DNA from: Ruminococcus sp. AF31-8BH | Lineage (GTDB): Bacteria; Bacillota; Clostridia; Lachnospirales; Lachnospiraceae | Reading direction: 5' to 3' | Assembly: GCF_003460605.1 (NCBI RefSeq) | Contig: NZ_QTVN01000017.1 | Coordinates: forward strand, 37,983-101,982 | Length of the DNA: 64,000 nucleotides | In this document: positions 1 to 64,000 of the stretch, in pieces | Layout: every line of letters starts with the position of its first letter | Numbering within the stretch: position 1 is the stretch's first letter | The notes under the pieces: generated by a model | The model's input: the letters and a program-made list of their open reading frames with translations, nothing else | The model's database searches: none | What the model was told of the DNA's origin: nothing | Translations under genes and position numbers: made by a program

Positions 1-155
1 AGGTACATTCTCCTGTCATCTGCATTTACCTAACTAATCATAACAGATTCTTTCCCAAAAGAAAAGCTTTCCTGGCAAACAAGGGTCTTTTTCAATGCAA
101 TTTTCACAATTTTTTCACTCTTTTTTTAGAAATATCGTATATGTTTTAGGGATTT

Positions 156-184
156 TTGACTTTTATACCGAAAAATGGTATAAT
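156..184 (+). promoter_or_regulatory. Sigma-A promoter of the lipoprotein gene
   Basis: A -35 box TTGACT (156-161) and a -10 box TATAAT (179-184) are separated by exactly 17 bases. Transcription would start near 191. This rules out the earlier in-frame ATG at 156, which lies inside the promoter. Confidence 0.8.
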
Positions 185-215
185 GCACCTACTTATAATG
201 AAAGGAAAAAACTGT

Positions 216-1340
216 ATGAAGTCAGTCAAATTTCTGCTTCCTCTTTTGCTTCTGTGTGCAGTTCTTTTTTGCGGCTGTACAGGTAAAGAAGAAAAAAAGA
301 TTGACGAAGTAGTAAAGCGGGAACTGGATCTTCTGAAGCATCTGGATTCCGACACCACACAGAAATACATTTCCTACCAGGAAATTTTCCCCGGCGACCT
401 GGAAGACGCCGCAATGTCCTCAGATGTTGAGGAAGTTTTCTCCCTGTTTTTCCAGGATTTCGATTACAAGATTCTGGATACCTCCGTGAACCGGGACAAA
501 GCAATTGCCAAAGTAAGCCTTCGTCTGTTTACCTTGGATGCCCGGGCACTTGCCGAGGATTTTTCCAAGGCGCTGCTGAAGCATGAAATTGCGCTGGCTG
601 CTTCAGATGATACAGAGGATGACCAGACCGTCACCCTGGAAGACCGGTACATGCTTCTGAACCAGCTTCTTAGCTCCAACAAATACCAGACCGTAGAACG
701 CAACTGTAGCATCACCCTTACCGCCTCCGAAAAAAATGAGGAAACCATATGGGAGATCAAGCGTACCACCACACTGGAAAATGATCTGGTAGGCGGTCTT
801 ATGAACTATCTGTCGGATCCCGATATTCTCTCACCTGAGGATACCCTTCTTGTGTATCTGGACACGCTGAAAAATATGTCCACTGAGGAACTGGCCAATT
901 ACCTGAATGCCGACTCTATTGTAAGCACAGAGGATCCCAACAAGATCAGCCTTGCAAATGCCCTGGTGGAACAGGTTCATAACATTTTTAACTACAGCAT
1001 CGGGGAAACCTCTGTTTCCGGCTACCACGCTTCTGTAAAGGCGGATATCACCACCTTTGACAGCGAGGCGATTTTAAACAGCTATCAGTCTCAGTTAGAT
1101 GATTACCTTTCCTCTACGGATGCGGTCATCGACGGTGCCCAGAAGCGCTATAACAAATCCTACCAGCTTCTGATCGACTCCATCAAGGAGAACAAAGAAG
1201 AAAAAACAGTGACCACAACCTTTACCCTGATCAACGACGGAGCTTCCTGGAAGCTTGAGGACGCAGGCTCTGTATTCGGACAGGCACTGTTCGGAACCTT
1301 AAGCTCCAGCCCTGTAGAAGACAGTGAAGAAGATTCCTGA
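216..1340 (+). CDS. Putative lipoprotein of unknown function (374 aa)
   Basis: The start at 216 is chosen because a consensus promoter lies just upstream, AAAGG precedes it by a normal distance, and the protein then opens with a lipoprotein signal peptide: a lysine, a leucine-rich core (about residues 7-18) and a lipobox-like LFCGC with the acylated cysteine near residue 21. The mature part is charged and mostly helical, ending in an acidic tail (DSEEDS). The architecture resembles the DUF5105-like lipoproteins of Clostridia, but I recognise no catalytic motif. It is a single-gene unit: own promoter, then a strong terminator. It is probably anchored on the outer face of the membrane; function unknown. 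Confidence 0.75.
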   Translation: MKSVKFLLPLLLLCAVLFCGCTGKEEKKIDEVVKRELDLLKHLDSDTTQKYISYQEIFPGDLEDAAMSSDVEEVFSLFFQDFDYKILDTSVNRDKAIAKVSLRLFTLDARALAEDFSKALLKHEIALAASDDTEDDQTVTLEDRYMLLNQLLSSNKYQTVERNCSITLTASEKNEETIWEIKRTTTLENDLVGGLMNYLSDPDILSPEDTLLVYLDTLKNMSTEELANYLNADSIVSTEDPNKISLANALVEQVHNIFNYSIGETSVSGYHASVKADITTFDSEAILNSYQSQLDDYLSSTDAVIDGAQKRYNKSYQLLIDSIKENKEEKTVTTTFTLINDGASWKLEDAGSVFGQALFGTLSSSPVEDSEEDS

Positions 1341-1346
1341 TCACAT

Positions 1347-1388
1347 AAAAAATCCCGCTCTGGCGATTCAGTCAAAGCGGGATTTTTT
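1347..1388. terminator. Bidirectional rho-independent terminator
   Basis: AAAAAATCCCGCT (1347-1359) pairs with AGCGGGATTTTTT (1376-1388). The A run on one side and T run on the other make it work for the lipoprotein gene and for the converging aspS operon. Confidence 0.9.
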
Positions 1389-1419
1389 TATAACAATCAT
1401 AACATTTCTGCTGTCTTTT

Positions 1420-3216
1420 TTATTCTTCTGTCTCTTCTTTTTCCACTTCCAGTCCAAGCTCATTCAGCTGTGCCTCGCTTACGCGCTGGGGAGCCTGAGT
1501 CATCAGACAGGATGCATCTTTCACCTTCGGGAATGCGATTACGTCACGGATGCTGTCAACCTTGGCGATCAGCATAACCAAACGGTCAAGGCCATAAGCC
1601 AGTCCAGCGTGAGGCGGAACTCCGTATTTGAATGCATCCAGAAGGAATCCGAACTGCTCATGGGCAGCTTCCGGTGTAAATCCAAGTTCCTTGAACATTC
1701 TCTCCTGAATATCATCCTGATGGATACGAACGCTTCCTCCACCGATCTCATTACCGTTCAGTACGATATCATAAGCCTTGGCACGAACTGCGCCCGGATC
1801 TGTGTCAAGAAGCGGGATATCCTCGTCCATCGGCATGGTAAATGGATGATGCATAGCTGTGAAACGGTTCTCCTCCTCGCTCCACTCAAGCAGCGGGAAC
1901 TCAGTTACCCATACGAAACGGTACTCGTTCTTGTCCAGAAGATCCATCTGTTTTGCAAGCTCCAGACGAAGTGCGCCAAGAACATCATAAACCAATTTCT
2001 TCTTGTCTGCTGCGAACAGAAGCAGATCTCCTGCCTTACCATCCATAGCAGCTACCAGCGCGTCCATCTCCTCATCTGTCATGAATTTGGCAAAGGAGGA
2101 TTTTCTTGTGCCGTCTTCTGCGATTGCAATGTATGCAAGACCCTTTGCGCCGTAGCCTTTTGCAAATTCTACAAGCTTGTCGATCTTCTTACGAGGCATG
2201 CTTCCCTGTCCCTCAGCGTTGATACCGCGAACGCTTCCGCCGTTCTCAAGGGCACTTGTAAATACGGAGAAGCCACAGTTCTTCACAATGCCGCTTACAT
2301 CATGAAGCTCCATGCCAAATCGCATATCCGGCTTGTCGGAGCCGAAACGGTCCATAGCTTCCTGCCAGGTGATTCTCTGGATTGGAAGCTTCACATCGAT
2401 GCCAAGAACTTCTTTGAACAGATAAGAAAGGTATCTCTCGTTTACATCGATTACATCATCAACATCAACGAAGGAAAGCTCCATATCGATCTGTGTGAAC
2501 TCCGGCTGACGGTCAGCACGAAGGTCCTCGTCACGGAAGCATCTTGCGATCTGGATGTATCTGTCATATCCGGAGCACATCAGAAGCTGTTTGTACAGCT
2601 GCGGTGACTGCGGAAGACCATAGAAGCAGCCTGGATGTACACGGGATGGTACCAGGTAATCTCTTGCTCCCTCTGGAGTACTCTTGCCAAGCATAGGAGT
2701 CTCGATTTCCAGGAATCCCTCGTTTGTAAAGAAGGACCTGGTAAGCTGCATTACGCGGCTTTTCAAGATCAGGTTTTTCTGAAGGTCCGGACGTCTTAAG
2801 TCAAGATAACGGTATTTCAGACGAACGTCCTCTTTTGTTTTGCTGTTCTCCTCAACCGGGAACGGAGGAACCTCTGCCTCGGAAAGAACACGAAGGGATT
2901 TTGCTCTTACTTCGATCTCACCTGTTGCAAGGTTCTCATTGACAGCACCGCCACGTTTCTCAACAGTACCGGTTACTGCGATTACAAACTCGCTTCTGAG
3001 CTTGCCGGCTTTTGCAAAGCCTTCCTCATCAATGGAGCCATTCTCGAAGATCAGCTGCATGATACCGCTGCGGTCACGTAAGTCTACGAAAATGATTCCT
3101 CCTTTATCTCTAGCCTTCTGAACCCATCCCATAAGGGTTACTTCACTGCCAACCATCTGTGTGGTCACTTCTGCACATCGGCAGGTTCTGTGCAGTCCCT
3201 GCATACTCTCAGCCAT
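1420..3216 (-). CDS. aspS: Aspartate--tRNA ligase
   Basis: Charges tRNA-Asp (class IIb synthetase, cytoplasm). At 598 residues it matches the bacterial type with a GAD insertion domain. Visible parts are the N-terminal OB-fold that binds the anticodon (MGWVQKARDKGG), motif 2 (CFRDEDLRADRQPEFTQ), the GAD insert in the middle and motif 3 (GLAYGLDRLVML) near the end. The start at 3216 follows a clear AAAGGAGG; a longer frame to 3252 would add residues that include this ribosome site. It is the last gene of the recJ-to-aspS run, 13 bases after hisS, and ends at the shared terminator. Confidence 0.97.
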   Translation of the reverse strand: MAESMQGLHRTCRCAEVTTQMVGSEVTLMGWVQKARDKGGIIFVDLRDRSGIMQLIFENGSIDEEGFAKAGKLRSEFVIAVTGTVEKRGGAVNENLATGEIEVRAKSLRVLSEAEVPPFPVEENSKTKEDVRLKYRYLDLRRPDLQKNLILKSRVMQLTRSFFTNEGFLEIETPMLGKSTPEGARDYLVPSRVHPGCFYGLPQSPQLYKQLLMCSGYDRYIQIARCFRDEDLRADRQPEFTQIDMELSFVDVDDVIDVNERYLSYLFKEVLGIDVKLPIQRITWQEAMDRFGSDKPDMRFGMELHDVSGIVKNCGFSVFTSALENGGSVRGINAEGQGSMPRKKIDKLVEFAKGYGAKGLAYIAIAEDGTRKSSFAKFMTDEEMDALVAAMDGKAGDLLLFAADKKKLVYDVLGALRLELAKQMDLLDKNEYRFVWVTEFPLLEWSEEENRFTAMHHPFTMPMDEDIPLLDTDPGAVRAKAYDIVLNGNEIGGGSVRIHQDDIQERMFKELGFTPEAAHEQFGFLLDAFKYGVPPHAGLAYGLDRLVMLIAKVDSIRDVIAFPKVKDASCLMTQAPQRVSEAQLNELGLEVEKEETEE

Positions 3217-3229
3217 TTTGCTGCCTCCT

Positions 3230-4480
3230 TTATCTCTTGAAGAATTCCACAAATTCTGTATAGCCTTCTGCAGCCATCTGGTCTTTCTGGAATTTCTTGT
3301 TCTTTTTCATAATGGAGATGTTAACCTGGATTCCAGTCTTTCTCTCCTCTTCCGCCTGGCGGAAAATCTCGATCAGCTTGTCAGCCGGCATATTTTTCTC
3401 AATGAGATATGCCTTCTTGGTCTTCGCTGTGGGGATCTGGTAGCCTCTCTCCAGAAGGAGCATAACAATACGCTCAAATCCGATGGAGAAACCGCATGCG
3501 CTTGTATTGTTTCCGGTAAATTTACCGATCATCTCATCATAACGTCCACCGCCGCCAACGCTGCCGCCGAACTCATCCATAGAAATCTCGAAGATCGGAC
3601 CTGTGTAGTAGGACATGCCTCGTACCAGAGTCGGGTCAAATGCCATCTTGAAATCAGCAGTTTTCACAGCTTCTACTGTGGAAATAATGGTCTCAAGATC
3701 TGCTGCGATCTGCTTATCCAGCACACCAGAGAGCTTCTCCTTGCAGTATCTTACACCCTGGATGTCAGAGCTGATCTCCTTGAACATCGCAAGGTAAGTG
3801 TCAATGCTCTCTTTTGCAAAGCCCTCTTCCTCAAGCTCTTTGGCTACACCCTCAAGACCGATCTTGTCCATCTTGTCAAGGATGATAAATACAGTGTCAA
3901 AGCTTTCCTTCGGGAATCCGCTGTACTCAGCCATAGCCTTCAGGATACGGCGGTCATTGATGCGGATGGTAAAGTTGTGAAAGTCAAGCTTGCCAAGAAG
4001 GGTGGTGGTTGCAAGCACCAGCTCGATCTCAGCCATATAAGTGGGCTCACCTAAAATATCAATGTCACACTGCATAAACTGACGGAAACGGCCTCTCTGA
4101 GGACGGTCAGCTCTCCATACATAGCCCATCTGCAGTGCCTTAAACGGTCCCGGCAGCTCATTGGCGTTGTTGGAGTAATATCTGGAAAGGGGTACTGTCA
4201 GGTCATAGCGAAGACCGGAATCTACAAGATCTGCCTCCTCTTTTGCCTGGTCAAGCTTCAGCTTCTCGCCTCTTTTGAGGATTTTGAAGATCAGCTTCTC
4301 ATTGTCTCCGCCCTGCTTGCTGCAAAGGTTCTCAATGTGCTCCACGCTCGGAGTCTCGATTGAAGTAAATCCAAAGGAGCCGTATGTCTCGCGGATCAGT
4401 CCGGTAACATAGTTACGGATTTCCATCTCCTTTGGTAAAATATCTTTCATGCCGGTAACCGGCTTCTTCTTTAATGCCAT
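3230..4480 (-). CDS. hisS: Histidine--tRNA ligase
   Basis: Class II synthetase charging tRNA-His. The 416-residue length is normal for HisRS. Motif 2 (RADRPQRGRFRQF), the histidine-binding HisA motif (LVRGMSYYTGPIFE) and motif 3 (GFSIGFERIVMLLL) are all present, followed by the anticodon-binding domain. GAAGGAGG lies just upstream of the ATG. It sits 13 bases before aspS, the usual hisS-aspS pairing of Firmicutes, and 13 bases after the HD-domain gene, so cotranscription is very likely. No T-box leader is seen in front of it. Confidence 0.97.
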   Translation of the reverse strand: MALKKKPVTGMKDILPKEMEIRNYVTGLIRETYGSFGFTSIETPSVEHIENLCSKQGGDNEKLIFKILKRGEKLKLDQAKEEADLVDSGLRYDLTVPLSRYYSNNANELPGPFKALQMGYVWRADRPQRGRFRQFMQCDIDILGEPTYMAEIELVLATTTLLGKLDFHNFTIRINDRRILKAMAEYSGFPKESFDTVFIILDKMDKIGLEGVAKELEEEGFAKESIDTYLAMFKEISSDIQGVRYCKEKLSGVLDKQIAADLETIISTVEAVKTADFKMAFDPTLVRGMSYYTGPIFEISMDEFGGSVGGGGRYDEMIGKFTGNNTSACGFSIGFERIVMLLLERGYQIPTAKTKKAYLIEKNMPADKLIEIFRQAEEERKTGIQVNISIMKKNKKFQKDQMAAEGYTEFVEFFKR

Positions 4481-4493
4481 GTTTCCTCCTTCA

Positions 4494-5066
4494 TCAACCA
4501 GTTTTCCTGGTATGTACTACTCTTTGAAATGCAAGAAATACTTCCAAATCAAAGTTTTTTATTTCATCTATCATCAGTTCCATCACGGTGCGCCGGTCAA
4601 AGGCCTTGCGGTAGGAGCGGTCCTGGCTCAGGGCACAGAACACGTCGCATACCCGCAGGATCCTGGCGCCGATGGGAATCTCTTCCCCTGCCAGATTGGA
4701 CGGGTAACCGCTTCCATCGTAATTTTCATGATGATAGAGAATACTCTCAAGAACAAAATCTGAATAGCCCTGGCCCTTTAGTTCCTCGTAGCCAAGAGTG
4801 GAATGCATACGGACATATTTCAGTTCCTCAATCACAAGAGGGTTCTTCTCCTGTCCGTTGATGTAGCTTCTCAGCTTCAGCTTTCCAATGTCGTGAAGCA
4901 TTCCGGCTATGGCAAGGTCATAGCACTGCTCATGGGGAAGGCCAAGCTCCGTGGCAAGGGCATAGACCAGATTGCTTACTGCAATTCCATGCTTCAGCTC
5001 TGCAGACAGGTCAAATTCCAGAAGTCTGTCCGTTCCTTCTGACTGGGTTTTCGAAAGCTCTTCCAA
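4494..5066 (-). CDS. HD-GYP-type phosphohydrolase domain protein (190 aa)
   Basis: A stand-alone metal-dependent HD domain: HDIGK near residue 58 gives the metal ligands, and HHENYDGSGYP further on is the extended HHExxDGxGYP signature of the HD-GYP branch, followed by DVFCALSQDRSYR. Classical HD-GYP proteins hydrolyse cyclic di-GMP; this one has no receiver or sensor domain, so substrate and trigger are unknown. It lies between hemZ (16 bases away) and hisS (13 bases), clearly inside the housekeeping run. Its position close downstream of rel makes a nucleotide-signalling role attractive, but that is inference. Confidence 0.85.
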   Translation of the reverse strand: MEELSKTQSEGTDRLLEFDLSAELKHGIAVSNLVYALATELGLPHEQCYDLAIAGMLHDIGKLKLRSYINGQEKNPLVIEELKYVRMHSTLGYEELKGQGYSDFVLESILYHHENYDGSGYPSNLAGEEIPIGARILRVCDVFCALSQDRSYRKAFDRRTVMELMIDEIKNFDLEVFLAFQRVVHTRKTG

Positions 5067-5082
5067 GAATTTTCCCTCCCCT

Positions 5083-6621
5083 CTATAACCAGGTTCCGAT
5101 TCCTGTACGCTTTCTTTCGATCATCTCATCGATGCGGGCAATGTAGCTGGTTACATCCTTTACATTCTCCACGCGCTCGATCCGTTTTCCATGGTCAAAC
5201 ACCAGCTTGGAAGAACCGCCTGCTCCAAGAGCGATGATGGGCTGTTTTTCTTCCATAATCAGTATATTGTAAATCCCGGCTTTGTCAACCTTTGCATAGC
5301 CTACATTTTCAAAATTTCCCTTCATGTTCTTCTGACGGTACAGATAGTAGGGGCCCATTTCCATGGAATAAGCTGTCTGCTGGGTCAGATCCATGATCTC
5401 CTGATTGTTCTCAAAGGTCATTTCCTGATATTTGTCACGGAACATATTCAGGCGGGCTGCACGCTTCACAGCCAGGGAATGGACGGTCAGGCTGTCCGGG
5501 GAAAGTTCCTTGATCTTATCCAATGTGTTTCTGACCATGGAAATATCCTCTCCAGGCAGTCCCACAATAAGATCCATGTTAATATTGTTATAATCTAATT
5601 CTCTGGCAAGCTGAAATGCCTCAATGGTCTGCGCCACTGTATGGCGTCTGCCGATGATTTCCAGAGTTTTCTGGTTCATAGTCTGAGGGTTCACGGAAAT
5701 TCTGGTCACAGGATATTCCCGGATGGCTTCCAGCTTCTCTCTTGTAATGCTGTCTGGTCTGCCTGCCTCGATGGTAAACTCCACCAGCCCGTCAAATCCG
5801 AAGGATTCTCCCAGCTGATCCAGAAGCCGCCTTAGCTGATCCGGCTCCAGGGTGGTAGGCGTACCGCCGCCAATGTAGATGGTGTCCAGTTTGTAGTTCT
5901 TCATCATCTTAGCAGTTTCCCGAATCTCAAGACACAGGGCATCCAGATACTCATCCACACGCTTGTGCCAGATCTTCAGCGGGTAGGAACTGAAGGAACA
6001 GTACAGACAGATACTGGGGCAAAAGGGAATGCCTACATAAAGGCTGTAGCCGTGCTCATAATCAATATCCTGGAGAAGTGCCCGCTCCCGGTTTGCTATG
6101 GTGATGGCAAGCGCTGTTTTCTTGGCACTGACCAGATAGTGATCCCGCATTACCTGAGCAATCTCAGTATTCTTCATGCCGCTCTCGATCATCCCCATGG
6201 CAAGCTTGGCCGGGCGGATTCCGGTAAGGTTGCCCCATGGAAGGGTTCTTCCGGTAAGCTTCACCAGCACATTGTAGAGAACATATTTCAGGCCGTCCTT
6301 GTTGGCTTTGCGAAGCTCATGGGCATCCATGATTTTGGGACTTTCCTGTGCGCCGTCCTCTGGCTTCTTGGCCTCACTGCTTTCTTCCTTTAAATCTGCA
6401 CCTGTGATCACAGCCGCCCGCGCTGCACCTTTTTTGTCCTTTGTCTCATAACGGATGATGAAATCCTTCTCATCCCTCTCCACAGTAAAGAAGATATCGT
6501 ACTCCTCTTCGTCCTTTTCGTAGAGGCTGTGGATATCTCCTTCCGGATAAAACGCTTTTATTAATTCATATACATCATGCTCGAAATCCCTGTCAAGCAG
6601 CAGGATTCCTATTTTACACAA
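5083..6621 (-). CDS. hemZ: Coproporphyrinogen dehydrogenase-like radical SAM protein HemZ
   Basis: Radical SAM enzyme of the HemN/HemZ family. The cluster motif is Cys201-x3-Cys205-x2-Cys208 (IPFCPSICLYCSF), followed by IGGGTPTTL and a C-terminal HemN-like region. I place the start at a TTG at 6621: the frame runs up to 6741, but those extra residues lie on top of the upstream MBL gene and look non-protein-like. AGAGGT lies eight bases before the TTG, and the TTG overlaps the MBL stop, which suggests translational coupling. The protein is then 512 residues, close to Bacillus HemZ. Whether it makes haem or acts on another porphyrinoid cannot be told here. Confidence 0.88.
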   Translation of the reverse strand: MCKIGILLLDRDFEHDVYELIKAFYPEGDIHSLYEKDEEEYDIFFTVERDEKDFIIRYETKDKKGAARAAVITGADLKEESSEAKKPEDGAQESPKIMDAHELRKANKDGLKYVLYNVLVKLTGRTLPWGNLTGIRPAKLAMGMIESGMKNTEIAQVMRDHYLVSAKKTALAITIANRERALLQDIDYEHGYSLYVGIPFCPSICLYCSFSSYPLKIWHKRVDEYLDALCLEIRETAKMMKNYKLDTIYIGGGTPTTLEPDQLRRLLDQLGESFGFDGLVEFTIEAGRPDSITREKLEAIREYPVTRISVNPQTMNQKTLEIIGRRHTVAQTIEAFQLARELDYNNINMDLIVGLPGEDISMVRNTLDKIKELSPDSLTVHSLAVKRAARLNMFRDKYQEMTFENNQEIMDLTQQTAYSMEMGPYYLYRQKNMKGNFENVGYAKVDKAGIYNILIMEEKQPIIALGAGGSSKLVFDHGKRIERVENVKDVTSYIARIDEMIERKRTGIGTWL

Positions 6622-7243
6622 ATGGATTGTACCTCTTTTCGTAGCCGATTGTTGTGGAAGTATCATGTCCCGGATACACACTGGTGTCATCCGGCAGAGC
6701 GGCCAACAGTCTGTGCAGGCTGTTCCGGATCTGGCTGGCACTTCCTCCCGGAAAATCTGTCCTGCCTACAGAGCCGCAGAACAGAGTATCTCCGCTGAAC
6801 AGAACGCCTTCCTCTTTCAGATAATAGCAGCAGCTTCCCTTGGTATGTCCCGGCGTATGGATCATCTGGATGGAAAATCCCGCCGCTTCAAATACCTGCA
6901 GGTCATCCAGAAATACATCCGGGCGGATGGAGCAGGATTTCCCCATCTGGTCTGTCATATTCACAGAAGGCTCCCGGAGCATTTCCTCTTCCTGACGACA
7001 GGCATAAACAGGAATCTGATACTTTTCCCGCACTGCCTCCACGCCCATAATATGATCGAAATGACCGTGTGTGAGAAGCACTGCCACAGGCCTTGCGCCC
7101 ATAGCGTTCACTTTTAATTCTATCTTGGAAGGTGAATCTGCCGGATCGATAATCAGCGCTTCACCTGTCTCTTTATTTTTTGCAATATAGCAATTGGTAT
7201 ATACAGGGCCAAGAACGCACTGCTGTAATTCAAGTTTGCCCAT
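6614..7243 (-). CDS. MBL-fold metallo-hydrolase (glyoxalase II-like)
   Basis: A 209-residue metallo-beta-lactamase-fold hydrolase. THGHFDH (about residues 58-64) supplies zinc ligands, with later ligands in HTPGHTKGS, SGDTLF and PGHDTST. It resembles the YcbL/GloB-like stand-alone hydrolases, which act on thioesters such as S-lactoylglutathione; the true substrate in a glutathione-poor anaerobe is unknown. It lies between rel and hemZ, 19 bases after rel, and its stop overlaps the hemZ start. This gene pair position is conserved in many Clostridia (family knowledge). Confidence 0.9.
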   Translation of the reverse strand: MGKLELQQCVLGPVYTNCYIAKNKETGEALIIDPADSPSKIELKVNAMGARPVAVLLTHGHFDHIMGVEAVREKYQIPVYACRQEEEMLREPSVNMTDQMGKSCSIRPDVFLDDLQVFEAAGFSIQMIHTPGHTKGSCCYYLKEEGVLFSGDTLFCGSVGRTDFPGGSASQIRNSLHRLLAALPDDTSVYPGHDTSTTIGYEKRYNPFV

Positions 7244-7262
7244 ATTCTATCCTTTCACGGCA

Positions 7263-9596
7263 TCAGCCTGTAGTTCTCTCCACATCTAAAACGCTCTCCA
7301 GCTGGCGGATCTTCTCAATGAGAGAGTTCAGTTCCTCCTTGCAGCTGACGTTAAAGCTTACGGAAATCGTCGCCTTCTCCTGCTTACTGGTGCGGCAGTT
7401 GATATTGCGGATATCGATCTTGCGCTCGGTAAAGATCTTGGAGATATCCACCAGAAGACCGGTACGGTTGTTGGCATACACATTGATCTCTGCCATGTAA
7501 TGCTCATCCTGCTTGGTCTCCGGCTGCTGCCACTCTGCCTCCAGAAGACGGCTTCTGTCCATCTCAGACATATTCATCACATTGACGCAGTCTGTTCTGT
7601 GAATGGTAACCCCGCGGCCTCTTGTGACATAACCCACGATCTCGTCTCCAGGGATCGGGTTGCAGCACTTGGAAAAACGCACTGCCACATCATGGATTCC
7701 ACGCACTACAATGCCGCTCTTGCTCTTAATGTGATGCTTCTTATCCTGATTCTCTGCAGCTGCTGCCTCCAGAACTTCCTCATCTGTAAGGTTCTTCTTA
7801 TTCTCCTTGTCATAAGCCTCTACCAGCTTATTAAATACCTGGCCTTCCTTCAGGCCGCCATGTCCAATGGCCGCCAGCACGGAATCCCAATCACGGAAGC
7901 CATACTTGTGAAGAACCGCATCCATATACTGAGGCTTGGCATAGTTGGCAAATTTAAAGCCCTTGCTCTTGGCATACTGAGCCAGCATTTCCTTGCCTTT
8001 CAGAATATTATCTTCCTTCAGCTCTTTCTTAAACCACTGATTGATCTTGTTCTTCGCCTGGGTACTCTTTACCACCTTCAGCCAGTCACGGCTTGGTCCC
8101 TGGGAGTTCTGGGAAGTGATGATTTCAATACGGTCACCATTCTGGATCCGGTACTCAATGGGAACCAGCTTGCCGTTTACACGGGCGCCTACCATCTTGT
8201 TTCCTACAGCACTATGTACGCTGTACGCAAAGTCAATAGGGGTAGAACCGTTGGGAAGGGTCTTTACATCTCCCTGCGGGGTAAAGCAGTATACACTGTC
8301 CGCAAACAGATCCAGGTCATTCTTAAGAAGGCTCATGAACTCTTTATTGTCGGACATGTCCCTCTGCCACTCCAGGATCTGGCGCAGCCAGTTTAATTTC
8401 TCTTCCTCACGGTTGCCGGAAGAGGCCTTGCCGTCAGATGCTTCTTTATATTTCCAGTGTGCAGCAATACCATATTCCGCAGTCTTATGCATCTCAAAGG
8501 TTCGGATCTGGATCTCAAAAGGCTGTCCGTTTGGTCCGATCAAAGTGGTATGCAGGGACTGATACATGTTTGGCTTAGGCATTGCAATGTAATCCTTGAA
8601 GCGTCCCGGAATGGGCTTATACATCTCATGGATCACGCCAAGAGCCGCATAACAGTCCTTCACGGTATCCACCAGAATACGCACTGCAAACAGATCGTAG
8701 ATCTGGTCAATAGTCTTGTTCTGGTTCACCATCTTCTTGTAGATGCTGAAGAAATGCTTCACACGTCCGTCTACCTGTGCTTTGATGCCTGCTTCCACCA
8801 TATGCTGCTTCACAGTCTTCACAATATTGCCCACAAATTCCTCTCGGACGCTCTTGCGAAGGGCTACCTTCTCAACCAGATCGTAGTACACATCCGGCTT
8901 CAGGTATTTCAGGGAAAGGTCATCCAGCTCTACCTTGATCTTGGAAATACCAAGACGCTGGGCAATGGGCGCATAGATGTCCATGGTCTCCCTTGCCTTC
9001 TCCTTCTGCTTCGCAGGAGTCATATACTGAAGGGTACGCATGTTATGAAGACGGTCTGCAAGCTTGATCAGGATCACACGGATATCCTTGGCCATGGCAA
9101 GAAACATCTTGCGAAGGCTCTCTGCCTGCATCTCCACCTTATCTGTGGAGTAGGACAGCTGTCCGATCTTGGTCACGCCATCAACCAGAAGAGCCACCTC
9201 AGGCCCGAATTCCTTGGTGATCTCCTCGCAGGTCATCCAGGTATCCTCCACAGCGTCATGGAGAAGTCCTGCAACGATGGTCTCCTTATCCAGTTCCAGA
9301 TCTGCCAGAATAATTGCTACGCATAACGGATGAATGATATAAGGCTCCCCGGACTTTCTTTTCTGGTCCTTGTGGGCCTCCCGCGCAGTCTCATATGCCT
9401 TCTGGATCAGCGTAATATCTGTAGAAGGATGATATTTCTTAATGCTGGCGATCAGCTCATTATATAATACTTCAGGGCTTGTAAAGTCGTGCATGGATTT
9501 CACAGCTGCATCTGCCTTCTTCACAGACTCCAGCTTCTCCATATCCTCCTTGGACATTTCAGGTGTCCCGCCCCTTTCTGTAATAACATCAGCCAT
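7263..9596 (-). CDS. relA: Bifunctional (p)ppGpp synthetase/hydrolase
   Basis: Long RelA/SpoT homologue (Rel), 777 residues, makes and degrades (p)ppGpp in the stringent response. Domains in order: HD hydrolase with HDAVEDT (about residue 112), synthetase with GRFKDYIAMPKPNMYQSLH, a TGS domain (CFTPQGDVKTLPNGSTPIDF), a zinc-finger/helical region with CCNPIPGD, and a C-terminal ACT domain (NRTGLLVDISKIF). The HD residues are intact, so both activities are expected. An N-terminal extension of about 45 residues precedes the conserved part. It lies between apt and the MBL gene, the standard apt-rel order. Confidence 0.96.
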   Translation of the reverse strand: MADVITERGGTPEMSKEDMEKLESVKKADAAVKSMHDFTSPEVLYNELIASIKKYHPSTDITLIQKAYETAREAHKDQKRKSGEPYIIHPLCVAIILADLELDKETIVAGLLHDAVEDTWMTCEEITKEFGPEVALLVDGVTKIGQLSYSTDKVEMQAESLRKMFLAMAKDIRVILIKLADRLHNMRTLQYMTPAKQKEKARETMDIYAPIAQRLGISKIKVELDDLSLKYLKPDVYYDLVEKVALRKSVREEFVGNIVKTVKQHMVEAGIKAQVDGRVKHFFSIYKKMVNQNKTIDQIYDLFAVRILVDTVKDCYAALGVIHEMYKPIPGRFKDYIAMPKPNMYQSLHTTLIGPNGQPFEIQIRTFEMHKTAEYGIAAHWKYKEASDGKASSGNREEEKLNWLRQILEWQRDMSDNKEFMSLLKNDLDLFADSVYCFTPQGDVKTLPNGSTPIDFAYSVHSAVGNKMVGARVNGKLVPIEYRIQNGDRIEIITSQNSQGPSRDWLKVVKSTQAKNKINQWFKKELKEDNILKGKEMLAQYAKSKGFKFANYAKPQYMDAVLHKYGFRDWDSVLAAIGHGGLKEGQVFNKLVEAYDKENKKNLTDEEVLEAAAAENQDKKHHIKSKSGIVVRGIHDVAVRFSKCCNPIPGDEIVGYVTRGRGVTIHRTDCVNVMNMSEMDRSRLLEAEWQQPETKQDEHYMAEINVYANNRTGLLVDISKIFTERKIDIRNINCRTSKQEKATISVSFNVSCKEELNSLIEKIRQLESVLDVERTTG

Positions 9597-9684
9597 AATT
9601 TACACCTGCCTGTTTCTATACTATCTGCGTCAGCATTTGCCCTCATGATCCATGACAGGCATCTGGCGAAACAGACTCATCCAT

Positions 9685-10209
9685 TTATTTGCCTTCGTAG
9701 CGGATTACGGAAGCCACATCATATTTCTCCAGTTTCTTACGTCCCTCAAGGCCTGCAAGCTCCATCAGGAACACGATTTTCACAACCTCTCCTCCAAGCT
9801 GCTCGATCAGCTTGGCAGCAGCCTCAACAGTACCGCCTGTAGCGATCAGGTCGTCGATAATTACAACCTTCTGGCCTGGCTTGATGGCATCCTTGTGGAT
9901 TTCGATCTCTGCCTTGCCGTATTCCAGATCGTAGCTTGCGGAAATGGTCTCGCATGGAAGCTTGCCTTTCTTGCGGACTGGAACAAATGGTTTGTGAAGA
10001 TTGTATGCGATAGGCATTCCAAAAATAAATCCGCGGGATTCGGTACCTACGATCACATCTACGTCAACGTCCTTCAGGCAGTCCTGCATGGAATCAATTG
10101 CAAGCTTCAGTCCGTCTGCATCCTGAAGGATACTTGTCACATCTCTGAAAATAATTCCCGGTTCCGGAAAATCCGGTATGCTTCTTACATATTCCTCTAT
10201 TTTTTTCAT
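9685..10209 (-). CDS. apt: Adenine phosphoribosyltransferase
   Basis: Salvages adenine to AMP with PRPP. The 174-residue length is typical. Key pieces are the early FPEPGIIFRDVT segment, the hood region with FVPVRKKGKLP, and the PRPP-binding loop VVIIDDLIATGGT. The start at 10209 is chosen because GGAGG precedes it; the frame extends to 10266 without support. It sits between recJ and rel in the conserved gene order. Confidence 0.96.
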   Translation of the reverse strand: MKKIEEYVRSIPDFPEPGIIFRDVTSILQDADGLKLAIDSMQDCLKDVDVDVIVGTESRGFIFGMPIAYNLHKPFVPVRKKGKLPCETISASYDLEYGKAEIEIHKDAIKPGQKVVIIDDLIATGGTVEAAAKLIEQLGGEVVKIVFLMELAGLEGRKKLEKYDVASVIRYEGK

Positions 10210-10370
10210 AAAGAGCCTCCTCAGATATAGGGATGTGGGGAAAGCAGCAGCCACCCCCGGCATCATAATTATTTTTCAGTATACCACTTTTTACATACAG
10301 AATCAATGTCAAACCGACACGCTCCCTGCAAATACCGCATTTTTCGTGGTTTTACATGATTATTCACTGA

Positions 10371-12083
10371 TCAGCAGTAATTTTGTATAACAATTTGCAG
10401 AGATTCTCTTCCCATATAGGAATTGATCCTTGGGTAATAGGTCACGGAAATGGTCTCATGAGACCTGGCAAAATCCGCGAATTCCTTCGCCTCGCCCCAG
10501 TAAAGGCCGTCCATCACAGCACCGGACGGGTCCCTCAGCTGCAGCTTCACTGTATTCTGAGTCTTTCCATATATTTCCACTTTTAAAACACGAAGATTTT
10601 TCTGGGCAAAAAGAGGCTTGGTGTTTCCCTTGCCAAAAGGTTCCAGAATGGAGAGCTGCTCTACCAGTTCTTCGTTAATATAGGAAATAGGCATAGGCAC
10701 ATCGATTACGATTTTGGGAATCATGTCCTCTTCTGTCAGGGTGCAGTTGTCATTCAAGGTCTGGCGGAATTTTTCCACATTCTCTTCCTCAATGGAAAGG
10801 CCTGCTGCCATAGGATGGCCGCCATACTGTACCAGAAGGCTGTCACATTTCACCAGTTCCTCGTACATGGAATAGTTTTCCGTGGATCTGCCACTGCCTT
10901 TTAAGGACTTTTCCCCTCTTGTAAGGACAAAGGTGGGCTTATGGTACTTTTCCCGGATTCTTCCAGCTATAATTCCGGCAAGGCTTTCGTGACATTCCGG
11001 CAAAAATACTACCATTACCCGGTCGTTTTTCAGGTTGCTGCTCTCGATCAGCTTGTAGGCTTTCTCCGTTCCTTTTTCCGTCAGGGCCTTGCGGCTGTCG
11101 TTCAGGGCTTTCAGATCTCCCGCAAGCTTTGCAGCCTCTTCCTCATCCTCCGACTGCAAAAGTGCCAGGGAGCGCATTGCGGTATCCAGTCTGCCGCTGG
11201 CATTGATGCAGGGGCCAAGACGGAATCCAATGTCGTAAGAGGTGATTTTCTGGTCTTCCAGGCCGATGGCCCGGATCAGCGCTTTCAGGCCTTTGTTTTT
11301 GGTAAAAGGCAGACGGGCAAGTCCCTCCTTTACCAGAATACGGTTTTCTCCCTGAAGGTCCATAATATCCCCCACTGTAGCGATTGCCGCAGGCTCCAGG
11401 AAATCTTCTTTTTCTTCTTCCGGAAGCCTGTATTTCTCATAAAGGGCAAAAACCAGCTTCATGGCTACCACAGCCCCGCAGATATTTTTGTTGGGGTATG
11501 TACAGTCTGCCTGCTTGGGATTGATGATGGCGTCCGCCGGGGGAAGGATGTAAGTTCTTCCTTCTTCGGTATCAGTAAAAGGCACCTCGTGGTGGTCGGT
11601 CACCACCACAGTCATCCCCAGTTCTTTTGCATAGGTGATCTGGCTTGATGCGGAAATGCCATTGTCACAAGTCACAATGGTGTCGATGCCGTCCTCCATA
11701 GCTTTTTTGATCAGATGGTCGTGAATTCCATAGCCGTCTGCCACACGATCTGGAATGTAAGTGTCCACATTTGCTCCAAGGCGCTTAAAGCCTTTCAAAA
11801 GAATGTAGGTAGCTGTCACTCCGTCAATATCGTAATCCCCGATAATCCGCATTTTGGTTCCTGCATCTATTTTCCCGGAAATGATTTCCACGGCCTTGTC
11901 AATGTCCTTCAGAAGTTTCCAGGAGGGGATATCTGCCAGGGTTCCATTCAGATATTCTTCTATAGCCTCATCACCTGTTATGTCTCTGTTGCGGATGATC
12001 CTTGCAATTACCGGATCAATCCCATATTTCCTGCCAATTCCCTGGAAATCAGCCTTTTTCGCGGTTACTACCCATTTTTCCAT
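10371..12083 (-). CDS. recJ: Single-stranded-DNA-specific exonuclease RecJ
   Basis: 5'-3' exonuclease of the DHH family used in recombination and mismatch repair. DYDIDGVTA (about residues 83-91) is the first metal motif and VTDHHE the signature DHH motif; the C-terminal DHHA1 domain contains GGHPMAAG. At 570 residues it is the normal core RecJ without the long extra C-terminal domain seen in Bacillus. GAGGAGA precedes the ATG. It follows the secDF terminator and seems to head the recJ-apt-rel-MBL-hemZ-HD-hisS-aspS transcription unit. Confidence 0.95.
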   Translation of the reverse strand: MEKWVVTAKKADFQGIGRKYGIDPVIARIIRNRDITGDEAIEEYLNGTLADIPSWKLLKDIDKAVEIISGKIDAGTKMRIIGDYDIDGVTATYILLKGFKRLGANVDTYIPDRVADGYGIHDHLIKKAMEDGIDTIVTCDNGISASSQITYAKELGMTVVVTDHHEVPFTDTEEGRTYILPPADAIINPKQADCTYPNKNICGAVVAMKLVFALYEKYRLPEEEKEDFLEPAAIATVGDIMDLQGENRILVKEGLARLPFTKNKGLKALIRAIGLEDQKITSYDIGFRLGPCINASGRLDTAMRSLALLQSEDEEEAAKLAGDLKALNDSRKALTEKGTEKAYKLIESSNLKNDRVMVVFLPECHESLAGIIAGRIREKYHKPTFVLTRGEKSLKGSGRSTENYSMYEELVKCDSLLVQYGGHPMAAGLSIEEENVEKFRQTLNDNCTLTEEDMIPKIVIDVPMPISYINEELVEQLSILEPFGKGNTKPLFAQKNLRVLKVEIYGKTQNTVKLQLRDPSGAVMDGLYWGEAKEFADFARSHETISVTYYPRINSYMGRESLQIVIQNYC

Positions 12084-12134
12084 TCTTTTTCTCCTCGTAT
12101 CATATGGTCTTACGCAATTTTAATATGAATTCGG

Positions 12135-12178
12135 ATAAAAAGCAAGCCGGGACAGGTTTTCACGCCTGTCCCGGCTTA
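12135..12178 (-). terminator. Rho-independent terminator of secDF
   Basis: A hairpin with a perfect 14-base stem (AAGCCGGGACAGG pairing with CCTGTCCCGGCTT, 12144-12177) is followed on the minus strand by GCTTTTTA. It separates secDF from recJ. Confidence 0.9.
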
Positions 12179-12187
12179 ACATCTCTT

Positions 12188-14611
12188 TTATTTATTTTCT
12201 TCGGAAGAACTGTTCTCGGCATTCTTTGCAGCTTCCTGTGCTGCAAGACGCTCCTGAACTCTCTTGCGGTTTTTCTTCTTCGGCTGAGCCTGTGCGTTGG
12301 AAGCCGGAGCACTCTGTGTATTTGCACTCTGTGCTGTCTTCTTAGCAGGTGCTGCAGCCGCTGCAGCTTTCACAGTATCCTGTCCTGCGCCGATTTTCTT
12401 TTTCATTACCAGCCACAGTGCACCTGTAATGCATACGGAAGAATATGCACCGCAGATAATACCAACCATCAATGGTGCAGCAAACTCACGGATAGAAGAA
12501 ACACCCATGATATAAAGAACTGCTACCATGATAAAGGTAGTAAGGGAAGTATAAATACTTCTGGTAAGTGTCTGTGTAATACTTCTGTTGACCACTTCCT
12601 CAATCTCATCCAGACGTCTGCTTCCGTGAAGGTTCTCACGGATACGGTCGAAGATAACGATTGTAGCATTGATAGAATAACCAACGATGGTCAGCATACA
12701 AGCGATAAAGGTATTTCCTACGGAAATTCTGGAAATCGCATAGAAGGTAAGGACAACCAGAACGTCATGGAGGAGTGCAAGTACTGCACTGCCCGCAAAG
12801 CGGATATCCTTGAAACGGAACCAGATATAAAGAAGCATGAAGATAGTAGCAACGATAACGGCAACTACTGCATCTCTTCTCATCTCATTGCTGACAGTAG
12901 CGGAAATGCTCTCTGCCTGGATCAGAGACTCATCTACATCAAACTTATCCACAAGTGCCTTGTTCAGAGCTTCACGCTCATCCAGAGTCAATGCGCGAGT
13001 CTTAATGATAACCTGCTTGGTTCCAACAACCTTGGTAGGCTGTACATTCTTATCTCCTGTTACTTCTTCTACAACAGGTGTAACCTCAGAATCAATGGTC
13101 TTAATGTCCAGATCCTCATTAAAGGTAACATTGGTAGAAGTACCGCCTGAAAACTCAAGGCTGTAGTTCAGGGCTTTTCCGCCTGTTGTACTGTGGATCA
13201 GCATGACTGCCGGTCCTGCAAGAATCAGGATAATAGAAAGAGTAAAGCAGAATTTTCTCTTTCCAACAAAGTTGATAACCTTCTTCTCTTCTGTCTTTCC
13301 GTAAAATTTCTCATCACGTACTCCGACTGCATATAATGCATTAATCACAAGTCTGGAGAATACCAGTGCTGTGAACATGGAAACCACAATACCAAGTGCC
13401 AGAGTGTAAGCAAAGCCCTTAACAGAACCGGTACCCAGCCACATCAGCACGAATGCTGCGATCAGAGTTGTGATGTTTCCGTCAAAGATTGCAGAAAATG
13501 CTTTGGAAAATCCGGCTTTGATTGCGGCGCGCACGGTAGAGCCTGCGCCGATTTCCTCACGGATACGTGCATAAATAATAACGTTGGCATCTACTGCCAT
13601 ACCAATGCCCAGGATGATACCTGCAATACCCGGAAGCGTAAGGGTAATGTCAAATGCATTTAAGGTAAGCAGAATAGTTGCTGTATAGAAAATCAGGGAT
13701 AAGCCTGCAACCGCACCAGGTACACGGTAAGCAATGATCATGAACAAAATGACGATGATCAGACCGATCATACCTGCGATAAGGCTGGTGGAAATTGCTT
13801 CCTCACCAAGCTGTGCTGCTACAACACTGGAACGAAGCTCTGTAAGCTCAAGGCTAAGAGAACCGATACGAATATAGGAAGCAAGCTCCTGCGCTCTCTC
13901 AACACTTTCCATACCGCTGATCTGTGCCTTACCGCCTGTGATGGCTTCATTTACTCTTGGAGCACTTAATACGCCGTTATCATAAATGATGGCGATCTGT
14001 TTGCCTACATTGTTCTGGGTAGCTTCTGCAAATTTGGTCTTTCCTTCATCTGTAAGAGTCAGGTCAACTACATATTCCCTGCTGCTGGAATTCTGCTGCT
14101 GGATCGCACCGCCTGTAGCATCTGCCACGTCAGTACCTTCCAGTACCACACAGCCTGCCTCACGGATTTCATCCAGGCTTCTTGCCAGGGAGTATCCGGT
14201 CTCGCTGTTAGCATCAGTCTGGAAGTTTGCGTTTCCGTCCTCATCCTGCTGTGTGATAAAGCAAAGGGAACCTGGCTGGCCAAGTTCTTCCAGAATGGCA
14301 TTTGCATCTGTTACACCCGGAATTTCAACATTGATACGGTCGGAGCCTTCCTGGTATACCTGTGCTTCTGTGCTGTACTGTTCAACACGTTTCTGCAGCT
14401 TGTAGACAGTATCCTTCATGTCCTCACTGCTTGGGTCGCTGTCTTTTGCCTGATAGGTAATGCTCACACCACCGGCCAGATCAAGTCCGGTCTTAATGTT
14501 CTTCGCAGCTCCGGTTCCTGTAGGACCGATGCCTACTGCGGCTGTAAAGCAGAAAAACACTGTGATGATGGCAGTCAGAATCAGGACTAAGATTCCTCTT
14601 GATTTTTTCAT
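12188..14611 (-). CDS. secDF: Fused protein translocase subunit SecDF
   Basis: Membrane component that uses the proton motive force to pull secreted proteins from the Sec channel. The 807-residue protein fuses SecD and SecF: an N-terminal membrane segment, the periplasmic-type P1 domain (GLDLAGGVSITYQ near residue 43), six-helix bundle with GIILGIGMAVDANVIIYAR, then the SecF half with FSGGTS, and the second bundle with TIVGYSINATIVIFDRIREN. The tail is an Ala/Lys/Gln-rich low-complexity stretch of about 70 residues, probably cytoplasmic. It lies 72 bases after the SCIFF maturase and ends at a strong terminator. SCIFF genes are often beside sec genes in Clostridia. Confidence 0.96.
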   Translation of the reverse strand: MKKSRGILVLILTAIITVFFCFTAAVGIGPTGTGAAKNIKTGLDLAGGVSITYQAKDSDPSSEDMKDTVYKLQKRVEQYSTEAQVYQEGSDRINVEIPGVTDANAILEELGQPGSLCFITQQDEDGNANFQTDANSETGYSLARSLDEIREAGCVVLEGTDVADATGGAIQQQNSSSREYVVDLTLTDEGKTKFAEATQNNVGKQIAIIYDNGVLSAPRVNEAITGGKAQISGMESVERAQELASYIRIGSLSLELTELRSSVVAAQLGEEAISTSLIAGMIGLIIVILFMIIAYRVPGAVAGLSLIFYTATILLTLNAFDITLTLPGIAGIILGIGMAVDANVIIYARIREEIGAGSTVRAAIKAGFSKAFSAIFDGNITTLIAAFVLMWLGTGSVKGFAYTLALGIVVSMFTALVFSRLVINALYAVGVRDEKFYGKTEEKKVINFVGKRKFCFTLSIILILAGPAVMLIHSTTGGKALNYSLEFSGGTSTNVTFNEDLDIKTIDSEVTPVVEEVTGDKNVQPTKVVGTKQVIIKTRALTLDEREALNKALVDKFDVDESLIQAESISATVSNEMRRDAVVAVIVATIFMLLYIWFRFKDIRFAGSAVLALLHDVLVVLTFYAISRISVGNTFIACMLTIVGYSINATIVIFDRIRENLHGSRRLDEIEEVVNRSITQTLTRSIYTSLTTFIMVAVLYIMGVSSIREFAAPLMVGIICGAYSSVCITGALWLVMKKKIGAGQDTVKAAAAAAPAKKTAQSANTQSAPASNAQAQPKKKNRKRVQERLAAQEAAKNAENSSSEENK

Positions 14612-14683
14612 TGTTCTGTCCCTTCTTTTTGGTTTTTCGCAAAAGCAGGGCTGACAGAAATCTTCGCAGCTGGCGAAGAGCTA

Positions 14684-16051
14684 TCAGTCTTCTGCCAGTG
14701 CGGCTTTTATCATGATGGCGCACTCCACACGCTTCCTCTGGAGTTCACATCCGATTTCATAATTACTTCTGATATCCTGATGAGCATGATATCCGTTGGC
14801 TGCACACCCGCCGCTGCAGTAGAATCTTGCAAAGCATTCCTTGCAGGCTGGCTTGGTATAAACATTGCATCCGCCAAATTCCTTCTGGATGTCTGTCCTT
14901 ACCAGTCCATCGTCTACATTTCCCATCAGATATTCTTCTTCACCAACAAACTGATGACAAGGATAAAAATCTCCCCACGGAGTTACAGCAAGATACTCTG
15001 TACCGCTTCCGCATCCGGAAAGTCTCTTATATACACACGGACCACCGGTAAGATCAATCATAAAGTGGAAGAAGTTAAAGCCTTTGCCTTCCTTCTCGCG
15101 TTTGATCATCTCTTTGGCAAGGAGGTCATATTCTTCCATAATCTTCGGCAAGTCCTCCTCACGAAGTGCGTATTCCTCTGCAGGATCAGCTACCACCGGT
15201 TCCACAGAAATCTGCTTGAAGCCAAGATCTGCAAGATGAAGCACATCCTTGGAGAAATCAAGATTATGATGAGTAAAGGTTCCTCTTACATAATACTTGT
15301 CCTGATTTCTGGATTCTGCAAACTTCTGGAACTTAGGCATAATAAGATCATAGCTGCCGGCACCTTTGCGGAACGGGCGCATGAAATCATGAACCTCCTT
15401 GCGGCCGTCAACACTGAGGACCACATTTCCCATTTCTTTGTTACAGAATTCCATTACCTCATCGTTGAGCAAGACACCGTTGGTGGTAAGGGTAAAGCGG
15501 AATTTCTTATTATGGATTTTCTCCTGCTCGCGGCCATATGCTACCAGATCTTTTACAACCTGCCAGTTCATAAGCGGCTCGCCGCCGAAAAAGTCAACCT
15601 CCAGATTGTGCCTGGAGCCCGAATTGGCGATAAGGAAATCCAATGCCTTCTTGCCCACCTCAAAAGACATAAGGGCACGTCTTCCGTGATATTCCCCTTC
15701 TTCTGCGAAGCAGTAACGGCAGGCAAGATTACAGTCATGTGCAATGTGCAGGCAGAGGGCTTTCACCACTGTCTGACGGTTCTTTGTAAATGCATCAATG
15801 GCATTCTCGTATACATCCTTTGTGAAAAGCATGCCTTCTTCCCTCAGCTTCTCACATTCTGCCACTGATGTCCTAATATCTTCCTCTGAAAACTGATTTC
15901 CCAGTTTTCCTACAATGGCTGCTGCGTCAAGGCCTTCTTCCATATAAGGAAGCACTTCATAGGTGACCTCGTCCACAACATGGATACATCCGCTGTTAAT
16001 GTCCAGCACAATGTTATAGCCATTGTTCTGATAACGGTGAATCAGACTCAT
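14684..16051 (-). CDS. SCIFF-peptide maturase, radical SAM/SPASM protein
   Basis: Radical SAM enzyme that forms thioether links in the SCIFF peptide encoded just upstream (characterised homologue: CteB of Clostridium thermocellum). The start at 16051 (MSLIHRY) is preferred over an ATG at 16069 because GAAAGGA lies at the right distance before it. Residues 1-90 form a RiPP recognition element-like region. The cluster motif is Cys107-x3-Cys111-x2-Cys114, and the C-terminal SPASM domain holds the extra cluster cysteines (CGSGTEY, FYPCHQF, KECFARFYCSGGC). The 455-residue length is typical. It is transcribed with the precursor (102 bases away) and probably with secDF. Confidence 0.95.
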   Translation of the reverse strand: MSLIHRYQNNGYNIVLDINSGCIHVVDEVTYEVLPYMEEGLDAAAIVGKLGNQFSEEDIRTSVAECEKLREEGMLFTKDVYENAIDAFTKNRQTVVKALCLHIAHDCNLACRYCFAEEGEYHGRRALMSFEVGKKALDFLIANSGSRHNLEVDFFGGEPLMNWQVVKDLVAYGREQEKIHNKKFRFTLTTNGVLLNDEVMEFCNKEMGNVVLSVDGRKEVHDFMRPFRKGAGSYDLIMPKFQKFAESRNQDKYYVRGTFTHHNLDFSKDVLHLADLGFKQISVEPVVADPAEEYALREEDLPKIMEEYDLLAKEMIKREKEGKGFNFFHFMIDLTGGPCVYKRLSGCGSGTEYLAVTPWGDFYPCHQFVGEEEYLMGNVDDGLVRTDIQKEFGGCNVYTKPACKECFARFYCSGGCAANGYHAHQDIRSNYEIGCELQRKRVECAIMIKAALAED

Positions 16052-16153
16052 GTTATTATATCCTTTCATTTTTCCTATTGCATGAATAAGCAGCGGCTGT
16101 TACACCGCTGCTTACATACGTTTCCAGCTGCTTTAAATAGAAATGTCTCCTAC

Positions 16154-16294
16154 TTATTTGTTCTCGCAGCTCTGGTTTCCTACTGTACAGGATGTCTTGC
16201 ATGCGGACTGACATGATGTCTGGCACTCGCCGCATCCGCCCTTCTTTACAGTGTTCTGCAGATTCTTTGTATTTAATGTTTTGATATGCTGCAT
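16154..16294 (-). CDS. SCIFF ribosomal peptide precursor (six cysteines in 46 residues)
   Basis: A 46-residue gene too short for most gene finders. It starts at 16294 after a perfect AAGGAGG seven bases upstream. The leader reads MQHIKTLNTKNLQNT and the core has cysteines at positions 21, 24, 28, 32, 36 and 43, the defining pattern of the SCIFF family (six Cys in about forty-five residues). Nearly every core cysteine is followed or preceded by Ser/Thr/Gly/Glu, the acceptors for sactionine-type thioether links. The maturase follows directly. SCIFF is close to universal in Clostridia; its physiological role is unknown. Confidence 0.95.
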   Translation of the reverse strand: MQHIKTLNTKNLQNTVKKGGCGECQTSCQSACKTSCTVGNQSCENK

Positions 16295-16327
16295 GATATA
16301 GCCTCCTTATGTATATTATCTTCGCCT

Positions 16328-16356
16328 AGTATATCATATTTTTTTTTATTTTTAAA
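16328..16356 (-). promoter_or_regulatory. Probable promoter of the SCIFF operon
   Basis: On the minus strand a TATACT -10 box (16328-16333) lies 17 bases after TTTAAA (16351-16356), in a very AT-rich stretch about 35 bases before the SCIFF start codon. Confidence 0.45.
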
Positions 16357-16365
16357 GTATTTTTT

Positions 16366-16716
16366 TCACGAAAGCATTCCTCCCAGTGCGCCGCCCCCAA
16401 GACACATGAAAAATGTGGTCACAGCGTGCATCAGGCTCATATCCCATTTGCCTTTTACCGCAAAGGAGACCGTAATCAGAAGAAGGTAATAAAAGACTCC
16501 TACCAGGATTCCCCAGAGATATTTGTCCTTTCTTATGATTTTGCCTGCCATAAAGCCTCCAAGCAGACAGGACAGGATATACACCGCCACAATCCCGGCG
16601 GATACCGGCTTTTCCCCCAAGTCAAACTGAAACAGAAGAAACGCCAGAAGCAGCAGGAAAATTCCTGTTACTGCATAAGAAAAAAGCAGTGATCTCAAAA
16701 TCGCTCTTACTTTCAT
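16366..16716 (-). CDS. TIGR04086-family membrane protein (YrzE-like)
   Basis: A 116-residue protein with four predicted membrane helices (about residues 10-30, 40-60, 66-88 and 95-114) and the glycine-rich end CLGGGALGGML. It matches the TIGR04086 family, which is usually found near yajC/secDF in Firmicutes, as here next to the SCIFF-secDF cluster. Function unknown. Its ribosome site (GGAGGG) lies inside the hairpin that also terminates the upstream surface-protein gene, so its expression may depend on folding of that hairpin. Confidence 0.8.
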   Translation of the reverse strand: MKVRAILRSLLFSYAVTGIFLLLLAFLLFQFDLGEKPVSAGIVAVYILSCLLGGFMAGKIIRKDKYLWGILVGVFYYLLLITVSFAVKGKWDMSLMHAVTTFFMCLGGGALGGMLS

Positions 16717-16721
16717 AAAAA

Positions 16722-16754
16722 CAGCCCTCCTATATGGAATATATGGGAGGGCTG
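16722..16754 (-). terminator. Hairpin terminator that also contains the next gene's ribosome site
   Basis: CAGCCCTCC (16722-16730) pairs with GGAGGGCTG (16746-16754). Reading on the minus strand the hairpin is followed by TTTTT and then at once by the ATG of the TIGR04086 gene, so the 3' arm of the stem is also that gene's Shine-Dalgarno sequence. Confidence 0.7.
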
Positions 16755-16791
16755 CTGTGGTTATTCGCCTGTAAGCTTATTCATTTTCTTT

Positions 16792-18837
16792 TTATTCATT
16801 TTCTTTTCTGCGGATGCCAAATACGGCTGCCACCATTCCAGCTGCTGTCATCAGCAGAAGGACAAATGGAAGGACTGTAGTCTCATCACCGGTTTTAACT
16901 GCGTTGGATGTCTGGATCTGTCCGTTATTGTTTGCAGTGCTGTCGGAGGACTGGCTGTTTCCATTGCTGGAACTGCTTCCGTTTGCAGAAGAGGTTCCGC
17001 CAGTTCCTGTGCTGCTGTTTCCACTATTTCCGGAAGTGCTGTTTGCATCGGAAGTATTTCCTGTGTTTCCAGATGTGCTGGTATTTCCGGAATTATCAGC
17101 TGTGCCAATTGTACTGGATGCTGAACCGCCATTGCTGCTGTCTGTTCCGGTTCCGGCTGTTCCATCAGTGCCGGTTCCTGTGGTTCCGTTTGTACCAGTC
17201 GTTCCGCTTGTTCCACCAATTCCTGCACCTGCGGTTCCGGTAACGGATGGGGATGGTGTCGGTGTTCCGCTGATAGTCACGGTAGGTGTGGGAGTCGGAG
17301 TTCCGTTATCTCCATAAGCGCCGTTGGCGATCTCATCTCCGATGATCGGGCGGAAGCCTGCAATTCCAAATGGGCTGAAGGAATGGGTACTGAATACCAT
17401 TGTGCTTCCATTCACGCTTGGAACGATTGTCTCTGTTGCACCGTTGGCAAGCAGATGCTCGATGGAATACTCATAGCCCTCTTTTACCGGAATGGTAACA
17501 CTTACATACTGGCCATCCGGAATCTCGTACTCGGTATTGTTCTTCAGATCCCATAATTTAAACTCATAGGACTGGAAAATATTGGCTTTCTCTTCGTTCT
17601 TGAATTCGTAGCTCTCGCCGCTTTCCACCTGGAACTGTACATACCACGGAAGGTCAATGCCAGATACGGTAATGCCCTCGCAGGTATGGTTCTCTGCGGC
17701 TCTTGCAGCCTGCTCTTCCTCTGTCAGATCGTCCTCTGCGGTATTCGGTCTCGTGTCAGAAACAGTGAAATCTGCCGGATTGTCAAAAATATTTTTCTCA
17801 TCGGAAGAAGTATCTTCCTCTGTAGCTTCGTCCGTATTCTCAGATGGCTCCACTTCATCCAGCACAGTTGCTCCTGGCATAAGGTCTCCGAATTTATCGT
17901 TCAGCATTCCGCCTGCGCTTTCATTCTGGGCGGTATCCTCTGCCGGCACCTCGGAAGCTGCAGGTTCTTCGGCCTGATCCGGTGTGCTGTCTTCTTCAGC
18001 TGCTTCTGTAATCTTAGCGGAGGTGTCCTCTTTGGTCTCTTCACCGGAAGCAGCTGTCAGTGCATTGTCAGCTTCTGTCTCATCTGGCAGGATTGCATCT
18101 GCAGCGGACGGAGCTTCTGTAACAGGCGCATCCTTTAAAAGATCGTCTGCGGTATTTCCTGCCTTCTCTGCGGTATCAGCGTTCTCCGGCTGGTCAGCTT
18201 TGTCGGAGTTCCCGGTATCCTCTGTACTGTCGGAAGCTGCCGGAACATCCGGGTTCTCTGCCGCTGGCTCCTGGGACGGAGTCTCTGCTGGAGTCTCTGT
18301 CGGTGTTTCCGCAGGGGCTGCTTCCTCCGGGTTCTGGGTTTCTCCTGCATTTTCTGCCGGAGCCTGGGTATCAGAAGAACCATTCTCCTGGGATTCCCCG
18401 GCAGACGGAGTCTCTGCCGTGTCTGATGAATCCTGAGTATCATCAGCGGTATCCTCCAGACTGCTTACCACAACATTGACGGTGCCTTTGACAACCTTCT
18501 TCTGGGCATCCCATCCCGGAAGATAAGAAAGATCTACATTCTCAGCCGGCTTAAAGATTACTTCGCAGGCCTGCACTCTCTTATCCGGTACGAAGGTTCC
18601 ATCCGCCCAGGAAAGAGTTCCGTAGTCGCTCTTTGGCAGTGCCACCTGAGAAAGGGCTGCCGGCTGGTCAATGGTTACATTATCTGGAATAAGACTGGAT
18701 GTCTCAAGATTCGCTTCAATATTTCCAATTTCTGCAAGGACCGGATAAACCTGTCCTGTCATCAGCACTGCTGTCATGGCAGCTGCTGCAAGTAGTGATA
18801 CACTTTTTCTGTACATAACGTTTTTTTTCTTCTTCAT
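16792..18837 (-). CDS. Large secreted, low-complexity surface protein with C-terminal anchor
   Basis: 681 residues. A signal peptide (MKKKKNVMYRKSV followed by an alanine-rich core to about residue 35) starts the protein. Residues about 120-340 are an acidic Glu/Ala/Thr/Ser/Pro-rich disordered linker. Residues about 380-510 look folded and include YVQFQVESGESYEF and a WDLKNNTEYEIPDGQYV segment. A PTPTPTV stretch and a long Gly/Thr/Asn/Ser-rich region (to about 640) follow. The end is a sorting-type signal: VKTGDETTVLP, a hydrophobic helix and RRKENE. There is no canonical LPxTG; KTGD variants are common in Clostridia. Probably cell-wall attached; ligand unknown. Confidence 0.75.
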   Translation of the reverse strand: MKKKKNVMYRKSVSLLAAAAMTAVLMTGQVYPVLAEIGNIEANLETSSLIPDNVTIDQPAALSQVALPKSDYGTLSWADGTFVPDKRVQACEVIFKPAENVDLSYLPGWDAQKKVVKGTVNVVVSSLEDTADDTQDSSDTAETPSAGESQENGSSDTQAPAENAGETQNPEEAAPAETPTETPAETPSQEPAAENPDVPAASDSTEDTGNSDKADQPENADTAEKAGNTADDLLKDAPVTEAPSAADAILPDETEADNALTAASGEETKEDTSAKITEAAEEDSTPDQAEEPAASEVPAEDTAQNESAGGMLNDKFGDLMPGATVLDEVEPSENTDEATEEDTSSDEKNIFDNPADFTVSDTRPNTAEDDLTEEEQAARAAENHTCEGITVSGIDLPWYVQFQVESGESYEFKNEEKANIFQSYEFKLWDLKNNTEYEIPDGQYVSVTIPVKEGYEYSIEHLLANGATETIVPSVNGSTMVFSTHSFSPFGIAGFRPIIGDEIANGAYGDNGTPTPTPTVTISGTPTPSPSVTGTAGAGIGGTSGTTGTNGTTGTGTDGTAGTGTDSSNGGSASSTIGTADNSGNTSTSGNTGNTSDANSTSGNSGNSSTGTGGTSSANGSSSSNGNSQSSDSTANNNGQIQTSNAVKTGDETTVLPFVLLLMTAAGMVAAVFGIRRKENE

Positions 18838-19221
18838 CCTGGCACCTCTGTTGTATGTATATATAAAATTATATTTATCATCAATGGAACGGTGTGTTTC
18901 TGCCTGATCCGGCAGAACATTTATGTTTTTTTGCGCCCATATTTATACTATATCAAATCTTTACTCTTTTGTAAATGTTTTGTAACATTTTATTTTATTT
19001 TCTACCAAATCGAATTATAACACAGTTCCCGTTTTTTCGACACCCCTAAATTCTACTTTTTTACATATACTTTTACATTTTGTTAAAGCTGGCTTTTTCG
19101 TTTGTCTTCCAGTCCGGATGTTTTCCTAAAGTCATTTATTGCCAACATTTTTTCCTTGCTTTTTCCCACTGAATCATGTATATTTTTCTTATTATAATTA
19201 TCAAAAAGGAGTGAATATAGT
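18838..19221. other. Divergent intergenic region between the surface protein and CNNM gene
   Basis: About 380 AT-rich bases. It holds the minus-strand promoter listed separately at 18947-18975 and a small hairpin (TCTGCC...GGCAGA, about 18899-18915) in the surface-protein leader. No open frame with a credible ribosome site is visible. Confidence 0.6.
18947..18975 (-). promoter_or_regulatory. Promoter of the surface-protein gene
   Basis: Minus-strand -35 TTTACA (18970-18975) and -10 TATAGT (18947-18952) with a 17-base spacer. The 5' leader would be about 100 bases and includes a small hairpin. Confidence 0.6.
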
Positions 19222-20508
19222 TTGGATTCAAGTGTCCCTATACAGGCGGTCACCATACTGATTCTGGTGTTGCTGTCCGCCTTCTTTTCCTCTGCGGAGA
19301 CGTCTATGACAGCTGCCAACCGCATTCGGATCCATTCCCTTGCAGAGCAGGGGAACAAGCGGGCCATTACGTTAGAGAAGGTTATTTCCAACTCCAACAA
19401 GATGCTCAGCACCATATTAATTGGTAACAATATTGTAAACATTGCGGCATCTTCCCTTGCCACTACCTTTACTATGAAGGTGTTCGGAAGCATGTACATC
19501 GGTGTCGCCACAGGTGTTATGACTCTGCTAGTGCTGCTTTTCGGCGAGATCACCCCCAAGACCATTGCCACCCTTAAGGCCGATGACCTGGCACTTACCT
19601 ATGCAAGACCGATTTATGCACTGATGGTGGTGCTCACCCCTGTCATCTACATTGTAGGGAAATTAGCCAACGGCATTCTTTTTGTTCTCCGTGTTGATCC
19701 CAATGCCAAGAGGGACACCATCACCGAGCACGAGCTTCGTTCCATGGTAAATGTAGGCCAGGAAAACGGCGTGATCGAGCGGGAAGAAAAGCAGATGATC
19801 TACAATGTGTTTGATTTCGGTGACTCTGCCGCCAAGGATGTGATGATTCCCAGAATTGACATGACCTTTATTGAGGTAAACTCCACTTACCAGGAGCTGA
19901 TGGATATTTTCAAGGAAGACATGCACACCCGTTTCCCAGTTTATGAGGACAATACAGACAATGTAATCGGGATTATCAACATCAAGGATCTGCTTCTCTA
20001 CCCGGAGAATGAGCAGTTTTCCATCCGGAAAATTCTCCGTGAGCCTTATTTTACCTATGAATATAAGCGTACCACAGATCTGATGATGGAGATGCGCAAG
20101 GCTTCCGTGAACCTTGCCATTGTACTGGATGAATATGGTTCCACAGCCGGACTGGTCACATTGGAGGACCTGCTGGAAGAAATTGTTGGGGAGATCCGGG
20201 ATGAGTATGACGAGGATGAAGAAGAGCCGATCTGTGAAATCCAGCCTGGAAGAGAATATCAGGTGCTTGGTTCTGCCAAGTTAAGCGACCTGAACGAAGC
20301 CCTTGGAACCAAACTGGAATCGGAAGACTATGATTCCGTCGGCGGCTACATTATCGAGCAGCTGGACTGCCTGCCCCGTGAAGGCGAATCCGTCACTCTG
20401 GAAGACGGTATGCGGCTGGTTGTAGAAGCCCTCGACAAGAACCGCATTGAGCTGGTTCATATCTGGCTGCCGGAACGCAAAAAGACCGATGAGAACCAAG
20501 AAGACTGA
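19222..20508 (+). CDS. CNNM/CBS/CorC-domain membrane protein (HlyC/CorC family)
   Basis: 428 residues: an N-terminal CNNM membrane domain (AFFSSAETSMTAANRIR, about residue 18 onward, with three to four helices), a CBS pair (VMIPRIDMTFIEVNSTY; VLDEYGSTAGLVTLEDLLEEIVGEI) and a C-terminal CorC/HlyC domain (SVGGYIIEQL). Members transport or sense Mg2+/Co2+ rather than acting as haemolysins. The start is a TTG at 19222 with AAAGGAG upstream; no closer ATG exists. It is a single-gene unit ending at a strong hairpin. Confidence 0.92.
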   Translation: MDSSVPIQAVTILILVLLSAFFSSAETSMTAANRIRIHSLAEQGNKRAITLEKVISNSNKMLSTILIGNNIVNIAASSLATTFTMKVFGSMYIGVATGVMTLLVLLFGEITPKTIATLKADDLALTYARPIYALMVVLTPVIYIVGKLANGILFVLRVDPNAKRDTITEHELRSMVNVGQENGVIEREEKQMIYNVFDFGDSAAKDVMIPRIDMTFIEVNSTYQELMDIFKEDMHTRFPVYEDNTDNVIGIINIKDLLLYPENEQFSIRKILREPYFTYEYKRTTDLMMEMRKASVNLAIVLDEYGSTAGLVTLEDLLEEIVGEIRDEYDEDEEEPICEIQPGREYQVLGSAKLSDLNEALGTKLESEDYDSVGGYIIEQLDCLPREGESVTLEDGMRLVVEALDKNRIELVHIWLPERKKTDENQED

Positions 20509-20550
20509 TCATATCCCGATACACGATCCACAATTATATATTTAAAATGC

Positions 20551-20596
20551 AAAAAATCCGAACCCCTTTCGATTAAAATGGGGATTCGGATTTTTG
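20551..20596. terminator. Bidirectional terminator between CNNM and DUF218 genes
   Basis: AAAAAATCCGAACCCC (20551-20566) pairs with GGGGATTCGGATTTTT (20580-20595) with one bulge, flanked by A and T runs on opposite sides. Confidence 0.9.
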
Positions 20597-20612
20597 TTTT
20601 CGAAATCACATT

Positions 20613-21215
20613 TTAACGCCCCTTATCTCCCAGCATCAGGCAGAACTGTTTCACGATCCGGTCAATTTCTCCAGTGACGGCTTCCACCCCGACTTCCGTT
20701 TCCCGCCAGTTTTCCCTGGTGATTCCATCCGGGCAGGCCGGGCAGACCAGAATCTTCGCCTCCGGGTACAGGATCTGATAATACATCAGAGAACGTCTGG
20801 CATGATAGGTCTTGCAGCACAAAATTGCCTTATTCACCTGAATTCCCGCCCTGTCTGTCACCTGTCTGGAATAAATGGCATTTTCATAGGTAAAGGTTGC
20901 CTGGTCTTCCCGCAGGATTGCCTCTTCCGGAACACCGTTCTTCATAAGAACGCTCTTTAAGAATTCCCATTCCGTCTCATATTCTCCGTCATAAATTTCC
21001 TGGTGAGACTGCACTCCCACAAATTTCCCCAGGGTAATGCTGTATCTTCCGCTGGGCAGAATATAAGGAGCATAGCCTTCTTTATATAACTGCGCCGCAC
21101 GCTCAGCCATCTGGGGAAACCCGTTTCCCGGCACAAAAATAATATCCGCCTTCTCAGGCTGATCCTCTGCAAATACAAAATCCTCTGCTGTTCTTAGAAA
21201 TTCACTGTAATCCAT
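20613..21215 (-). CDS. YdcF/DUF218-family protein
   Basis: A 200-residue DUF218 (YdcF-like) protein; the family includes SanA/ElyC, which affect envelope biogenesis. The nucleotide-binding-like core shows ADIIFVPGNGFPQMAERAAQLY and later CKTYHARRSLMYYQ, the usual conserved histidine/arginine segment. No signal peptide or membrane helix is seen, so it is the cytoplasmic YdcF type. The start at 21215 has GAAAGGAA upstream; the longer frame to 21266 lacks a ribosome site. It is followed by the shared terminator and preceded by the amidase gene. Confidence 0.82.
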   Translation of the reverse strand: MDYSEFLRTAEDFVFAEDQPEKADIIFVPGNGFPQMAERAAQLYKEGYAPYILPSGRYSITLGKFVGVQSHQEIYDGEYETEWEFLKSVLMKNGVPEEAILREDQATFTYENAIYSRQVTDRAGIQVNKAILCCKTYHARRSLMYYQILYPEAKILVCPACPDGITRENWRETEVGVEAVTGEIDRIVKQFCLMLGDKGR

Positions 21216-21368
21216 TCTTTTGTTCCTTTCATAGCTCCTGCCAGCTTTTACCAACGAAACAGACATATCTGATCATGCATCCATTCCTAATTTAAAAGCC
21301 TGTGCATGTTGTTATCTGCATTATAATGTTTTTCCAGCTATTTTTCCACCCAGGAAATCTCTCCCGTC

Positions 21369-22133
21369 TTATTTTGTCACGATCAGGGTGCTGTAGCCAT
21401 CATCCCGCAGCTGCTGTTCCATGCGGATCGCATTGTCCAACTGCACGAAAGCCCCGACCTGCACTTTATAGAATTCCCCATCCTGCAGAATATACGCTGG
21501 ATATCCTTTTTCCTGCAGCATATACAGCATGCGGTCCGCGTTTTCCCGTTTGCGGAAAATACCGGTCTGCACCCGGTAATACAAAGGCTCCTCTCCCTGC
21601 TGCTGATCCAAAGTTCCAAGAATGGCGCCGGCAATCGCCTGGGCAATCTCCTCCTGCTTCTCATCATAAAGCTGATTGTCCTCATCAGAATTGATAAACC
21701 CGGTTTCAATCAGAAGAGCCGGCATCTTGGTTTTTCGCAGCACTACAAGCCCCGTTCTTGCCTGAACCCCGATTTCCCGAAAGCCCAGTTCTCCAAGGGC
21801 ACCTACAATATTCTGTGCCATCTCATATTTCACACCGGATTTGTCGTAAACCAGCACCTCCACTCCATTGTACTGATTCACCTCCGGGCTGCTGTTCCGA
21901 TGAAAGGAAATGAAATAATCCACCTTCGCCTCATTGGCAAGTCTTGCCCTCTCAAAGGGGGAAATGTAATCATCCGTAGTTCTGGTATACAGCACCTTTA
22001 TCCCATTTTCGGAAAGAATTTTCCCAACAGCCATGGCAAGGGTGAGATTGTCATCCTTTTCCCTGCGGCCTTTATATACAGCTCCCGGATCCGATCCGCC
22101 GTGCCCGGCATCTATCATAATGGAATATGGCAT
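21369..22133 (-). CDS. N-acetylmuramoyl-L-alanine amidase with SPOR domain
   Basis: Zinc amidase that cuts between muramic acid and the stem peptide. The Amidase_3 domain covers about residues 1-180: MIDAGHGGSDPG (zinc His), FISFHRN and LLIETGFINS (catalytic Glu). A SPOR domain at about 190-254 (YYRVQTGIFRKRENADRML; YKVQVGAFVQLDNA) binds denuded glycan strands. There is no signal peptide, which fits CwlC/LytC-like mother-cell lysis amidases of sporulating Firmicutes; release by lysis or export without a signal is inferred. Confidence 0.92.
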   Translation of the reverse strand: MPYSIMIDAGHGGSDPGAVYKGRREKDDNLTLAMAVGKILSENGIKVLYTRTTDDYISPFERARLANEAKVDYFISFHRNSSPEVNQYNGVEVLVYDKSGVKYEMAQNIVGALGELGFREIGVQARTGLVVLRKTKMPALLIETGFINSDEDNQLYDEKQEEIAQAIAGAILGTLDQQQGEEPLYYRVQTGIFRKRENADRMLYMLQEKGYPAYILQDGEFYKVQVGAFVQLDNAIRMEQQLRDDGYSTLIVTK

Positions 22134-22196
22134 GTCAAAATGACCTTCCTTACACTCTTTCTCTATTAGAATATGTAAAAAACTGCCAAAAGCTAC

Positions 22197-22225
22197 TTGA
22201 CTTTTACGCTTTAAAGCGGTATTAT
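22197..22225 (+). promoter_or_regulatory. Promoter of the ABC importer operon
   Basis: TTGACT (22197-22202), 17-base spacer, TATTAT (22220-22225). The leader to the ATG at 22280 is about 50 bases; no riboswitch or T-box fits in it. Confidence 0.75.
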
Positions 22226-22279
22226 TTTGTGCAGACAGTACTTTAAACTACGAAAATGTTTTTAAGGAGGAAACAAATT

Positions 22280-23257
22280 ATGAAAAGAAAGGTTTTATCC
22301 GTAATTATGACCGGAGCTATGGTAGCAGGTCTTGCAGGTACAGTAACCGTACACGCTGAAGAGCAGCAGACATACAATATCGGTATCTGCCAGCTGGTTC
22401 AGCATGAAGCACTTGACGCCGCAACTGAAGGCTTCAAGGATGCAGTCAAAGAAGGTCTCGGCGAGGAGAACGTTACATTTGATGAGCAGAATGCACAGGG
22501 CGATTCCGCTACCTGCAGCACCATCATCAACAACTTCGTATCCAGCAATGTAGACCTGATCCTTGCAAACGCTACTGCTTCTCTTCAGGCTGCAGCAGCA
22601 GGAACAAGCGATATCCCGATCCTTGGCACCGCAGTAACAGAGTATGGCGTAGCTCTTGATCTTACTGATTTCGACGGCACTGTAGGCGGAAATATTTCCG
22701 GTACATCAGACCTTGCTCCACTTGAGGATCAGGCAGCAATGCTTAACGAGCTCTTCCCAGATGCAAAGAACGTAGGACTTCTCTACTGCTCCGCTGAGCC
22801 GAACTCCCAGTACCAGGTAGACACTGTTAAGGCTGCACTTGAGGATCTTGGATACACCTGCGAATACTACGCATTCTCTGATTCCAACGATATCTCCTCT
22901 GTTGTAACAAACGCAGTTGCAGACAGCGATGTCATCTATGTTCCAACAGACAACACAGCAGCTTCCAACACCGAGCTGATCAACAACATCTGCCTTCCGG
23001 CAAAGGTTCCGGTAATCGCAGGTGAAGAGGGAATCTGCTCCGGATGCGGTGTTGCTACTCTTTCCATCAGCTACTATGACCTTGGAAAAGCAACTGGAGA
23101 AATGGCAGTTAAGATCTTAAAAGACGGCGAAGACATTTCTACAATGCCAATCGAGTACGCACCTAACTTCACAAAAGAGTACAACGCAGACATCTGCGCA
23201 GAGCTTGGAATCGAAGTTCCGGATGATTACGTTGCAATCGGTGCAGACGCTGAATAA
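22280..23257 (+). CDS. ABC transporter substrate-binding lipoprotein-like protein (TrpX/ABC_sub_bind family)
   Basis: 325 residues. A signal peptide (MKRKVLSVIMTGAMVAGLAG...VHAEE) lacks an evident lipobox cysteine. The mature protein is a periplasmic-binding fold of the ABC_sub_bind (DUF534) family: YNIGICQLVQHEALDAATEGF at the start, DIPILGTAVTEYG in the middle, and ISYYDLGKATGEMAVKIL near the end are characteristic. Characterised relatives bind tryptophan or other aromatic amino acids (TrpX); the ligand here is not proven. AAGGAGG precedes the chosen ATG. It is followed by permease and ATPase genes, a complete importer. Confidence 0.88.
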   Translation: MKRKVLSVIMTGAMVAGLAGTVTVHAEEQQTYNIGICQLVQHEALDAATEGFKDAVKEGLGEENVTFDEQNAQGDSATCSTIINNFVSSNVDLILANATASLQAAAAGTSDIPILGTAVTEYGVALDLTDFDGTVGGNISGTSDLAPLEDQAAMLNELFPDAKNVGLLYCSAEPNSQYQVDTVKAALEDLGYTCEYYAFSDSNDISSVVTNAVADSDVIYVPTDNTAASNTELINNICLPAKVPVIAGEEGICSGCGVATLSISYYDLGKATGEMAVKILKDGEDISTMPIEYAPNFTKEYNADICAELGIEVPDDYVAIGADAE

Positions 23258-23316
23258 TACATATTAATATTGATTTGACAGATTATTTGGACATTTAGCT
23301 GTTTCAGACAGCATAA

Positions 23317-23357
23317 ACACAGACAGCGGGAAGGGAATCCTCTCTCGCTGTTTGTGT
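23317..23357 (+). other. Intercistronic hairpin after the binding-protein gene
   Basis: ACACAGACAGCG (23317-23328) pairs with CGCTGTTTGTGT (23346-23357). No T run follows. Such hairpins often stabilise the mRNA of abundant binding proteins while letting part of transcription through; that role is inferred. Confidence 0.5.
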
Positions 23358-23444
23358 CGTTTCTAAACAGACTTGTCCTTAAATAAAAATCAGCTGTATT
23401 GCGCCGCAGCGCTGCCGCAGCTTGGCATGCAGGAGGAAAAAAAC

Positions 23445-24371
23445 ATGCAAATCGCAAACTTAATAATGGCACTTCCAGGTGCCGCTGCCCAGGGACTGAT
23501 CTGGGGTATTATGGCAATCGGTGTATACCTTACTTTCCGTGTTCTGGACATCGCCGATCTGACCGTAGACGGTACCATGTGTACCGGAGGTGCTGTCTGT
23601 GTCATGATGATGATCAGCGGACATAACGTATGGGTATCTCTTCTGGCAGCAACCTTAGCCGGTATGCTGGCCGGACTTGTCACTGGTATTTTCCACACCT
23701 TTATGGGAATCCCAGCCATCCTTGCCGGAATCCTGACCCAGCTTTCCCTTTACTCCATTAACCTGAAGATCATGGGAAAAGCAAACCAGGCCATCAACGT
23801 TGACAAGTATCCGATCCTGATCTCCCTAAGACGAATCAAAAACGTGCCGATCACCCAGAACACCATTCTGATCGTTGCACTGTTTATTGTAGTGATCATC
23901 GCAATTTTGTACTGGTTCTTCGGAACCGAGCTTGGCTGCTCCCTTCGTGCAACAGGATGCAACCCTAACATGTCCCGTGCACAGGGTATCAACACAGATT
24001 TCTGCAAGGTTCTTGGCCTTATGGTTTCCAACGGACTTGTTGCTTTATCCAGTGCTCTTCTGGCTCAGTACCAGGGCTTCGCAGACGTAAACATGGGCCG
24101 TGGTGCGATCGTAATCGGACTTGCTGCCGTTATTATCGGCGAGGCGATTTTCAGCCGCATTTTCCGCAACTTCGCACTCCGCCTTCTGTCCGTAGCATTC
24201 GGTTCCATTCTCTACTATCTGGTACTTCAGACTGTAATCTGGATGGGTATCGACACAGACCTTCTGAAAATGCTGTCCGCACTTGTAGTTGCTGTATTCC
24301 TGGCAGTACCTTACTGGAAGGGAAAATATTTCGCAAAACCAGCAAAACGTGGAGGTAAGAACAATGCTTGA
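23445..24371 (+). CDS. ABC transporter permease (branched-chain-type fold)
   Basis: 308 residues, eight to nine membrane helices. The start (MQIANLIMALPGAAAQGL) has AGGAGG upstream; a longer frame to 23373 is not supported. Motifs such as GTMCTGGAV, GLVTGIFHTFMGIPAILAGILTQL and LRATGCNPNMSRAQGI are typical of the BPD_transp_2 permeases paired with ABC_sub_bind receptors. It overlaps the ATPase start by eight bases, so the two are translationally coupled. Confidence 0.9.
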   Translation: MQIANLIMALPGAAAQGLIWGIMAIGVYLTFRVLDIADLTVDGTMCTGGAVCVMMMISGHNVWVSLLAATLAGMLAGLVTGIFHTFMGIPAILAGILTQLSLYSINLKIMGKANQAINVDKYPILISLRRIKNVPITQNTILIVALFIVVIIAILYWFFGTELGCSLRATGCNPNMSRAQGINTDFCKVLGLMVSNGLVALSSALLAQYQGFADVNMGRGAIVIGLAAVIIGEAIFSRIFRNFALRLLSVAFGSILYYLVLQTVIWMGIDTDLLKMLSALVVAVFLAVPYWKGKYFAKPAKRGGKNNA

Positions 24372-25158
24372 GATCAAAAACATATACAAAACCTTTAATC
24401 CGGGAACCATCAACGAGAAGGTAGCCTTAAACGGTCTTTCCCTGAAGCTCAATGAAGGTGATTTCGTTACCGTAATCGGCGGCAACGGAGCCGGAAAATC
24501 CACAATGCTGAACGCAGTTGCAGGTGTATGGCCGGTAGACGAGGGCCAGATCATCATTGACGGAACAGATGTTACCAAGCTTTCCGAGTACAAAAGAGCC
24601 GCATATCTTGGACGTGTATTCCAGGATCCTATGACCGGAACTGCTGCTACCATGGGAATTGAAGAGAACTTAGCTCTTGCCAAGCGCCGCGGCAAAACAA
24701 GGCTTCTCCGCCCCGGAATCACAAAGGCAGAGCGTGCTGAGTACAAAGAGCTTCTGAAAATCCTGAACCTTGGTCTTGAGGATCGTCTGACTTCCAAGGT
24801 AGGTCTTCTCTCCGGAGGCCAGAGACAGGCGCTTACCCTTCTGATGGCTACCCTTCAGAAACCGAAGCTTCTCCTTCTGGATGAGCACACTGCAGCCCTT
24901 GACCCGAAAACAGCAGCAAAGGTTCTGGACATTACAGACAAAATTGTCAACCGCGATCACCTTACCACACTGATGATCACCCACAATATGAAGGACGCCA
25001 TCGCCCACGGCAACCGTCTGATCATGATGATGAACGGAAAAATCGTTCTCGACATCCAGGGTGAAGAAAAGAAAAAGCTTACCGTGAAACAGCTTCTGGA
25101 TAAATTCGAGGAAGCCAGCGGAGAGGAATTCTCCAATGACTCCGCAATTCTTGGATAA
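24364..25158 (+). CDS. ABC transporter ATP-binding protein
   Basis: 264 residues, complete ATPase: Walker A GGNGAGKST (about 39-47), signature LSGGQRQALTL, Walker B LLLLDEHTAALD and the switch region MITHNM. The start at 24364 follows GGAGGTAAGAAC and overlaps the permease stop. It powers the importer formed with the two upstream genes. Confidence 0.95.
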   Translation: MLEIKNIYKTFNPGTINEKVALNGLSLKLNEGDFVTVIGGNGAGKSTMLNAVAGVWPVDEGQIIIDGTDVTKLSEYKRAAYLGRVFQDPMTGTAATMGIEENLALAKRRGKTRLLRPGITKAERAEYKELLKILNLGLEDRLTSKVGLLSGGQRQALTLLMATLQKPKLLLLDEHTAALDPKTAAKVLDITDKIVNRDHLTTLMITHNMKDAIAHGNRLIMMMNGKIVLDIQGEEKKKLTVKQLLDKFEEASGEEFSNDSAILG

Positions 25159-25204
25159 GCAAAATACTTTCCGAAAAAAACCCTGTATTTCCTAAAATTT
25201 CTGG

Positions 25205-25243
25205 AAACTGCCGTCAGACTTCTGGTTCTGGCGGCAGTTTTTT
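25205..25243 (+). terminator. Terminator of the ABC importer operon
   Basis: AAACTGCCGTCAG pairs with CTGGCGGCAGTTT (25228-25240) and is followed by TTTTTTG. Confidence 0.9.
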
Positions 25244-25275
25244 GCCCTTAAAAGCTTTCCCAGGTGATAGACGCT

Positions 25276-26265
25276 TTACTTTGTCTCCTTCTCGTCCTCT
25301 TCGTGGGGGCCTCCCACCTGCAGAAACACAGTTCCCTTATACACCATAAAATCCCCGGTTTCCTGGCAGTACCGATATACCTTATCTGTGAGAAAATCCT
25401 CCTCCGGCGTAGCCTCCCGTAATGTGTCCCTAAGAACCTCCTGCAGATCCTCTGGATAGGCCATACGCACGCTGTGGACCATCACCTCATGAATACTGGT
25501 AAACACCAGATAAAAGTCTCCTTTCATCAATTCCGCCAGTCTTTTTGCCACGCCTGGTAAAAACACCGCTACCGCTCCGTTTGTCCTTCTTACTGTGCTG
25601 AGACAGTTTCCCACATTCTCTCTTCGCAATTCAAATTCCTGGTTCAGATCCATAAAGCATTCTCCGTTGTACTCCGGGTTTCCGATCAGTTTTTCCCACA
25701 GGAAAATTCTGGGCGGGGAAATAAAATATGTATTCAAAAGAGCCGCCTCAAAAACCGTTTTCTCGTCAAGCCCCCAGTTTTCCAGACAATCACGACGTAT
25801 TTTCATGCTGGTGGTGCATCCTTTCACCTCTCCTACCTGCATGTACAATACCAGGGCAATGTCCCCGATTACCCGGTATACCGCTTTTGAAAGCTCTTTC
25901 TTGTGCTTCTTCCGGTTCAAAAGCCGGATGAAAAGGTCATTTTTCACCTTCTCGTAATTGTTCAGATTTTGGGTTTTCTCAAAAAATCCGGCATTTTTCA
26001 GTTTGCGGATTTCTTTTTCCACTGTGTCTGCAATTTTTTCCAGAGACACACCGTCCTCATAGTCATCAAAAAGCTCTTCCGTATGGATTCCGCACACTTC
26101 TTTTCCTGCCGGGGAAGCATGGCATTCCACAAACAGCCGGTCACCGCTAGGCGTCATCCCCTGTTCATCCTGCTCCTTGAAAAAAATCTGTTCTTCTTTC
26201 AGCCCCAAACGTTCTAGTAACAGCTGGCGCAGATTCTCCACAAATGCATCATACTCTTTGCTCAT
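25276..26265 (-). CDS. DUF5688 family protein
   Basis: 329 residues, soluble, no signal peptide. It looks like DUF5688, a family largely limited to Lachnospiraceae and relatives: an N-terminal FVENLRQLLLERLG segment, GIHTEELFDDYEDG, and a C-terminal half with YFISPPRIFLWEKL and FYLVFTSIHEVMVHS. No catalytic motif is recognised. Often present in several copies per genome; function unknown. GGAAC lies upstream of the ATG. Confidence 0.75.
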   Translation of the reverse strand: MSKEYDAFVENLRQLLLERLGLKEEQIFFKEQDEQGMTPSGDRLFVECHASPAGKEVCGIHTEELFDDYEDGVSLEKIADTVEKEIRKLKNAGFFEKTQNLNNYEKVKNDLFIRLLNRKKHKKELSKAVYRVIGDIALVLYMQVGEVKGCTTSMKIRRDCLENWGLDEKTVFEAALLNTYFISPPRIFLWEKLIGNPEYNGECFMDLNQEFELRRENVGNCLSTVRRTNGAVAVFLPGVAKRLAELMKGDFYLVFTSIHEVMVHSVRMAYPEDLQEVLRDTLREATPEEDFLTDKVYRYCQETGDFMVYKGTVFLQVGGPHEEDEKETK

Positions 26266-26481
26266 ATTCAGTTCCTTTCTGCTTGAAAATATCGCTTTGA
26301 AATAAAAGGGGCGAAACGCCCTGATGATCGCTGGCCCTGCTGTGCATTGCAGACGGCCTGCTTATGAAAAAAAGATGGAAGCTGTGAATTGCTTCCCTTT
26401 GAGTTGCTGTATGGATAGTATATAAGAAATAAGCAGATTTGTAAAGTAGTTTTCATCGACAGAATACAGCGAAATTTTCCA

Positions 26482-26515
26482 CAAAAACGGGCCTGCCGCA
26501 TACACGGCAGACCCG
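26482..26515 (-). terminator. Terminator of pckA
   Basis: CGGGCCTGCCG (26488-26498) pairs with CGGCAGACCCG (26505-26515) with one mismatch and is followed on the minus strand by TTTTTGTGG. Confidence 0.8.
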
Positions 26516-26541
26516 AAATCATTCAATCTTATAAAGTTAGA

Positions 26542-28146
26542 TTAAGCCTGAGGACCAGCAGCAACAAGCGCTTTACCAGCTTCATTTCCTTCGTATTTCT
26601 TGAAGTTCTTAACGAAACGGTCTGCAAGGTCTTTTGCTTTTACTTCCCACTCAGAAGCGTCAGCGTATGTGTCACGAGGATCAAGGATGCCTGTGTCAAC
26701 GCCTGTAAGCTCTGTAGGAACCTCAAAGTTGAAGAATGGGATCTTCTTAGTCGGAGCTGTTAAGATAGCGCCGCTGAGGATTCCATCGATGATACCACGG
26801 GTATCTTTGATGGAGATACGTTTTCCGGTTCCGTTCCATCCTGTGTTAACCAGGTATGCTTTTGCTCCGCTCTTCTCCATTTTCTTAACGAGTTCTTCAG
26901 CATATTTGGTCGGATGCAGCTCAAGGAATGCCTGTCCGAAGCAAGCTGAGAATGTAGGTGTAGGCTCTGTGATTCCACGCTCTGTACCAGCAAGTTTAGC
27001 TGTGAATCCAGACAGGAAGTAGTACTGAGTCTGCTCTGGTGTCAGGATAGATACTGGAGGAAGTACTCCGAATGCATCTGCGGAAAGGAAGATAACGTTC
27101 TTAGCAGCCGGTGCGGAAGAGATCGGGCGAACGATCTTCTCAATGTGGTTGATCGGATAAGATACACGAGTGTTCTCTGTAACGCTCTTATCAGCGAAAT
27201 CAATCTTGCCTTCACCGTCAAGTGTAACGTTCTCAAGAAGAGCGTTTCTCTTGATTGCATTGTAGATATCCGGCTCAGAATCCTTGTCAAGGTTGATAAC
27301 CTTAGCATAGCAGCCGCCCTCGAAGTTGAATACTCCGTTGTCGTCCCAGCCGTGCTCGTCATCACCGATGAGAAGTCTCTTAGGATCTGTGGAAAGTGTA
27401 GTCTTACCTGTTCCGGAAAGGCCGAAGAAGATAGCGGTGTTCTCACCGTTCATATCTGTGTTTGCAGAGCAGTGCATGGAAGCGATGCCCTTAAGCGGCA
27501 GATAGTAGTTCATCATGGAGAACATACCTTTCTTCATCTCTCCGCCGTACCATGTATTTACGATAACCTGCTCACGGCTTGTGATGTTGAACATTACAGC
27601 TGTCTCAGAGTTAAGGCCTAATTCCTTGTAGTTCTCAACTTTAGCCTTGGAAGCGTTGTAAACAACGAAATCTGGCTCGAAGTCTTTGAGTTCTTCCTCT
27701 GTAGGCTGGATGAACATGTTTGTTACAAAGTGTGCCTGCCAAGCAACCTCAACGATGAAACGGATTGCCATACGGGTATCTTTGTTAGCGCCGCAGAATG
27801 CATCTACTACGAAAAGTCTCTTGTTGGAGAGCTCTTTCTTAGCGATCTCTTTCACTGCTGCCCAAGCTTCCTGTGTTGCAGGATGGTTGTCGTTCTTATA
27901 TTCGTCAGATGTCCACCATACGGTGTCTTTGGAATTCTCATCCATTACGATATATTTGTCTTTAGGAGAACGTCCGGTATAAATACCTGTCATAACGTTA
28001 ACAGCGCCAAGCTCGCTGACCTGTCCTTTTTCAAAGCCCTCAAGACCTGGTTTGGTCTCCTCTTCAAATAACATTTCATAAGAGGGGTTGTAAACAATTT
28101 CTGTAGTTCCGGTAATACCATACTTTGTTAAATCAATTTTTGCCAT
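26542..28146 (-). CDS. pckA: Phosphoenolpyruvate carboxykinase (ATP)
   Basis: Interconverts oxaloacetate + ATP and PEP + CO2 + ADP; in gut anaerobes it can run toward oxaloacetate as a carboxylation step. At 534 residues the length is normal. Visible sites: [14 protein letters not shown] near the N-terminus, the kinase P-loop [11 protein letters not shown] (about residue 240), the metal site LIGDDEHGW and the PEPCK loop [26 protein letters not shown] precedes the start. It is transcribed alone and ends at its own hairpin. Confidence 0.97.
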
Positions 28147-28438
28147 CTTACACTTAACCTCTTTTCTCTAAAATGGAATTCATCTGCGAACGCAGATTCT
28201 ATGGCTGATACACGCTGTTTCACCATAATACCTTATCGAAAATATTACTTGCGCCACCAGCTTCTATGGTACAAAACCTAAGGAATGGAACCGGGTGGAT
28301 TCCTTTTTTCCTTATCATATATTATACATATCTGGTGGATAAAATCAACACAATTTTTCTGATTTTTGAAATTTTGTTAAAGTTTTATCAACATAGAAGG
28401 GGCCCCAGGGAAAATCCCCCAGGGCCTTGTGGAATGTT
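28147..28438. other. Intergenic region between pckA and the BASS gene
   Basis: Holds the pckA leader (about 28150-28330, two small dyads such as TCTGCG...CGCAGA near 28182) and, at 28398-28427, a GC-rich hairpin (GGCCC...GGGCC on the minus strand) that probably ends the BASS transcript although its T run is weak. Confidence 0.5.
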
Positions 28439-29389
28439 TTATTTTGTCTGTCCGTCTTTTGCGCTGCGTGCATAAATATTTGCAAGAACTGCACCGGAAA
28501 TATTATGCCATACACTGAATACAGCTCCTGGGATGGTTGCCAGCGGATACTGTGCAAAATGTGTGGTTGCAAGGGAGGTTGCAAGTCCGGAGTTCTGCAT
28601 GCCGACCTCGATAGAGATTGCACGGCATTTTGTAGTATCCAGCTTTAATGCACGGCCGATTCCGTAGCCAACACCATATCCAAGCAGGTTATGCAGGATA
28701 ACAACTGCTACGATGAGAAGTCCGGATGTCATCAGCTTAGCAGAGTTTGCGGATACAACAGCTGCTACGATGGCCACGATGGCTGTGGTGGAGATCAGCG
28801 GAAGGATCTCTACTACTTTTTCTGTAAATTTCTTGAAGAAATGGTTGATCACAAATCCAAGTACGATTGGAACGATTACTACCTTTACAATGGAAAGGAA
28901 CATGCTGAACATGTCTACGTTTACCTTCTGGCCTGCATATAAATAGGTAAGAAGAGGTGTTAAAAACGGAGCAAGCACTGTGGATACTGCAGTCATACCA
29001 ACGGACAATGCCACATCTCCTTTGGACAGATAGGTCATAACGTTGGAGGATGTTCCGCCAGGGCAGGTTCCTACCAGGATTACGCCGATGGCAAGCTCTG
29101 CTGGAAGCTGAAATACTTTTGTAAGAGCAAAAGCTAACAGCGGCATTACGGTAAACTGTGCGATACAGCCGATGATCACATCTTTTGGACGGCTGAATAC
29201 AACCTTGAAGTCGTTTGGCTTCAGGGTAAGTCCCATACCGAACATTACGATTCCAAGCAGGGTGTTGACGTAGCTGGTCTTGATGAAGCTAACCGTGTTC
29301 GGTGCAAAGAGTGCAAGTGCGGCAACTGCGATTACGATCACTGCCATGTACTTGCTGACAAAGTTTGTGATTTTTTTCAGTGTTTCCAT
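28439..29389 (-). CDS. Bile acid:sodium symporter (BASS) family transporter
   Basis: 316 residues, ten predicted helices. The signature region GTCPGGTSSNVMTYLSKGD (helices 4a/4b crossover) and the second crossover EVGMQNSGLATSLA are intact, so it should be an active Na+-coupled carrier. Bacterial BASS proteins carry bile acids, pantothenate precursors, pyruvate or other keto acids; this one is not proven. The start at 29389 follows GAAGGAG. The gene lies 130 bases downstream of a complete T-box leader on the same strand, which ties its expression to the charging of one tRNA, most likely tRNA-Ile. That makes a branched-chain keto acid or ketopantoate-like substrate plausible (inference). Confidence 0.9.
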   Translation of the reverse strand: METLKKITNFVSKYMAVIVIAVAALALFAPNTVSFIKTSYVNTLLGIVMFGMGLTLKPNDFKVVFSRPKDVIIGCIAQFTVMPLLAFALTKVFQLPAELAIGVILVGTCPGGTSSNVMTYLSKGDVALSVGMTAVSTVLAPFLTPLLTYLYAGQKVNVDMFSMFLSIVKVVIVPIVLGFVINHFFKKFTEKVVEILPLISTTAIVAIVAAVVSANSAKLMTSGLLIVAVVILHNLLGYGVGYGIGRALKLDTTKCRAISIEVGMQNSGLATSLATTHFAQYPLATIPGAVFSVWHNISGAVLANIYARSAKDGQTK

Positions 29390-29522
29390 TTTGGTTTCTC
29401 CTTCGTGATTTTGAAGGCAGTGTTGCTGTCTTCCTTGATTTTCCAAGGGATTTCACATGATGGTATTTCCTCTGTGTGAGAGGCAGTGTCAACAGCTCCG
29501 CGTTTCTGGCACAAGCGGATAA

Positions 29523-29830
29523 TAAAAAAGCCTCTGTCTCCAGTTAAGAGACAAAGGCAAAATCCTCTGCGGTACCACTCTTATTGCTGCCATGCAGCCA
29601 CTCACTACTCATCCTATAAAATGAGAAACAGGATAACGACTGTTAACCGTCCGAACTTACTCGAATAGATACTGCGCTTCTATGCTCATCAGCAGATAGG
29701 TACTATTTTTCAGTCCGAAAGCTCAGAGGTGATTTTCACAAAAGCTTCCTCGCCATCTCTCACCACCGATGGCTCTCTGTGGATTCCCCTTCTTGCTACT
29801 CTTCCTCGTCATTGCGAAATTCTTAGATTG
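29523..29830 (-). ncRNA. T-box leader (tRNA-sensing riboswitch), probable isoleucine specifier
   Basis: Reading on the minus strand: a Stem I with GAGGAAGAGTA (loop-E 5' side), AGAGAGCC and the GGTGGTGAGAG distal loop, then the specifier-loop 3' side GTGAAAATCACC. By alignment with the well-studied glyQS leader the specifier after GAAA is ATC (bases 29731-29733), an isoleucine codon. The antiterminator holds AATAAGAGTGGTACCGC (29569-29585), the T-box core that pairs with the tRNA acceptor end. The terminator stem GCCTCTGTCTC/GAGACAAAGGC (29530-29558) is followed by TTTTTTA. Uncharged tRNA should allow readthrough into the BASS gene. Confidence 0.92.
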
Positions 29831-29835
29831 AGGTT

Positions 29836-29864
29836 ATTGTAGTACGGTGAAGTGGAAATGTCAA
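29836..29864 (-). promoter_or_regulatory. Promoter of the T-box/BASS unit
   Basis: Minus-strand -35 TTGACA (29859-29864), 17-base spacer, -10 TACAAT (29836-29841): a near-perfect sigma-A promoter just before the T-box leader. Confidence 0.85.
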
Positions 29865-30049
29865 GAGGGGCAGCGAAAAAAGTTGGACAAATTATACAAG
29901 TTGGCGTTTTTATTTTGTGCAGTATTTCTGAAGTTCGGTATTGCCTTCATAATTATTGCACTTCTGTTTTTCACTTTGTTGCTTTTCCCATTATTTATAA
30001 TACATTGCATCTTTTTCCTCACCTGCCACAGTTCTGTTACATTATCTTA

Positions 30050-30526
30050 TTATATTCTTCCCTCTCGTTCCAAATATAAGAGAAATCCCTCGCATCCTTC
30101 CACCACATCCCGATAAGTAGACTCAAAGTTCCCGGTATACCAGGGATCTGCAATGTCTCTGGGATGATCGGAATAATCCAGCAAAAGCTTTACTTTGTGC
30201 TCCGGGTCCTTTCCTACAATCCGCAGGATATTTCGGATATTACGCTCTTCCATCCCCAGAATGTAATCATATTTCCCATAGTCCGCCTTGGTGATCTGCA
30301 CTGCTCTTTTTCCCTCGCAGGAAATCCCATGCTTCGCCAGCTCCCGTTTCGCCGGAGGATAAACCGGATTCCCCACTCCGTTCCAGATTTCTTCCGTGCT
30401 GGTGGCTGCGGATGCAATATAAAATCTGTCTGACAAACTGCGTTCGGAAACAATTGATTTCATAATAAATTCTGCCATAGGACTGCGGCAAATGTTGCCT
30501 AAACAAACGAAAAGTACTCGTATCAT
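30050..30526 (-). CDS. Low-molecular-weight protein-tyrosine phosphatase
   Basis: 158 residues. The P-loop Cys8-x5-Arg14-Ser (VCLGNICRSPMAE) is the catalytic site and DPWYTGNF near residue 126 carries the general acid Asp, so the enzyme looks active. In Firmicutes such phosphatases act on tyrosine or arginine phosphate; which one cannot be told. TAGGAGC precedes the ATG. It is flanked by a long leader and stands alone. Confidence 0.93.
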   Translation of the reverse strand: MIRVLFVCLGNICRSPMAEFIMKSIVSERSLSDRFYIASAATSTEEIWNGVGNPVYPPAKRELAKHGISCEGKRAVQITKADYGKYDYILGMEERNIRNILRIVGKDPEHKVKLLLDYSDHPRDIADPWYTGNFESTYRDVVEGCEGFLLYLEREGRI

Positions 30527-30910
30527 ATATTTTTGCTCCTATCTTATCTCATTGTGTTTCTTACATTGAATAATCTAAATATACGCTTTCCTAACGGATA
30601 TTTGTTTTTACTGGATATTTCTTTAAAAAGCCTCCGAAAGAAGGCTTTAAAAGAATGCTTTTTTCAAAAATAGCTTCTGAAATGTCATGAGTATTGTCAA
30701 AAGCACATATATCATGACTTCCATTTATAACAATTTCACCAGATGAAAAGAATACTTTACTAATGAATTATAGCATTGTTCCTTACTGTTGTCTTCAGTT
30801 TCTGAGTATATAAAAAACGAACCGAATGCTTTATCCTTTGGAATCAGAAGATGCTGGCTGATTATGCCATTGGCACATTACATAAGTGTTATAGGAAATG
30901 GGGAACCCAA
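30527..30910. other. Intergenic region with a gene remnant and a repeat
   Basis: AT-rich. It contains a weak minus-strand hairpin (AAAGCC...GGCTTT, 30627-30648, then TTTAAAG), a start-less minus-strand open frame of about 57 codons ending near 30595, and one copy of a 25-base repeat (30769-30793) whose partner lies at 32670-32694. It probably represents decayed coding DNA. Confidence 0.45.
30769..30793. repeat. Direct repeat copy 1 flanking the 567-residue gene
   Basis: TATAGCATTGTTC begins a 25-base segment that matches 32670-32694 at 23 of 25 positions. On the minus strand each copy ends in a TATAAT/TATAGT-like box. Confidence 0.6.
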
Positions 30911-32614
30911 TCATTTCACATATCCAAATTTCACCAATTCCTGTATAAATGCACTCCGTCTTGGATATCGTTTGCGATATTCTGCCATAAATGTATTTTT
31001 TTCACCGATAATTCCATGAGACTCCTTTACTTCACCATAAGCAGAAATAAACGCAGCACATTCATGGTAGTATTTTCTTCTGTTGGCAGTCATGATTCCA
31101 TCTACCCGCAGGGAAATAAGCTGGTTAATTTTATTCATCCAACGTATTCTGTCTTCGTTCGAAATCTTTACCTCCTGTTTCCATTTGCAGATGATTTCCC
31201 ACAATAACTCAGTACTGTTCTTTGTGCAGGTATGTCCGGTTCCTTTATAAAATTCTTCTGCCGTAAATTCATATTTTTGCTGTATATAGTTTAATAAACA
31301 GGATAATCCTGCAGGCAAATCTGTTCCCTGATATAACAGAAGTAAAAAGCTGGTGATGCCCTCCTTCATAAAGGTAAATGACCAGCCAAGTGATTCTCTT
31401 ACACTCATGCCCTGGGCCATTACAGTATCAAATTCTTTATTCCAGAAAAGAAGCATAAAATATAATTCATTATCCGTTTTATATAGACCCTGGCAGATTT
31501 TTGCTGCCTGTCGTTTGTTATTTTCCCAGTTGTCTCCGCAGAAGCGCAGACGAAGGTAATGAACAAGCGACGGATTAGAGCGGAATGCTTCCAGCCAGCA
31601 ATATTCGCATACTGATTCCTGATTATTTTCACATGCATATTTGGCTGTAAGCAGAGCTATTTCGCTCCGGACTTTTGTGTTTTCGGAAATCCTTTCCAAT
31701 GCTTCTATACCAATGCTCATCATACGCTGATTTTTATCAGGATCAGAGTTTTGCTCCAAGATCTGCTTATATAACTCAGGACAGGTATTTGCATATTTTC
31801 TGGCTGTATCGAGAATCTGCTGTTCATCCTGAAGCATAGACTGGGCTTCTTTCAAAAGTATTTTTACACCCATGCCGCTGTGGGTCCCCAGGTATTCAAT
31901 CCAAAGCGGAAGGAACTGCTCAAACTCAGGTAATTCAAAGTTTCCTGTCTGGAGAACATCTTCCAGCCGCACAGAGTAACACTGAAAATTATGGATCATG
32001 CAAAGCAGTTCTTCTGCACGATCTTCCAATCTATTTCCCTGGTATTCCAGATACAAGCATTCACGAACTGTTTTTTTCATAGAACCAGACAAAAGTTCGT
32101 GTTCATAAAGGTCGTTTATGCCAAGAGGTTCACCGCAAAAATCCTCATAATCTCCTTTTGCAGTGATCTCCAGCACAGACAGTGTTTCGGCTAGTTCGCA
32201 GCCTTCTTTATATACTGCCAGATCAATACATTTATGAATCAGCTTGATCGCGTCTTCAATTTCAGATAAAACACCCATGGAATCTGAAAAAAGAACTTCA
32301 TCCGCATCACTGTTATACCAGTCATCCCATTCTTCGTTATATTCGCTATCGAGGCATCGGATACCGTTATTGATTTCTGCTAATATTTCCTGATTATGTT
32401 TCAGCTCTATAAGCAGCTGCTGATGATCGTCACAAGTTGTTTTGGGGGAGTCCGTGGCAGTGGTTTGGGAAGCTGCTGTTAAAGTATCCAAAAAGATTTC
32501 TCTTTTATGCTCTGGTAATGTTCTGGCAATTTCATGGATAACAGCTAGCAACTGGTCCTTTGATAGCTGTTGTGTAAGTTCATCTGATTTTCTTAAAAAA
32601 GTTGGTAAATTCAT
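30911..32614 (-). CDS. Uncharacterised large helical protein (567 aa)
   Basis: I do not recognise a named domain. The protein is almost entirely helical and acidic. The N-terminus (FLRKSDELTQQLSKDQLLAVIHEIARTLPEHKREIFL) looks like a small helical bundle. The C-terminal third contains TPR-like helical pairs (CEYCWLEAFRSNPSLVHYLRLR) and ends with YRKRYPRRSAFIQEL, a motif also seen at the ends of SWIM-zinc-finger-associated proteins in Clostridia (my recollection). No membrane segment or signal peptide. GGAG lies seven bases before the ATG. It stands alone, flanked by imperfect direct repeats. Confidence 0.6.
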   Translation of the reverse strand: MNLPTFLRKSDELTQQLSKDQLLAVIHEIARTLPEHKREIFLDTLTAASQTTATDSPKTTCDDHQQLLIELKHNQEILAEINNGIRCLDSEYNEEWDDWYNSDADEVLFSDSMGVLSEIEDAIKLIHKCIDLAVYKEGCELAETLSVLEITAKGDYEDFCGEPLGINDLYEHELLSGSMKKTVRECLYLEYQGNRLEDRAEELLCMIHNFQCYSVRLEDVLQTGNFELPEFEQFLPLWIEYLGTHSGMGVKILLKEAQSMLQDEQQILDTARKYANTCPELYKQILEQNSDPDKNQRMMSIGIEALERISENTKVRSEIALLTAKYACENNQESVCEYCWLEAFRSNPSLVHYLRLRFCGDNWENNKRQAAKICQGLYKTDNELYFMLLFWNKEFDTVMAQGMSVRESLGWSFTFMKEGITSFLLLLYQGTDLPAGLSCLLNYIQQKYEFTAEEFYKGTGHTCTKNSTELLWEIICKWKQEVKISNEDRIRWMNKINQLISLRVDGIMTANRRKYYHECAAFISAYGEVKESHGIIGEKNTFMAEYRKRYPRRSAFIQELVKFGYVK

Positions 32615-32669
32615 TTGTATTCTCCATAGTAATCTTATTTTCCATGCAAAAAACTCCTTATAAACATAC

Positions 32670-32694
32670 TATAGCATTGTTCATTACAGTTGTC
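32670..32694. repeat. Direct repeat copy 2 flanking the 567-residue gene
   Basis: Partner of the copy at 30769-30793 (23 of 25 bases equal). It lies upstream of the 567-residue gene, where its TATAGT could act as that gene's -10 box. Confidence 0.6.
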
Positions 32695-32741
32695 ATTGGG
32701 TTTCGTGGTCAAAGATTAAAAGAACGCTTCCCCATCTGATA

Positions 32742-33392
32742 TTACTCTGCTTTTGACTTTGCCCTGGCAGGAATATCTCCCACTCCATTTAAAACCATAG
32801 TTGGACGATATGCATACATTTTAAGTGTATCCTTTGTCGAACATCCGGAAAGAACAAGCACAGTAGACATACCGCTTTCCATTCCTGAAATCACATCTGT
32901 ATCCATTCTGTCACCAACCATGACAGCCTCTGCTGAGTGACAACCAAGCATATTTAATCCTGTTCGCATCATCAGTGGATTAGGCTTTCCGCAAAAATAT
33001 GCCTTTGTACCAGTTGCCATTTCGATAGGTGCGATCAACGCCCGGCATGCAGGGGCAATACCGTTCTCAATTGGGCCTGAAACATCTGAATTTGCCCCGA
33101 TCAGCTTAGCTCCCTTTAAAACCAGATTTGTTGCCTGAGTCAAGGTATCCAGCGAATAGGAACGGCCCTCTCCAACAATAACATAATCCGGGTTTACATC
33201 ATTCATTGTTATGCCAACATCATAAAGGGCATTTAATAAACCCGCTTCTCCAATTACAAATGCGGAACAGCCCGCTGCCTGTTCTTTTAAAAAAGCAGCT
33301 GTTGTGTTTAGGGGAAAATTTTTAGGAAGTTCACAATTTATGTTTTTGTCAACTATCACAGTTACTTTCCTCATTAATACCATACAAAGCAT
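32742..33392 (-). pseudogene. Truncated HAD-IIA (NagD-like) sugar phosphatase
   Basis: The frame matches the NagD/HAD-IIA family from about residue 70 of a normal 260-residue enzyme onward: FVIGEAGLLNALYDVGITM, NPDYVIVGEGRSYS, YFCGKPNPLMM (Lys of motif III) and the motif IV region MVGDRMDTDV. The N-terminal nucleophile motif (DxDGVL) and the early TNNS motif are missing, replaced by about 20 unrelated residues, and no ribosome site precedes the ATG. Without the nucleophile the product cannot be a phosphatase, so this is most likely a decayed gene. Confidence 0.75.
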
Positions 33393-33687
33393 GTATTCTT
33401 ATCCACTTATATAAAAAACGCCTGCATCTCTGCAAGCACCTTATCATATTGTTCCACAATTTCATATATTATTCTGCCTGCATTACAGCCATGAGGCTTA
33501 TCCCTGGTCAATCAGTTTAACACCTTAACCTTGTTCATGGATTTCGGCACATTTCTATGCCTAAAGTAAAGTTGTCAATTTATTAAAAACGGTTTAAGAA
33601 CAAAATCGTTGACCATTCAGAATTAACCGTTCAAACATAACCCAAAATGATTCACAATTGGAGATGTTCTGCAACATCATATTAATA

Positions 33688-33787
33688 ACCCCAATTTTCG
33701 AAGGCAGGATTCGAACCCGCGACATCATGGTTAGCAGCCATGTGCGCTACCAACTGCGCCACTTACTAATTGAGTACCCCAATTTTC
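33688..33787. repeat. 12-base direct repeats bracketing the tRNA-like element
   Basis: ACCCCAATTTTC occurs at 33688-33699 and again at 33776-33787, exactly at the two ends of the tRNA-like body. The layout resembles an attachment-site duplication or a footprint of excision, but no integrase is nearby. Confidence 0.6.
33699..33773 (-). tRNA. tRNA-like element, anticodon GCT, degenerate acceptor stem
   Basis: On the minus strand: D-arm GCGC-AGTTGGTA-GCGC, anticodon arm CATGG-CTGCTAA-CCATG (anticodon GCT), five-base variable loop ATGTC, T-arm GCGGG-TTCGAAT-CCTGC, all well formed. The acceptor is not: only the three pairs next to the core (AAG/CTT) and one outer pair form. A GCT anticodon means Ser, but a serine tRNA should have a long variable arm; this body is class I and most like an Asn-type tRNA with one changed anticodon base. 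Probably a decayed tRNA or a tRNA-like RNA. Confidence 0.5.
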
Positions 33788-33868
33788 ATCAGAATTGGTA
33801 TATTCTTGTAACATAACCCTGTTACAGGGAAACTGAGTTCAGGATTTTTCGTAATGCAGACAATGCAG

Positions 33869-34308
33869 TTATGCAATTTCAATAAAAGTAGTCGCATTCG
33901 ACACTTTAATCTGCGTATCCAATTCTGTAAGCAGAATGTTTCGCTTTTCTTCAAGCATTCCTAATTTCTTCTTTACATCCAGCGGATCAACAAGTTCAGC
34001 GGTATTCTCCCTTACATACGCATCTACAACGCCTAATGGCTTCTCATCTTTCCCCTTACTATCACGCCCCAGAATACTTAAACGCATATTCTCTGCAGTG
34101 GACTGAAGCTGACTATTCTTCATATCACAAAAACGTACCCGCTCATTATATTCATTGTTTAACTTCTCCTGAAGCTTCCCTTCAAAATCAGCATCTCCAT
34201 CATAGGAATCCATGCCACGAAGCTTGCTTTTTCAATCTTATCTGTTATCTTTTTTACTAACAGGTCCCTCTCGTCCAAAGCCTGTGTCACCAGCATTGTT
34301 TCTCCCAT
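33869..34308 (-). pseudogene. Frameshifted DIP1984-like family gene
   Basis: A good start (GGAGG then ATG at 34308) opens MGETMLVTQALDERDLLVKK...KASFV and then shifts frame near 34212. The rest continues in another frame as DSYDGDADFEGKLQEKLNN and ends LLTELDTQIKVSNATTFIEI. Together the two pieces make about 145 residues with the helical pattern and the VSNATT-IE end typical of DIP1984-like proteins. A single indel or a sequencing error would explain it. Confidence 0.6.
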
Positions 34309-34400
34309 AAAAAATCCTCCCATAGTTTATTTCCAAGTCGCTTTCTGAAAATAATTTTACAGGAGAATTTCTCTTTTGTCATTGTACTTGTAGTATAATT

Positions 34401-34709
34401 CTACGCTGCCTCAATTGCTTTTATTTTGCCATAATAAATACGCATTCGCTTTAACTGTACTTGATTTTCTGCTGTAAGAATTCTCTTTCTGCTTCCGCAC
34501 AGCATGTCATCCACTGAAACCTGAAACAGATAACTAAGCGCATACAAATTATCTACAGATGGCATACTGATCCCATTTAACCAGTGATACACACTTTGAA
34601 TACTACCCAATCTCAAATACTGCTGAACATCTTTTACTGTAAAACCGCATTCATCCATAATTCTGCGCAAATTAATTCCAGTTTGCTTTTTGTCAATTAA
34701 CGGAATCAT
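34401..34709 (-). CDS. XRE-family helix-turn-helix regulator (102 aa)
   Basis: A single Xre/Cro-type helix-turn-helix covering residues 10-65: TGINLRRIMDECGFTVKDVQQYLRL, then the recognition helix SIQSVYHWLNG and MPSVDNLYALSYLFQVSVDDML. The C-terminal tail is basic. AAAGGTGGG precedes the start. It lies 33 bases after the methyltransferase gene of the McrBC operon and could be a regulator of it; its own target is unknown. Confidence 0.85.
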   Translation of the reverse strand: MIPLIDKKQTGINLRRIMDECGFTVKDVQQYLRLGSIQSVYHWLNGISMPSVDNLYALSYLFQVSVDDMLCGSRKRILTAENQVQLKRMRIYYGKIKAIEAA

Positions 34710-34742
34710 TCTTAGCCCACCTTTCTCTCTTATTTCATGATT

Positions 34743-35345
34743 TTAAATTCCCCCCACCGAAAACACCACAATCCTCTCCCTCTCATTCTTCCCCTCAAAC
34801 AAATCCTCCGTATCGATCTCATCAAAAAACAGCAACAGCTCTTCTGTCATCAGGCAGCTGATGTATTCTTCTGAGGGATAATAAAAAAACAGCAGGATTT
34901 CCCTTGGGTTTTCGTAGTAGGATTCGTAGATTCTGGACAGGACTTTTCGGAGGATTTCTATGGAAAAGGGATTGAAGAAATAGCAGCGGTCTACGGATGT
35001 CGGTACTGGGTATTCTTCGGCGCTTGTCAGTTCGAAGGAAGTCCTTTTCCCGGATACAGCCTGTTCCTGATTGGCTCTGGCGCCGGCGTAAATTCTGTCG
35101 TCGTATTCTACGCCGATTGAGCTGCATCTTGTCTGGTAGGACAGGTAGAAGCACACTCTGCCTTTTCCGGTTCCGTAGTCTAATACCACATTTTTCTTTC
35201 TGATTAGGCCGCTGTTCGCCAGCCGTTCCAGGACGCAATACGGCGTTGGCTCATAGGGATAGCGATATTGATCCGCGCGGGAATCATCCCGGCCGGTGGT
35301 TTTTATTTTTAACAGCTTGTCCCACTGATTTTCATTTTGGTTCAT
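34743..35345 (-). CDS. Small class I SAM-dependent methyltransferase (McrBC-linked)
   Basis: 200 residues. The SAM-binding motif I is VVLDYGTGKGRVCFYLS (about residues 53-69), followed by SIGVEYDDRIYAGARAN (motif II acid) and RCYFFNPFSIEI at the motif IV position. The NPFS tetrad looks like a variant of the NPPY/NPPF motif of amino-methyltransferases, so DNA, RNA or a small molecule are all possible. No target-recognition domain is visible. Its start overlaps the mcrC stop by four bases (ATGA), so it belongs to the McrBC operon. Confidence 0.8.
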   Translation of the reverse strand: MNQNENQWDKLLKIKTTGRDDSRADQYRYPYEPTPYCVLERLANSGLIRKKNVVLDYGTGKGRVCFYLSYQTRCSSIGVEYDDRIYAGARANQEQAVSGKRTSFELTSAEEYPVPTSVDRCYFFNPFSIEILRKVLSRIYESYYENPREILLFFYYPSEEYISCLMTEELLLFFDEIDTEDLFEGKNERERIVVFSVGGI

Positions 35346-36394
35346 AACAGCATCTCCCTTACAATCCCATCCAACTGCTTCCGAATCCCCTCAAAGGGCA
35401 AATTCAAATCCAATGTTTTCACCTCAATCTCATTTCCATGCATCTGGTAAGTTTGGTCAGGATGGATTTGGTCTTCTGTTTTGGCGTAGAGAAGAAGGCC
35501 GGAAACCTTGTGGGGTGTTTCGCCAAAAGCGTAATCTTTGTTTTTCACATAAGTAAAAATCTGATAAAGGTTGCCAGAATGCAGTGTATGTCTGCCGTAA
35601 TGCTCCTGTGTGGTATGGGAATAATATTTTGCGTCAATGATCAATACGCTGCTGCCAAGCTGCAGAGTGATGTCGCTTTGCATGACGGGAAGCATGGTAC
35701 CGCTTCCATCGTCCAGCGCCCAGGGAATCTGGGACGCAGTTACGGACAGCTGGGGAAAATGTTTTCTGTAATATTCCAGGATAAATTTCTCATAAAGGCG
35801 GCACATTCTCTGCTCATCAAGAAAAGCAGCCAACCTGTATTCTCCCTGCTCGGTGGTAAGCAGCAAGCCCTCTGCAAGCAGCTGACAGATACTGATCAGC
35901 ATCCGGTAATTCTGATTGTTCCGCCCAAACCGTATGGCAGACCAGCGGACAGATGTTAATTCCAGCGTATCCACAGCAGAGAAAAACAGCATTTTCTTTT
36001 TCAGATCATCCTTATATCTCGCTTTCACATTCCCGTGCTTCAAAAGAAGCAAAACCGTTGATTTCAAAATCTGGTTCAGCAGATTGTTTTCGGAAAGCTC
36101 GTCAAACTCGCAGGCCAGCAACTGCCTTCTGGACATTTTGTTCCGGATGGTTCCCTGCATATTGATTTTTCCCCGCATGACAGACAAATCCTCCTGACAG
36201 TTCCGGTATTCCCGATACAGGCCCTGCTTCAGCTGAAAACCAATGCCCTTCGCCAGAATTGCGGCAAAAAGATTCTGCATATCCTCAAACTTCTCTGCCG
36301 CAATCTCCTCATAATTAGACTGGTTCAGCGTTTGAAAAGCGTAGGACAGCATATAATAAATATTTTTTATGAGAATACTTTTATCTCTCGTCAT
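35342..36394 (-). CDS. mcrC: McrC-family restriction endonuclease subunit
   Basis: 350 residues, McrC/LlaJI type. The N-terminal part (IKNIYYMLSYAF, LYREYRNCQEDLSVMRGKIN) is the conserved McrC region that contacts McrB. The PD-(D/E)xK nuclease site is SDITLQLGSSVLIIDAKYY (Asp near 237; Asp-Ala-Lys near 252), followed by a conserved QIFTYV segment. It cuts modified DNA when driven by McrB. Start and stop overlap its neighbours by four bases each, showing tight coupling within mcrB-mcrC-methyltransferase. Confidence 0.93.
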   Translation of the reverse strand: MTRDKSILIKNIYYMLSYAFQTLNQSNYEEIAAEKFEDMQNLFAAILAKGIGFQLKQGLYREYRNCQEDLSVMRGKINMQGTIRNKMSRRQLLACEFDELSENNLLNQILKSTVLLLLKHGNVKARYKDDLKKKMLFFSAVDTLELTSVRWSAIRFGRNNQNYRMLISICQLLAEGLLLTTEQGEYRLAAFLDEQRMCRLYEKFILEYYRKHFPQLSVTASQIPWALDDGSGTMLPVMQSDITLQLGSSVLIIDAKYYSHTTQEHYGRHTLHSGNLYQIFTYVKNKDYAFGETPHKVSGLLLYAKTEDQIHPDQTYQMHGNEIEVKTLDLNLPFEGIRKQLDGIVREMLL

Positions 36395-38784
36395 TGAAAT
36401 ACCCCATGGAGAATATTTTCCCAGCGCTGTACTTTATCCAGGTCGTCAAACCAGTACTCTTCCAGCATGGGAAGAACATCAAAATCCACGATTTCAAGCA
36501 GTTTTTCTGCCGTGCACGCCTTCATGCCGCAAAAATAACTGTGTCCGATGCAGAAGCCTTTTCCTAGAGATCTGTCTGCTGTGATTTCTTTGTTCAGTTC
36601 TGTTATTTTGCCAATCAAGGAGTCAAACAATTCACTGTTCAGAGCGTTCTGATATTTCACGAAGCCTTCTGACTCAAATCCCGGCTCCATCTCAAAAAAG
36701 CTGAATCTTCTCCGCAGAGCATAATCAATCATGGCAAGACTCCGGTCCGCCGTATTCATCATTCCAATAATATGTACCCGCTCCGGAACCGAAAAACTCA
36801 AGCCATTGTACGCCAGAGCCGTCTTGGTTCCCCGGTAATCCTTCTCAATCAGCATGAGAAGTTCCCCAAAAATCTTGCTCATATTTCCACGATTGATTTC
36901 GTCAATAATGAAAAAATAATCCTTGTCCGGGTTGTTTGCAGCCTTCTGGCAAAACCGATAGAAAATCCCATATTTCAGCGCAAAAGAATCCCCTTCCGGC
37001 TTATATCCCATAATAAAATCTTCATAGGAATAATTCTGGTGGAACTGTACAAATTCCACCCGGCTCTCGTCCTTTTCTCCCATGATCGAATAGGCCAATC
37101 TTTTTGCGGCAAAGGTTTTTCCCACGCCAGGGGCTCCCTGAAGGATGATGTTCTTTTTTCTCAAAAGCACGGACACAAGACGGTTGTATTTCGCCTCCGT
37201 CATATATACCTCTTCCAGGAAATTTTCTTTTGTATACGGCTCTGTCCTTTGCCCGGAAAATGCAGACGGATTGTTCTCACGAATCATATCCATAATAAAA
37301 TCAAATTCTCCTTTGGTAAGCTTAAACAGGCTTCCCTGCTGATTGACAAAGTACTCCATTCGCGCAAGCTCCGGGCAGGCCTTCAAAGTCAAATAATCAA
37401 TAGGCGCAGAAAGTCCCTCAACTTTTTCAAAATAGATCTGCTCTCCATCCTGCTCTGCGGTTACTTTGCAAATCGCCACCACCTGTTTCACTGGATAGGA
37501 TTCGTAACCGATGATGAAATTCCCAGCTTTGGCGTCCAGGAAATTCTGAAAAATGCGGCGCTTATTGCCGTTCTCGTTGTAAAGGGTGTAGGACTGCACC
37601 TCTCCCACAGCAAGATCCGAAAAACTCCAGATGTTTGGATTGGCATTCAGCCACCAATAATGCGGCTCGTCCTCTTCCTGGGAAACAACATACAATGAAA
37701 TCTGGGACAAATCTGTTTCTTTCAATGCTGCTTCCAGTTCCTCCCGCAGCTTCCAGATATATACGCCCTCTTCATCTGTGCCTGCTTTTTTTCCTATATA
37801 TAGAGTGGGCCACCATTTCGTACTGCCATCCTGCTGCCAGACCGGACATCCGGTTTTCTCAGTAATGCGCTTTGCAAGAGCAGAAGACCCGGCATTATAA
37901 AAATTAGGGCTTTCTCCGTATTTCACGGAAAGCTGGGTGCAAGTAGCTTTGCCGCCATAATCCAGCATGCGCTTCATAATTTCAAGACTGCTCTCGTTAA
38001 AAACTTCCTCGTCAGCCAGCAAGCATTTCCACTCCTGCACCGTTATGCCGGGATCGTAGTCTTCAGCTTTGGGCCACCACTCATCTGCAGATGCACGGTT
38101 TCGCTGGCTGTAAAATCGGCTGATGTAAAAGCCAAGATCCATTGTCAGCGTCCTAAGTTCCGGATCCGGATAGCAGGTTTCTGTCAGCTGAGACTTCAGC
38201 ATCCTTCTCAGCTCGTCCTCTTTTTTCAGTTCTTCGCACAGCGCATTGTAAAAGGCATAAAAGTTCCGCAGATTTTCCCCGTAATGACCCTTTCGGAAAC
38301 TAAGATCACAGCCTAATTCTGCTGCGGCGTTTTTCACTTCACTGTATTTGTAAATGTAATATTTGTCCGGATATCTGAGCCACAGGTAGGTGGTGATGGC
38401 ATTTTCGTACTGGTAATGCTGCGCTGCATCATTTCCATATTTCTCAAGCAAAATTCCCGCCTGATCCTTAAACGCAAGAATTCTGGAAATCACATCCTGA
38501 GTCTCATCAAAAAGTGCGAGATACATCGCCCGCACTTCCTCCGGTGCTGCTTTTGCAAAACCTTCAATCATTTTTCCTGGAAAATTATTCATAGAAACCA
38601 ACAGATTATAAGTCTTTGCCAGCGAACGTGTAAGCATATCCGCAAAATCAGCCGCATTCACATCCCAGTTATCCTGAAAACACTTCACAGCCTCCCATTT
38701 GTACTTTTCATTCGGCCACTGCATTTGGATGAAATCCTTCTTGTAGCAGGCAATGGCATCGGTTAGGTAGGAATTATTGAACAT
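36391..38784 (-). CDS. mcrB: McrB-family GTPase/AAA+ restriction subunit with EVE domain
   Basis: 797 residues. A long helical N-terminal part (1-360) is followed by an EVE/PUA-like domain (about 370-490; YWWLNANPNIWSFSDLAVGE, NFIIGYES), which reads modified cytosines in related proteins. The AAA+ motor has Walker A GAPGVGKT (about 549-556), Walker B FFIIDEINRGN (about 620) and the McrB signature MMNTADRSLAMIDYALRRRF. It recognises modified DNA and feeds it to McrC: a Type IV restriction system against phages with modified bases. AAGGAG precedes the ATG. Confidence 0.93.
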   Translation of the reverse strand: MFNNSYLTDAIACYKKDFIQMQWPNEKYKWEAVKCFQDNWDVNAADFADMLTRSLAKTYNLLVSMNNFPGKMIEGFAKAAPEEVRAMYLALFDETQDVISRILAFKDQAGILLEKYGNDAAQHYQYENAITTYLWLRYPDKYYIYKYSEVKNAAAELGCDLSFRKGHYGENLRNFYAFYNALCEELKKEDELRRMLKSQLTETCYPDPELRTLTMDLGFYISRFYSQRNRASADEWWPKAEDYDPGITVQEWKCLLADEEVFNESSLEIMKRMLDYGGKATCTQLSVKYGESPNFYNAGSSALAKRITEKTGCPVWQQDGSTKWWPTLYIGKKAGTDEEGVYIWKLREELEAALKETDLSQISLYVVSQEEDEPHYWWLNANPNIWSFSDLAVGEVQSYTLYNENGNKRRIFQNFLDAKAGNFIIGYESYPVKQVVAICKVTAEQDGEQIYFEKVEGLSAPIDYLTLKACPELARMEYFVNQQGSLFKLTKGEFDFIMDMIRENNPSAFSGQRTEPYTKENFLEEVYMTEAKYNRLVSVLLRKKNIILQGAPGVGKTFAAKRLAYSIMGEKDESRVEFVQFHQNYSYEDFIMGYKPEGDSFALKYGIFYRFCQKAANNPDKDYFFIIDEINRGNMSKIFGELLMLIEKDYRGTKTALAYNGLSFSVPERVHIIGMMNTADRSLAMIDYALRRRFSFFEMEPGFESEGFVKYQNALNSELFDSLIGKITELNKEITADRSLGKGFCIGHSYFCGMKACTAEKLLEIVDFDVLPMLEEYWFDDLDKVQRWENILHGVFQ

Positions 38785-38850
38785 TGGTGAATCTCCTTAA
38801 TTTTCATATAGATATCTAAATTTACACTTCCATCATCTAGAGCGTGATAT

Positions 38851-39078
38851 TTATTCAAAAATATCTGGCTCATTCTCAATCAAATCTTCCGCCAGATATT
38901 TTGCATCCATATTTTCTATTCCATAACTGCCATTTGAAATTTGTTCAGTAAGTTTACTGGAATAATAAATATCAAATGCCTTCCGCAAATCAATCCCTTT
39001 TATTTCGGAAATTGCATTAATGATATCATTTTCCAAATTTTGCTTATAAACCTCTTCCAATGTTTTCTTATCTACCAT
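38851..39078 (-). CDS. Small uncharacterised protein upstream of mcrB (75 aa)
   Basis: Starts MVDKKTLEEVYKQN after GAGGTGG; an ATG 15 bases earlier overlaps that ribosome site. It contains DLRKAFDIYYSSKLTEQI and ENMDAKYLAEDLIENE, a pattern of small helical proteins seen in gut Firmicutes, where they often sit next to toxin-like or DUF3791/DUF3990 genes (my recollection, not proven here). No toxin partner is seen. It is the first gene of the run leading into mcrB (66-base gap). Confidence 0.55.
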   Translation of the reverse strand: MVDKKTLEEVYKQNLENDIINAISEIKGIDLRKAFDIYYSSKLTEQISNGSYGIENMDAKYLAEDLIENEPDIFE

Positions 39079-39240
39079 TGTTTTCCACCTCATATGCTCT
39101 TTTAAAAGTAATAAGTCGATTCAGTGTTCAACCACCCACATACTACAAAATACCACCTGTTTTGTGACTTTCTTATGCTGGAACTCAAAATAATCATCTT
39201 CCTGTATGTACGAATCCACTGCAATCAAAAGGTTTATTCA

Positions 39241-40071
39241 TTATTTTTCATTAGAATTCCCTTCCCTAAGCGTCTTATTCGTCCTTTCATAATCCCTCAG
39301 GCATCTCTTCAGCCCATCAAAAACATCACTGAATTCCACACCATATTTTCTCGCCTTTTCGCAATTCATCCACAAATTATGTCTTGGCGGAGCATCCTGA
39401 ACCGCCACCTGGTTTCCAAGCAAATCTAAAAACTGTTCTGTGATCTCATACATGGACTGGGTGGTCTCGCTTCCAAAATTATACGCGCCTCCCGGCAAAG
39501 CCATCACATGATCCATGTTTTCAACCACTTCCTTCAGATAGGTAATTCCGCGAAACTGTCTGGTACTAAACGCCGCCTGCTGCTTCGCATGTATCATATT
39601 CAGAAAATAATTCGGCTTCTTTGAAACATAGTCATACATCCACTCCGCCCGCAGCATCACGGCAGAAGGAACCAAATCCAACACCCGCTGCTCCATCTCC
39701 AGCTTATGTTCCGCATAAATATTTCCCGGCTTTACTACATCTTCTATATATGGTCCATTCTCCTCGCAGGCACTGTATACCTGATCGGAGCTGAAGCAGA
39801 TCAATTTTCTGTCTTTGCATGCATGAGCCAGATACACCGGAATCTGCACATTTGCAAAATACGATGCTTCCGGATTTTTCTGACAGGTCCCGATATCAGA
39901 AATTGCCGCGGTATGAATCACCACATCCGCTTCACTTTCCTCAACCATTCGCTTTATCCTCTCCTGAGTTGCATTTCGAAGAGATGGTGCAGCGGCCGCC
40001 TGAGCATATGATTCCATGATTTTATGTCCTACAAATCCTGTTGTTCCTGTAATAAGCAGTTTCATTTTCAT
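39241..40071 (-). CDS. NAD(P)-dependent SDR/epimerase family protein (RmlD-like)
   Basis: 276 residues. The nucleotide-binding loop is LLITGTTGFVGHK (glycines at about 7-13), the catalytic region has SSDQVYSACEENGPYIED and YAEHKLEME (Tyr-x3-Lys). It is shorter than usual near residue 30 (the segment between first strand and TTQ is compressed), as in RmlD-type dTDP-4-dehydrorhamnose reductases. Substrate unknown. Its ATG overlaps the stop of the MBL gene, so the two form a small operon. Confidence 0.85.
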   Translation of the reverse strand: MKMKLLITGTTGFVGHKIMESYAQAAAAPSLRNATQERIKRMVEESEADVVIHTAAISDIGTCQKNPEASYFANVQIPVYLAHACKDRKLICFSSDQVYSACEENGPYIEDVVKPGNIYAEHKLEMEQRVLDLVPSAVMLRAEWMYDYVSKKPNYFLNMIHAKQQAAFSTRQFRGITYLKEVVENMDHVMALPGGAYNFGSETTQSMYEITEQFLDLLGNQVAVQDAPPRHNLWMNCEKARKYGVEFSDVFDGLKRCLRDYERTNKTLREGNSNEK

Positions 40072-40898
40072 GATTCCCTTTTGCCGTTCTTTGAAAATAA
40101 AATAGAAAACGATTCCAGATCATCCGGGATCAGAAGATTGCCGGAAAAATAGTTTCTGCCCTCATTTCCATAAAGCTCTTTTCGGTGCGCAATATTTTTA
40201 TCTTCTGTATGATACAGCAGCAGATTTTTCACATGAAGTTTCTCCGCCAGTTCGCAGGCATCCTTCACAGTAGAATGGTGTTTCTCATACGGATGGAAAA
40301 TCTCCGCCTGACTGCTCATACAAAACGCTTCATGCAAAAGCCATGTACTGTTTTTCGCATATTTTTCCTCACAGGGATGGTATGGTTCATCTCCGCAGCA
40401 TGTTAATTTCTCCCCATTTCCCAATTCCATGCAAAAGCCAAACTGCTTGGTCTTCGTTGACTGTATATCGAAAAAGGTAACTTTTTTGTTCAAAATCTCT
40501 TTCGACTCGCCATCTGTCACAGGTATCAGATGAAGACGCTTTCCAATAAACTCTGTGTCTTTCTTTTGCAGCAGTTTTTCGGAAAAATCCTGGAGCAAGG
40601 TGGTCACTTCATCATGTGCATATATGACTGCTTCGCCTTCGTATTCGCCCTGCTTCATGGACTGACAGATCATGCGAATCATCCAGATTATCCCGGTAAT
40701 ATGATCGAGATGCTTGTGCGTCACAAAAATAGTTTTTATCTTTTTCCAATCGATTCCGGCATGTTTCAACTGGTGGAGGATCTGGCTTCCTCCACCGCCA
40801 TCTACCAGGAAATATTGATTGCTTTCGTGCAGGACGAAGCAGGTGTTGTAGCACTCGGTTGTTACTGCGTTGCCGGTGCCTAGGATTGTAAGGGTCAT
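40068..40898 (-). CDS. MBL-fold hydrolase, ribonuclease Z-like
   Basis: 276 residues with the RNase Z/arylsulfatase-like arrangement: ILGTGNAVTTECYNTCF, the zinc motif THKHLDHITG (about residues 62-71), CCGDEPYHPC and HHSTVKDACELAEK, then LLYHTED. No exosite arm of tRNase Z is evident, so tRNA processing is doubtful. AGGAGAACC precedes the ATG at 40898 (the frame to 40916 lacks support). Paired with the SDR gene; a joint pathway on a sugar or lactone is a guess. Confidence 0.85.
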   Translation of the reverse strand: MTLTILGTGNAVTTECYNTCFVLHESNQYFLVDGGGGSQILHQLKHAGIDWKKIKTIFVTHKHLDHITGIIWMIRMICQSMKQGEYEGEAVIYAHDEVTTLLQDFSEKLLQKKDTEFIGKRLHLIPVTDGESKEILNKKVTFFDIQSTKTKQFGFCMELGNGEKLTCCGDEPYHPCEEKYAKNSTWLLHEAFCMSSQAEIFHPYEKHHSTVKDACELAEKLHVKNLLLYHTEDKNIAHRKELYGNEGRNYFSGNLLIPDDLESFSILFSKNGKRES

Positions 40899-41118
40899 GG
40901 TTGGTTCTCCTGACATAGAAAATTTATGATTTCTAATAAAGTGTATAGGGATATTGTCCGAATTTATAAATCCTCTTATGAAAACAAAAAGGATTCATAA
41001 AATCACTATCTTTTTATAAGATATATGATACTATGAACCCTTAATGGGTGCAAGCGAAAAAGTCAAGCCGCATTTTGTTAAAGCTCATTTTTTCTTCATA
41101 TCCCACCTTATTTAACGC

Positions 41119-42576
41119 TTATGAATAAGGTATAAATTCTCTCCGTTTTTGCATACCAGCAGCTTCAACAGCAATTTTAACTCCACGGTTCTTTTCTTCC
41201 TTAGGTATCCATTTTCCACCTTTTTTAATTTTTCCAATAATGATTTCGGAAATTTCTTTCTCCGATTTTCCATCAATAAATAACACATCTCCTATAAAAG
41301 TTAAAATAGTGTCTAATGTTGCAATTTTATAAATCGGATCAATTTCTCTGCTATGAATCGACCATGGACTTACCGTAAAATGCTGTTTTCTTTCCCAATA
41401 ATATTTTGATACACGCCGTTCGAATATAAGCATACAATCTGTATTGTTTAATATACTTACATAATAATTAAAAACATTTTTTAAATTTTCTGAAGTCATT
41501 TCAATAGATGCTGAAAGACTAGATTTACTATACCTATAACCATCTTGTGTTAGACAATGACATCCAATTTTTTTCATAAAGTCTTTAATAGGCATTGTAA
41601 AAAAAATGGGTTGCTTGAAACGGTCATTTTGTATCTTAAATCGTATTACAGTACCCTTGGTTCCCAAAAAAGTTACATCCTTTTGCTTTAGACACTTTTC
41701 AAATACAAAAATATTTCTTTTAATAAATTCAGGTTCATATATAAATTGTAAAGTTTCCTCATTTAAAATTCCATTTGCCTTTTGTATATTCTCAATCACA
41801 TATTTATAACCGTTTTTCAGCAACCAGTCTGCAATTTTTCTTGTACATAATAAAGGATTTCTTCTATTTTTTGCATAGCAGTTTTCAGCTCTTTCGTATA
41901 GTTCACAAAACTCATTCATTTTCAAGTTAAATTTATTAATACTTTCGCTTAAATCTCCTCCAGAAGATATATAAACAGTTCTAATTCGATTACACATAGC
42001 AATTACACTTTTTAAATCACTATGCAATTTATAAGGCAAAACCATAGGGAACTGTTCAATCTTATTATTAGCATTTTTACAGAAATCTATATTTTCGCCA
42101 AGTGCTACGTCAAATTCAGTTTGTCTAGCATCTTTTTTTACATCTCTTCTATATGAACTTACCTTAGAAATTACACTCCCTGCCCCTTTTATATCTTTAT
42201 AGTGCTTCACACACTCAGATCCAACATGCAGTTCCTCTCCAGTTATACTGTTTTCGATATAACATATATATACCGTCTTTCTACTACACAACTGACAATG
42301 CACTTCATTATCAGCAATCTCAAATGATGACTTTGCGTGCCATTCATTTTTTATACGGTCCATCATCATCTTCGTATCATGATTTAAAATCATACGCGCC
42401 TTATCATCAAAAGCTATATCTTCCTTTAACTGAGCTGCCGACAAAGTATTATATGTTTTTAAACATTCATACATATTACCATATATTTCTATATTTTTCG
42501 CCTCTTCACTTCGCTTTAACAATACCAGATCTCTTTTGTGTAAAATTAGATTATTAGATGTTTTCTTTATTGACAC
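41119..42576 (-). CDS. Uncharacterised protein with N-terminal zinc-knuckle (485 aa)
   Basis: Starts with GTG after CGGAGGAATT; own strong promoter. AT-rich, lysine-rich. Residues about 90-125 contain CQLCSRKTVY and GSECVKHY, a Cys-x2-Cys ... Gly-Ser-x-Cys zinc ribbon known from phage and plasmid proteins. The middle has charged helices and a CYAKNRRNP segment; the C-terminus ends in a basic tail (KIKKGGKWIPKEEKNRG). I see no nuclease, helicase or ATP motif. Base composition and context mark it as horizontally acquired. Confidence 0.6.
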   Translation of the reverse strand: MSIKKTSNNLILHKRDLVLLKRSEEAKNIEIYGNMYECLKTYNTLSAAQLKEDIAFDDKARMILNHDTKMMMDRIKNEWHAKSSFEIADNEVHCQLCSRKTVYICYIENSITGEELHVGSECVKHYKDIKGAGSVISKVSSYRRDVKKDARQTEFDVALGENIDFCKNANNKIEQFPMVLPYKLHSDLKSVIAMCNRIRTVYISSGGDLSESINKFNLKMNEFCELYERAENCYAKNRRNPLLCTRKIADWLLKNGYKYVIENIQKANGILNEETLQFIYEPEFIKRNIFVFEKCLKQKDVTFLGTKGTVIRFKIQNDRFKQPIFFTMPIKDFMKKIGCHCLTQDGYRYSKSSLSASIEMTSENLKNVFNYYVSILNNTDCMLIFERRVSKYYWERKQHFTVSPWSIHSREIDPIYKIATLDTILTFIGDVLFIDGKSEKEISEIIIGKIKKGGKWIPKEEKNRGVKIAVEAAGMQKRREFIPYS

Positions 42577-42625
42577 GTTTAATTCCTCCGTAGAAAAAAG
42601 AGAAGAATTGATAGTTCCAAAAGAT

Positions 42626-42654
42626 ATTATAGAACAAACGTACGATCAAGTCAA
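42626..42654 (-). promoter_or_regulatory. Promoter with operator-like dyad of the zinc-knuckle gene
   Basis: Minus-strand -35 TTGACT (42649-42654), 17-base spacer, -10 TATAAT (42626-42631). A dyad AAACGT...ACGTTT (about 42636-42658) brackets spacer and -35, suggesting a repressor site. Confidence 0.75.
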
Positions 42655-43075
42655 CGTTTTCTTTGCAATATATTGTGTCTTATATTTTACCGTCGTCTAT
42701 ATATAGTGTTTTATTGTTATGATATTTAGTTTTTTCCAAATATACTATAAACATTTTTTGTACTGCATACCTATATTTCCAGTACCATCACTCCTTATGC
42801 TGCTCTAATATCCCCTCTCCAAAATGGCATTTCTCCTACCATATACCACTCAAATGTTCATCCCCAACTCTATCATAGATTCTTTTAATTAAGTTCAAAA
42901 TATATATCCTACAATTATAAAATCAAACTGATCCAATCATCAAAAAGCTATCATTAATTACAATATTATTAATGCTACTGTATGTATTTATTTCGCAATA
43001 TCTATGACAAATTTCCTCTTTTATCAATAAAACACCTGATAAAGCGAATACTTTCTTACCTTATCAGGTGAATTG
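42655..43075. other. AT-rich intergenic region
   Basis: Apart from the terminator of the ImmA gene at its right edge I see no coding frame or structured element in these 420 AT-rich bases. Confidence 0.5.
43027..43070 (-). terminator. Terminator of the DUF5986/ImmA operon
   Basis: CACCTGATAA (43033-43042) pairs perfectly with TTATCAGGTG (43061-43070); on the minus strand TTTTATT follows. Confidence 0.75.
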
Positions 43076-44269
43076 TTATTCTGTATCTTTCTTAATTGTC
43101 ATAAACGGTATCACTTTTGATTCCTGATACAACGTTCCTTCTCTAAGATACATAAGATTCTCCAAGTCATGTTGGGAAAGATAAATTCCATATCTTCCAA
43201 ATTCCCTTAATAACTCACTTACAGTAAGATATCCACCTTCAAACAACATGTCTAATGCAGCTTGAAAAATTGTATCTCCAATTTCTCCCGGTTTATCTCC
43301 AGGCTCATGTAGCCTATATCCATTCTTCGACATTATACGCATCATATACTGAAACTGATTTGCTGAGATAATATCCAGTTGTCTTGCCCTATACATCATT
43401 GCCTGCATAGACACTTTCCATTTTTTCTTTAAAGCAAAATAGTAATCTATATTTGTTGGATAGGCAGAAACAGACTTCGAAAAAGACTTTTTAGGAAGCA
43501 GTAATGCACTGGCAAACATATTAGCTTGTTTTTCTCTTGCATTAAACTCATCCCTTGATATTTCTTCGTTATCCTCTCCCCAAGTGTGCAACAATATATG
43601 TCCTAATTCATGAGCCATATCAAATCGAAGCCTTTCAATTGGTTTTGAACCAATTGCCAATGCAATTATATAAATTGTTTTTCCATCTATTTTAATCTGC
43701 TGGCTAAATGCATCTATATCACTGTCTACATTTCTAAATCCTGTCACAATTATTCCATTAGACTGCAGTGCATACTGTAAATTATCTATAGGTCCGCTTC
43801 CTAGATCCCAAAATTCACGAATTAACATAGCCAATTTTTCAATTTCATTAATTGCTTGCTCAGAATCTACATTAATAATATCTTCAGGTATATCGATCCC
43901 TGTCGTATCTGGAAGATTTAGTTCTGGAACATTCACATAATTTAAAATCACTTCATACATTTTAGATACGTATTCCAGCTTTATTTTCTGTGCATTTCGA
44001 GATTTTTTAGTTGCTGATGCCTGAGATCTAAAATACGTATTTCCCGTCGATACAGTACATAAATCCTCAGATGTAAAAAAATCAACCGGAAAGTCTAATG
44101 TTCTTGCAATTTTTTCAACATTCTCAAAGGGAGGCTTATTTCCAGCATTTGCATAAAGAGACAATGATTGCTTGCTGATGCCAGTTTCATCAGCAAGCTC
44201 TGTCATTTTTTTTCCCCTAAATTGTAAAGCCTCTTTTAATCTTTGACCATTAAATTTTTGTACATTCAT
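43076..44269 (-). CDS. XRE regulator fused to ImmA/IrrE metallopeptidase
   Basis: 397 residues. An N-terminal Xre helix-turn-helix (NGQRLKEALQFRGKKMTELADETGISKQSLSLY as residues 7-40, quoted in parts) joins a zinc peptidase domain with AHELGHILLH (HExxH near residue 219) and the third-ligand segment REKQANMFASALLLP. The C-terminus carries an extra helical part. Relatives cleave repressors to derepress mobile elements, or act with partner toxins in antiphage pairs. The DUF5986 gene lies 48 bases upstream on the same transcript. No strong ribosome site precedes the ATG, so translation may depend on the upstream gene. Confidence 0.88.
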   Translation of the reverse strand: MNVQKFNGQRLKEALQFRGKKMTELADETGISKQSLSLYANAGNKPPFENVEKIARTLDFPVDFFTSEDLCTVSTGNTYFRSQASATKKSRNAQKIKLEYVSKMYEVILNYVNVPELNLPDTTGIDIPEDIINVDSEQAINEIEKLAMLIREFWDLGSGPIDNLQYALQSNGIIVTGFRNVDSDIDAFSQQIKIDGKTIYIIALAIGSKPIERLRFDMAHELGHILLHTWGEDNEEISRDEFNAREKQANMFASALLLPKKSFSKSVSAYPTNIDYYFALKKKWKVSMQAMMYRARQLDIISANQFQYMMRIMSKNGYRLHEPGDKPGEIGDTIFQAALDMLFEGGYLTVSELLREFGRYGIYLSQHDLENLMYLREGTLYQESKVIPFMTIKKDTE

Positions 44270-44317
44270 ATCTGTACAGGAAACATAATTTTATTTAATA
44301 ACTTATTGTCGAAGAAC

Positions 44318-45106
44318 TTATGCTTCCTTATTCTCCTCTACAGACTTCGGCAATATTTCAGTACGTTTTTTTGGTTCAGTAGATTTGCTTGCAGGTATTT
44401 TTGCTTTAACAGAGAGTAAGCTACGCACATCTCTTTTCTCTTCTGGTTTTGGCTCTACTGCTGTTAATTCCCCAAAGTTTGGTTTTAATGCTTCAAGTAT
44501 CGATATTTCTTGAACTTTATCAAAATCTTTGTCCATCAAAACTGCCGATAAGCTTTTCATTACAAATTTCTCAACTTCATATGAAACTATCCAAAAACGA
44601 TAACCTTCATATTCGCATACAGCCTCTTCCATTATTGAGAAAAAATCTTTTTCAAAGTCCTCCTCGCTAAATGCCGATGTAAATGTTGGATCATAATCAG
44701 CAATAGTCATCTGTTTTACTTCTGCAACCTCATCTTTATTGATTGTATTGACCATCGTCTGTGCATAATGAGGACTTCTCCTAGCTCTATTTTTGATAAT
44801 CCTATTAAGGGTGTTTTTGGTACAGACAGAAAACAACGCTTTATTCCCATTGTCTACTACCAGAACCCCCTTCCACGAACTCCTACTAAACACCTTAATT
44901 TTCACATCTTCAGAAACCACCATTTTACTCAGATTCGTATTAACTTTGTCTGCCCTTACGCCTGGCATTCCATTTGTAGTAATCGTATTACAATTTTGAA
45001 AGTATGATCTGACATCTTCAACTGCACCTTTTTCAATTGCTTTTCCGATCATTGTCATCGTAGTCATAAGATTGTCGCTTATTGTCATTAATTCATTTAC
45101 CTCCAT
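44318..45106 (-). CDS. DUF5986-like protein, partner of the XRE-ImmA gene
   Basis: 262 residues. The central part (KIKVFSRSSWKGVLVVD, KNTLNRI, RRSPHYAQTMVNTIN) fits the DUF5986 pattern, a family repeatedly found beside ImmA/IrrE genes in Firmicutes mobile DNA (family assignment from memory). The C-terminal 60 residues are a lysine/proline-rich disordered tail. GGAGG lies just before the ATG. Function unknown; the conserved pairing suggests a substrate or toxin-like partner of the peptidase. Confidence 0.65.
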   Translation of the reverse strand: MEVNELMTISDNLMTTMTMIGKAIEKGAVEDVRSYFQNCNTITTNGMPGVRADKVNTNLSKMVVSEDVKIKVFSRSSWKGVLVVDNGNKALFSVCTKNTLNRIIKNRARRSPHYAQTMVNTINKDEVAEVKQMTIADYDPTFTSAFSEEDFEKDFFSIMEEAVCEYEGYRFWIVSYEVEKFVMKSLSAVLMDKDFDKVQEISILEALKPNFGELTAVEPKPEEKRDVRSLLSVKAKIPASKSTEPKKRTEILPKSVEENKEA

Positions 45107-45195
45107 AAGAGATTTTCTATTCGTATTTTTACATAAATCGCTTATTTTGTCAAGTTTATTTTGATATTTCTTTTATTTTGTTAATTTATTTTCAA

Positions 45196-45235
45196 AAGAA
45201 CAATCTAATATGTCAACTCATATCAGATTGTTCTT
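45196..45235. promoter_or_regulatory. Long dyad upstream of the DUF5986/ImmA operon
   Basis: AAGAACAATCT-AATATG pairs with CATAT-CAGATTGTTCTT around a six-base loop. On the minus strand a TTGACA (45211-45216) lies in its centre with only weak -10 candidates downstream. It may be the operator for the XRE domain at this operon's promoter, or the terminator of the HNH gene; both fit. Confidence 0.5.
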
Positions 45236-45460
45236 AAACCTTTTTTATATTTAGTTACCTCAGCTACAACTACTTTAGCAGTATTATAAAAATTTCATTC
45301 CAAACAAAATATTTTTATCACTACATAAAAATATTGGGCACACGTCTATAAATACAGAACTTTTTTATCTTTCAAAAAACAAATTTATATGAATACCTTT
45401 CAATAATCCACTAATACCGTAAATAGAATATTTTAATTATACTGCCTTTGTCTAAAAATA
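45236..45460. other. AT-rich intergenic region after the HNH gene
   Basis: I see no coding frame or clear structure in these 225 bases beyond the dyad listed just before. Confidence 0.5.
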
Positions 45461-46183
45461 CTATTTTATTAAACTTTCAAATTCCTCTTTTCCAATTTTT
45501 ATACCACTTGCAGCTAACCGATCAGACCTATCATAATATATTTTATCTACAACATTCATTTTTTCAGATTCAACACCATAATGTAATCGCCTATGGCATG
45601 TTGGACATAAACAAATTACATTAGCATAAATATCCAAACTATTTTGGAATCTGTTCTGGTACTTCATTGGCAAAGCATGATGTCCTTCCATATATGGTTT
45701 TCCTGTTCTTTTTGCAGTAAAAGTTTTATGGTTTGAATTTATTTCACATTTATATCCAGCTGATTCTATAGATTGCATTTTTATTATAGAAGATCTTTTC
45801 CACGTATTTATAGTAACAATCTGTTTATTCGCAATTGGAATTTCAATATCCATGCTTTTTATCTGCTCATGAATATTTTCAAATCCATCGCCATTAGCAA
45901 ATCTGAAATAATGATTAAAACCAACGCTGTACATTCGATGTCCGCGTGTATCCAAATCAACAAAGTCAGGATCCTTATACAGATATTCTTTTACTACCAC
46001 TAAATCATCAATATCTTTAATCTCATATATTGACTGTTTTATTTTCTTTTTTTCAACAAGAAATTTTGAAATAGACTTCAACGCTTGCAAATAATGTTTA
46101 ATCGTTGAATCAGACACTTTTCTTATTTCTTTTAAATATTTTATATAATATGTCATAAGAACATACTCATTCACATGCTTCAC
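45461..46183 (-). CDS. HNH endonuclease with N-terminal SAM-like helical domain
   Basis: 240 residues. The N-terminal half (residues 5-60: YYIKYLKEIRKVSDSTIKHY) looks like the core-binding helical domain of tyrosine recombinases. The C-terminal half is an HNH nuclease: CEINSNHKTFTAKRTGKPY, then EGHHALPMKYQ (first His pair), NVICLCPTCHRRLHYG (Asn, CxxC zinc, final His). All catalytic and zinc positions are present. It follows the vsr gene by 20 bases (GAGGTG ribosome site), a restriction-type pairing. Confidence 0.88.
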   Translation of the reverse strand: MKHVNEYVLMTYYIKYLKEIRKVSDSTIKHYLQALKSISKFLVEKKKIKQSIYEIKDIDDLVVVKEYLYKDPDFVDLDTRGHRMYSVGFNHYFRFANGDGFENIHEQIKSMDIEIPIANKQIVTINTWKRSSIIKMQSIESAGYKCEINSNHKTFTAKRTGKPYMEGHHALPMKYQNRFQNSLDIYANVICLCPTCHRRLHYGVESEKMNVVDKIYYDRSDRLAASGIKIGKEEFESLIK

Positions 46184-46203
46184 CTCATCTGTACACTATA
46201 CGA

Positions 46204-46562
46204 TTATAAATTTCCTTCATCAAACTTTTCAGATACTTTCAAATCAAATATTGTCTCTTCTATGACCTGAATACATTCATCCGTATTTTTTTTAATGTCC
46301 TTTCCCCAGAATCTAATCACAGTCCACCCCATAAATAAAAGTTTCTTATTAATTTCATTATCACGTTCCCGGTTTCTGGAGATTTTTGTTATCCAATATT
46401 CACTATTTTTTCCATTTTCAAGACGTGGCTTCAAAACTTCCCAGTCTTTTCCATGAAAGAACTCTCCATCACAAAAAATTGCAATTTTATATTTTGTCAA
46501 TGCAATATCTGGTTTTCCAGGAAGGACTTTATAATTTTTTCTATAGTGGTATCCTTGCAACG
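46204..46562 (-). pseudogene. vsr: Very short patch repair (Vsr) endonuclease, 5' end lost to the ICE
   Basis: From GYHYRKNYKVLPGKPDIAL onward this is a Vsr endonuclease: catalytic Asp in GKPDIAL, FCDGEFFHG and WITKISRNRERDNEI. A complete protein would begin about 25-30 residues earlier (the SKDTKPE-type start), but here the frame passes into unrelated sequence of the mobile element. The residues read beyond 46562 (MGGTLCKIGSPLL...) are not Vsr-like. Vsr proteins normally accompany a cytosine methylase, which may lie past the element's other end. Confidence 0.8.
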
Positions 46563-46617
46563 GTGTACAAAGGGAACATAATAAAAAACTTAATAATGGA
46601 CTGCCAATCTTACACAA

Positions 46618-46652
46618 AGTACCGCCCAAACGAGACTACGGGCGGTATTTTT
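46618..46652 (+). terminator. Terminator at the ICE left end
   Basis: TACCGCCC (46620-46627) pairs with GGGCGGTA (46640-46647), followed by TTTTT. It insulates the element from outside transcription. Confidence 0.85.
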
Positions 46653-46685
46653 GTATCATGGCGGAGAAAGGAGGAACTTCCCACG

Positions 46686-46717
46686 GGGGCTTGACTGAAA
46701 AGTTGAGCCCCTTTTTT
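46686..46717 (+). terminator. Second hairpin (terminator/attenuator) before parB
   Basis: GGGGCTTGAC (46686-46695) pairs with GTTGAGCCCC (46702-46711, two G-T pairs), followed by six T. It lies only 30 bases before parB, so it may also attenuate it. Confidence 0.7.
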
Positions 46718-46745
46718 CATGCCCAAAAACAGGAGGTAAATGCTT

Positions 46746-48119
46746 ATGGCAGATGATAAAACCACAAAAACGCCGGAACAGCCGGTAACGGATACCGGAC
46801 CGGGCAAAGAAACACCGCCTACTCCCCCAAAAGAGCCGGAGAAGGTTTCCGTTTCCCCGGAGCCGGAAAAAAAGACGGAACCGGAGGTAAAGAACCCACA
46901 GGTTTCCGTCTATAACTTCACTGAAATTATGAAGGAAAAGAAAGCCGAGGAACGGGCGGCAGCTCCCGGCGTGGAAAAGCCTGACCCGGCAAAAACGGAA
47001 AAACCGGAAAAGCAGCCGGAGGCTCCGAAGAAAGCGGAGGAAAAACCCAAAGAGCCGGAACAGCCAAAGCGCCGGGGCCGTCCCCCGAAAGCAGATAAGG
47101 ACAAGGCCGCAGCCCCGAAGCCCAAAGCCCCCGCACAGAAACCGGAAAAGGCGGTCAAAAAGGAACCGGAGAAAAAAGCAGCTCCAACGGTACAGGCCGC
47201 TTCCGCTCCGAAGGGACCCGAGAAGCCGAAGGATGCACCACGCCGGGGCAAGGAGCAGATCGTCTATATCAAGCTGAACGAGCTCCACGCCTTCAAGAAC
47301 CATCCCTTTGAAGTCCGAGACGATGACGAAATGCGGGCTATGGTGTCCAGCGTCAAGGACAAGGGCGTTACCCAGCCTGCTATCGTCCGTCCCCGTGAGG
47401 ATGGCGGCTATGAGATCGTGTCCGGCCACCGCCGCCAGAAGGCCAGCGAGCTTGCCGGATATGCGGATATGCCCTGTATTGTTCGCAATCTGACGGACGA
47501 TGAAGCCATCACGCAGATGGTCGAGGACAATCTCAACCAGCGTGAAGAAATCCTCCCCAGTGAGCGGGCCAAAGCCTTGAAAATGCAGCTTGAGGCCATC
47601 AAGCACCAGGGCTCCCGCACTTCGGGCCAGATTGACCCGAAGGACGCAGGAAAACGCTCCAACGAAATTGTAGCCGAGCGCAATAAGATGGCGGTCAAGC
47701 AGGTGCAGCGGTATATCCGGCTCAATGAGCTGGTTCCAGACCTGATGAAGCTGATGGATGAAAAAAAGCTGGGCTTTACTACGGCGGTGGAGCTTTCCTA
47801 TATCGGCAAGAAGAACCAGAACTATATCGCCGTCGCCATTGACAGCCAGCAGTCCTCGCCTTCACAGGCGCAGGCAAAGCGTATGCGTGAGCTGGACGAA
47901 AAGAAGCTGCTCAACGGGGATGTGATCGACGGCATTATGATGGAGGACAAAAAGGAGGTAGACAAAGTGATTTTGACAGGTGCGGAACTGAGCAAGTATT
48001 TCGGCAAGGAAACTACGCCGAGGGAAATGAAGGACCAGATTATCAAGCTGCTGGACGACTGGAAGGGCCAGCAGAAGGAACACGAAAAGCCGGAGAAGAA
48101 AAACGAACAGGAAAAGTAA
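46746..48119 (+). CDS. ParB/Spo0J-type nuclease/partition protein of the ICE
   Basis: 457 residues. The start at 46746 (MADDKTTK) is preferred over 46740 because AGGAGG lies nine bases before it. Residues 1-165 are a Pro/Glu/Lys-rich disordered region. The ParB domain covers about 170-290: IKLNELHAFKNHPFEVRDD, VTQPAIVRPRE, EIVSGHRRQKASELAG (CTP-binding box) and MVEDNLNQREEILPSERA; a helix-turn-helix follows (MAVKQVQRYIRLNEL). Tn1549-like elements normally carry RepA and ParA just before ParB; here ParB is the first gene after the junction. A stop-codon palindrome follows. Confidence 0.9.
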   Translation: MADDKTTKTPEQPVTDTGPGKETPPTPPKEPEKVSVSPEPEKKTEPEVKNPQVSVYNFTEIMKEKKAEERAAAPGVEKPDPAKTEKPEKQPEAPKKAEEKPKEPEQPKRRGRPPKADKDKAAAPKPKAPAQKPEKAVKKEPEKKAAPTVQAASAPKGPEKPKDAPRRGKEQIVYIKLNELHAFKNHPFEVRDDDEMRAMVSSVKDKGVTQPAIVRPREDGGYEIVSGHRRQKASELAGYADMPCIVRNLTDDEAITQMVEDNLNQREEILPSERAKALKMQLEAIKHQGSRTSGQIDPKDAGKRSNEIVAERNKMAVKQVQRYIRLNELVPDLMKLMDEKKLGFTTAVELSYIGKKNQNYIAVAIDSQQSSPSQAQAKRMRELDEKKLLNGDVIDGIMMEDKKEVDKVILTGAELSKYFGKETTPREMKDQIIKLLDDWKGQQKEHEKPEKKNEQEK

Positions 48120-48428
48120 GCCGAAACTTCGGGTCAACATGGCCCGAGGATTGCGGGGCTCTGCCCCGCGCCCCGAAGCTCTGGAGATATAAATCATTCC
48201 CCGTCGCCAGTTATTCCGTAGCATAGCCGGGAAAATCAGTCAAGGGCAGCGCCGCCGCAGGCGGTGCCAGAGGCACCCTTGACGGATTTCTCCCGGTTAT
48301 GCTTTTTCCCGGTCAAGCGACGGGGATATAAATTCTCCAGAGCCGTTCCCCTTCCCGGGGGAAGGGGCGGAGGGGTTGGGCGATACCTTGCTTTTCCCTA
48401 AACCAAAACAGAAATGGAGGCTCAACCA
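48120..48428 (+). other. Structured intergenic region with nested inverted repeats
   Basis: 310 bases, no gene. It opens with stop-codon palindrome 1, then a GCGGGGC/GCCCCGC hairpin (about 48153-48169). At 48199-48325 three inverted repeats are nested: CCCCGTCGC/GCGACGGGG outside, AGCATAGCCGGGA/TCCCGGTTATGCT in the middle and GTCAAGGG/CCCTTGAC inside. The whole could fold as one long arm; a regulatory RNA or a DNA-processing site are both possible. Confidence 0.6.
48127..48149 (+). repeat. Stop-codon palindrome 1
   Basis: CTTCGGGTCA-ACA-TGGCCCGAGG, seven bases after the parB stop. Member of a four-copy family (also 50578, 51641, 54022). Confidence 0.8.
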
Positions 48429-48785
48429 ATGAAACGACCTTTAGCGTACCTGACCGCCGCATGGAGCGGCGAGCCGGATGTTGATATGGAGCTGGCGGCC
48501 CACTACTGCCGCCTTGCTTATGAGGCGGGCTTTTCCCCAATCTGCCCGCTCTTGTATCTGCCGCTGTTTTTGAATGACAGCGTTCCCGAGGAACACAAGG
48601 CCGGGATTGATATGCGCCGGGATATGCTGCGGCGCTCCCATACCCTGATCGTCTGCGGCAGCGTTGTGGACGAGGATGTAAAAAACGATATTGCGGTTGC
48701 CGGGCGGCTGGGCATTGCGGCGACAACGCTGGAAGGGGTGCTTGCCGTGAAGGGACACGGCACCCCGGGCTATGCCGGACATTAA
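48429..48785 (+). CDS. DUF7768-type protein of the ICE (118 aa)
   Basis: Nucleoside 2-deoxyribosyltransferase-like small protein common in Tn1549-like elements: PLAYLTAAWSGEPDVD, SPICPLLYLPLFLND, HKAGIDMRRDMLRRSHTLIVCG. The start follows AATGGAGG. It ends with GTPGYAGH and overlaps the methylase start by 14 bases. The fold suggests binding of a nucleotide, but no activity is known. Confidence 0.75.
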   Translation: MKRPLAYLTAAWSGEPDVDMELAAHYCRLAYEAGFSPICPLLYLPLFLNDSVPEEHKAGIDMRRDMLRRSHTLIVCGSVVDEDVKNDIAVAGRLGIAATTLEGVLAVKGHGTPGYAGH

Positions 48786-49857
48786 GCTGGGGAGCCTTTT
48801 TGACGGGATCGGCGTGTTCCCTCTGGCTGCTTCCCGGTGCGGTATCCGTCCGGTATGGGCCAGCGAGATTGAAAAAGCGCCCATCTCCATAACCAAAAGG
48901 CACTTTCCCGATATGGCGCATTTGGGAGATATTACGAAGGTGGACGGCGGGAAAATCCCGCCGGTCCATGTGATAACCTTCGGCTCTCCCTGTCAGAACC
49001 TTTCTCTGATCGGCAACCGCTCCGGCCTTGCCGGGGCAAAATCAAGCCTGTTCTATCAGGCGTTTCGTATCATACAGGAAATGAGGGATGCTACTGATAA
49101 CCTATATCCAGCTATCGCTGTTTGGGAAAACGTCATGGGAGCGTTTTCTACAAATGACCGGATGGACTTTAGAGCCGTCCTATCCGCCTTCTCGGACACC
49201 GAAGTTCCAATGCCTCCTTCGGGAAGATGGGGAAACGCCGGAATGGTGCGAGGGGGAACGCCTGATGTGTGCTGGCGGCTCATGGACGCCCAGTATTGGG
49301 CAGGCTCCCGAAGGCTGGCACGAAGGCAGCGGATTTTCGTCGTGGCGGATTTTGGAGGCAGACGTGCCGCAGACATACTATTTAAGCCCCGTCCAATGCT
49401 CCCACTTCCTCCGCCTTGCGGAGAGGGCGGGTGGGCCGCCGCCGAAGGAGATCGAACAGCTTCTTTTGAAACAGGGCGGCAGATACCAGTCATCCACCCC
49501 TTTCAGTGCTTCCGTATGCGGGGAGCGGCAAAAAGGCAGGAAGAAACGGCCTTCCGAAACAGCTTCGGATTACCAACTGACCCTTTTCCCACTCTTTTAG
49601 CCAGTGATGTAACGCCCTTTGCCTTCTGGTATGAGGGCGACCCGGAGGGCGGCTGCATCCGTTTTCTGACGGAAACGGAAAGCGAACGGCTGATGGGGCT
49701 GCCGGAGGGCTGGACAAAGTACGGGGCGGACGGCATGGAGATCCGGCCTCTGCAACGCTACAAGGCGCTGGGAAATGCGATTGCCCTCCCTTGCGCCGAT
49801 TACATTATGGCCGGGATCTATGAGGTGCTGGCTGGCAGGGCCGGAAAGGAGGAATAA
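48772..49857 (+). CDS. DNA (cytosine-5-)-methyltransferase of the ICE
   Basis: 361 residues. C5-methylase motifs in order: LGSLFDGIGVFPLA (I), GSPCQNLSLIG (IV, catalytic Cys), VWENVMGAF (VI), RRLARRQRIFVVADF (VIII) and RYKALGNAIALP (X). The target-recognition part between VIII and IX is short, as usual for these mobile-element methylases. It has no restriction partner beside it; together with ArdA it should shield incoming element DNA from host restriction. Confidence 0.92.
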   Translation: MPDIKLGSLFDGIGVFPLAASRCGIRPVWASEIEKAPISITKRHFPDMAHLGDITKVDGGKIPPVHVITFGSPCQNLSLIGNRSGLAGAKSSLFYQAFRIIQEMRDATDNLYPAIAVWENVMGAFSTNDRMDFRAVLSAFSDTEVPMPPSGRWGNAGMVRGGTPDVCWRLMDAQYWAGSRRLARRQRIFVVADFGGRRAADILFKPRPMLPLPPPCGEGGWAAAEGDRTASFETGRQIPVIHPFQCFRMRGAAKRQEETAFRNSFGLPTDPFPTLLASDVTPFAFWYEGDPEGGCIRFLTETESERLMGLPEGWTKYGADGMEIRPLQRYKALGNAIALPCADYIMAGIYEVLAGRAGKEE

Positions 49858-49861
49858 GCCC

Positions 49862-50575
49862 ATGTTTGAAGCCTATATAACCAATACAGCCCTGTACCCC
49901 TTGATGGGGATCGAGGTAGGGACAACGGTACATTTCCCCATGACGACACAGGAGTTGCAGGCCGCCCTTGCCAAAATCGGGATAGACGGGAAACGGTACA
50001 GCGAAGTGTTCTTTACCAGCTTTGACAGTGATGTGCTGGGGCTCTACGATTATCTCTACGAATGTGAGAACATCGACGAGCTGAACGAGCTGGGCCACGC
50101 CCTGCTGGAAGTACGGGATAAGGGCGGACTGGAAACCTTTGAAGCCGCTCTTGTCTTGGGAAACCACACAAGGAGCGTGAAGGATTTGATAAACCTGACG
50201 CAGAACCTTGACCTTTACCGCTTTTACCCGGATATTTCCGATGATGAAGGGCTGGGCCGTCTTTACGCCGACGAGCTTGGGACTATCGACATACCGGAGC
50301 ACATTCAGAACTACTTCGATTATGAGGCATACGGGCGGGATGTGCGTATCAACGAGGGCGGCGTATTCGCTCCCGGTGGGTATGTGTCGGCAGTCCCGGA
50401 GGGCTTCAAGGAGTATTACCACGGGCCGCAGGACATTCCGCCGGAACACCGGATATTTGCCTATCCTGAAAAGGCCGAGCCTGTCCACTCCATTCTCGCT
50501 GCACTCAAACGGTTTCAAGAAGCCCCACCCGCTCCGAAAAAGGACAAGGCGGGGCCTTCCCATGAAGAACGGTAA
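49862..50575 (+). CDS. ardA: Antirestriction protein ArdA
   Basis: 237 residues, acidic DNA-mimic family. The first domain reads MFEAYITNTALYPLMGIEVGT; the acidic mid part (YDYLYECENIDELNELGHAL; YPDISDDEGLGRLYADELG) is typical. ArdA blocks type I restriction enzymes by mimicking bent DNA, helping the element enter new hosts. Four bases separate it from the methylase stop; GGAAAGGAGG precedes it. Palindrome 2 lies directly after its stop. Confidence 0.9.
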   Translation: MFEAYITNTALYPLMGIEVGTTVHFPMTTQELQAALAKIGIDGKRYSEVFFTSFDSDVLGLYDYLYECENIDELNELGHALLEVRDKGGLETFEAALVLGNHTRSVKDLINLTQNLDLYRFYPDISDDEGLGRLYADELGTIDIPEHIQNYFDYEAYGRDVRINEGGVFAPGGYVSAVPEGFKEYYHGPQDIPPEHRIFAYPEKAEPVHSILAALKRFQEAPPAPKKDKAGPSHEER

Positions 50576-50577
50576 GA

Positions 50578-50600
50578 CTTCGGGCCAGCATGGCCCGAAG
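50578..50600 (+). repeat. Stop-codon palindrome 2
   Basis: CTTCGGGCCA-GCA-TGGCCCGAAG, a perfect 10-base dyad two bases after the ardA stop. An ATG lies inside it. Confidence 0.85.
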
Positions 50601-51639
50601 CATAAAGGAGGTGCATACCATCAACTTTTACCCTATCAATGAAGGAGCCGCCCGCCGGGCAAAAGAAATGAACAGCTTTTCCGACTACAAGGAAGGGAGC
50701 GCAACGGCGGAATACCGGGCAATGGTGGATAAGGCCGCCGCCATAGCGGAAAAGCAGAAATCCCGGGTGGACCCCATGTACCATGAGAAGATCGACCATC
50801 TGTTAGACACCTACGCCCGCAAGCTGGCCGAAAACATGAACCAGGGCTTTGCCATTGACGCGAGGGTTCCCTCTGTGCTGATCGCCGGGCCTTCCAATTT
50901 CCCGGTGGGAAAGAAGGAAAAACAGAACCGGGCGCGGGACAGCAACATGGAGGAATGGCGGCATATTCAAGGGCTGCTGGATAAGATACGCAGCACCGGC
51001 ATGGGCGGGATCAGCGCCGATGACCCGGCAGCGATTGAAAAGCTCCAGAAGAAGCTGGACGGGCTGGAACGCTCCCAGCTCATTATGAAGGAGGTCAACG
51101 CCTATTACCGCAAGCATGGCAAGCTGGACGGCTGTGCGCTGCTGTCGCCGGACCAGATTGAAAGGCTGAAAGCAAGCATGGCGTCAAGTTGGCGAAGCGA
51201 CCCGAGGCCCTTTGAAAGTTACCAGCTAACCAACAACAATGCGGAGATCCGCCAGGTAAAGGCCCGTATCGAACAGCTTTCCAAACAGGCACAGCAGGAA
51301 TTTTCCGGCTGGGAGTTCGATGGGGGTCGTGTGGAAATGAACCGGGAGGACAACCGCTTGCAGGTGTTCTTTGACGGAAAGCCTGACGCGGACACCCGGG
51401 CCGAGCTGAAAAGCAGCGGCTTTCGTTGGGCTCCCAGCGTGGGCGCATGGCAGAGGCAGCTCACGGACAACGCCATCCGGGCGGCTGACCGTCTGGAATG
51501 TATCAAGCCGCTGTCCGGCGAAAAGCCCTCCCAGCTTCAAAAGAAGCCCTCTATCTTGCAGACCATGCGGGAACAGGGCGAAAAAGTCCAGACGGAGCCG
51601 GAAAAGAAAGCTCCGTCCGGCAGAGATGCCGAGCGGTAA
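50590..51639 (+). CDS. Uncharacterised Tn1549-type protein (DNA-transfer module)
   Basis: About 340 residues, conserved in this ICE family. The conserved start is probably INFYPINEGAARRAKEMNSF: AAAGGAGG lies seven bases before its first codon, but that codon is ATC (50620). The annotated ATG at 50590 sits inside palindrome 2 without a ribosome site; a GTG at 50611 overlaps the ribosome site. The protein is helical; the end (RLQVFFDGKPDADTRAEL, GFRWAPSVGAWQRQLTDNA) matches a small domain also found at the ends of large ICE helicase/methylase proteins. Function unknown. Confidence 0.75.
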   Translation: MARSIKEVHTINFYPINEGAARRAKEMNSFSDYKEGSATAEYRAMVDKAAAIAEKQKSRVDPMYHEKIDHLLDTYARKLAENMNQGFAIDARVPSVLIAGPSNFPVGKKEKQNRARDSNMEEWRHIQGLLDKIRSTGMGGISADDPAAIEKLQKKLDGLERSQLIMKEVNAYYRKHGKLDGCALLSPDQIERLKASMASSWRSDPRPFESYQLTNNNAEIRQVKARIEQLSKQAQQEFSGWEFDGGRVEMNREDNRLQVFFDGKPDADTRAELKSSGFRWAPSVGAWQRQLTDNAIRAADRLECIKPLSGEKPSQLQKKPSILQTMREQGEKVQTEPEKKAPSGRDAER

Positions 51640-51640
51640 G

Positions 51641-51663
51641 CCTCGGGCCACATTGGCCCGAGG
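51641..51663 (+). repeat. Stop-codon palindrome 3
   Basis: CCTCGGGCCA-CAT-TGGCCCGAGG, a perfect 10-base dyad one base after the stop codon, followed by TTTTCTG. Confidence 0.85.
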
Positions 51664-51730
51664 TTTTCTGTTCCCCGAGATTGTACGGGGGCCTCCCGGA
51701 TAGCGAGAACCCCGACGGAAAGGAGGTTTT

Positions 51731-52201
51731 ATGCAGGAAGAAGTAAACCAAAAAACGGTTGCCCTTTCGATCAGGACAACGAAGCTCACAGGAAAAGTGC
51801 TGGCTGCCGCTCTTGGCAAGGTGGTTCGGGCGCTGCAAAAGCACCACCAGAAGGCGCTGACCCCGCAGGGACGCCAGAGCGTGAAAAAGCTGATGAACCA
51901 CTATGGCGGCAAAAGTGCCATGCCCTATGTGGGAGCTCCAAAGGATTTTGACCGGATCGCGAAGGAGTTCCATGTGGACTACGCTTTCCATAAAGTGAGC
52001 CCCGGTCATTACCTGCTGTTTTTCAAAGCCAATCAGGCGGACGCTATCACGGCGGCCTTCCAGAAGTACAGCGCAAAGGTGCTGAACAAAGAGCAGGACA
52101 AGGCTTCCATCCTCGGTCAGCTTCGGAAATTCACGGAGCAAATCAGGACGCAGGCAAAGGAAAAGCAGCGGACCAGAGAGGCGGTGAAGGACGGACGTTG
52201 A
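51731..52201 (+). CDS. pcfB: PcfB family conjugation protein (DUF3801)
   Basis: 156 residues, basic. Homologous to PcfB of pCF10: VNQKTVALSIRTTKLTGKVLAAAL, the glycine-lysine rich VKKLMNHYGGKSAM, and YAFHKVSPGHYLLFFKANQ. It is an accessory factor that helps the relaxosome dock onto the coupling protein encoded next. Its stop overlaps the TTG start of the coupling-protein gene. GGAAAGGAGG precedes the ATG. Confidence 0.9.
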   Translation: MQEEVNQKTVALSIRTTKLTGKVLAAALGKVVRALQKHHQKALTPQGRQSVKKLMNHYGGKSAMPYVGAPKDFDRIAKEFHVDYAFHKVSPGHYLLFFKANQADAITAAFQKYSAKVLNKEQDKASILGQLRKFTEQIRTQAKEKQRTREAVKDGR

Positions 52202-54021
52202 GTGACAAGATCAGAAAATATGTGCTCCCAAACCTGCCGTACCTCTTTGTGTTCTGGTTTTTCTCCAAAATCGGGACGGCCTACCGGATCGCCCCCGGCA
52301 CAGACTTCGGGACAAAGCTCATGGGGATGCTTGATACCTTCCCCAAAGCCTTTGAAACCTACTGGCCGGGGCTTGGCAGTATTGACCTGCTGGTGGGCCT
52401 TGCCGGTGCGGCTGGGGTGTATCTGCTGATACAGTCAAAGATCAGGCAGGCGAAAAAATTCCGGCGGGATGCGGAATACGGCACCGCCCGCTTTGGAACA
52501 AAGGAGGATATAAAGCCGTTTGTAGACCCTAAATTTCAGAACAATGTCATTCTGACCGGGACGGAGTTCCTTACCATGAACACCCGTCCGAAGATACCTG
52601 CCAATGCCCGGAACCTAAACGCCTGTGTCATCGGCTCGTCCGGCTCGGGAAAGACAAGGTTCTGGTTGACCCCGCAGCTCCTTCAAGCCCATTCCTCGTA
52701 TGTGGTGGTAGACCCGAAGGGCGGCACCCTCGACCAGTGCGGGCGGTTTCTGCAACGGGAGAAATACAGGGTGCGGGTGTTCAACAGTATCGACTTTTCA
52801 AAATCCATGCACTACAATCCGCTGGCCTATATCAAGACAGAAAGCGATGTTTTGAAATTTGTTACCGCCCTGATCGCCAACACCAAAGGCGACGGCAAGG
52901 AGGGCGACGAGTTCTGGACAAAAGCAGAAACCCTCTTGTACTGCGCCCTTGTGTCCTACATCGTCTTTGAGGGGCCGGAGGAAGAACGCAACATGAATAC
53001 GCTGGTGGAAATGATAAACAGCATGGAAGTCCGGGAGGATGACGAAACCTTCAAAAATGCGGTGGACTATATGTTTGACGGGCTGGAACGCCGCAGCCCC
53101 CAGCACTTCGCCGTGAGGCAGTATAAGAAATACAAGCTCGCCAGCGGCAAGACAGCCAAAAGCATCTTGATTTCCTGCGGTGCAAGGCTGGCTCCCTTTG
53201 ATATTCCCCAACTTCGGGAGATCATGTCTTATGACGAGCTGGAGCTGGATAAGCTGGGGGATGAAAAATCGGCGCTGTTCTTTCTTATCAGCGACACGGA
53301 CACCACCTACAACTTTTTGGTTGCCCTCGCTTTTTCGCAGATGTTCAACCTTCTGTGTGAACGGGCTGACAACACCTATGGCGGGCGTCTGCCCTATCAT
53401 GTGCGGGTGCTGTGGGACGAGGCTGCCAACACCGGGCAGGTGCCGGGGCTGGAAAAGATTGTGGCCGTCATCCGCTCCCGTGAGATCAGCCTGACGCTTT
53501 TTTATCAGGCAATGAGCCAGTGCAAGGCATTGTACAAAGACCATTCCGAAACCATCATGGGCAACATGGACAGTATCGTATTCCTCGGAGGCCGGGAGGC
53601 TTCCACCCTAAAGGATATTTCGGAAAACTGGCTGGGCAAGGCCACCATCTCTATGCAGACCGAGGGCCGAAGCCGGGGACAGTCTGAAAGTTACAGCCAG
53701 AATATGCAGCGACTTGGCCGGGAGCTGATGACCACCAGCGAGATCACCACCATGCCCGGGGATAAATGTATCTTGCAGCTTCGGGGGCTCCCGCCCTTCC
53801 TGTCCCCGAAGTATGACTTGAAAAAGCACCCGAATTACAAGTACACAGCCGAATTTGATAAAAAGAAAAACGCCTTCCGCTTGGAAAGCCTGTTCCGCCA
53901 CCGACCATTGAGACTAAAGCCGGAGGACGAATACACGGTGTACGAAGTGGACGGCTCCGACACGGACGAAGAAGCTGACCTGTTGAATTTCGATGATCTG
54001 GACAGCGACGAGTTTGTGTAA
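52198..54021 (+). CDS. VirD4/TraG-type coupling ATPase (T4CP)
   Basis: 607 residues; links the relaxosome to the type IV secretion channel. Two N-terminal membrane helices (about 10-25 and 62-82), Walker A GSSGSGKT (about 145-152), VVVDPKGG, Walker B VRVLWDEAANTGQVPGL and a QAMSQ segment that follows. The acidic C-terminus (DGSDTDEEADLLNFDDLD) probably contacts cargo. The start is TTG, sharing bases with the pcfB stop. Palindrome 4 follows its stop. Confidence 0.95.
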   Translation: MSDKIRKYVLPNLPYLFVFWFFSKIGTAYRIAPGTDFGTKLMGMLDTFPKAFETYWPGLGSIDLLVGLAGAAGVYLLIQSKIRQAKKFRRDAEYGTARFGTKEDIKPFVDPKFQNNVILTGTEFLTMNTRPKIPANARNLNACVIGSSGSGKTRFWLTPQLLQAHSSYVVVDPKGGTLDQCGRFLQREKYRVRVFNSIDFSKSMHYNPLAYIKTESDVLKFVTALIANTKGDGKEGDEFWTKAETLLYCALVSYIVFEGPEEERNMNTLVEMINSMEVREDDETFKNAVDYMFDGLERRSPQHFAVRQYKKYKLASGKTAKSILISCGARLAPFDIPQLREIMSYDELELDKLGDEKSALFFLISDTDTTYNFLVALAFSQMFNLLCERADNTYGGRLPYHVRVLWDEAANTGQVPGLEKIVAVIRSREISLTLFYQAMSQCKALYKDHSETIMGNMDSIVFLGGREASTLKDISENWLGKATISMQTEGRSRGQSESYSQNMQRLGRELMTTSEITTMPGDKCILQLRGLPPFLSPKYDLKKHPNYKYTAEFDKKKNAFRLESLFRHRPLRLKPEDEYTVYEVDGSDTDEEADLLNFDDLDSDEFV

Positions 54022-54044
54022 CTTCGGGCCATGATGACCCGAAG
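54022..54044 (+). repeat. Stop-codon palindrome 4
   Basis: CTTCGGGCCA-TGA-TGACCCGAAG (one G-T pair), directly after the coupling-protein stop. Confidence 0.8.
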
Positions 54045-54045
54045 C

Positions 54046-54070
54046 GCCGCCGATATGGGCGGCTTTTTTT
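54046..54070 (+). terminator. Terminator after the coupling-protein gene
   Basis: GCCGCC (54046-54051) pairs with GGCGGC (54058-54063) and is followed by seven T. With palindrome 4 it forms a double hairpin. Confidence 0.7.
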
Positions 54071-54110
54071 GTACCCAAAACCATCAAACAAACAAAATGG
54101 AGGAACGTAT

Positions 54111-54251
54111 ATGGAATTTTTCAATCAGGCAATCGACATTCTTAAAATTCTGGTCATGGCTCTTGGCGCCGGTCTGGCGGTGTGGGGCGTCATCAACCTT
54201 CTGGAAGGTTACGGGTCGGACAACCCTGCGGCAAATGCTCATGTACAGTAA
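54111..54251 (+). pseudogene. Maff2-family pilin-like protein, truncated by the nested element
   Basis: Reads MEFFNQAIDILKILVMALGA then a membrane helix and NLLEGYGSDNPAAN, exactly the N-terminal half of Maff2 (VirB2-like, about 75 residues). After base ~54236 the homology stops: AHVQ and a stop replace the expected SQG..QLMAGGG second helix. The gene is broken by insertion of a second element, so the outer ICE probably cannot build its channel unless that element leaves. Confidence 0.85.
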
Positions 54252-54333
54252 AGAAGCAAACAACCGAAAACAAGAGATAGACCGCCAGCACCACACTATT
54301 CCGAACCAAAGAGCAAACGACAAGCACCATGGA

Positions 54334-54463
54334 AATGTGTATAACTTGCTATTCCGTTATGGAAAAGTCCGTTCACAGAACATGGAAAAGCTAAAGAGCA
54401 GCTTTCCCACATTCTGCAAACGGACTTTCCCACAACTCCATAAGATAGCAAGTTATGCACATT
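54334..54463 (+). repeat. 130-base imperfect inverted repeat near the nested element's left end
   Basis: AATGTGTATAACTTGCTAT (54334-54352) matches the complement of 54445-54463; further inward GGAAAAGTCCGTT pairs with AACGGACTTTCC and TGGAAAAGCT with AGCTTTCCCA. Arms are about 58 bases with a loop near 54390. It lies about 100 bases inside the element. Confidence 0.8.
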
Positions 54464-54540
54464 ACGCACAGTGCCGACTGCTGCGGAAGCCCTCTCATTT
54501 CATTATCTATTCAAGAAAATAAATTATGAATTTTTTTCTT

Positions 54541-54587
54541 AACACTACTGCGGTAGTGTTGACAACCGATTAAGAAAGGTGTAATGT
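54541..54587 (+). promoter_or_regulatory. Promoter and BlaI-type operator of the blaI-blaR1 pair
   Basis: AACACTACTGCGGTAGTGTT (54541-54560) is a perfect dyad that overlaps the -35 box TTGACA (54559-54564); the -10 box TAATGT is at 54582-54587 (17-base spacer). ACTACTGCGG recurs at 54602 and ACTGCGGTAGTG at 55046, inside blaR1, so three related sites exist. Confidence 0.8.
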
Positions 54588-54633
54588 GTAATCAAGCAGA
54601 AACTACTGCGGTCTTGTGGAAAGGAGGAAACAA

Positions 54634-54993
54634 ATGGATATTAAACTTTTCGATTCAGAATTGAAAGTAATGTGTGTGCTTTGGAACGAGGGCGACACCA
54701 CTGCAAAACACATATCCGACGTTCTGAAAAAAGAAATTGGCTGGAACATGAATACTACCTACACACTGATAAAAAGGTGTATCAAAAAAGGGGCGATTGA
54801 ACGTTCCGAGCCTAATTTCATGTGCCATGCCCTTATTCCCAAAGAAGAAGTACAGGAAGCGGAAACAAAAGAATTGGTTGACAAGATTTATGACGGTTCA
54901 GTTGACAAACTGTTTGCAGCCCTGTTAGGCAGAAAAAAGCTTTCCGCTGAACAGATTCAGAAGCTCAAGCAGATTGTGGAAGATTTGGAATGA
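54634..54993 (+). CDS. BlaI/MecI/CopY family repressor
   Basis: 119 residues. Winged helix (LFDSELKVMCVLWNEGDTTAKHI; NMNTTYTLIKRCIKKGAIERSE) and a C-terminal dimerization/cleavage helix. AAGGAGG precedes the ATG. By family knowledge it binds operator dyads (here the CTACTGCGGTAG sites) and is inactivated by proteolysis when the partner receptor is triggered. The receptor gene follows after 10 bases. No beta-lactamase gene is present in the element as seen, so the regulated target is unknown. Confidence 0.9.
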   Translation: MDIKLFDSELKVMCVLWNEGDTTAKHISDVLKKEIGWNMNTTYTLIKRCIKKGAIERSEPNFMCHALIPKEEVQEAETKELVDKIYDGSVDKLFAALLGRKKLSAEQIQKLKQIVEDLE

Positions 54994-55003
54994 GGTGGTG
55001 TAA

Positions 55004-56677
55004 ATGAATTTACTGCAAATGAGCTTTTCGGGGGCTGCTTTCATTACTGCGGTAGTGATTATCCGTGCGGTGGCAATCAATAAACTGCCGAAAAAGACTT
55101 TTCTTGTTTTATGGGAATTGGTGATATTAAGACTGCTTATCCCGTTTTCGATTCCGTCAATGTTTAGTGTTTATACGTTGGTAACTCATAGCATATCTTC
55201 TACAACATTGCCGGAAGCTGGAACAGATTACAACATTCCCGCTATGCAAGGGCTGTTTGTTACGACACAGGGAGCAGAACAGCCGCCAGAGAATATTTTA
55301 TCATCTGTTTCCATGTGGTTTATTGTATGGTGTGCAGGAATAATACTTATCGCATTGTTTTTTGTAATATCCTATTTGCGTTGTCTGATTGAATTTCGGA
55401 CAGCTTTACCCGTCCACAACCATTATGTAGAAAAGTGGCTGGCGGAACGCCCATTGAAACGTCCAATTTTGGTAAAGCAATCTGATAGGATTTCCGCCCC
55501 ATTAACTTATGGCATTTTCCGTCCTGTTATTTTGGTGCCGAAAAAAATGGACTGGAAAAATGAAAAACAACTGCAATATGTCCTCTCACATGAATATGTG
55601 CATATTTATCGCTATGATACTGTAACAAAGCTGATTGCGACACTTGCCCTTTGTATTCATTGGTTCAACCCCTTTGTGTGGGTGATGTATATTCTTTTTA
55701 ACCGTGATATAGAACTGGCTTGTGATGAAAGCGTCATACGACAATTTGGAGAAAAATCAAAATCTGCCTATTCGCTAATGCTTATCAACATGGAAGCAAC
55801 GAAAAGTGGGCTATTGCCATTTTGTAACAGCTTTAGTAAAAATGCTATCGAAGAAAGGATAACTGCTATTATGAAAACAAAAAAAACAACTATTTTTTCG
55901 CTGGTACTGGCGTGTCTGATTGTTGTCGGGGTAGCTACAGCATTTGCAACTTCCGCCCAAGCTAATAATAATCCAATTTTTGAAGAACAGGAGTACAAAC
56001 CAATACATGCTTCCGAGAATGCTTCAGATTACGATACGGCGGCAGAACTGCCCGGCGGTAATATTGACTATGGGATATATGAAGAATATGGATTGATTTA
56101 TGATAAGAATAGCAAGTGCTACACTTACAAGGGAAATGTTGTCCGATTTTTTAATGACCCAGTGGGCGGCGCAAGTTTTACCAATTTCTTTACGGGAACA
56201 GTGGATATTGAAGCGGAACGGGATACAAACGATAAACTTATTGGTATTCGGGAATGCACAAAAGAAGTTTATGACAGGCATACAGAAAAGTATGAAAATT
56301 CAGGACTTAAATCAATGCCCGCTGGCACTTCTACAGAAAATGGAGATATGATTAGAAATCATGAATCTTACAGCATGGAATCTGGAGATAAGACAGAAAA
56401 CATGAATACGCTCCAAGATTATGAATCCTATGGCATAGTTTATCACCCAAAAGATGGGTATTGGTACTACAACGACCAGATAATTGGTATATTCATTGAT
56501 ACTAAAAAACCCATCATCTATTTTAATAACAGTGGCAGTATATATCTTTCCATTGCTGAAAATAGTGAAAATGGAGTTATGGAGATTAAGGAAATTTCCG
56601 AAGCGGAAGCACAAAAACTTTTACGGGATAATAATTCGGGCAATTCTGCTTCATTCACAGTAGAAACCTTGAAATAA
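55004..56677 (+). CDS. BlaR1/MecR1-like M56 metallopeptidase receptor with non-PBP sensor
   Basis: 557 residues. Four N-terminal membrane helices surround the M56 peptidase: zinc motif His196-Glu197-x2-His200 (SHEYVHIYRYD) and the downstream ELACDESVIRQFG (third ligand). A further helix at about 290-310 leads to an extracellular part of about 240 residues. Instead of a penicillin-binding domain (no SxxK) this part shows two related copies of a YEEYGLIYDK...YTYKGN / YESYGIVYHP...YYNDQ module (about 359-385 and 473-498). So it senses something other than a beta-lactam; ligand unknown. Confidence 0.88.
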   Translation: MNLLQMSFSGAAFITAVVIIRAVAINKLPKKTFLVLWELVILRLLIPFSIPSMFSVYTLVTHSISSTTLPEAGTDYNIPAMQGLFVTTQGAEQPPENILSSVSMWFIVWCAGIILIALFFVISYLRCLIEFRTALPVHNHYVEKWLAERPLKRPILVKQSDRISAPLTYGIFRPVILVPKKMDWKNEKQLQYVLSHEYVHIYRYDTVTKLIATLALCIHWFNPFVWVMYILFNRDIELACDESVIRQFGEKSKSAYSLMLINMEATKSGLLPFCNSFSKNAIEERITAIMKTKKTTIFSLVLACLIVVGVATAFATSAQANNNPIFEEQEYKPIHASENASDYDTAAELPGGNIDYGIYEEYGLIYDKNSKCYTYKGNVVRFFNDPVGGASFTNFFTGTVDIEAERDTNDKLIGIRECTKEVYDRHTEKYENSGLKSMPAGTSTENGDMIRNHESYSMESGDKTENMNTLQDYESYGIVYHPKDGYWYYNDQIIGIFIDTKKPIIYFNNSGSIYLSIAENSENGVMEIKEISEAEAQKLLRDNNSGNSASFTVETLK

Positions 56678-56731
56678 CAAGTGTCTTATAAACCATACGC
56701 CGTATTATGTGGGAGAAAGGGGGAACTATTT

Positions 56732-57169
56732 ATGCCTTGCACAGAAGCATATAAGGAGCATATCGAGTACACCTTTAATGCCTTTTGCAGAGTTGTCATA
56801 CACTATGCAGCAATCAACGCATGGCGTGACAGGGATAAACGGCGGCAAAGGGAAATATCCTTTGAATATCTCACAGAAGAAAAGTTTTATCCATTTTGTA
56901 CGTCAGACACATATTTCATAGACCCTTACAAGCAATACCCTGTTACGATATGCGGTCAGAGGGTTATCCTCACAAATGGAAATCTTGCCGAAGCCCTGTC
57001 CTCTCTGCCAGAGAAAAAGAGGGAAATCATTTACCTTTATTTTTTCGGGCGTTACACACAGCAGGAAATCGGGGAACTGTACGGACGCTGCCGGAGTACG
57101 GCGTGGCATCACATACACAGTGCCTTGCAAATGCTGCATGAAGAAATGGAGGTGCTGTCCCATGAGTAG
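56732..57169 (+). CDS. Sigma-70 region 4-like protein (145 aa)
   Basis: Start at 56732 after GGGGGAAC. The C-terminal third is sigma region 4: ALSSLPEKKREIIYLYFFGRYTQQEIGELYGRCRSTAWHHI (residues about 88-128, quoted as landmarks LPEKKR and QQEIGELYG). No region 2 is recognisable, so it is probably not a complete sigma factor. It resembles the Orf7-like proteins of Tn916-type elements, which act in element gene control. Its end overlaps the next start by eight bases. Confidence 0.8.
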   Translation: MPCTEAYKEHIEYTFNAFCRVVIHYAAINAWRDRDKRRQREISFEYLTEEKFYPFCTSDTYFIDPYKQYPVTICGQRVILTNGNLAEALSSLPEKKREIIYLYFFGRYTQQEIGELYGRCRSTAWHHIHSALQMLHEEMEVLSHE

Positions 57170-57362
57170 CCTACTTCTCCCCTATGACACGATAATAAAA
57201 GCACATGAGGGCGACCCCATAGCGATACAAGCTGTCCTTGACCGATATGCCGGGTATATCCGCTATTTCTCCAAAATGAACGGCTATTATAATTCTGATA
57301 TGGAGGACTACATCAGAACAAAGCTGATTGAAAGCCTGTTCAAGTTCCGGCTTGACCGATAA
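57162..57362 (+). CDS. Helix-turn-helix conjugative-element protein (Orf8-like)
   Basis: 66 residues, the small HTH family (PF12645-like): IIKAHEGDPIAIQAVLDRY, GYIRYFS, MEDYIRTKLIESLFKF. Overlaps the sigma-like gene by eight bases, so the pair is translationally coupled as in Tn916-type elements (Orf7/Orf8). Role presumably in regulation of transfer; unproven. Confidence 0.82.
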   Translation: MSSLLLPYDTIIKAHEGDPIAIQAVLDRYAGYIRYFSKMNGYYNSDMEDYIRTKLIESLFKFRLDR

Positions 57363-57944
57363 CATAAAAACTGAATATCCCGCCGCCCCGCAGCAGCACA
57401 TGAAGCAGTAAATCCGAAAAAGATTTGCTGCTTTTTTTGCGCCCATTTTTGGCAAATTTCCAAAAGTTCCGTATTAGACATTGAAGCTAAAAAGGCTGCC
57501 ATTTTTTTAGACAGCGGGCAAAACGCAGCTTCCGAAACGCCTTATTGTCGGGAAAGACCGAGCCGCCGGAAAAGTTCTTGCCGGAAAGTCCGTCATTTTT
57601 GCTTTTTGCGGTGTTGTAGGGAGTAAGAGGAAGAACGCCAGCCCGCAGCCTTTTATGAAAAAGCTGGTTATAGATTTTCTGAAAAAGTGGCAGTAGGAAG
57701 TGAACGGCAGTCCGGCAGTTTCTTAGAGCAAGATTCTACCGCAGTACCAAAATTCGCTTTTCGCTCATTTTGCCCCTGCGGGAATCTTGTTGGGGAGTGC
57801 CTTCCCCAAACCCTGCTTATGCGGCTTGCGCCGCTTAAAAATCCTTCAAAATATTTTTTCGGATTTTTCAAAAACAGTTCCGCTTCACACCCCGTTTTTC
57901 TCCTATTAGTGAGAGGACACCACGCACAGAAAGGAGGTTTTACC
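57363..57944 (+). other. Long intergenic region with terminator and oriT candidate
   Basis: 580 bases. After the terminator at 57404-57438 no coding frame is credible. At 57790-57809 TTGGGGA-GTGCC-TTCCCCAA forms a perfect dyad, followed by ACCCTGCTTATG and a second dyad GCGGC/GCCGC (57821-57835). Inverted repeat followed by a short unpaired stretch right upstream of mobC is the usual look of an origin of transfer. Confidence 0.5.
57404..57438 (+). terminator. Terminator of the regulator block
   Basis: AGCAGTAAATC (57404-57414) pairs with GATTTGCTGCT (57422-57432), followed by a run of seven T. Confidence 0.88.
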
Positions 57945-58343
57945 ATGCGAAAACGATACAACACACCGCACCGCAGCCGGGTAGTCAAAACACGCATGAC
58001 CGAGGAAGAATACGCCGAGTTTGCAGAAAGGCTTTCTGCCTACAACATGAGCCAAGCCGAGTTTATCCGGCAAGCCATAACCGGGGCAGCCATACGCCCC
58101 ATCATAACCGTTTCTCCCGTCAATGATGAGCTGCTTGCCGCTGTTGGGAAGCTGACCGCCGAATACGGCAGGATCGGCGGCAACTTAAACCAGATAGCCC
58201 GGACGCTGAACGAGTGGCACAGCCCCTACCCGCAGCTTGCCGGGGAGGTACGGGCGGCGGTTTCCGACCTTGCTGCCCTAAAGTTTGAAGTCTTGCAGAA
58301 AGTGGGTGACGCTGTTGGCAACATTCAAACATATCAGCTCTAA
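57945..58343 (+). CDS. mobC: MobC-family mobilization protein
   Basis: 132 residues. Ribbon-helix-helix N-terminus (VVKTRMTEEEYAEFAERL; MSQAEFIRQAITG) and the C-terminal MobC signature GRIGGNLNQIARTLN. It binds the origin of transfer and assists the relaxase. The start at 57945 follows AAAGGAGG; the frame extends far upstream but without support. It overlaps the relaxase start by 29 bases. Confidence 0.92.
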   Translation: MRKRYNTPHRSRVVKTRMTEEEYAEFAERLSAYNMSQAEFIRQAITGAAIRPIITVSPVNDELLAAVGKLTAEYGRIGGNLNQIARTLNEWHSPYPQLAGEVRAAVSDLAALKFEVLQKVGDAVGNIQTYQL

Positions 58344-59937
58344 AAATGCGGACTATGGCGCAGCGGAAGCCTACCTCACATTTGAGTATGACGAGTTTAC
58401 CATGAAGCCCACCCTTGATGAAAACGGGCGGCTGATACCGAGGGAGGATTACCGCATTTCTTCCCTTAACTGCGGGGGCGAGGATTTCGCTGTTGCCTGT
58501 ATGCGGGCTAATCTCCGCTATGAGAAAAACCAAAAACGGGAAGATGTGAAAAGCCACCACTATATCATCAGCTTTGACCCACGGGACGGGACAGACAACG
58601 GCTTGACCACAGACCGGGCGCAGGAACTGGGGGAACAGTTCTGCAAGGCACATTTCCCCGGACACCAAGCCCTAATCTGCACCCACCCGGACGGGCATAA
58701 CCACAGCGGGAATATCCATGTGCATATCGTCATCAACTCCCTGCGGATTTACGAAGTCCCGCTTCTGCCCTACATGGACAGACCAGCCGACACAAGGGAG
58801 GGCTGCAAGCACCGCTGTACCAATGCCGCTATGGAATATTTCAAGAGTGAAGTCATGGAGATGTGCCACCGGGAGGGGCTTTACCAAATCGACCTCTTGA
58901 ACGGCAGCAAGGAACGGATAACCGAACGGGAATACTGGGCGGCAAAGAAAGGGCAGCTTGCCCTTGATAAAGAGAACGCCGCCAGAGAAGCCGCAGGACA
59001 GCCGACCAAGCCCACCAAGTTTGAAACGGACAAGGCGAAGCTGCGCCGGACGATACGGCAGGCACTTTCCCAAGCTGCCAGCTTTGACGAGTTTTCTTCC
59101 CTTTTGCTGCAGGAGGGTGTGACCGTCAAGGAGAGCCGGGGGCGGCTTTCCTACCTCACGCCGGACAGGACGAAGCCTATCACAGCCCGGAAGCTGGGGG
59201 ACGATTTTGACAAGGCTGCTGTCCTTGCCCTGCTTACGCAGAACGCCCACAGAGCCGCCGAACAGACCAAAGCCATACCGGAATACCCACACACCCAAAA
59301 GGGACGCTTGCAGGAGGAAAAAGCCGCAAAAACCACCCCGGCAGACAACATCTTGCAGCGCATGGTTGACCGGGAAGCCAAGCGAGCCGAGGGCAAGGGC
59401 GTGGGTTATGACCGCTGGGCGGCAAAGCACAACCTAAAGCAGATGGCGGCTACCGTTACTGCCTACCAGCAGTACGGCTTTTCTTCCCCGGAGGAACTGG
59501 ACGAAGCCTGTTCTGCCGCCTATGCCGCCATGCAGGAAAGCCTTGCAGAGCTGAAGCAGGTGGAAAAGACGCTGAACGGGAAAAAGGAGCTGCAACGACA
59601 GGTGCTTGCCTATTCCAAGACCCGCCCTGTCCGGGACGGGCTGAAACAGCAGAAAAACGCCAAAGCAAAAGCAGCCTACCGTCAGAAGTACGAAAGCGAC
59701 TTTATCATAGCAGACGCAGCCGCCCGCTATTTCAGGGAGAACGGCATTTCCAAGCTGCCGAGCTATAAAGCCCTGCAAGCAGAGATTGAAACCCTTATCC
59801 AAGAGAAAAACAGCGGCTACAACGATTACCGGGCAAAACGGGAGGAATACCGCCGCTTACAGACTGTCAAGGGCAATATCGACCAGATTTTACACCGGGA
59901 GCGCAAGCCTGTGAAAAGGCAGGAACAGGAACGATAA
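58315..59937 (+). CDS. MobA/MobL-type relaxase
   Basis: 540 residues with a TTG start at 58315 (conserved MATFKHISSKNADYGA; an upstream GTG at 58306 is possible). Relaxase core in the first 250 residues: KSHHYIISFDPRDG, then the HUH-type metal motif HPDGHNHSGNIHVHIVIN. The catalytic Tyr is probably in ADYGAAEAYLTFEYDEF. The C-terminal half is a charged coiled-coil region. It nicks the origin of transfer and pilots the strand into a recipient, using a helper secretion system. Confidence 0.92.
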   Translation: MATFKHISSKNADYGAAEAYLTFEYDEFTMKPTLDENGRLIPREDYRISSLNCGGEDFAVACMRANLRYEKNQKREDVKSHHYIISFDPRDGTDNGLTTDRAQELGEQFCKAHFPGHQALICTHPDGHNHSGNIHVHIVINSLRIYEVPLLPYMDRPADTREGCKHRCTNAAMEYFKSEVMEMCHREGLYQIDLLNGSKERITEREYWAAKKGQLALDKENAAREAAGQPTKPTKFETDKAKLRRTIRQALSQAASFDEFSSLLLQEGVTVKESRGRLSYLTPDRTKPITARKLGDDFDKAAVLALLTQNAHRAAEQTKAIPEYPHTQKGRLQEEKAAKTTPADNILQRMVDREAKRAEGKGVGYDRWAAKHNLKQMAATVTAYQQYGFSSPEELDEACSAAYAAMQESLAELKQVEKTLNGKKELQRQVLAYSKTRPVRDGLKQQKNAKAKAAYRQKYESDFIIADAAARYFRENGISKLPSYKALQAEIETLIQEKNSGYNDYRAKREEYRRLQTVKGNIDQILHRERKPVKRQEQER

Positions 59938-60122
59938 AAACCGCCCCAAAATGTACCCGAACCTATACAGAACAAGGGGGCTGCCCCGTACCCTATCCGC
60001 AAATACCAAAGGATTTTTTAACGGGCTTATAGGGCAGAAAAACCCCGAAAATGATACCGAGATGATACAGAATTACCGCCGATACCGCCACACCAGCGGA
60101 AACGGCAGAAAGGAGCGCACCC

Positions 60123-60335
60123 ATGCCAAGAATGAGCAAGAAACGGCGGCTGGAATGGTCTTTTTTCCTGCGGCAAGTGAAAGTCGGGAATTCCACCTGC
60201 GACCGTATCACATACAATGACCTCTGCCGGGGCTGTACCCATAGCTGCAAGCAGAGCTTCCGGGCGATTATCATACTCTGCCCCCACTACTACTCCAAAC
60301 GCCGGAAAAAGGAGGACAGTGACAATGGCAGATAA
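60123..60335 (+). CDS. Small cysteine-rich element protein (70 aa)
   Basis: MPRMSKKRRLEWSFFLR, then DRITYNDLCRGCTHSCKQS: a Cys-x2-Cys-x3-Cys motif that is conserved in small proteins of Lachnospiraceae mobilizable elements. GAAAGGAG precedes the ATG. It overlaps the replication initiator start by 11 bases. Likely zinc-binding; function unknown. Confidence 0.75.
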   Translation: MPRMSKKRRLEWSFFLRQVKVGNSTCDRITYNDLCRGCTHSCKQSFRAIIILCPHYYSKRRKKEDSDNGR

Positions 60336-61074
60336 CCGCAAGTATTACTACCTCAAGCTGAAAGAGAACTTTTTTGACAGCGACTCCATTGTGCTGCTGG
60401 AAGATATGAAAGACGGGATTTTATACTCCAATATCCTCTTGAAGCTGTACTTAAAATCGCTGAAAAACGGCGGTAAATTGCAGCTTGACGAGCATATCCC
60501 CTACACAGCGCAGATGATAGCGACACTGACCCGCCACCAGATAGGAACGGTTGAGAGGGCTTTGGAGATTTTCCGGCAGTTGGGGCTTGTGGAGCAGCTT
60601 GACAGCGGGGCTTTCTATATGACCGACATTGAGTTGATGATAGGACAGTCCTCTACCGAAGCCGAGCGAAAACGGGCGGCAAGGCTTGCAAACAAGGCTT
60701 TGCCACCACCCCGGACAAACGGCGGACATTTGTCCGACATTCGTCCACCAGAGATAGAGATAAAGAAAGAGATAGATATAGAGATAGAAAAAGAGAGAGA
60801 GTTAGAAACGGGACAAGCCCCCGCCCGCAGCTATGGCAGATACAACAATGTTTTTCTTTCCGATACGGAACTGGACGAGCTGAAAGCGGAACTGCCCGAC
60901 AAATGGGAGTATTATATTGACCGGCTTTCCTGCCATATCGCTTCCACCGGGAAGCAGTACCACAGCCATGCAGCCACCATTTACAAGTGGGCGCAGGAGG
61001 ACGCTGCCAAAGGCAAGGCTGCCCCGAAACAGGGCATACCCGATTATTCATGCAAGGAGGGCGAGAGCTTATGA
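60325..61074 (+). CDS. Replication initiator, phage replisome organizer type
   Basis: 249 residues, start MADNRKYYYLKLKENFFDSD after AAAAGGAGG. The N-terminal winged-helix region (about 1-120; ILYSNILLKLYLKSLKNGGKL) is the replisome-organizer/RepA_N-type fold that binds origin repeats. A charged linker with a run of IE/KE dipeptides (about 160-185) is followed by a DnaD-like C-terminal part. It works with the DnaC-like loader encoded next (four-base overlap), so the element probably replicates as a circle after excision. Confidence 0.85.
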   Translation: MADNRKYYYLKLKENFFDSDSIVLLEDMKDGILYSNILLKLYLKSLKNGGKLQLDEHIPYTAQMIATLTRHQIGTVERALEIFRQLGLVEQLDSGAFYMTDIELMIGQSSTEAERKRAARLANKALPPPRTNGGHLSDIRPPEIEIKKEIDIEIEKERELETGQAPARSYGRYNNVFLSDTELDELKAELPDKWEYYIDRLSCHIASTGKQYHSHAATIYKWAQEDAAKGKAAPKQGIPDYSCKEGESL

Positions 61075-61925
61075 AAAACGAGATTGAAGCTATGATTACG
61101 GACATTACAGCCACTACCGCCGAAGCGGAGGACTACACAGGCGAGGACGGGCTTTTATACTGCGGCAAGTGCCATACGCCCAAAGAAGCCTACTTTGCAG
61201 AGGGAAAGACCTGTTTCGGGCGTGACCGCCACCCAACAGACTGCGACTGCCAGCGAGCAGCCCGTGAAAAGCAGCAAGCCGCCGAAAGCCGACAGAAGCA
61301 CCTTGAAAAAGTGGAGGACTTGAAACGCCGGGGCTTTACCGACCCTGCTATGCGGAACTGGACATTTGAGCATGACAACGGCAGAAACCCACAGACCGAA
61401 ACCGCCCGCTTTTATGTGGAGAGCTGGGAAACCATGCAGGCTGAAAATATCGGCTACCTGTTTTGGGGCGGCGTGGGGACAGGAAAAAGCTACCTTGCCG
61501 CCTGTATCGCCAACGCCCTTATGGAGAAAGAGGTTGCCGTCTGTATGACAAACTTTGCAACCATACTCAATGACCTTGCTGCCAGCTTTGATGGCAGGAA
61601 CGAATATATTTCCCGCCTTTGCAGCTACCCCCTGCTGATACTTGATGATTTTGGTATGGAGCGAGGAACAGAATACGGGCTGGAACAGGTTTACAGCGTG
61701 ATTGACAGCCGTTACCGAAGCGACAAGCCGCTGATCGCCACGACCAACCTCACGCTGGAGGAATTGCAGCACCCACAGGACACGCCCCACGCCCGTATCT
61801 ATGACAGGCTGACTTCCATGTGCGCCCCCGTCCGCTTCACGGGCAGCAACTTCCGAAAGGAAACCGCACAGGAAAAACTGGAACGCTTAAAGCAACTGAT
61901 GAAGCAGCGAAAGGAGAGCCTATGA
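61071..61925 (+). CDS. DnaC-like helicase loader ATPase
   Basis: 284 residues. An N-terminal zinc region (LYCGKCHTPKEAYF ... DCDCQ) is followed by the AAA+ core: Walker A GGVGTGKS (about 133-140), Walker B LLILDDFGME, sensor ATTNLTLEEL and the arginine-finger region RIYDRLTSMCAP. It overlaps the initiator stop by ATGA and its own stop overlaps tnpW by the same motif. It loads the host replicative helicase. Confidence 0.93.
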   Translation: MKNEIEAMITDITATTAEAEDYTGEDGLLYCGKCHTPKEAYFAEGKTCFGRDRHPTDCDCQRAAREKQQAAESRQKHLEKVEDLKRRGFTDPAMRNWTFEHDNGRNPQTETARFYVESWETMQAENIGYLFWGGVGTGKSYLAACIANALMEKEVAVCMTNFATILNDLAASFDGRNEYISRLCSYPLLILDDFGMERGTEYGLEQVYSVIDSRYRSDKPLIATTNLTLEELQHPQDTPHARIYDRLTSMCAPVRFTGSNFRKETAQEKLERLKQLMKQRKESL

Positions 61926-62119
61926 CAGAAACGAAACAGACAAGCACCACCAAAACAGACCGCCGCCCGGACTGTGTAACGGAAATCCGCATGGGCAATT
62001 CCGTCCTTACCGTTTCCGGCTTCTTCAAGCAGGGCGCAACCGATACCGCAGCCGACAAGATGATGAAAGTGCTGGAAGCGGAGGCTGCTGCCGGACATAC
62101 GCCACCGTTCAGCGCATAA
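61922..62119 (+). CDS. Transposon-encoded protein TnpW
   Basis: 65 residues; RRPDCVTEIRMGNSVLTVSG and FFKQGATDTAADKMMKV match the TnpW family of clostridial mobilizable transposons (Tn4451-type). Overlaps the loader gene by four bases. Function unknown. Confidence 0.8.
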   Translation: MTETKQTSTTKTDRRPDCVTEIRMGNSVLTVSGFFKQGATDTAADKMMKVLEAEAAAGHTPPFSA

Positions 62120-62180
62120 GTGATGACATGGAAAAGCGGTCACGCCGGGGAGCATGACCGCTGGAATATCAGTAACAACT

Positions 62181-62720
62181 TTATTTTTTCCGAAGTTTCA
62201 ACTCAATGCCTTTTGGAGCAGCTATATCCTGCAACAGTTTTGCGATAACAGAAGCCTGTTCTTTCTTCCCCATACTTTGAAAATCCTTATCGGATTTAAC
62301 TGTTTGCAAGATATTTTCAATTTCTTTAATCGTTAAGAGATTGACTGCAACACAGAATAGATTTTTTCTGCGCCCGTCATTATAGTGTGACAAGAGGAAA
62401 TCCAATAATTTGCGCTTTTCTTCCTGTTCAGCATTATAGGCGGGAATCCCTATCTGGCTGGCTTTTTCCATGTCATTCATTTGATTATGATGAGTTATAA
62501 AAGAATCAAAATCATCTATATGAGCGTATTTGTCACAAGGGAAGCTGGTACACTGAAAGCAATATTCGATTTTCCCATGTTCAATACTGCACTTTGCGAT
62601 TTTACAACTTTGATTATCAACGCCGCAACCGGAACAATGCCCTGCCAAATTCATAGGACATAATTTACAATTTAGACCACAAAGAGAAAGGTACTGATTG
62701 TTACGGACAAACCCTTTCAT
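62181..62720 (-). CDS. DUF3795-type cysteine-rich protein, reverse-oriented cargo
   Basis: 179 residues, the only minus-strand gene in this element. Ten cysteines in the first 70 residues (LCGLNCKLCPMNLAGHCSGC; CSIEHGKIEYCFQC; FPCDKY), the DUF3795 pattern, presumably a zinc or iron-sulfur site. The C-terminal half is helical. The start at 62720 (MKGFVRNN) is used because GGGGGTG precedes it. Lower GC than its neighbours, so probably a separate acquisition. Confidence 0.8.
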   Translation of the reverse strand: MKGFVRNNQYLSLCGLNCKLCPMNLAGHCSGCGVDNQSCKIAKCSIEHGKIEYCFQCTSFPCDKYAHIDDFDSFITHHNQMNDMEKASQIGIPAYNAEQEEKRKLLDFLLSHYNDGRRKNLFCVAVNLLTIKEIENILQTVKSDKDFQSMGKKEQASVIAKLLQDIAAPKGIELKLRKK

Positions 62721-62933
62721 TGTCACACCCCCTTGTATTGATTGGCTCCATTTTACCATAAGAACAAGAGTTTTTCTACTATGCAATCCCAATCATCTGC
62801 TACACAAAAAACGGCGATTTGACCGACCATAAAGAAGCAGATTTGACGCTTTTGCCGCTATACAGACAGCCGCCCCATGTGGTACAATCAAGGTACGGAA
62901 TAGTGGGGCTGGCTGTCGGAAACGGAGGATTTT

Positions 62934-64000
62934 ATGTTAAGACAGACCAACCAACAACCAATTACCGCCCTTTACCCAAGACTTTCCCATGAGGACGAGC
63001 TGCAAGGCGAAAGCAATTCCATTTCCAATCAGAAGCGTATCCTTGAAACCTATGCAAAGCAGAACGGCTTTTCCAATCTGCGCTGGTACACGGACGACGG
63101 TTATTCTGGTGCGAACTTTCAAAGACCCGGTTTCCAAGCCATGCTTGCGGACATTGAAGCCGGAAAAGTCGGGACAGTTATCGTAAAGGATATGTCGAGG
63201 TTAGGGCGAAACTACCTGCAAGTGGGAATGTATACGGAAATGATTTTCCCACAGAAAGGTGTCCGCTTCATCGCTATCAATGACGGAGTGGACAGCGCAC
63301 AGGGCGACAATGATTTTGCCCCGCTGCGGAATATCTTTAACGAATGGCTGGTGAGAGATACGAGCAAGAAAATCAAAGCAGTAAAACGCTCAAAAGGCAT
63401 GAGTGGCAAGCCCATCACAAGCAAGCCTGTGTATGGTTACCTCATGGACGAGGACGAAAATTTCATTATTGACGAGGAAGCTGCACCCGTAGTCAAGCAG
63501 ATATACAACCTCTGCCTTGCCGGGAATGGTCCGACCAAGATAGCCCGTATGCTCACAGAGCAGCAGATCCCCACGCCGGGGACGCTGGAATACCGCAGGA
63601 CGGGCAGCACCCGCCGCTACCACCCCGGCTATGAATGCAAGTGGGCGACCAATACCGTTGTGCATATCCTTGAAAACCGGGAATACACAGGCTGTCTGGT
63701 AAATTTCAAGACAGAAAAGCCCTCTTACAAAGTCAAGCACAGCGTAGAAAATCCCCCGGAGAAGCAAGTGATTTTCGAGAACCACCACGAGCCTATCATA
63801 GACACCCAGACATGGGAACGGGTGCAGGAACTTCGCAAGCAGCGCAAACGCCCCAACCGCTATGATGAAGTGGGCTTGTTCTCCGGCCTACTGTTCTGTG
63901 CGGACTGCGGCAGTGTGATGTATCAGCAGCGATACCAGACGGACAAACGCAAGCAGGACTGTTATATCTGCGGCAACTACAAGAAACGCACCCATGACTG
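62934..64000 (+). CDS. Large serine recombinase (partial, runs off the window)
   Basis: Starts ATG at 62934 after CGGAGG. The resolvase domain has the catalytic Ser18 in LYPRLSHEDE, NSISNQKRILETYA, DDGYSGANFQRPGFQ and VKDMSRLGRN; the recombinase domain (KPVYGYLMDEDENF onward) and the start of the zinc ribbon (LLFCADCGSVMY, CYICGNYKKR) follow. At least 355 residues lie in the window; the coiled-coil end is outside. It is the TnpX-like integrase that should excise and insert the nested element. Confidence 0.92.
   Translation, partial: MLRQTNQQPITALYPRLSHEDELQGESNSISNQKRILETYAKQNGFSNLRWYTDDGYSGANFQRPGFQAMLADIEAGKVGTVIVKDMSRLGRNYLQVGMYTEMIFPQKGVRFIAINDGVDSAQGDNDFAPLRNIFNEWLVRDTSKKIKAVKRSKGMSGKPITSKPVYGYLMDEDENFIIDEEAAPVVKQIYNLCLAGNGPTKIARMLTEQQIPTPGTLEYRRTGSTRRYHPGYECKWATNTVVHILENREYTGCLVNFKTEKPSYKVKHSVENPPEKQVIFENHHEPIIDTQTWERVQELRKQRKRPNRYDEVGLFSGLLFCADCGSVMYQQRYQTDKRKQDCYICGNYKKRTHD

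Follow-up and report, generated by a model that had tools for sequence, protein, structure and literature searches.

A probable mobilizable element with BlaI-type and M56 peptidase genes, inserted at an AA core of the maff2 gene in a putative Tn5252/Tn1549-type ICE

The window analysed here (the whole 64,000-nucleotide stretch of Ruminococcus sp. AF31-8BH DNA) very probably holds, inside the maff2 gene of a putative Tn5252/Tn1549-type ICE, an IME with a predicted length of about 10.4 kb, which combines a largely constant backbone with a left-arm cargo bay and would be exported by a helper (Table 1). The original prediction had described a mobilizable element in maff2 of an ICE, and the serine recombinase and relaxase found within the gene bear that out; that this ICE is also the helper we infer, since any channel genes it may have would be encoded past the end of the window. 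What marks an IME is found here: an integration/excision enzyme of its own, recognised by large serine recombinase domains, and its own relaxase and relaxosome protein (PF03432 and a NikA/MobC-like match) without a conjugation channel. The expectation that this mobilization, replication and recombinase module would lack secretion genes held as well, its domains being matched and no type IV secretion channel family being matched in Pfam by any of the nine element frames.

Table 1. Features of the host ICE and of the inserted element (window coordinates)
Feature	Position	Strand	Evidence or occurrence
VirD4/TraG coupling protein gene of host ICE, uninterrupted	52198..54021	+	PF02534 E 5.6e-51, PF12696
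maff2 5' part plus NAHVQ* from the element's left end	54111..54251	+	PF12750; alignment with 14 intact Maff2
Core dinucleotide AA, common to element and target, within maff2 Lys42 codon	54234..54235	+	
Left terminal repeat of IME, TGCTCATGTACAGTAAAGAAG	54236..54256	+	conserved at relatives' left ends
Palindromic repeat, 174-bp, in left arm	54327..54500	.	
BlaI/MecI/CopY-type repressor, cargo	54634..54993	+	PF03965 E 4.6e-23
BlaR1-like M56 metallopeptidase, cargo	55004..56677	+	PF05569 E 4.5e-50
Sigma-70-like protein	56681..57169	+	PF04545 E 2.9e-10; matched in 50/80 relatives
NikA/MobC-like relaxosome protein	57945..58343	+	PF21983 E 8.7e-14; 75/80 relatives
Relaxase, MobA/VirD2-like, start codon uncertain	58285..59937	+	PF03432 E 2.8e-14; 76/80 relatives
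Replisome organiser (Phage_rep_org_N)	60325..61074	+	PF09681 E 1.9e-31
DnaC/IstB-like helicase loader	61071..61925	+	PF01695 E 2.6e-13; NF005992 above cut-off
TnpW-like protein	61922..62119	+	PF14202 E 2.3e-10
DUF3795 protein, optional insert	62181..62792	-	PF12675 E 2.7e-6; 3/80 relatives
Large serine recombinase, cut by window end	62934..64000	+	PF00239, PF07508, PF13408

The Maff2 frame runs through 41 codons of the gene (window 54111-54233), reads ...LLEGYGSDNPAA, and then passes into NAHVQ and a stop, that is, five element codons and a stop codon. In a Pfam search the truncated protein covers only profile positions 1-43 of the 70 in PF12750 (E 8.5e-23); intact homologues extend beyond the break with KQLMAGGG or a close variant, and element-specific DNA starts at 54236. 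This is the course that had been proposed, with Maff2 following its family and then breaking off where a separate module begins. Sequence comparison across the boundary confirms that Maff2 is truncated by an inserted element, and the break is not due to chance, because it coincides with the element's end in MT839717 and because 35 of the 51 relatives whose left junction is readable break maff2 at this very codon (the 80 relatives examined were chosen as those with the closest recombinases, and do not count as independent cases).

A comparison with uninterrupted maff2 had been asked for beforehand as the means of defining the target and core. It places the target in the Lys42 codon, in the context NPGA-K-SQG, with AA as the core: the overlap is exactly 2 bp in 20 of the 22 relatives in which both flanks match intact maff2 (best partner for each). 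The two exceptions are L045, where maff2 is present in tandem, and L013, whose identity is about 70%. Over all pairs of locus and intact maff2 the overlap is 2 bp in 83/99 and takes other values in 16/99; the best pair, L056/L082, matches at 100% for 83 bp to the left of the site and 1202 bp to its right. The base preceding the core is variable among 51 relatives (C16, A14, G11, T10), and the core with the two bases that follow it reads AATG in all 51. As judged from these alignments, relatives with a near-identical recombinase are joined to the AA in the maff2 Lys42 codon in one orientation, with nothing lost or gained beyond the 2-bp core. Right junctions fall in maff2 in 47 of the 76 readable cases and are never in conflict with the left ones; site specificity is not absolute, because 29 of the 76 relatives are inserted outside the gene.

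Integration is precise and the ends are defined, the left end being seen directly and the right end in relatives, where an inverted counterpart of the left repeat, CTTCTTTAT...CA, is found. From these relatives the right end of the window element is predicted near 64636; the commonest distance from recombinase start to core is 1703 bp (12 of 31 maff2 relatives, counting loci longer than 20 kb). In the window's own copy the left junction alone is visible; everything from the right junction on, including the 3' half of maff2, is beyond 64000. The earlier proposal that failure to find this half within a few kb would refute the insertion could mislead, and is unsafe because a second insertion has cut the tail again, leaving it to end in KQFMAN-stop, in all three close copies of the ICE that are readable on the right (G334, L063 and G097; the right side of G303, the fourth of the closest copies, was not readable). 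The remainder of maff2 in G334 resumes 10.6 kb further on, and virD4 is split there at window position 53146-53147. Some copies do decay, since the L072 head, one of 29 complete heads, has a stop inside. A separate function of the split Maff2 tail, with an internal Met as its start, was considered and set aside for want of evidence.

Element and ICE are each found with other partners. The left 3 kb of the element (window 54231-57199) is present in MT839717 with 2968 of 2969 bp identical, and left of that junction stands another maff2, identical at 86 of 140 bp, with a divergent virD4; in G334 the same ICE (97.3-97.5% identity across window 46555-54326) carries at this base an IME of another kind. 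This exchange of partners argues against the reading that the short Maff2 is a natural form ending here, followed by ordinary ICE genes. A short frame with its own stop is indeed present, and the stop codon has an identical position in 35/35 maff2 left junctions of relatives; the stop, however, lies within the element's terminal repeat. Homologues that naturally end at this point had also been named in advance as refuting an insertion, and of the 114 Maff2 heads listed in 394 genomes, 64 extend to position 70. Contradicted by this census and by the comparison with intact genes at 22 loci, a naturally short Maff2 is highly improbable.

The backbone consists of the MobC-like protein, relaxase, replisome organiser, DnaC-like loader, TnpW and recombinase, with the left arm as a cargo bay, here holding the BlaI repressor and M56 peptidase. 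Across the 80 relatives the cargo varies and the backbone is largely constant, a tetracycline-resistance gene often standing where the window element has its BlaI/M56-peptidase genes. No beta-lactam sensor domain, or any other domain, was matched in Pfam in the M56 protein. Up to the end of the window the recombinase frame is uninterrupted, with 355 codons vs. about 536 in relatives, so that about 180 C-terminal codons lie outside. No megablast match was found among plasmid records, and no viral contigs carrying the M56 protein were found. A near-identical cargo arm (window 54240-56680) was not found in the 394 genomes, which belong to the order of G001; in 79 of them the matches to this query were confined to the left arm, at 82-94% for up to 260 bp, or to stretches of the cargo, where identity was mostly 64-78% and exceeded this in a few matches shorter than 50 bp.

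The arrangement is known: both the insertion of IMEs in maff2 and the presence of several IMEs in one ICE have been published. IME_ScoC232_maff2_site1 of Streptococcus constellatus is described as having a serine recombinase, MobP relaxase, replisome organiser and DnaC, and as occupying internal site S1 of a Maff2-related gene in a Tn5252-related ICE (PMC5357655, PMC5704250); by this description it is alike in gene content and target gene, and its S1 may be the same base. IME_Rho_tet is reported with a relaxase, mobC, serine recombinase, 21-bp terminal inverted repeats, a 3' boundary 81-90 bp past the recombinase stop, and maff2 as main target (116 of 256 reconstructed sites), and its definition demands a tetracycline ribosomal protection gene, where the window element has BlaI/M56/sigma genes (PMC12904643). 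The window recombinase is 99% and the relaxase 94-95% identical to those of the Tet-protection-carrying relatives L003 and L013, and the left terminus is present. The element appears to have an IME_Rho_tet-like backbone and is not filed as a member, because no Tet protection protein was found among the nine frames scanned. Tn6104 of Clostridioides difficile, a mobilizable element that likewise has a serine recombinase and sigma factor-like genes, lies within the conjugative transposon Tn6103, with a 2-bp direct repeat and three such elements in one ICE, but its mobilisation gene is of the mobA/mobL type (PMC3158075) and its target is the coupling-protein gene traG, not maff2 (PMC5704250). IMESp2907 in ICESp2905 of Streptococcus pyogenes also lies in maff2 of a Tn5252-type ICE, but at site S2 and with a MobQ relaxase and erm(TR) cargo (PMC5704250); it is closer to the second maff2 element of G334 than to the window element.

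In the proposed course of movement the IME would excise as a circle, re-forming maff2, its relaxase would nick the circle, and export would proceed through VirD4 and the type IV secretion machinery, encoded either by the host ICE or by another ICE present in the cell. While inserted it splits maff2 and adds an in-frame stop, and in relatives a terminator-like hairpin near the right end precedes the virB6-side genes. The hairpin, found after the L003 recombinase (1 found vs. 0.2 expected), is kept in 19/19 right ends aligned (of 80 relatives). Because of the split gene, the stop and this hairpin, the host ICE probably transfers less well as long as the IME has not excised. The paradox of an IME disrupting its helper has been in print since 2017 (PMC5357655).

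A different view is that the IME is a passive passenger which no longer excises and moves only within an ICE whose transfer needs no Maff2. For an IME in snf2 of S. suis no excision was detected by PCR, although the ICE transferred and took the IME along in cis (PMC7168690); among the three transconjugant kinds described for ICESp2905, one carried the whole ICE with both IMEs, and another was the maff2-inserted IMESp2907 alone, which is reported to transfer by itself or with the ICE and is a published precedent for the transfer proposed above (PMC5704250). We consider a passive passenger unlikely here, given the near-identical left part in MT839717, the other IME at the same base in G334, the open recombinase frame, and interrupted full-length maff2 tails that are open to their stop in 35/35 cases. 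Rather more plausible, though still not the reading we favour, is mobilization chiefly in trans, with the cell's second ICE, one whose maff2 is intact, as the helper in place of the host ICE: of 23 genomes listing a site-1-type head, 10 list an intact maff2 too, as do 7/12 of a smaller set, but the other 13 of the 23 list none.

Of the 114 listed heads, 33 end at the window's site and 10 eight codons further, 43 at the two positions together. We raise tentatively, as a rather doubtful extension of the IME reading, that maff2 may act as a reversible docking switch, in which a site-1 IME, in many cases joined by another insertion eight codons further and at times by one more in virD4, would keep the helper's secretion genes split and cut off by a terminator, only coordinated excision would re-arm the ICE, and the hitchhikers would time its departure; the 43 heads would then reflect a standing regulatory state, not damage. 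The comparison adds a target defined to the base (AA in the Lys42 codon), a BlaI-M56 cargo invisible to searches requiring a tetracycline-resistance gene, and an estimate of the load on one small conjugation gene (43/114 listed heads, 394 genomes). The AA core, the BlaI/M56 cargo and the head census were not found in print, and titles and opening lines of abstracts named no IME with BlaI/BlaR1-type cargo. The question posed in PMC5357655, of IMEs in conjugation genes blocking or gating their helper, can now be tested more directly, since maff2 copies have been located in the intact, the split and the doubly split state; two of the split copies sit in nearly identical ICEs (the window and G334).

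The gene order checked for Tn5252/Tn1549 ICEs is VirD4 - Maff2 - VirB6 - PrgI, of which the window holds the first two only, VirD4 and then the Maff2 head. A VirB6-like gene follows maff2 in L111 and in G334, whose ICE is 97% identical, and in L111 PrgI follows as well. The claim that a channel gene of the helper is disrupted stands as to the disruption, maff2 being split in the boundary comparisons, and not as to the channel: Maff2 is modelled as a two-helix hairpin, for which no match was obtained among solved structures (best Foldseek E 1.9). That it might be a VirB2-like pilin was weighed, but solved structures offered nothing below E 0.086 by sequence or below E 1.9 by Foldseek.

The palindromic repeat of the left arm folds as DNA (window 54315-54500, -45 kcal/mol, z -9.65). 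Its Rfam matches (mir-9457 and two others) were rejected as hairpin look-alikes far under the gathering scores, and copies of the 174-bp palindrome occur outside IMEs too.

The maff2 gene of the ICE, which is probably of the Tn5252/Tn1549 type, follows VirD4 in the window, and its reading frame continues for five codons into foreign DNA after 54233 before meeting a stop. In the 9.8 kb behind this Maff2 head lie ten gene products, from a BlaI-type repressor through a large serine recombinase, as judged from reading frames and protein families (see table). Both the break and the module for mobilization, replication and serine recombination that had been proposed to begin there are thus borne out. 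Host ICE genes upstream include ParB-N, a C5 methylase, ArdA and DUF3801.

Features of the integrative and mobilizable element (IME) and of the adjoining ICE
Feature	Position	Location	Basis
VirD4	52198-54021	upstream of maff2	family search
Maff2 head, 41 codons	54111-54233	after VirD4	reading frames and family search
core AA	54234-54235	window	junctions of relatives
BlaI-type repressor		behind Maff2 head	family search
M56 (BlaR1-like) peptidase		behind Maff2 head	family search
sigma-70-like protein		behind Maff2 head	family search
NikA/MobC-like protein		behind Maff2 head	family search
relaxase		behind Maff2 head	PF03432
phage-type replisome organiser		behind Maff2 head	family search
DnaC-like loader		behind Maff2 head	family search
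TnpW		behind Maff2 head	family search
DUF3795 protein	62181-62792	antisense, between TnpW and recombinase	
large serine recombinase	crosses window end at 64000		family search

That this module is a mobilizable element seated within maff2, as the original prediction held, is supported by comparison of its left and right flanks, taken separately, with 14 intact maff2 loci. Both flanks matched in 22 loci, and with the best partner they overlapped by exactly 2 bp, with AA as the core, in 20 of these; the exceptions were L045, which has tandem maff2 copies, and L013, at about 70% identity. Over all 99 locus-partner pairs the overlap was 2 bp in 83 and 1 bp in two, and the remaining 14 had offsets of 308-1077 bp that probably reflect tandem maff2 copies. 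For the cleanest pair, L056 and L082, identity is 100% across 83 bp on the left and 1202 bp on the right. An unannotated record from human faeces, MT839717, carries window 54231-57199 at 2968 of 2969 bp behind a maff2 head that differs from the window's (86 of 140 bp shared). In genome G334 the same ICE, 97.3-97.5% identical to window 46555-54326, carries at that very base an IME with a Tet gene. The alternative, that Maff2 homologues naturally end here, is contradicted by intact homologues, which in alignment extend past the break point. On the sequences compared, the insertion is real and well-defined.

A wider view came from 394 genomes of the order to which G001 belongs, 65 of which had a match to the Pfam Maff2 family. 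Among the matches listed, with tails and two matches beginning at position 13 or 16 excluded, there are 114 heads: 64 of full length, 33 that break off at profile position 41-43 and have no internal stop, 10 that reach position 51 and two that reach 29. The other five end at 42-46; four of these have an internal stop, and one overlaps its tail, which makes a frameshift probable. DNA like the window's left end directly abuts at least 12 of the 33. Intact maff2 is also listed in 10 of the 23 genomes with a head of this type.

The ends were defined from a recombinase scan of genome contigs that yielded 503 relatives; every junction count refers to the best 80 of these (92-99% identical), which are mutually non-independent. 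Right ends have CTTCTTTAT...CA-AA in common, mostly about 92 bp past the recombinase stop, and left ends read AA-TGCTCATG...TAAAGAAG, with variants. The right junction is readable in 76 of 80, with the maff2 continuation (KSQG...) in 47 and other DNA in 29; left out were L009 (pattern missed; non-maff2 flanks), L019 and L065 (contig ends) and L054 (gene runs off). Left junctions, readable in 51 of 80, lie in maff2 in 35 and elsewhere in 16, and the two assignments disagree in no relative. Since all four bases precede the left AA (C 16, A 14, G 11, T 10), that base is assigned to the target; the core and next two bases are AATG in 51/51. The 29 non-maff2 targets have a weak common pattern, AA......gGG.aT. 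As read from these junctions, joining is shown to be precise, in one orientation and at AA. The right end is predicted near 64636 from the most frequent spacing between the recombinase start and the end of the core, 1703 bp (12 of the 31 maff2 relatives in loci over 20 kb). The 11623-bp contig L065 (QXXE01000108.1) is one whole IME end to end plus one base, a form that would be expected if the assembler had collapsed several IME copies of one genome.

Insertions can be stacked. Among the 47 maff2 relatives the tail is full length in 35, with the frame open to the stop in every one, and cut again in 12, nine of which end in Q(F/L/V)MAN-stop. In G334 the site 1 IME (the AA core lies in the Lys42 codon) runs from 713644 to about 725655; between SQGIKQ, at the second site eight codons on, and the maff2 tail (736255) lies a further element with a MobA/MobL relaxase and serine recombinase, and a VirB6-like gene stands behind the tail. 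L063 (92% identity over window 52001-54326) and G097 (92% across the 636 bp searched) likewise have a re-cut tail. By this pattern, the 3' half of the window's maff2 may well follow only about 10 kb past the right end. G001:C2 and one location in G010 have only the second site occupied, and the G303 stretch searched showed no IME right end. The G334 virD4 is itself split at window 53146-53147 (G334:C2:698736 and 712556); the insert measures 13.8 kb, includes a MobA/MobL relaxase and likewise shows a 2-bp overlap; the virD4 match begins at 53146 in 6/80 relatives too (L031, L034, L035, L036, L043, L080), and this position is a second hotspot. Tandem maff2 copies occur about 300 bp apart in G109:C9, G377:C3, G185:C7, G303:C56, G311:C25 and L041, and about 1 kb apart in L045; the extra copy might soften the effect of an IME insertion.

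Because the interrupted tails are undamaged, the insertion should be reversible in principle; among the 29 heads that their loci contain in full, one has an internal stop (L072) and another no Met at the start position. The IME would presumably excise, be nicked by its own relaxase and be exported via the secretion system of the host ICE or of another. A terminator-like hairpin follows the L003 recombinase (one found vs. 0.2 expected) and is conserved in 19/19 right ends aligned (of 80), so the insertion may silence downstream transfer genes as well. The Maff2 structure model has two helices, 2-36 and 39-69 (mean pLDDT 91), and the cut at residue 42 falls just beyond the predicted turn; neither sequence search nor Foldseek against solved structures suggested a function.

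In a backbone survey of the best 80 of 503 relatives (tblastn, 40% coverage), the relaxase was found in 76, the MobC-like protein in 75, the replisome organiser in 72 (outside the element in at least L034, L036, L046 and L079), the DnaC-like protein in 78 and TnpW in 79. BlaI and M56 relatives occur in L076 only, at 26-29% identity. Of 7996 candidates scored, 6773 are relatives of the M56 protein, whose own cluster holds 2172 member sequences; in sequence databases the cargo is therefore no rarity. A frame of more than 300 aa starting MKIIN is present in 28/80 loci; the three scanned (L003, L013, L063), like the corresponding G334 gene, encode Tet ribosomal protection proteins.

Earlier reports describe IMEs in maff2 at two distinct positions, with the idea that they excise upon conjugation induction (PMC5357655), and tabulate a MobP/replisome-organiser/DnaC IME at site 1 and a MobQ IME at site 2 (PMC5704250), a pairing much like that in the present loci. 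For IME_Rho_tet, 116 of 256 sites are given as lying in MAFF2 genes (PMC12904643); Tn6103 contains three mobilizable transposons (PMC3158075), no excision was detected for an IME in snf2 (PMC7168690), and maff2 is again named among IME targets (PMC13214566). In the text consulted from this literature, we found no AA core, BlaI-M56 cargo or split-maff2 census. The arrangement is of an already known kind; the present comparison contributes the site to the base, the cargo and the count of split genes.

The IME left arm contains a 174-bp palindromic repeat (54327-54500; fold z -9.65) that other ICEs carry as well, ahead of their maff2 head (L076:1127-1286, L049:2536-2693), and therefore may be a small mobile repeat in its own right. 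The antisense DUF3795 gene is present in only 3/80 relatives (L001, L002, L021), at 99-100% identity. Vird4-like, maff2 and IME cargo sequences are spread over the 5654 bases of MT839717.1 (locus L124), and this record, labelled 'Bacteriophage sp.', seems to be a piece of an ICE/IME and not a phage. Similarity to the G334 ICE starts at window 46555, which may mark where the ICE, or the conserved portion of it, begins on the left. To its left, minus strand 34743-46629 carries defence-like genes among others: RmrA/RmrT matches, an McrC-like protein beside an AAA protein, Vsr and a weak type IV restriction match.
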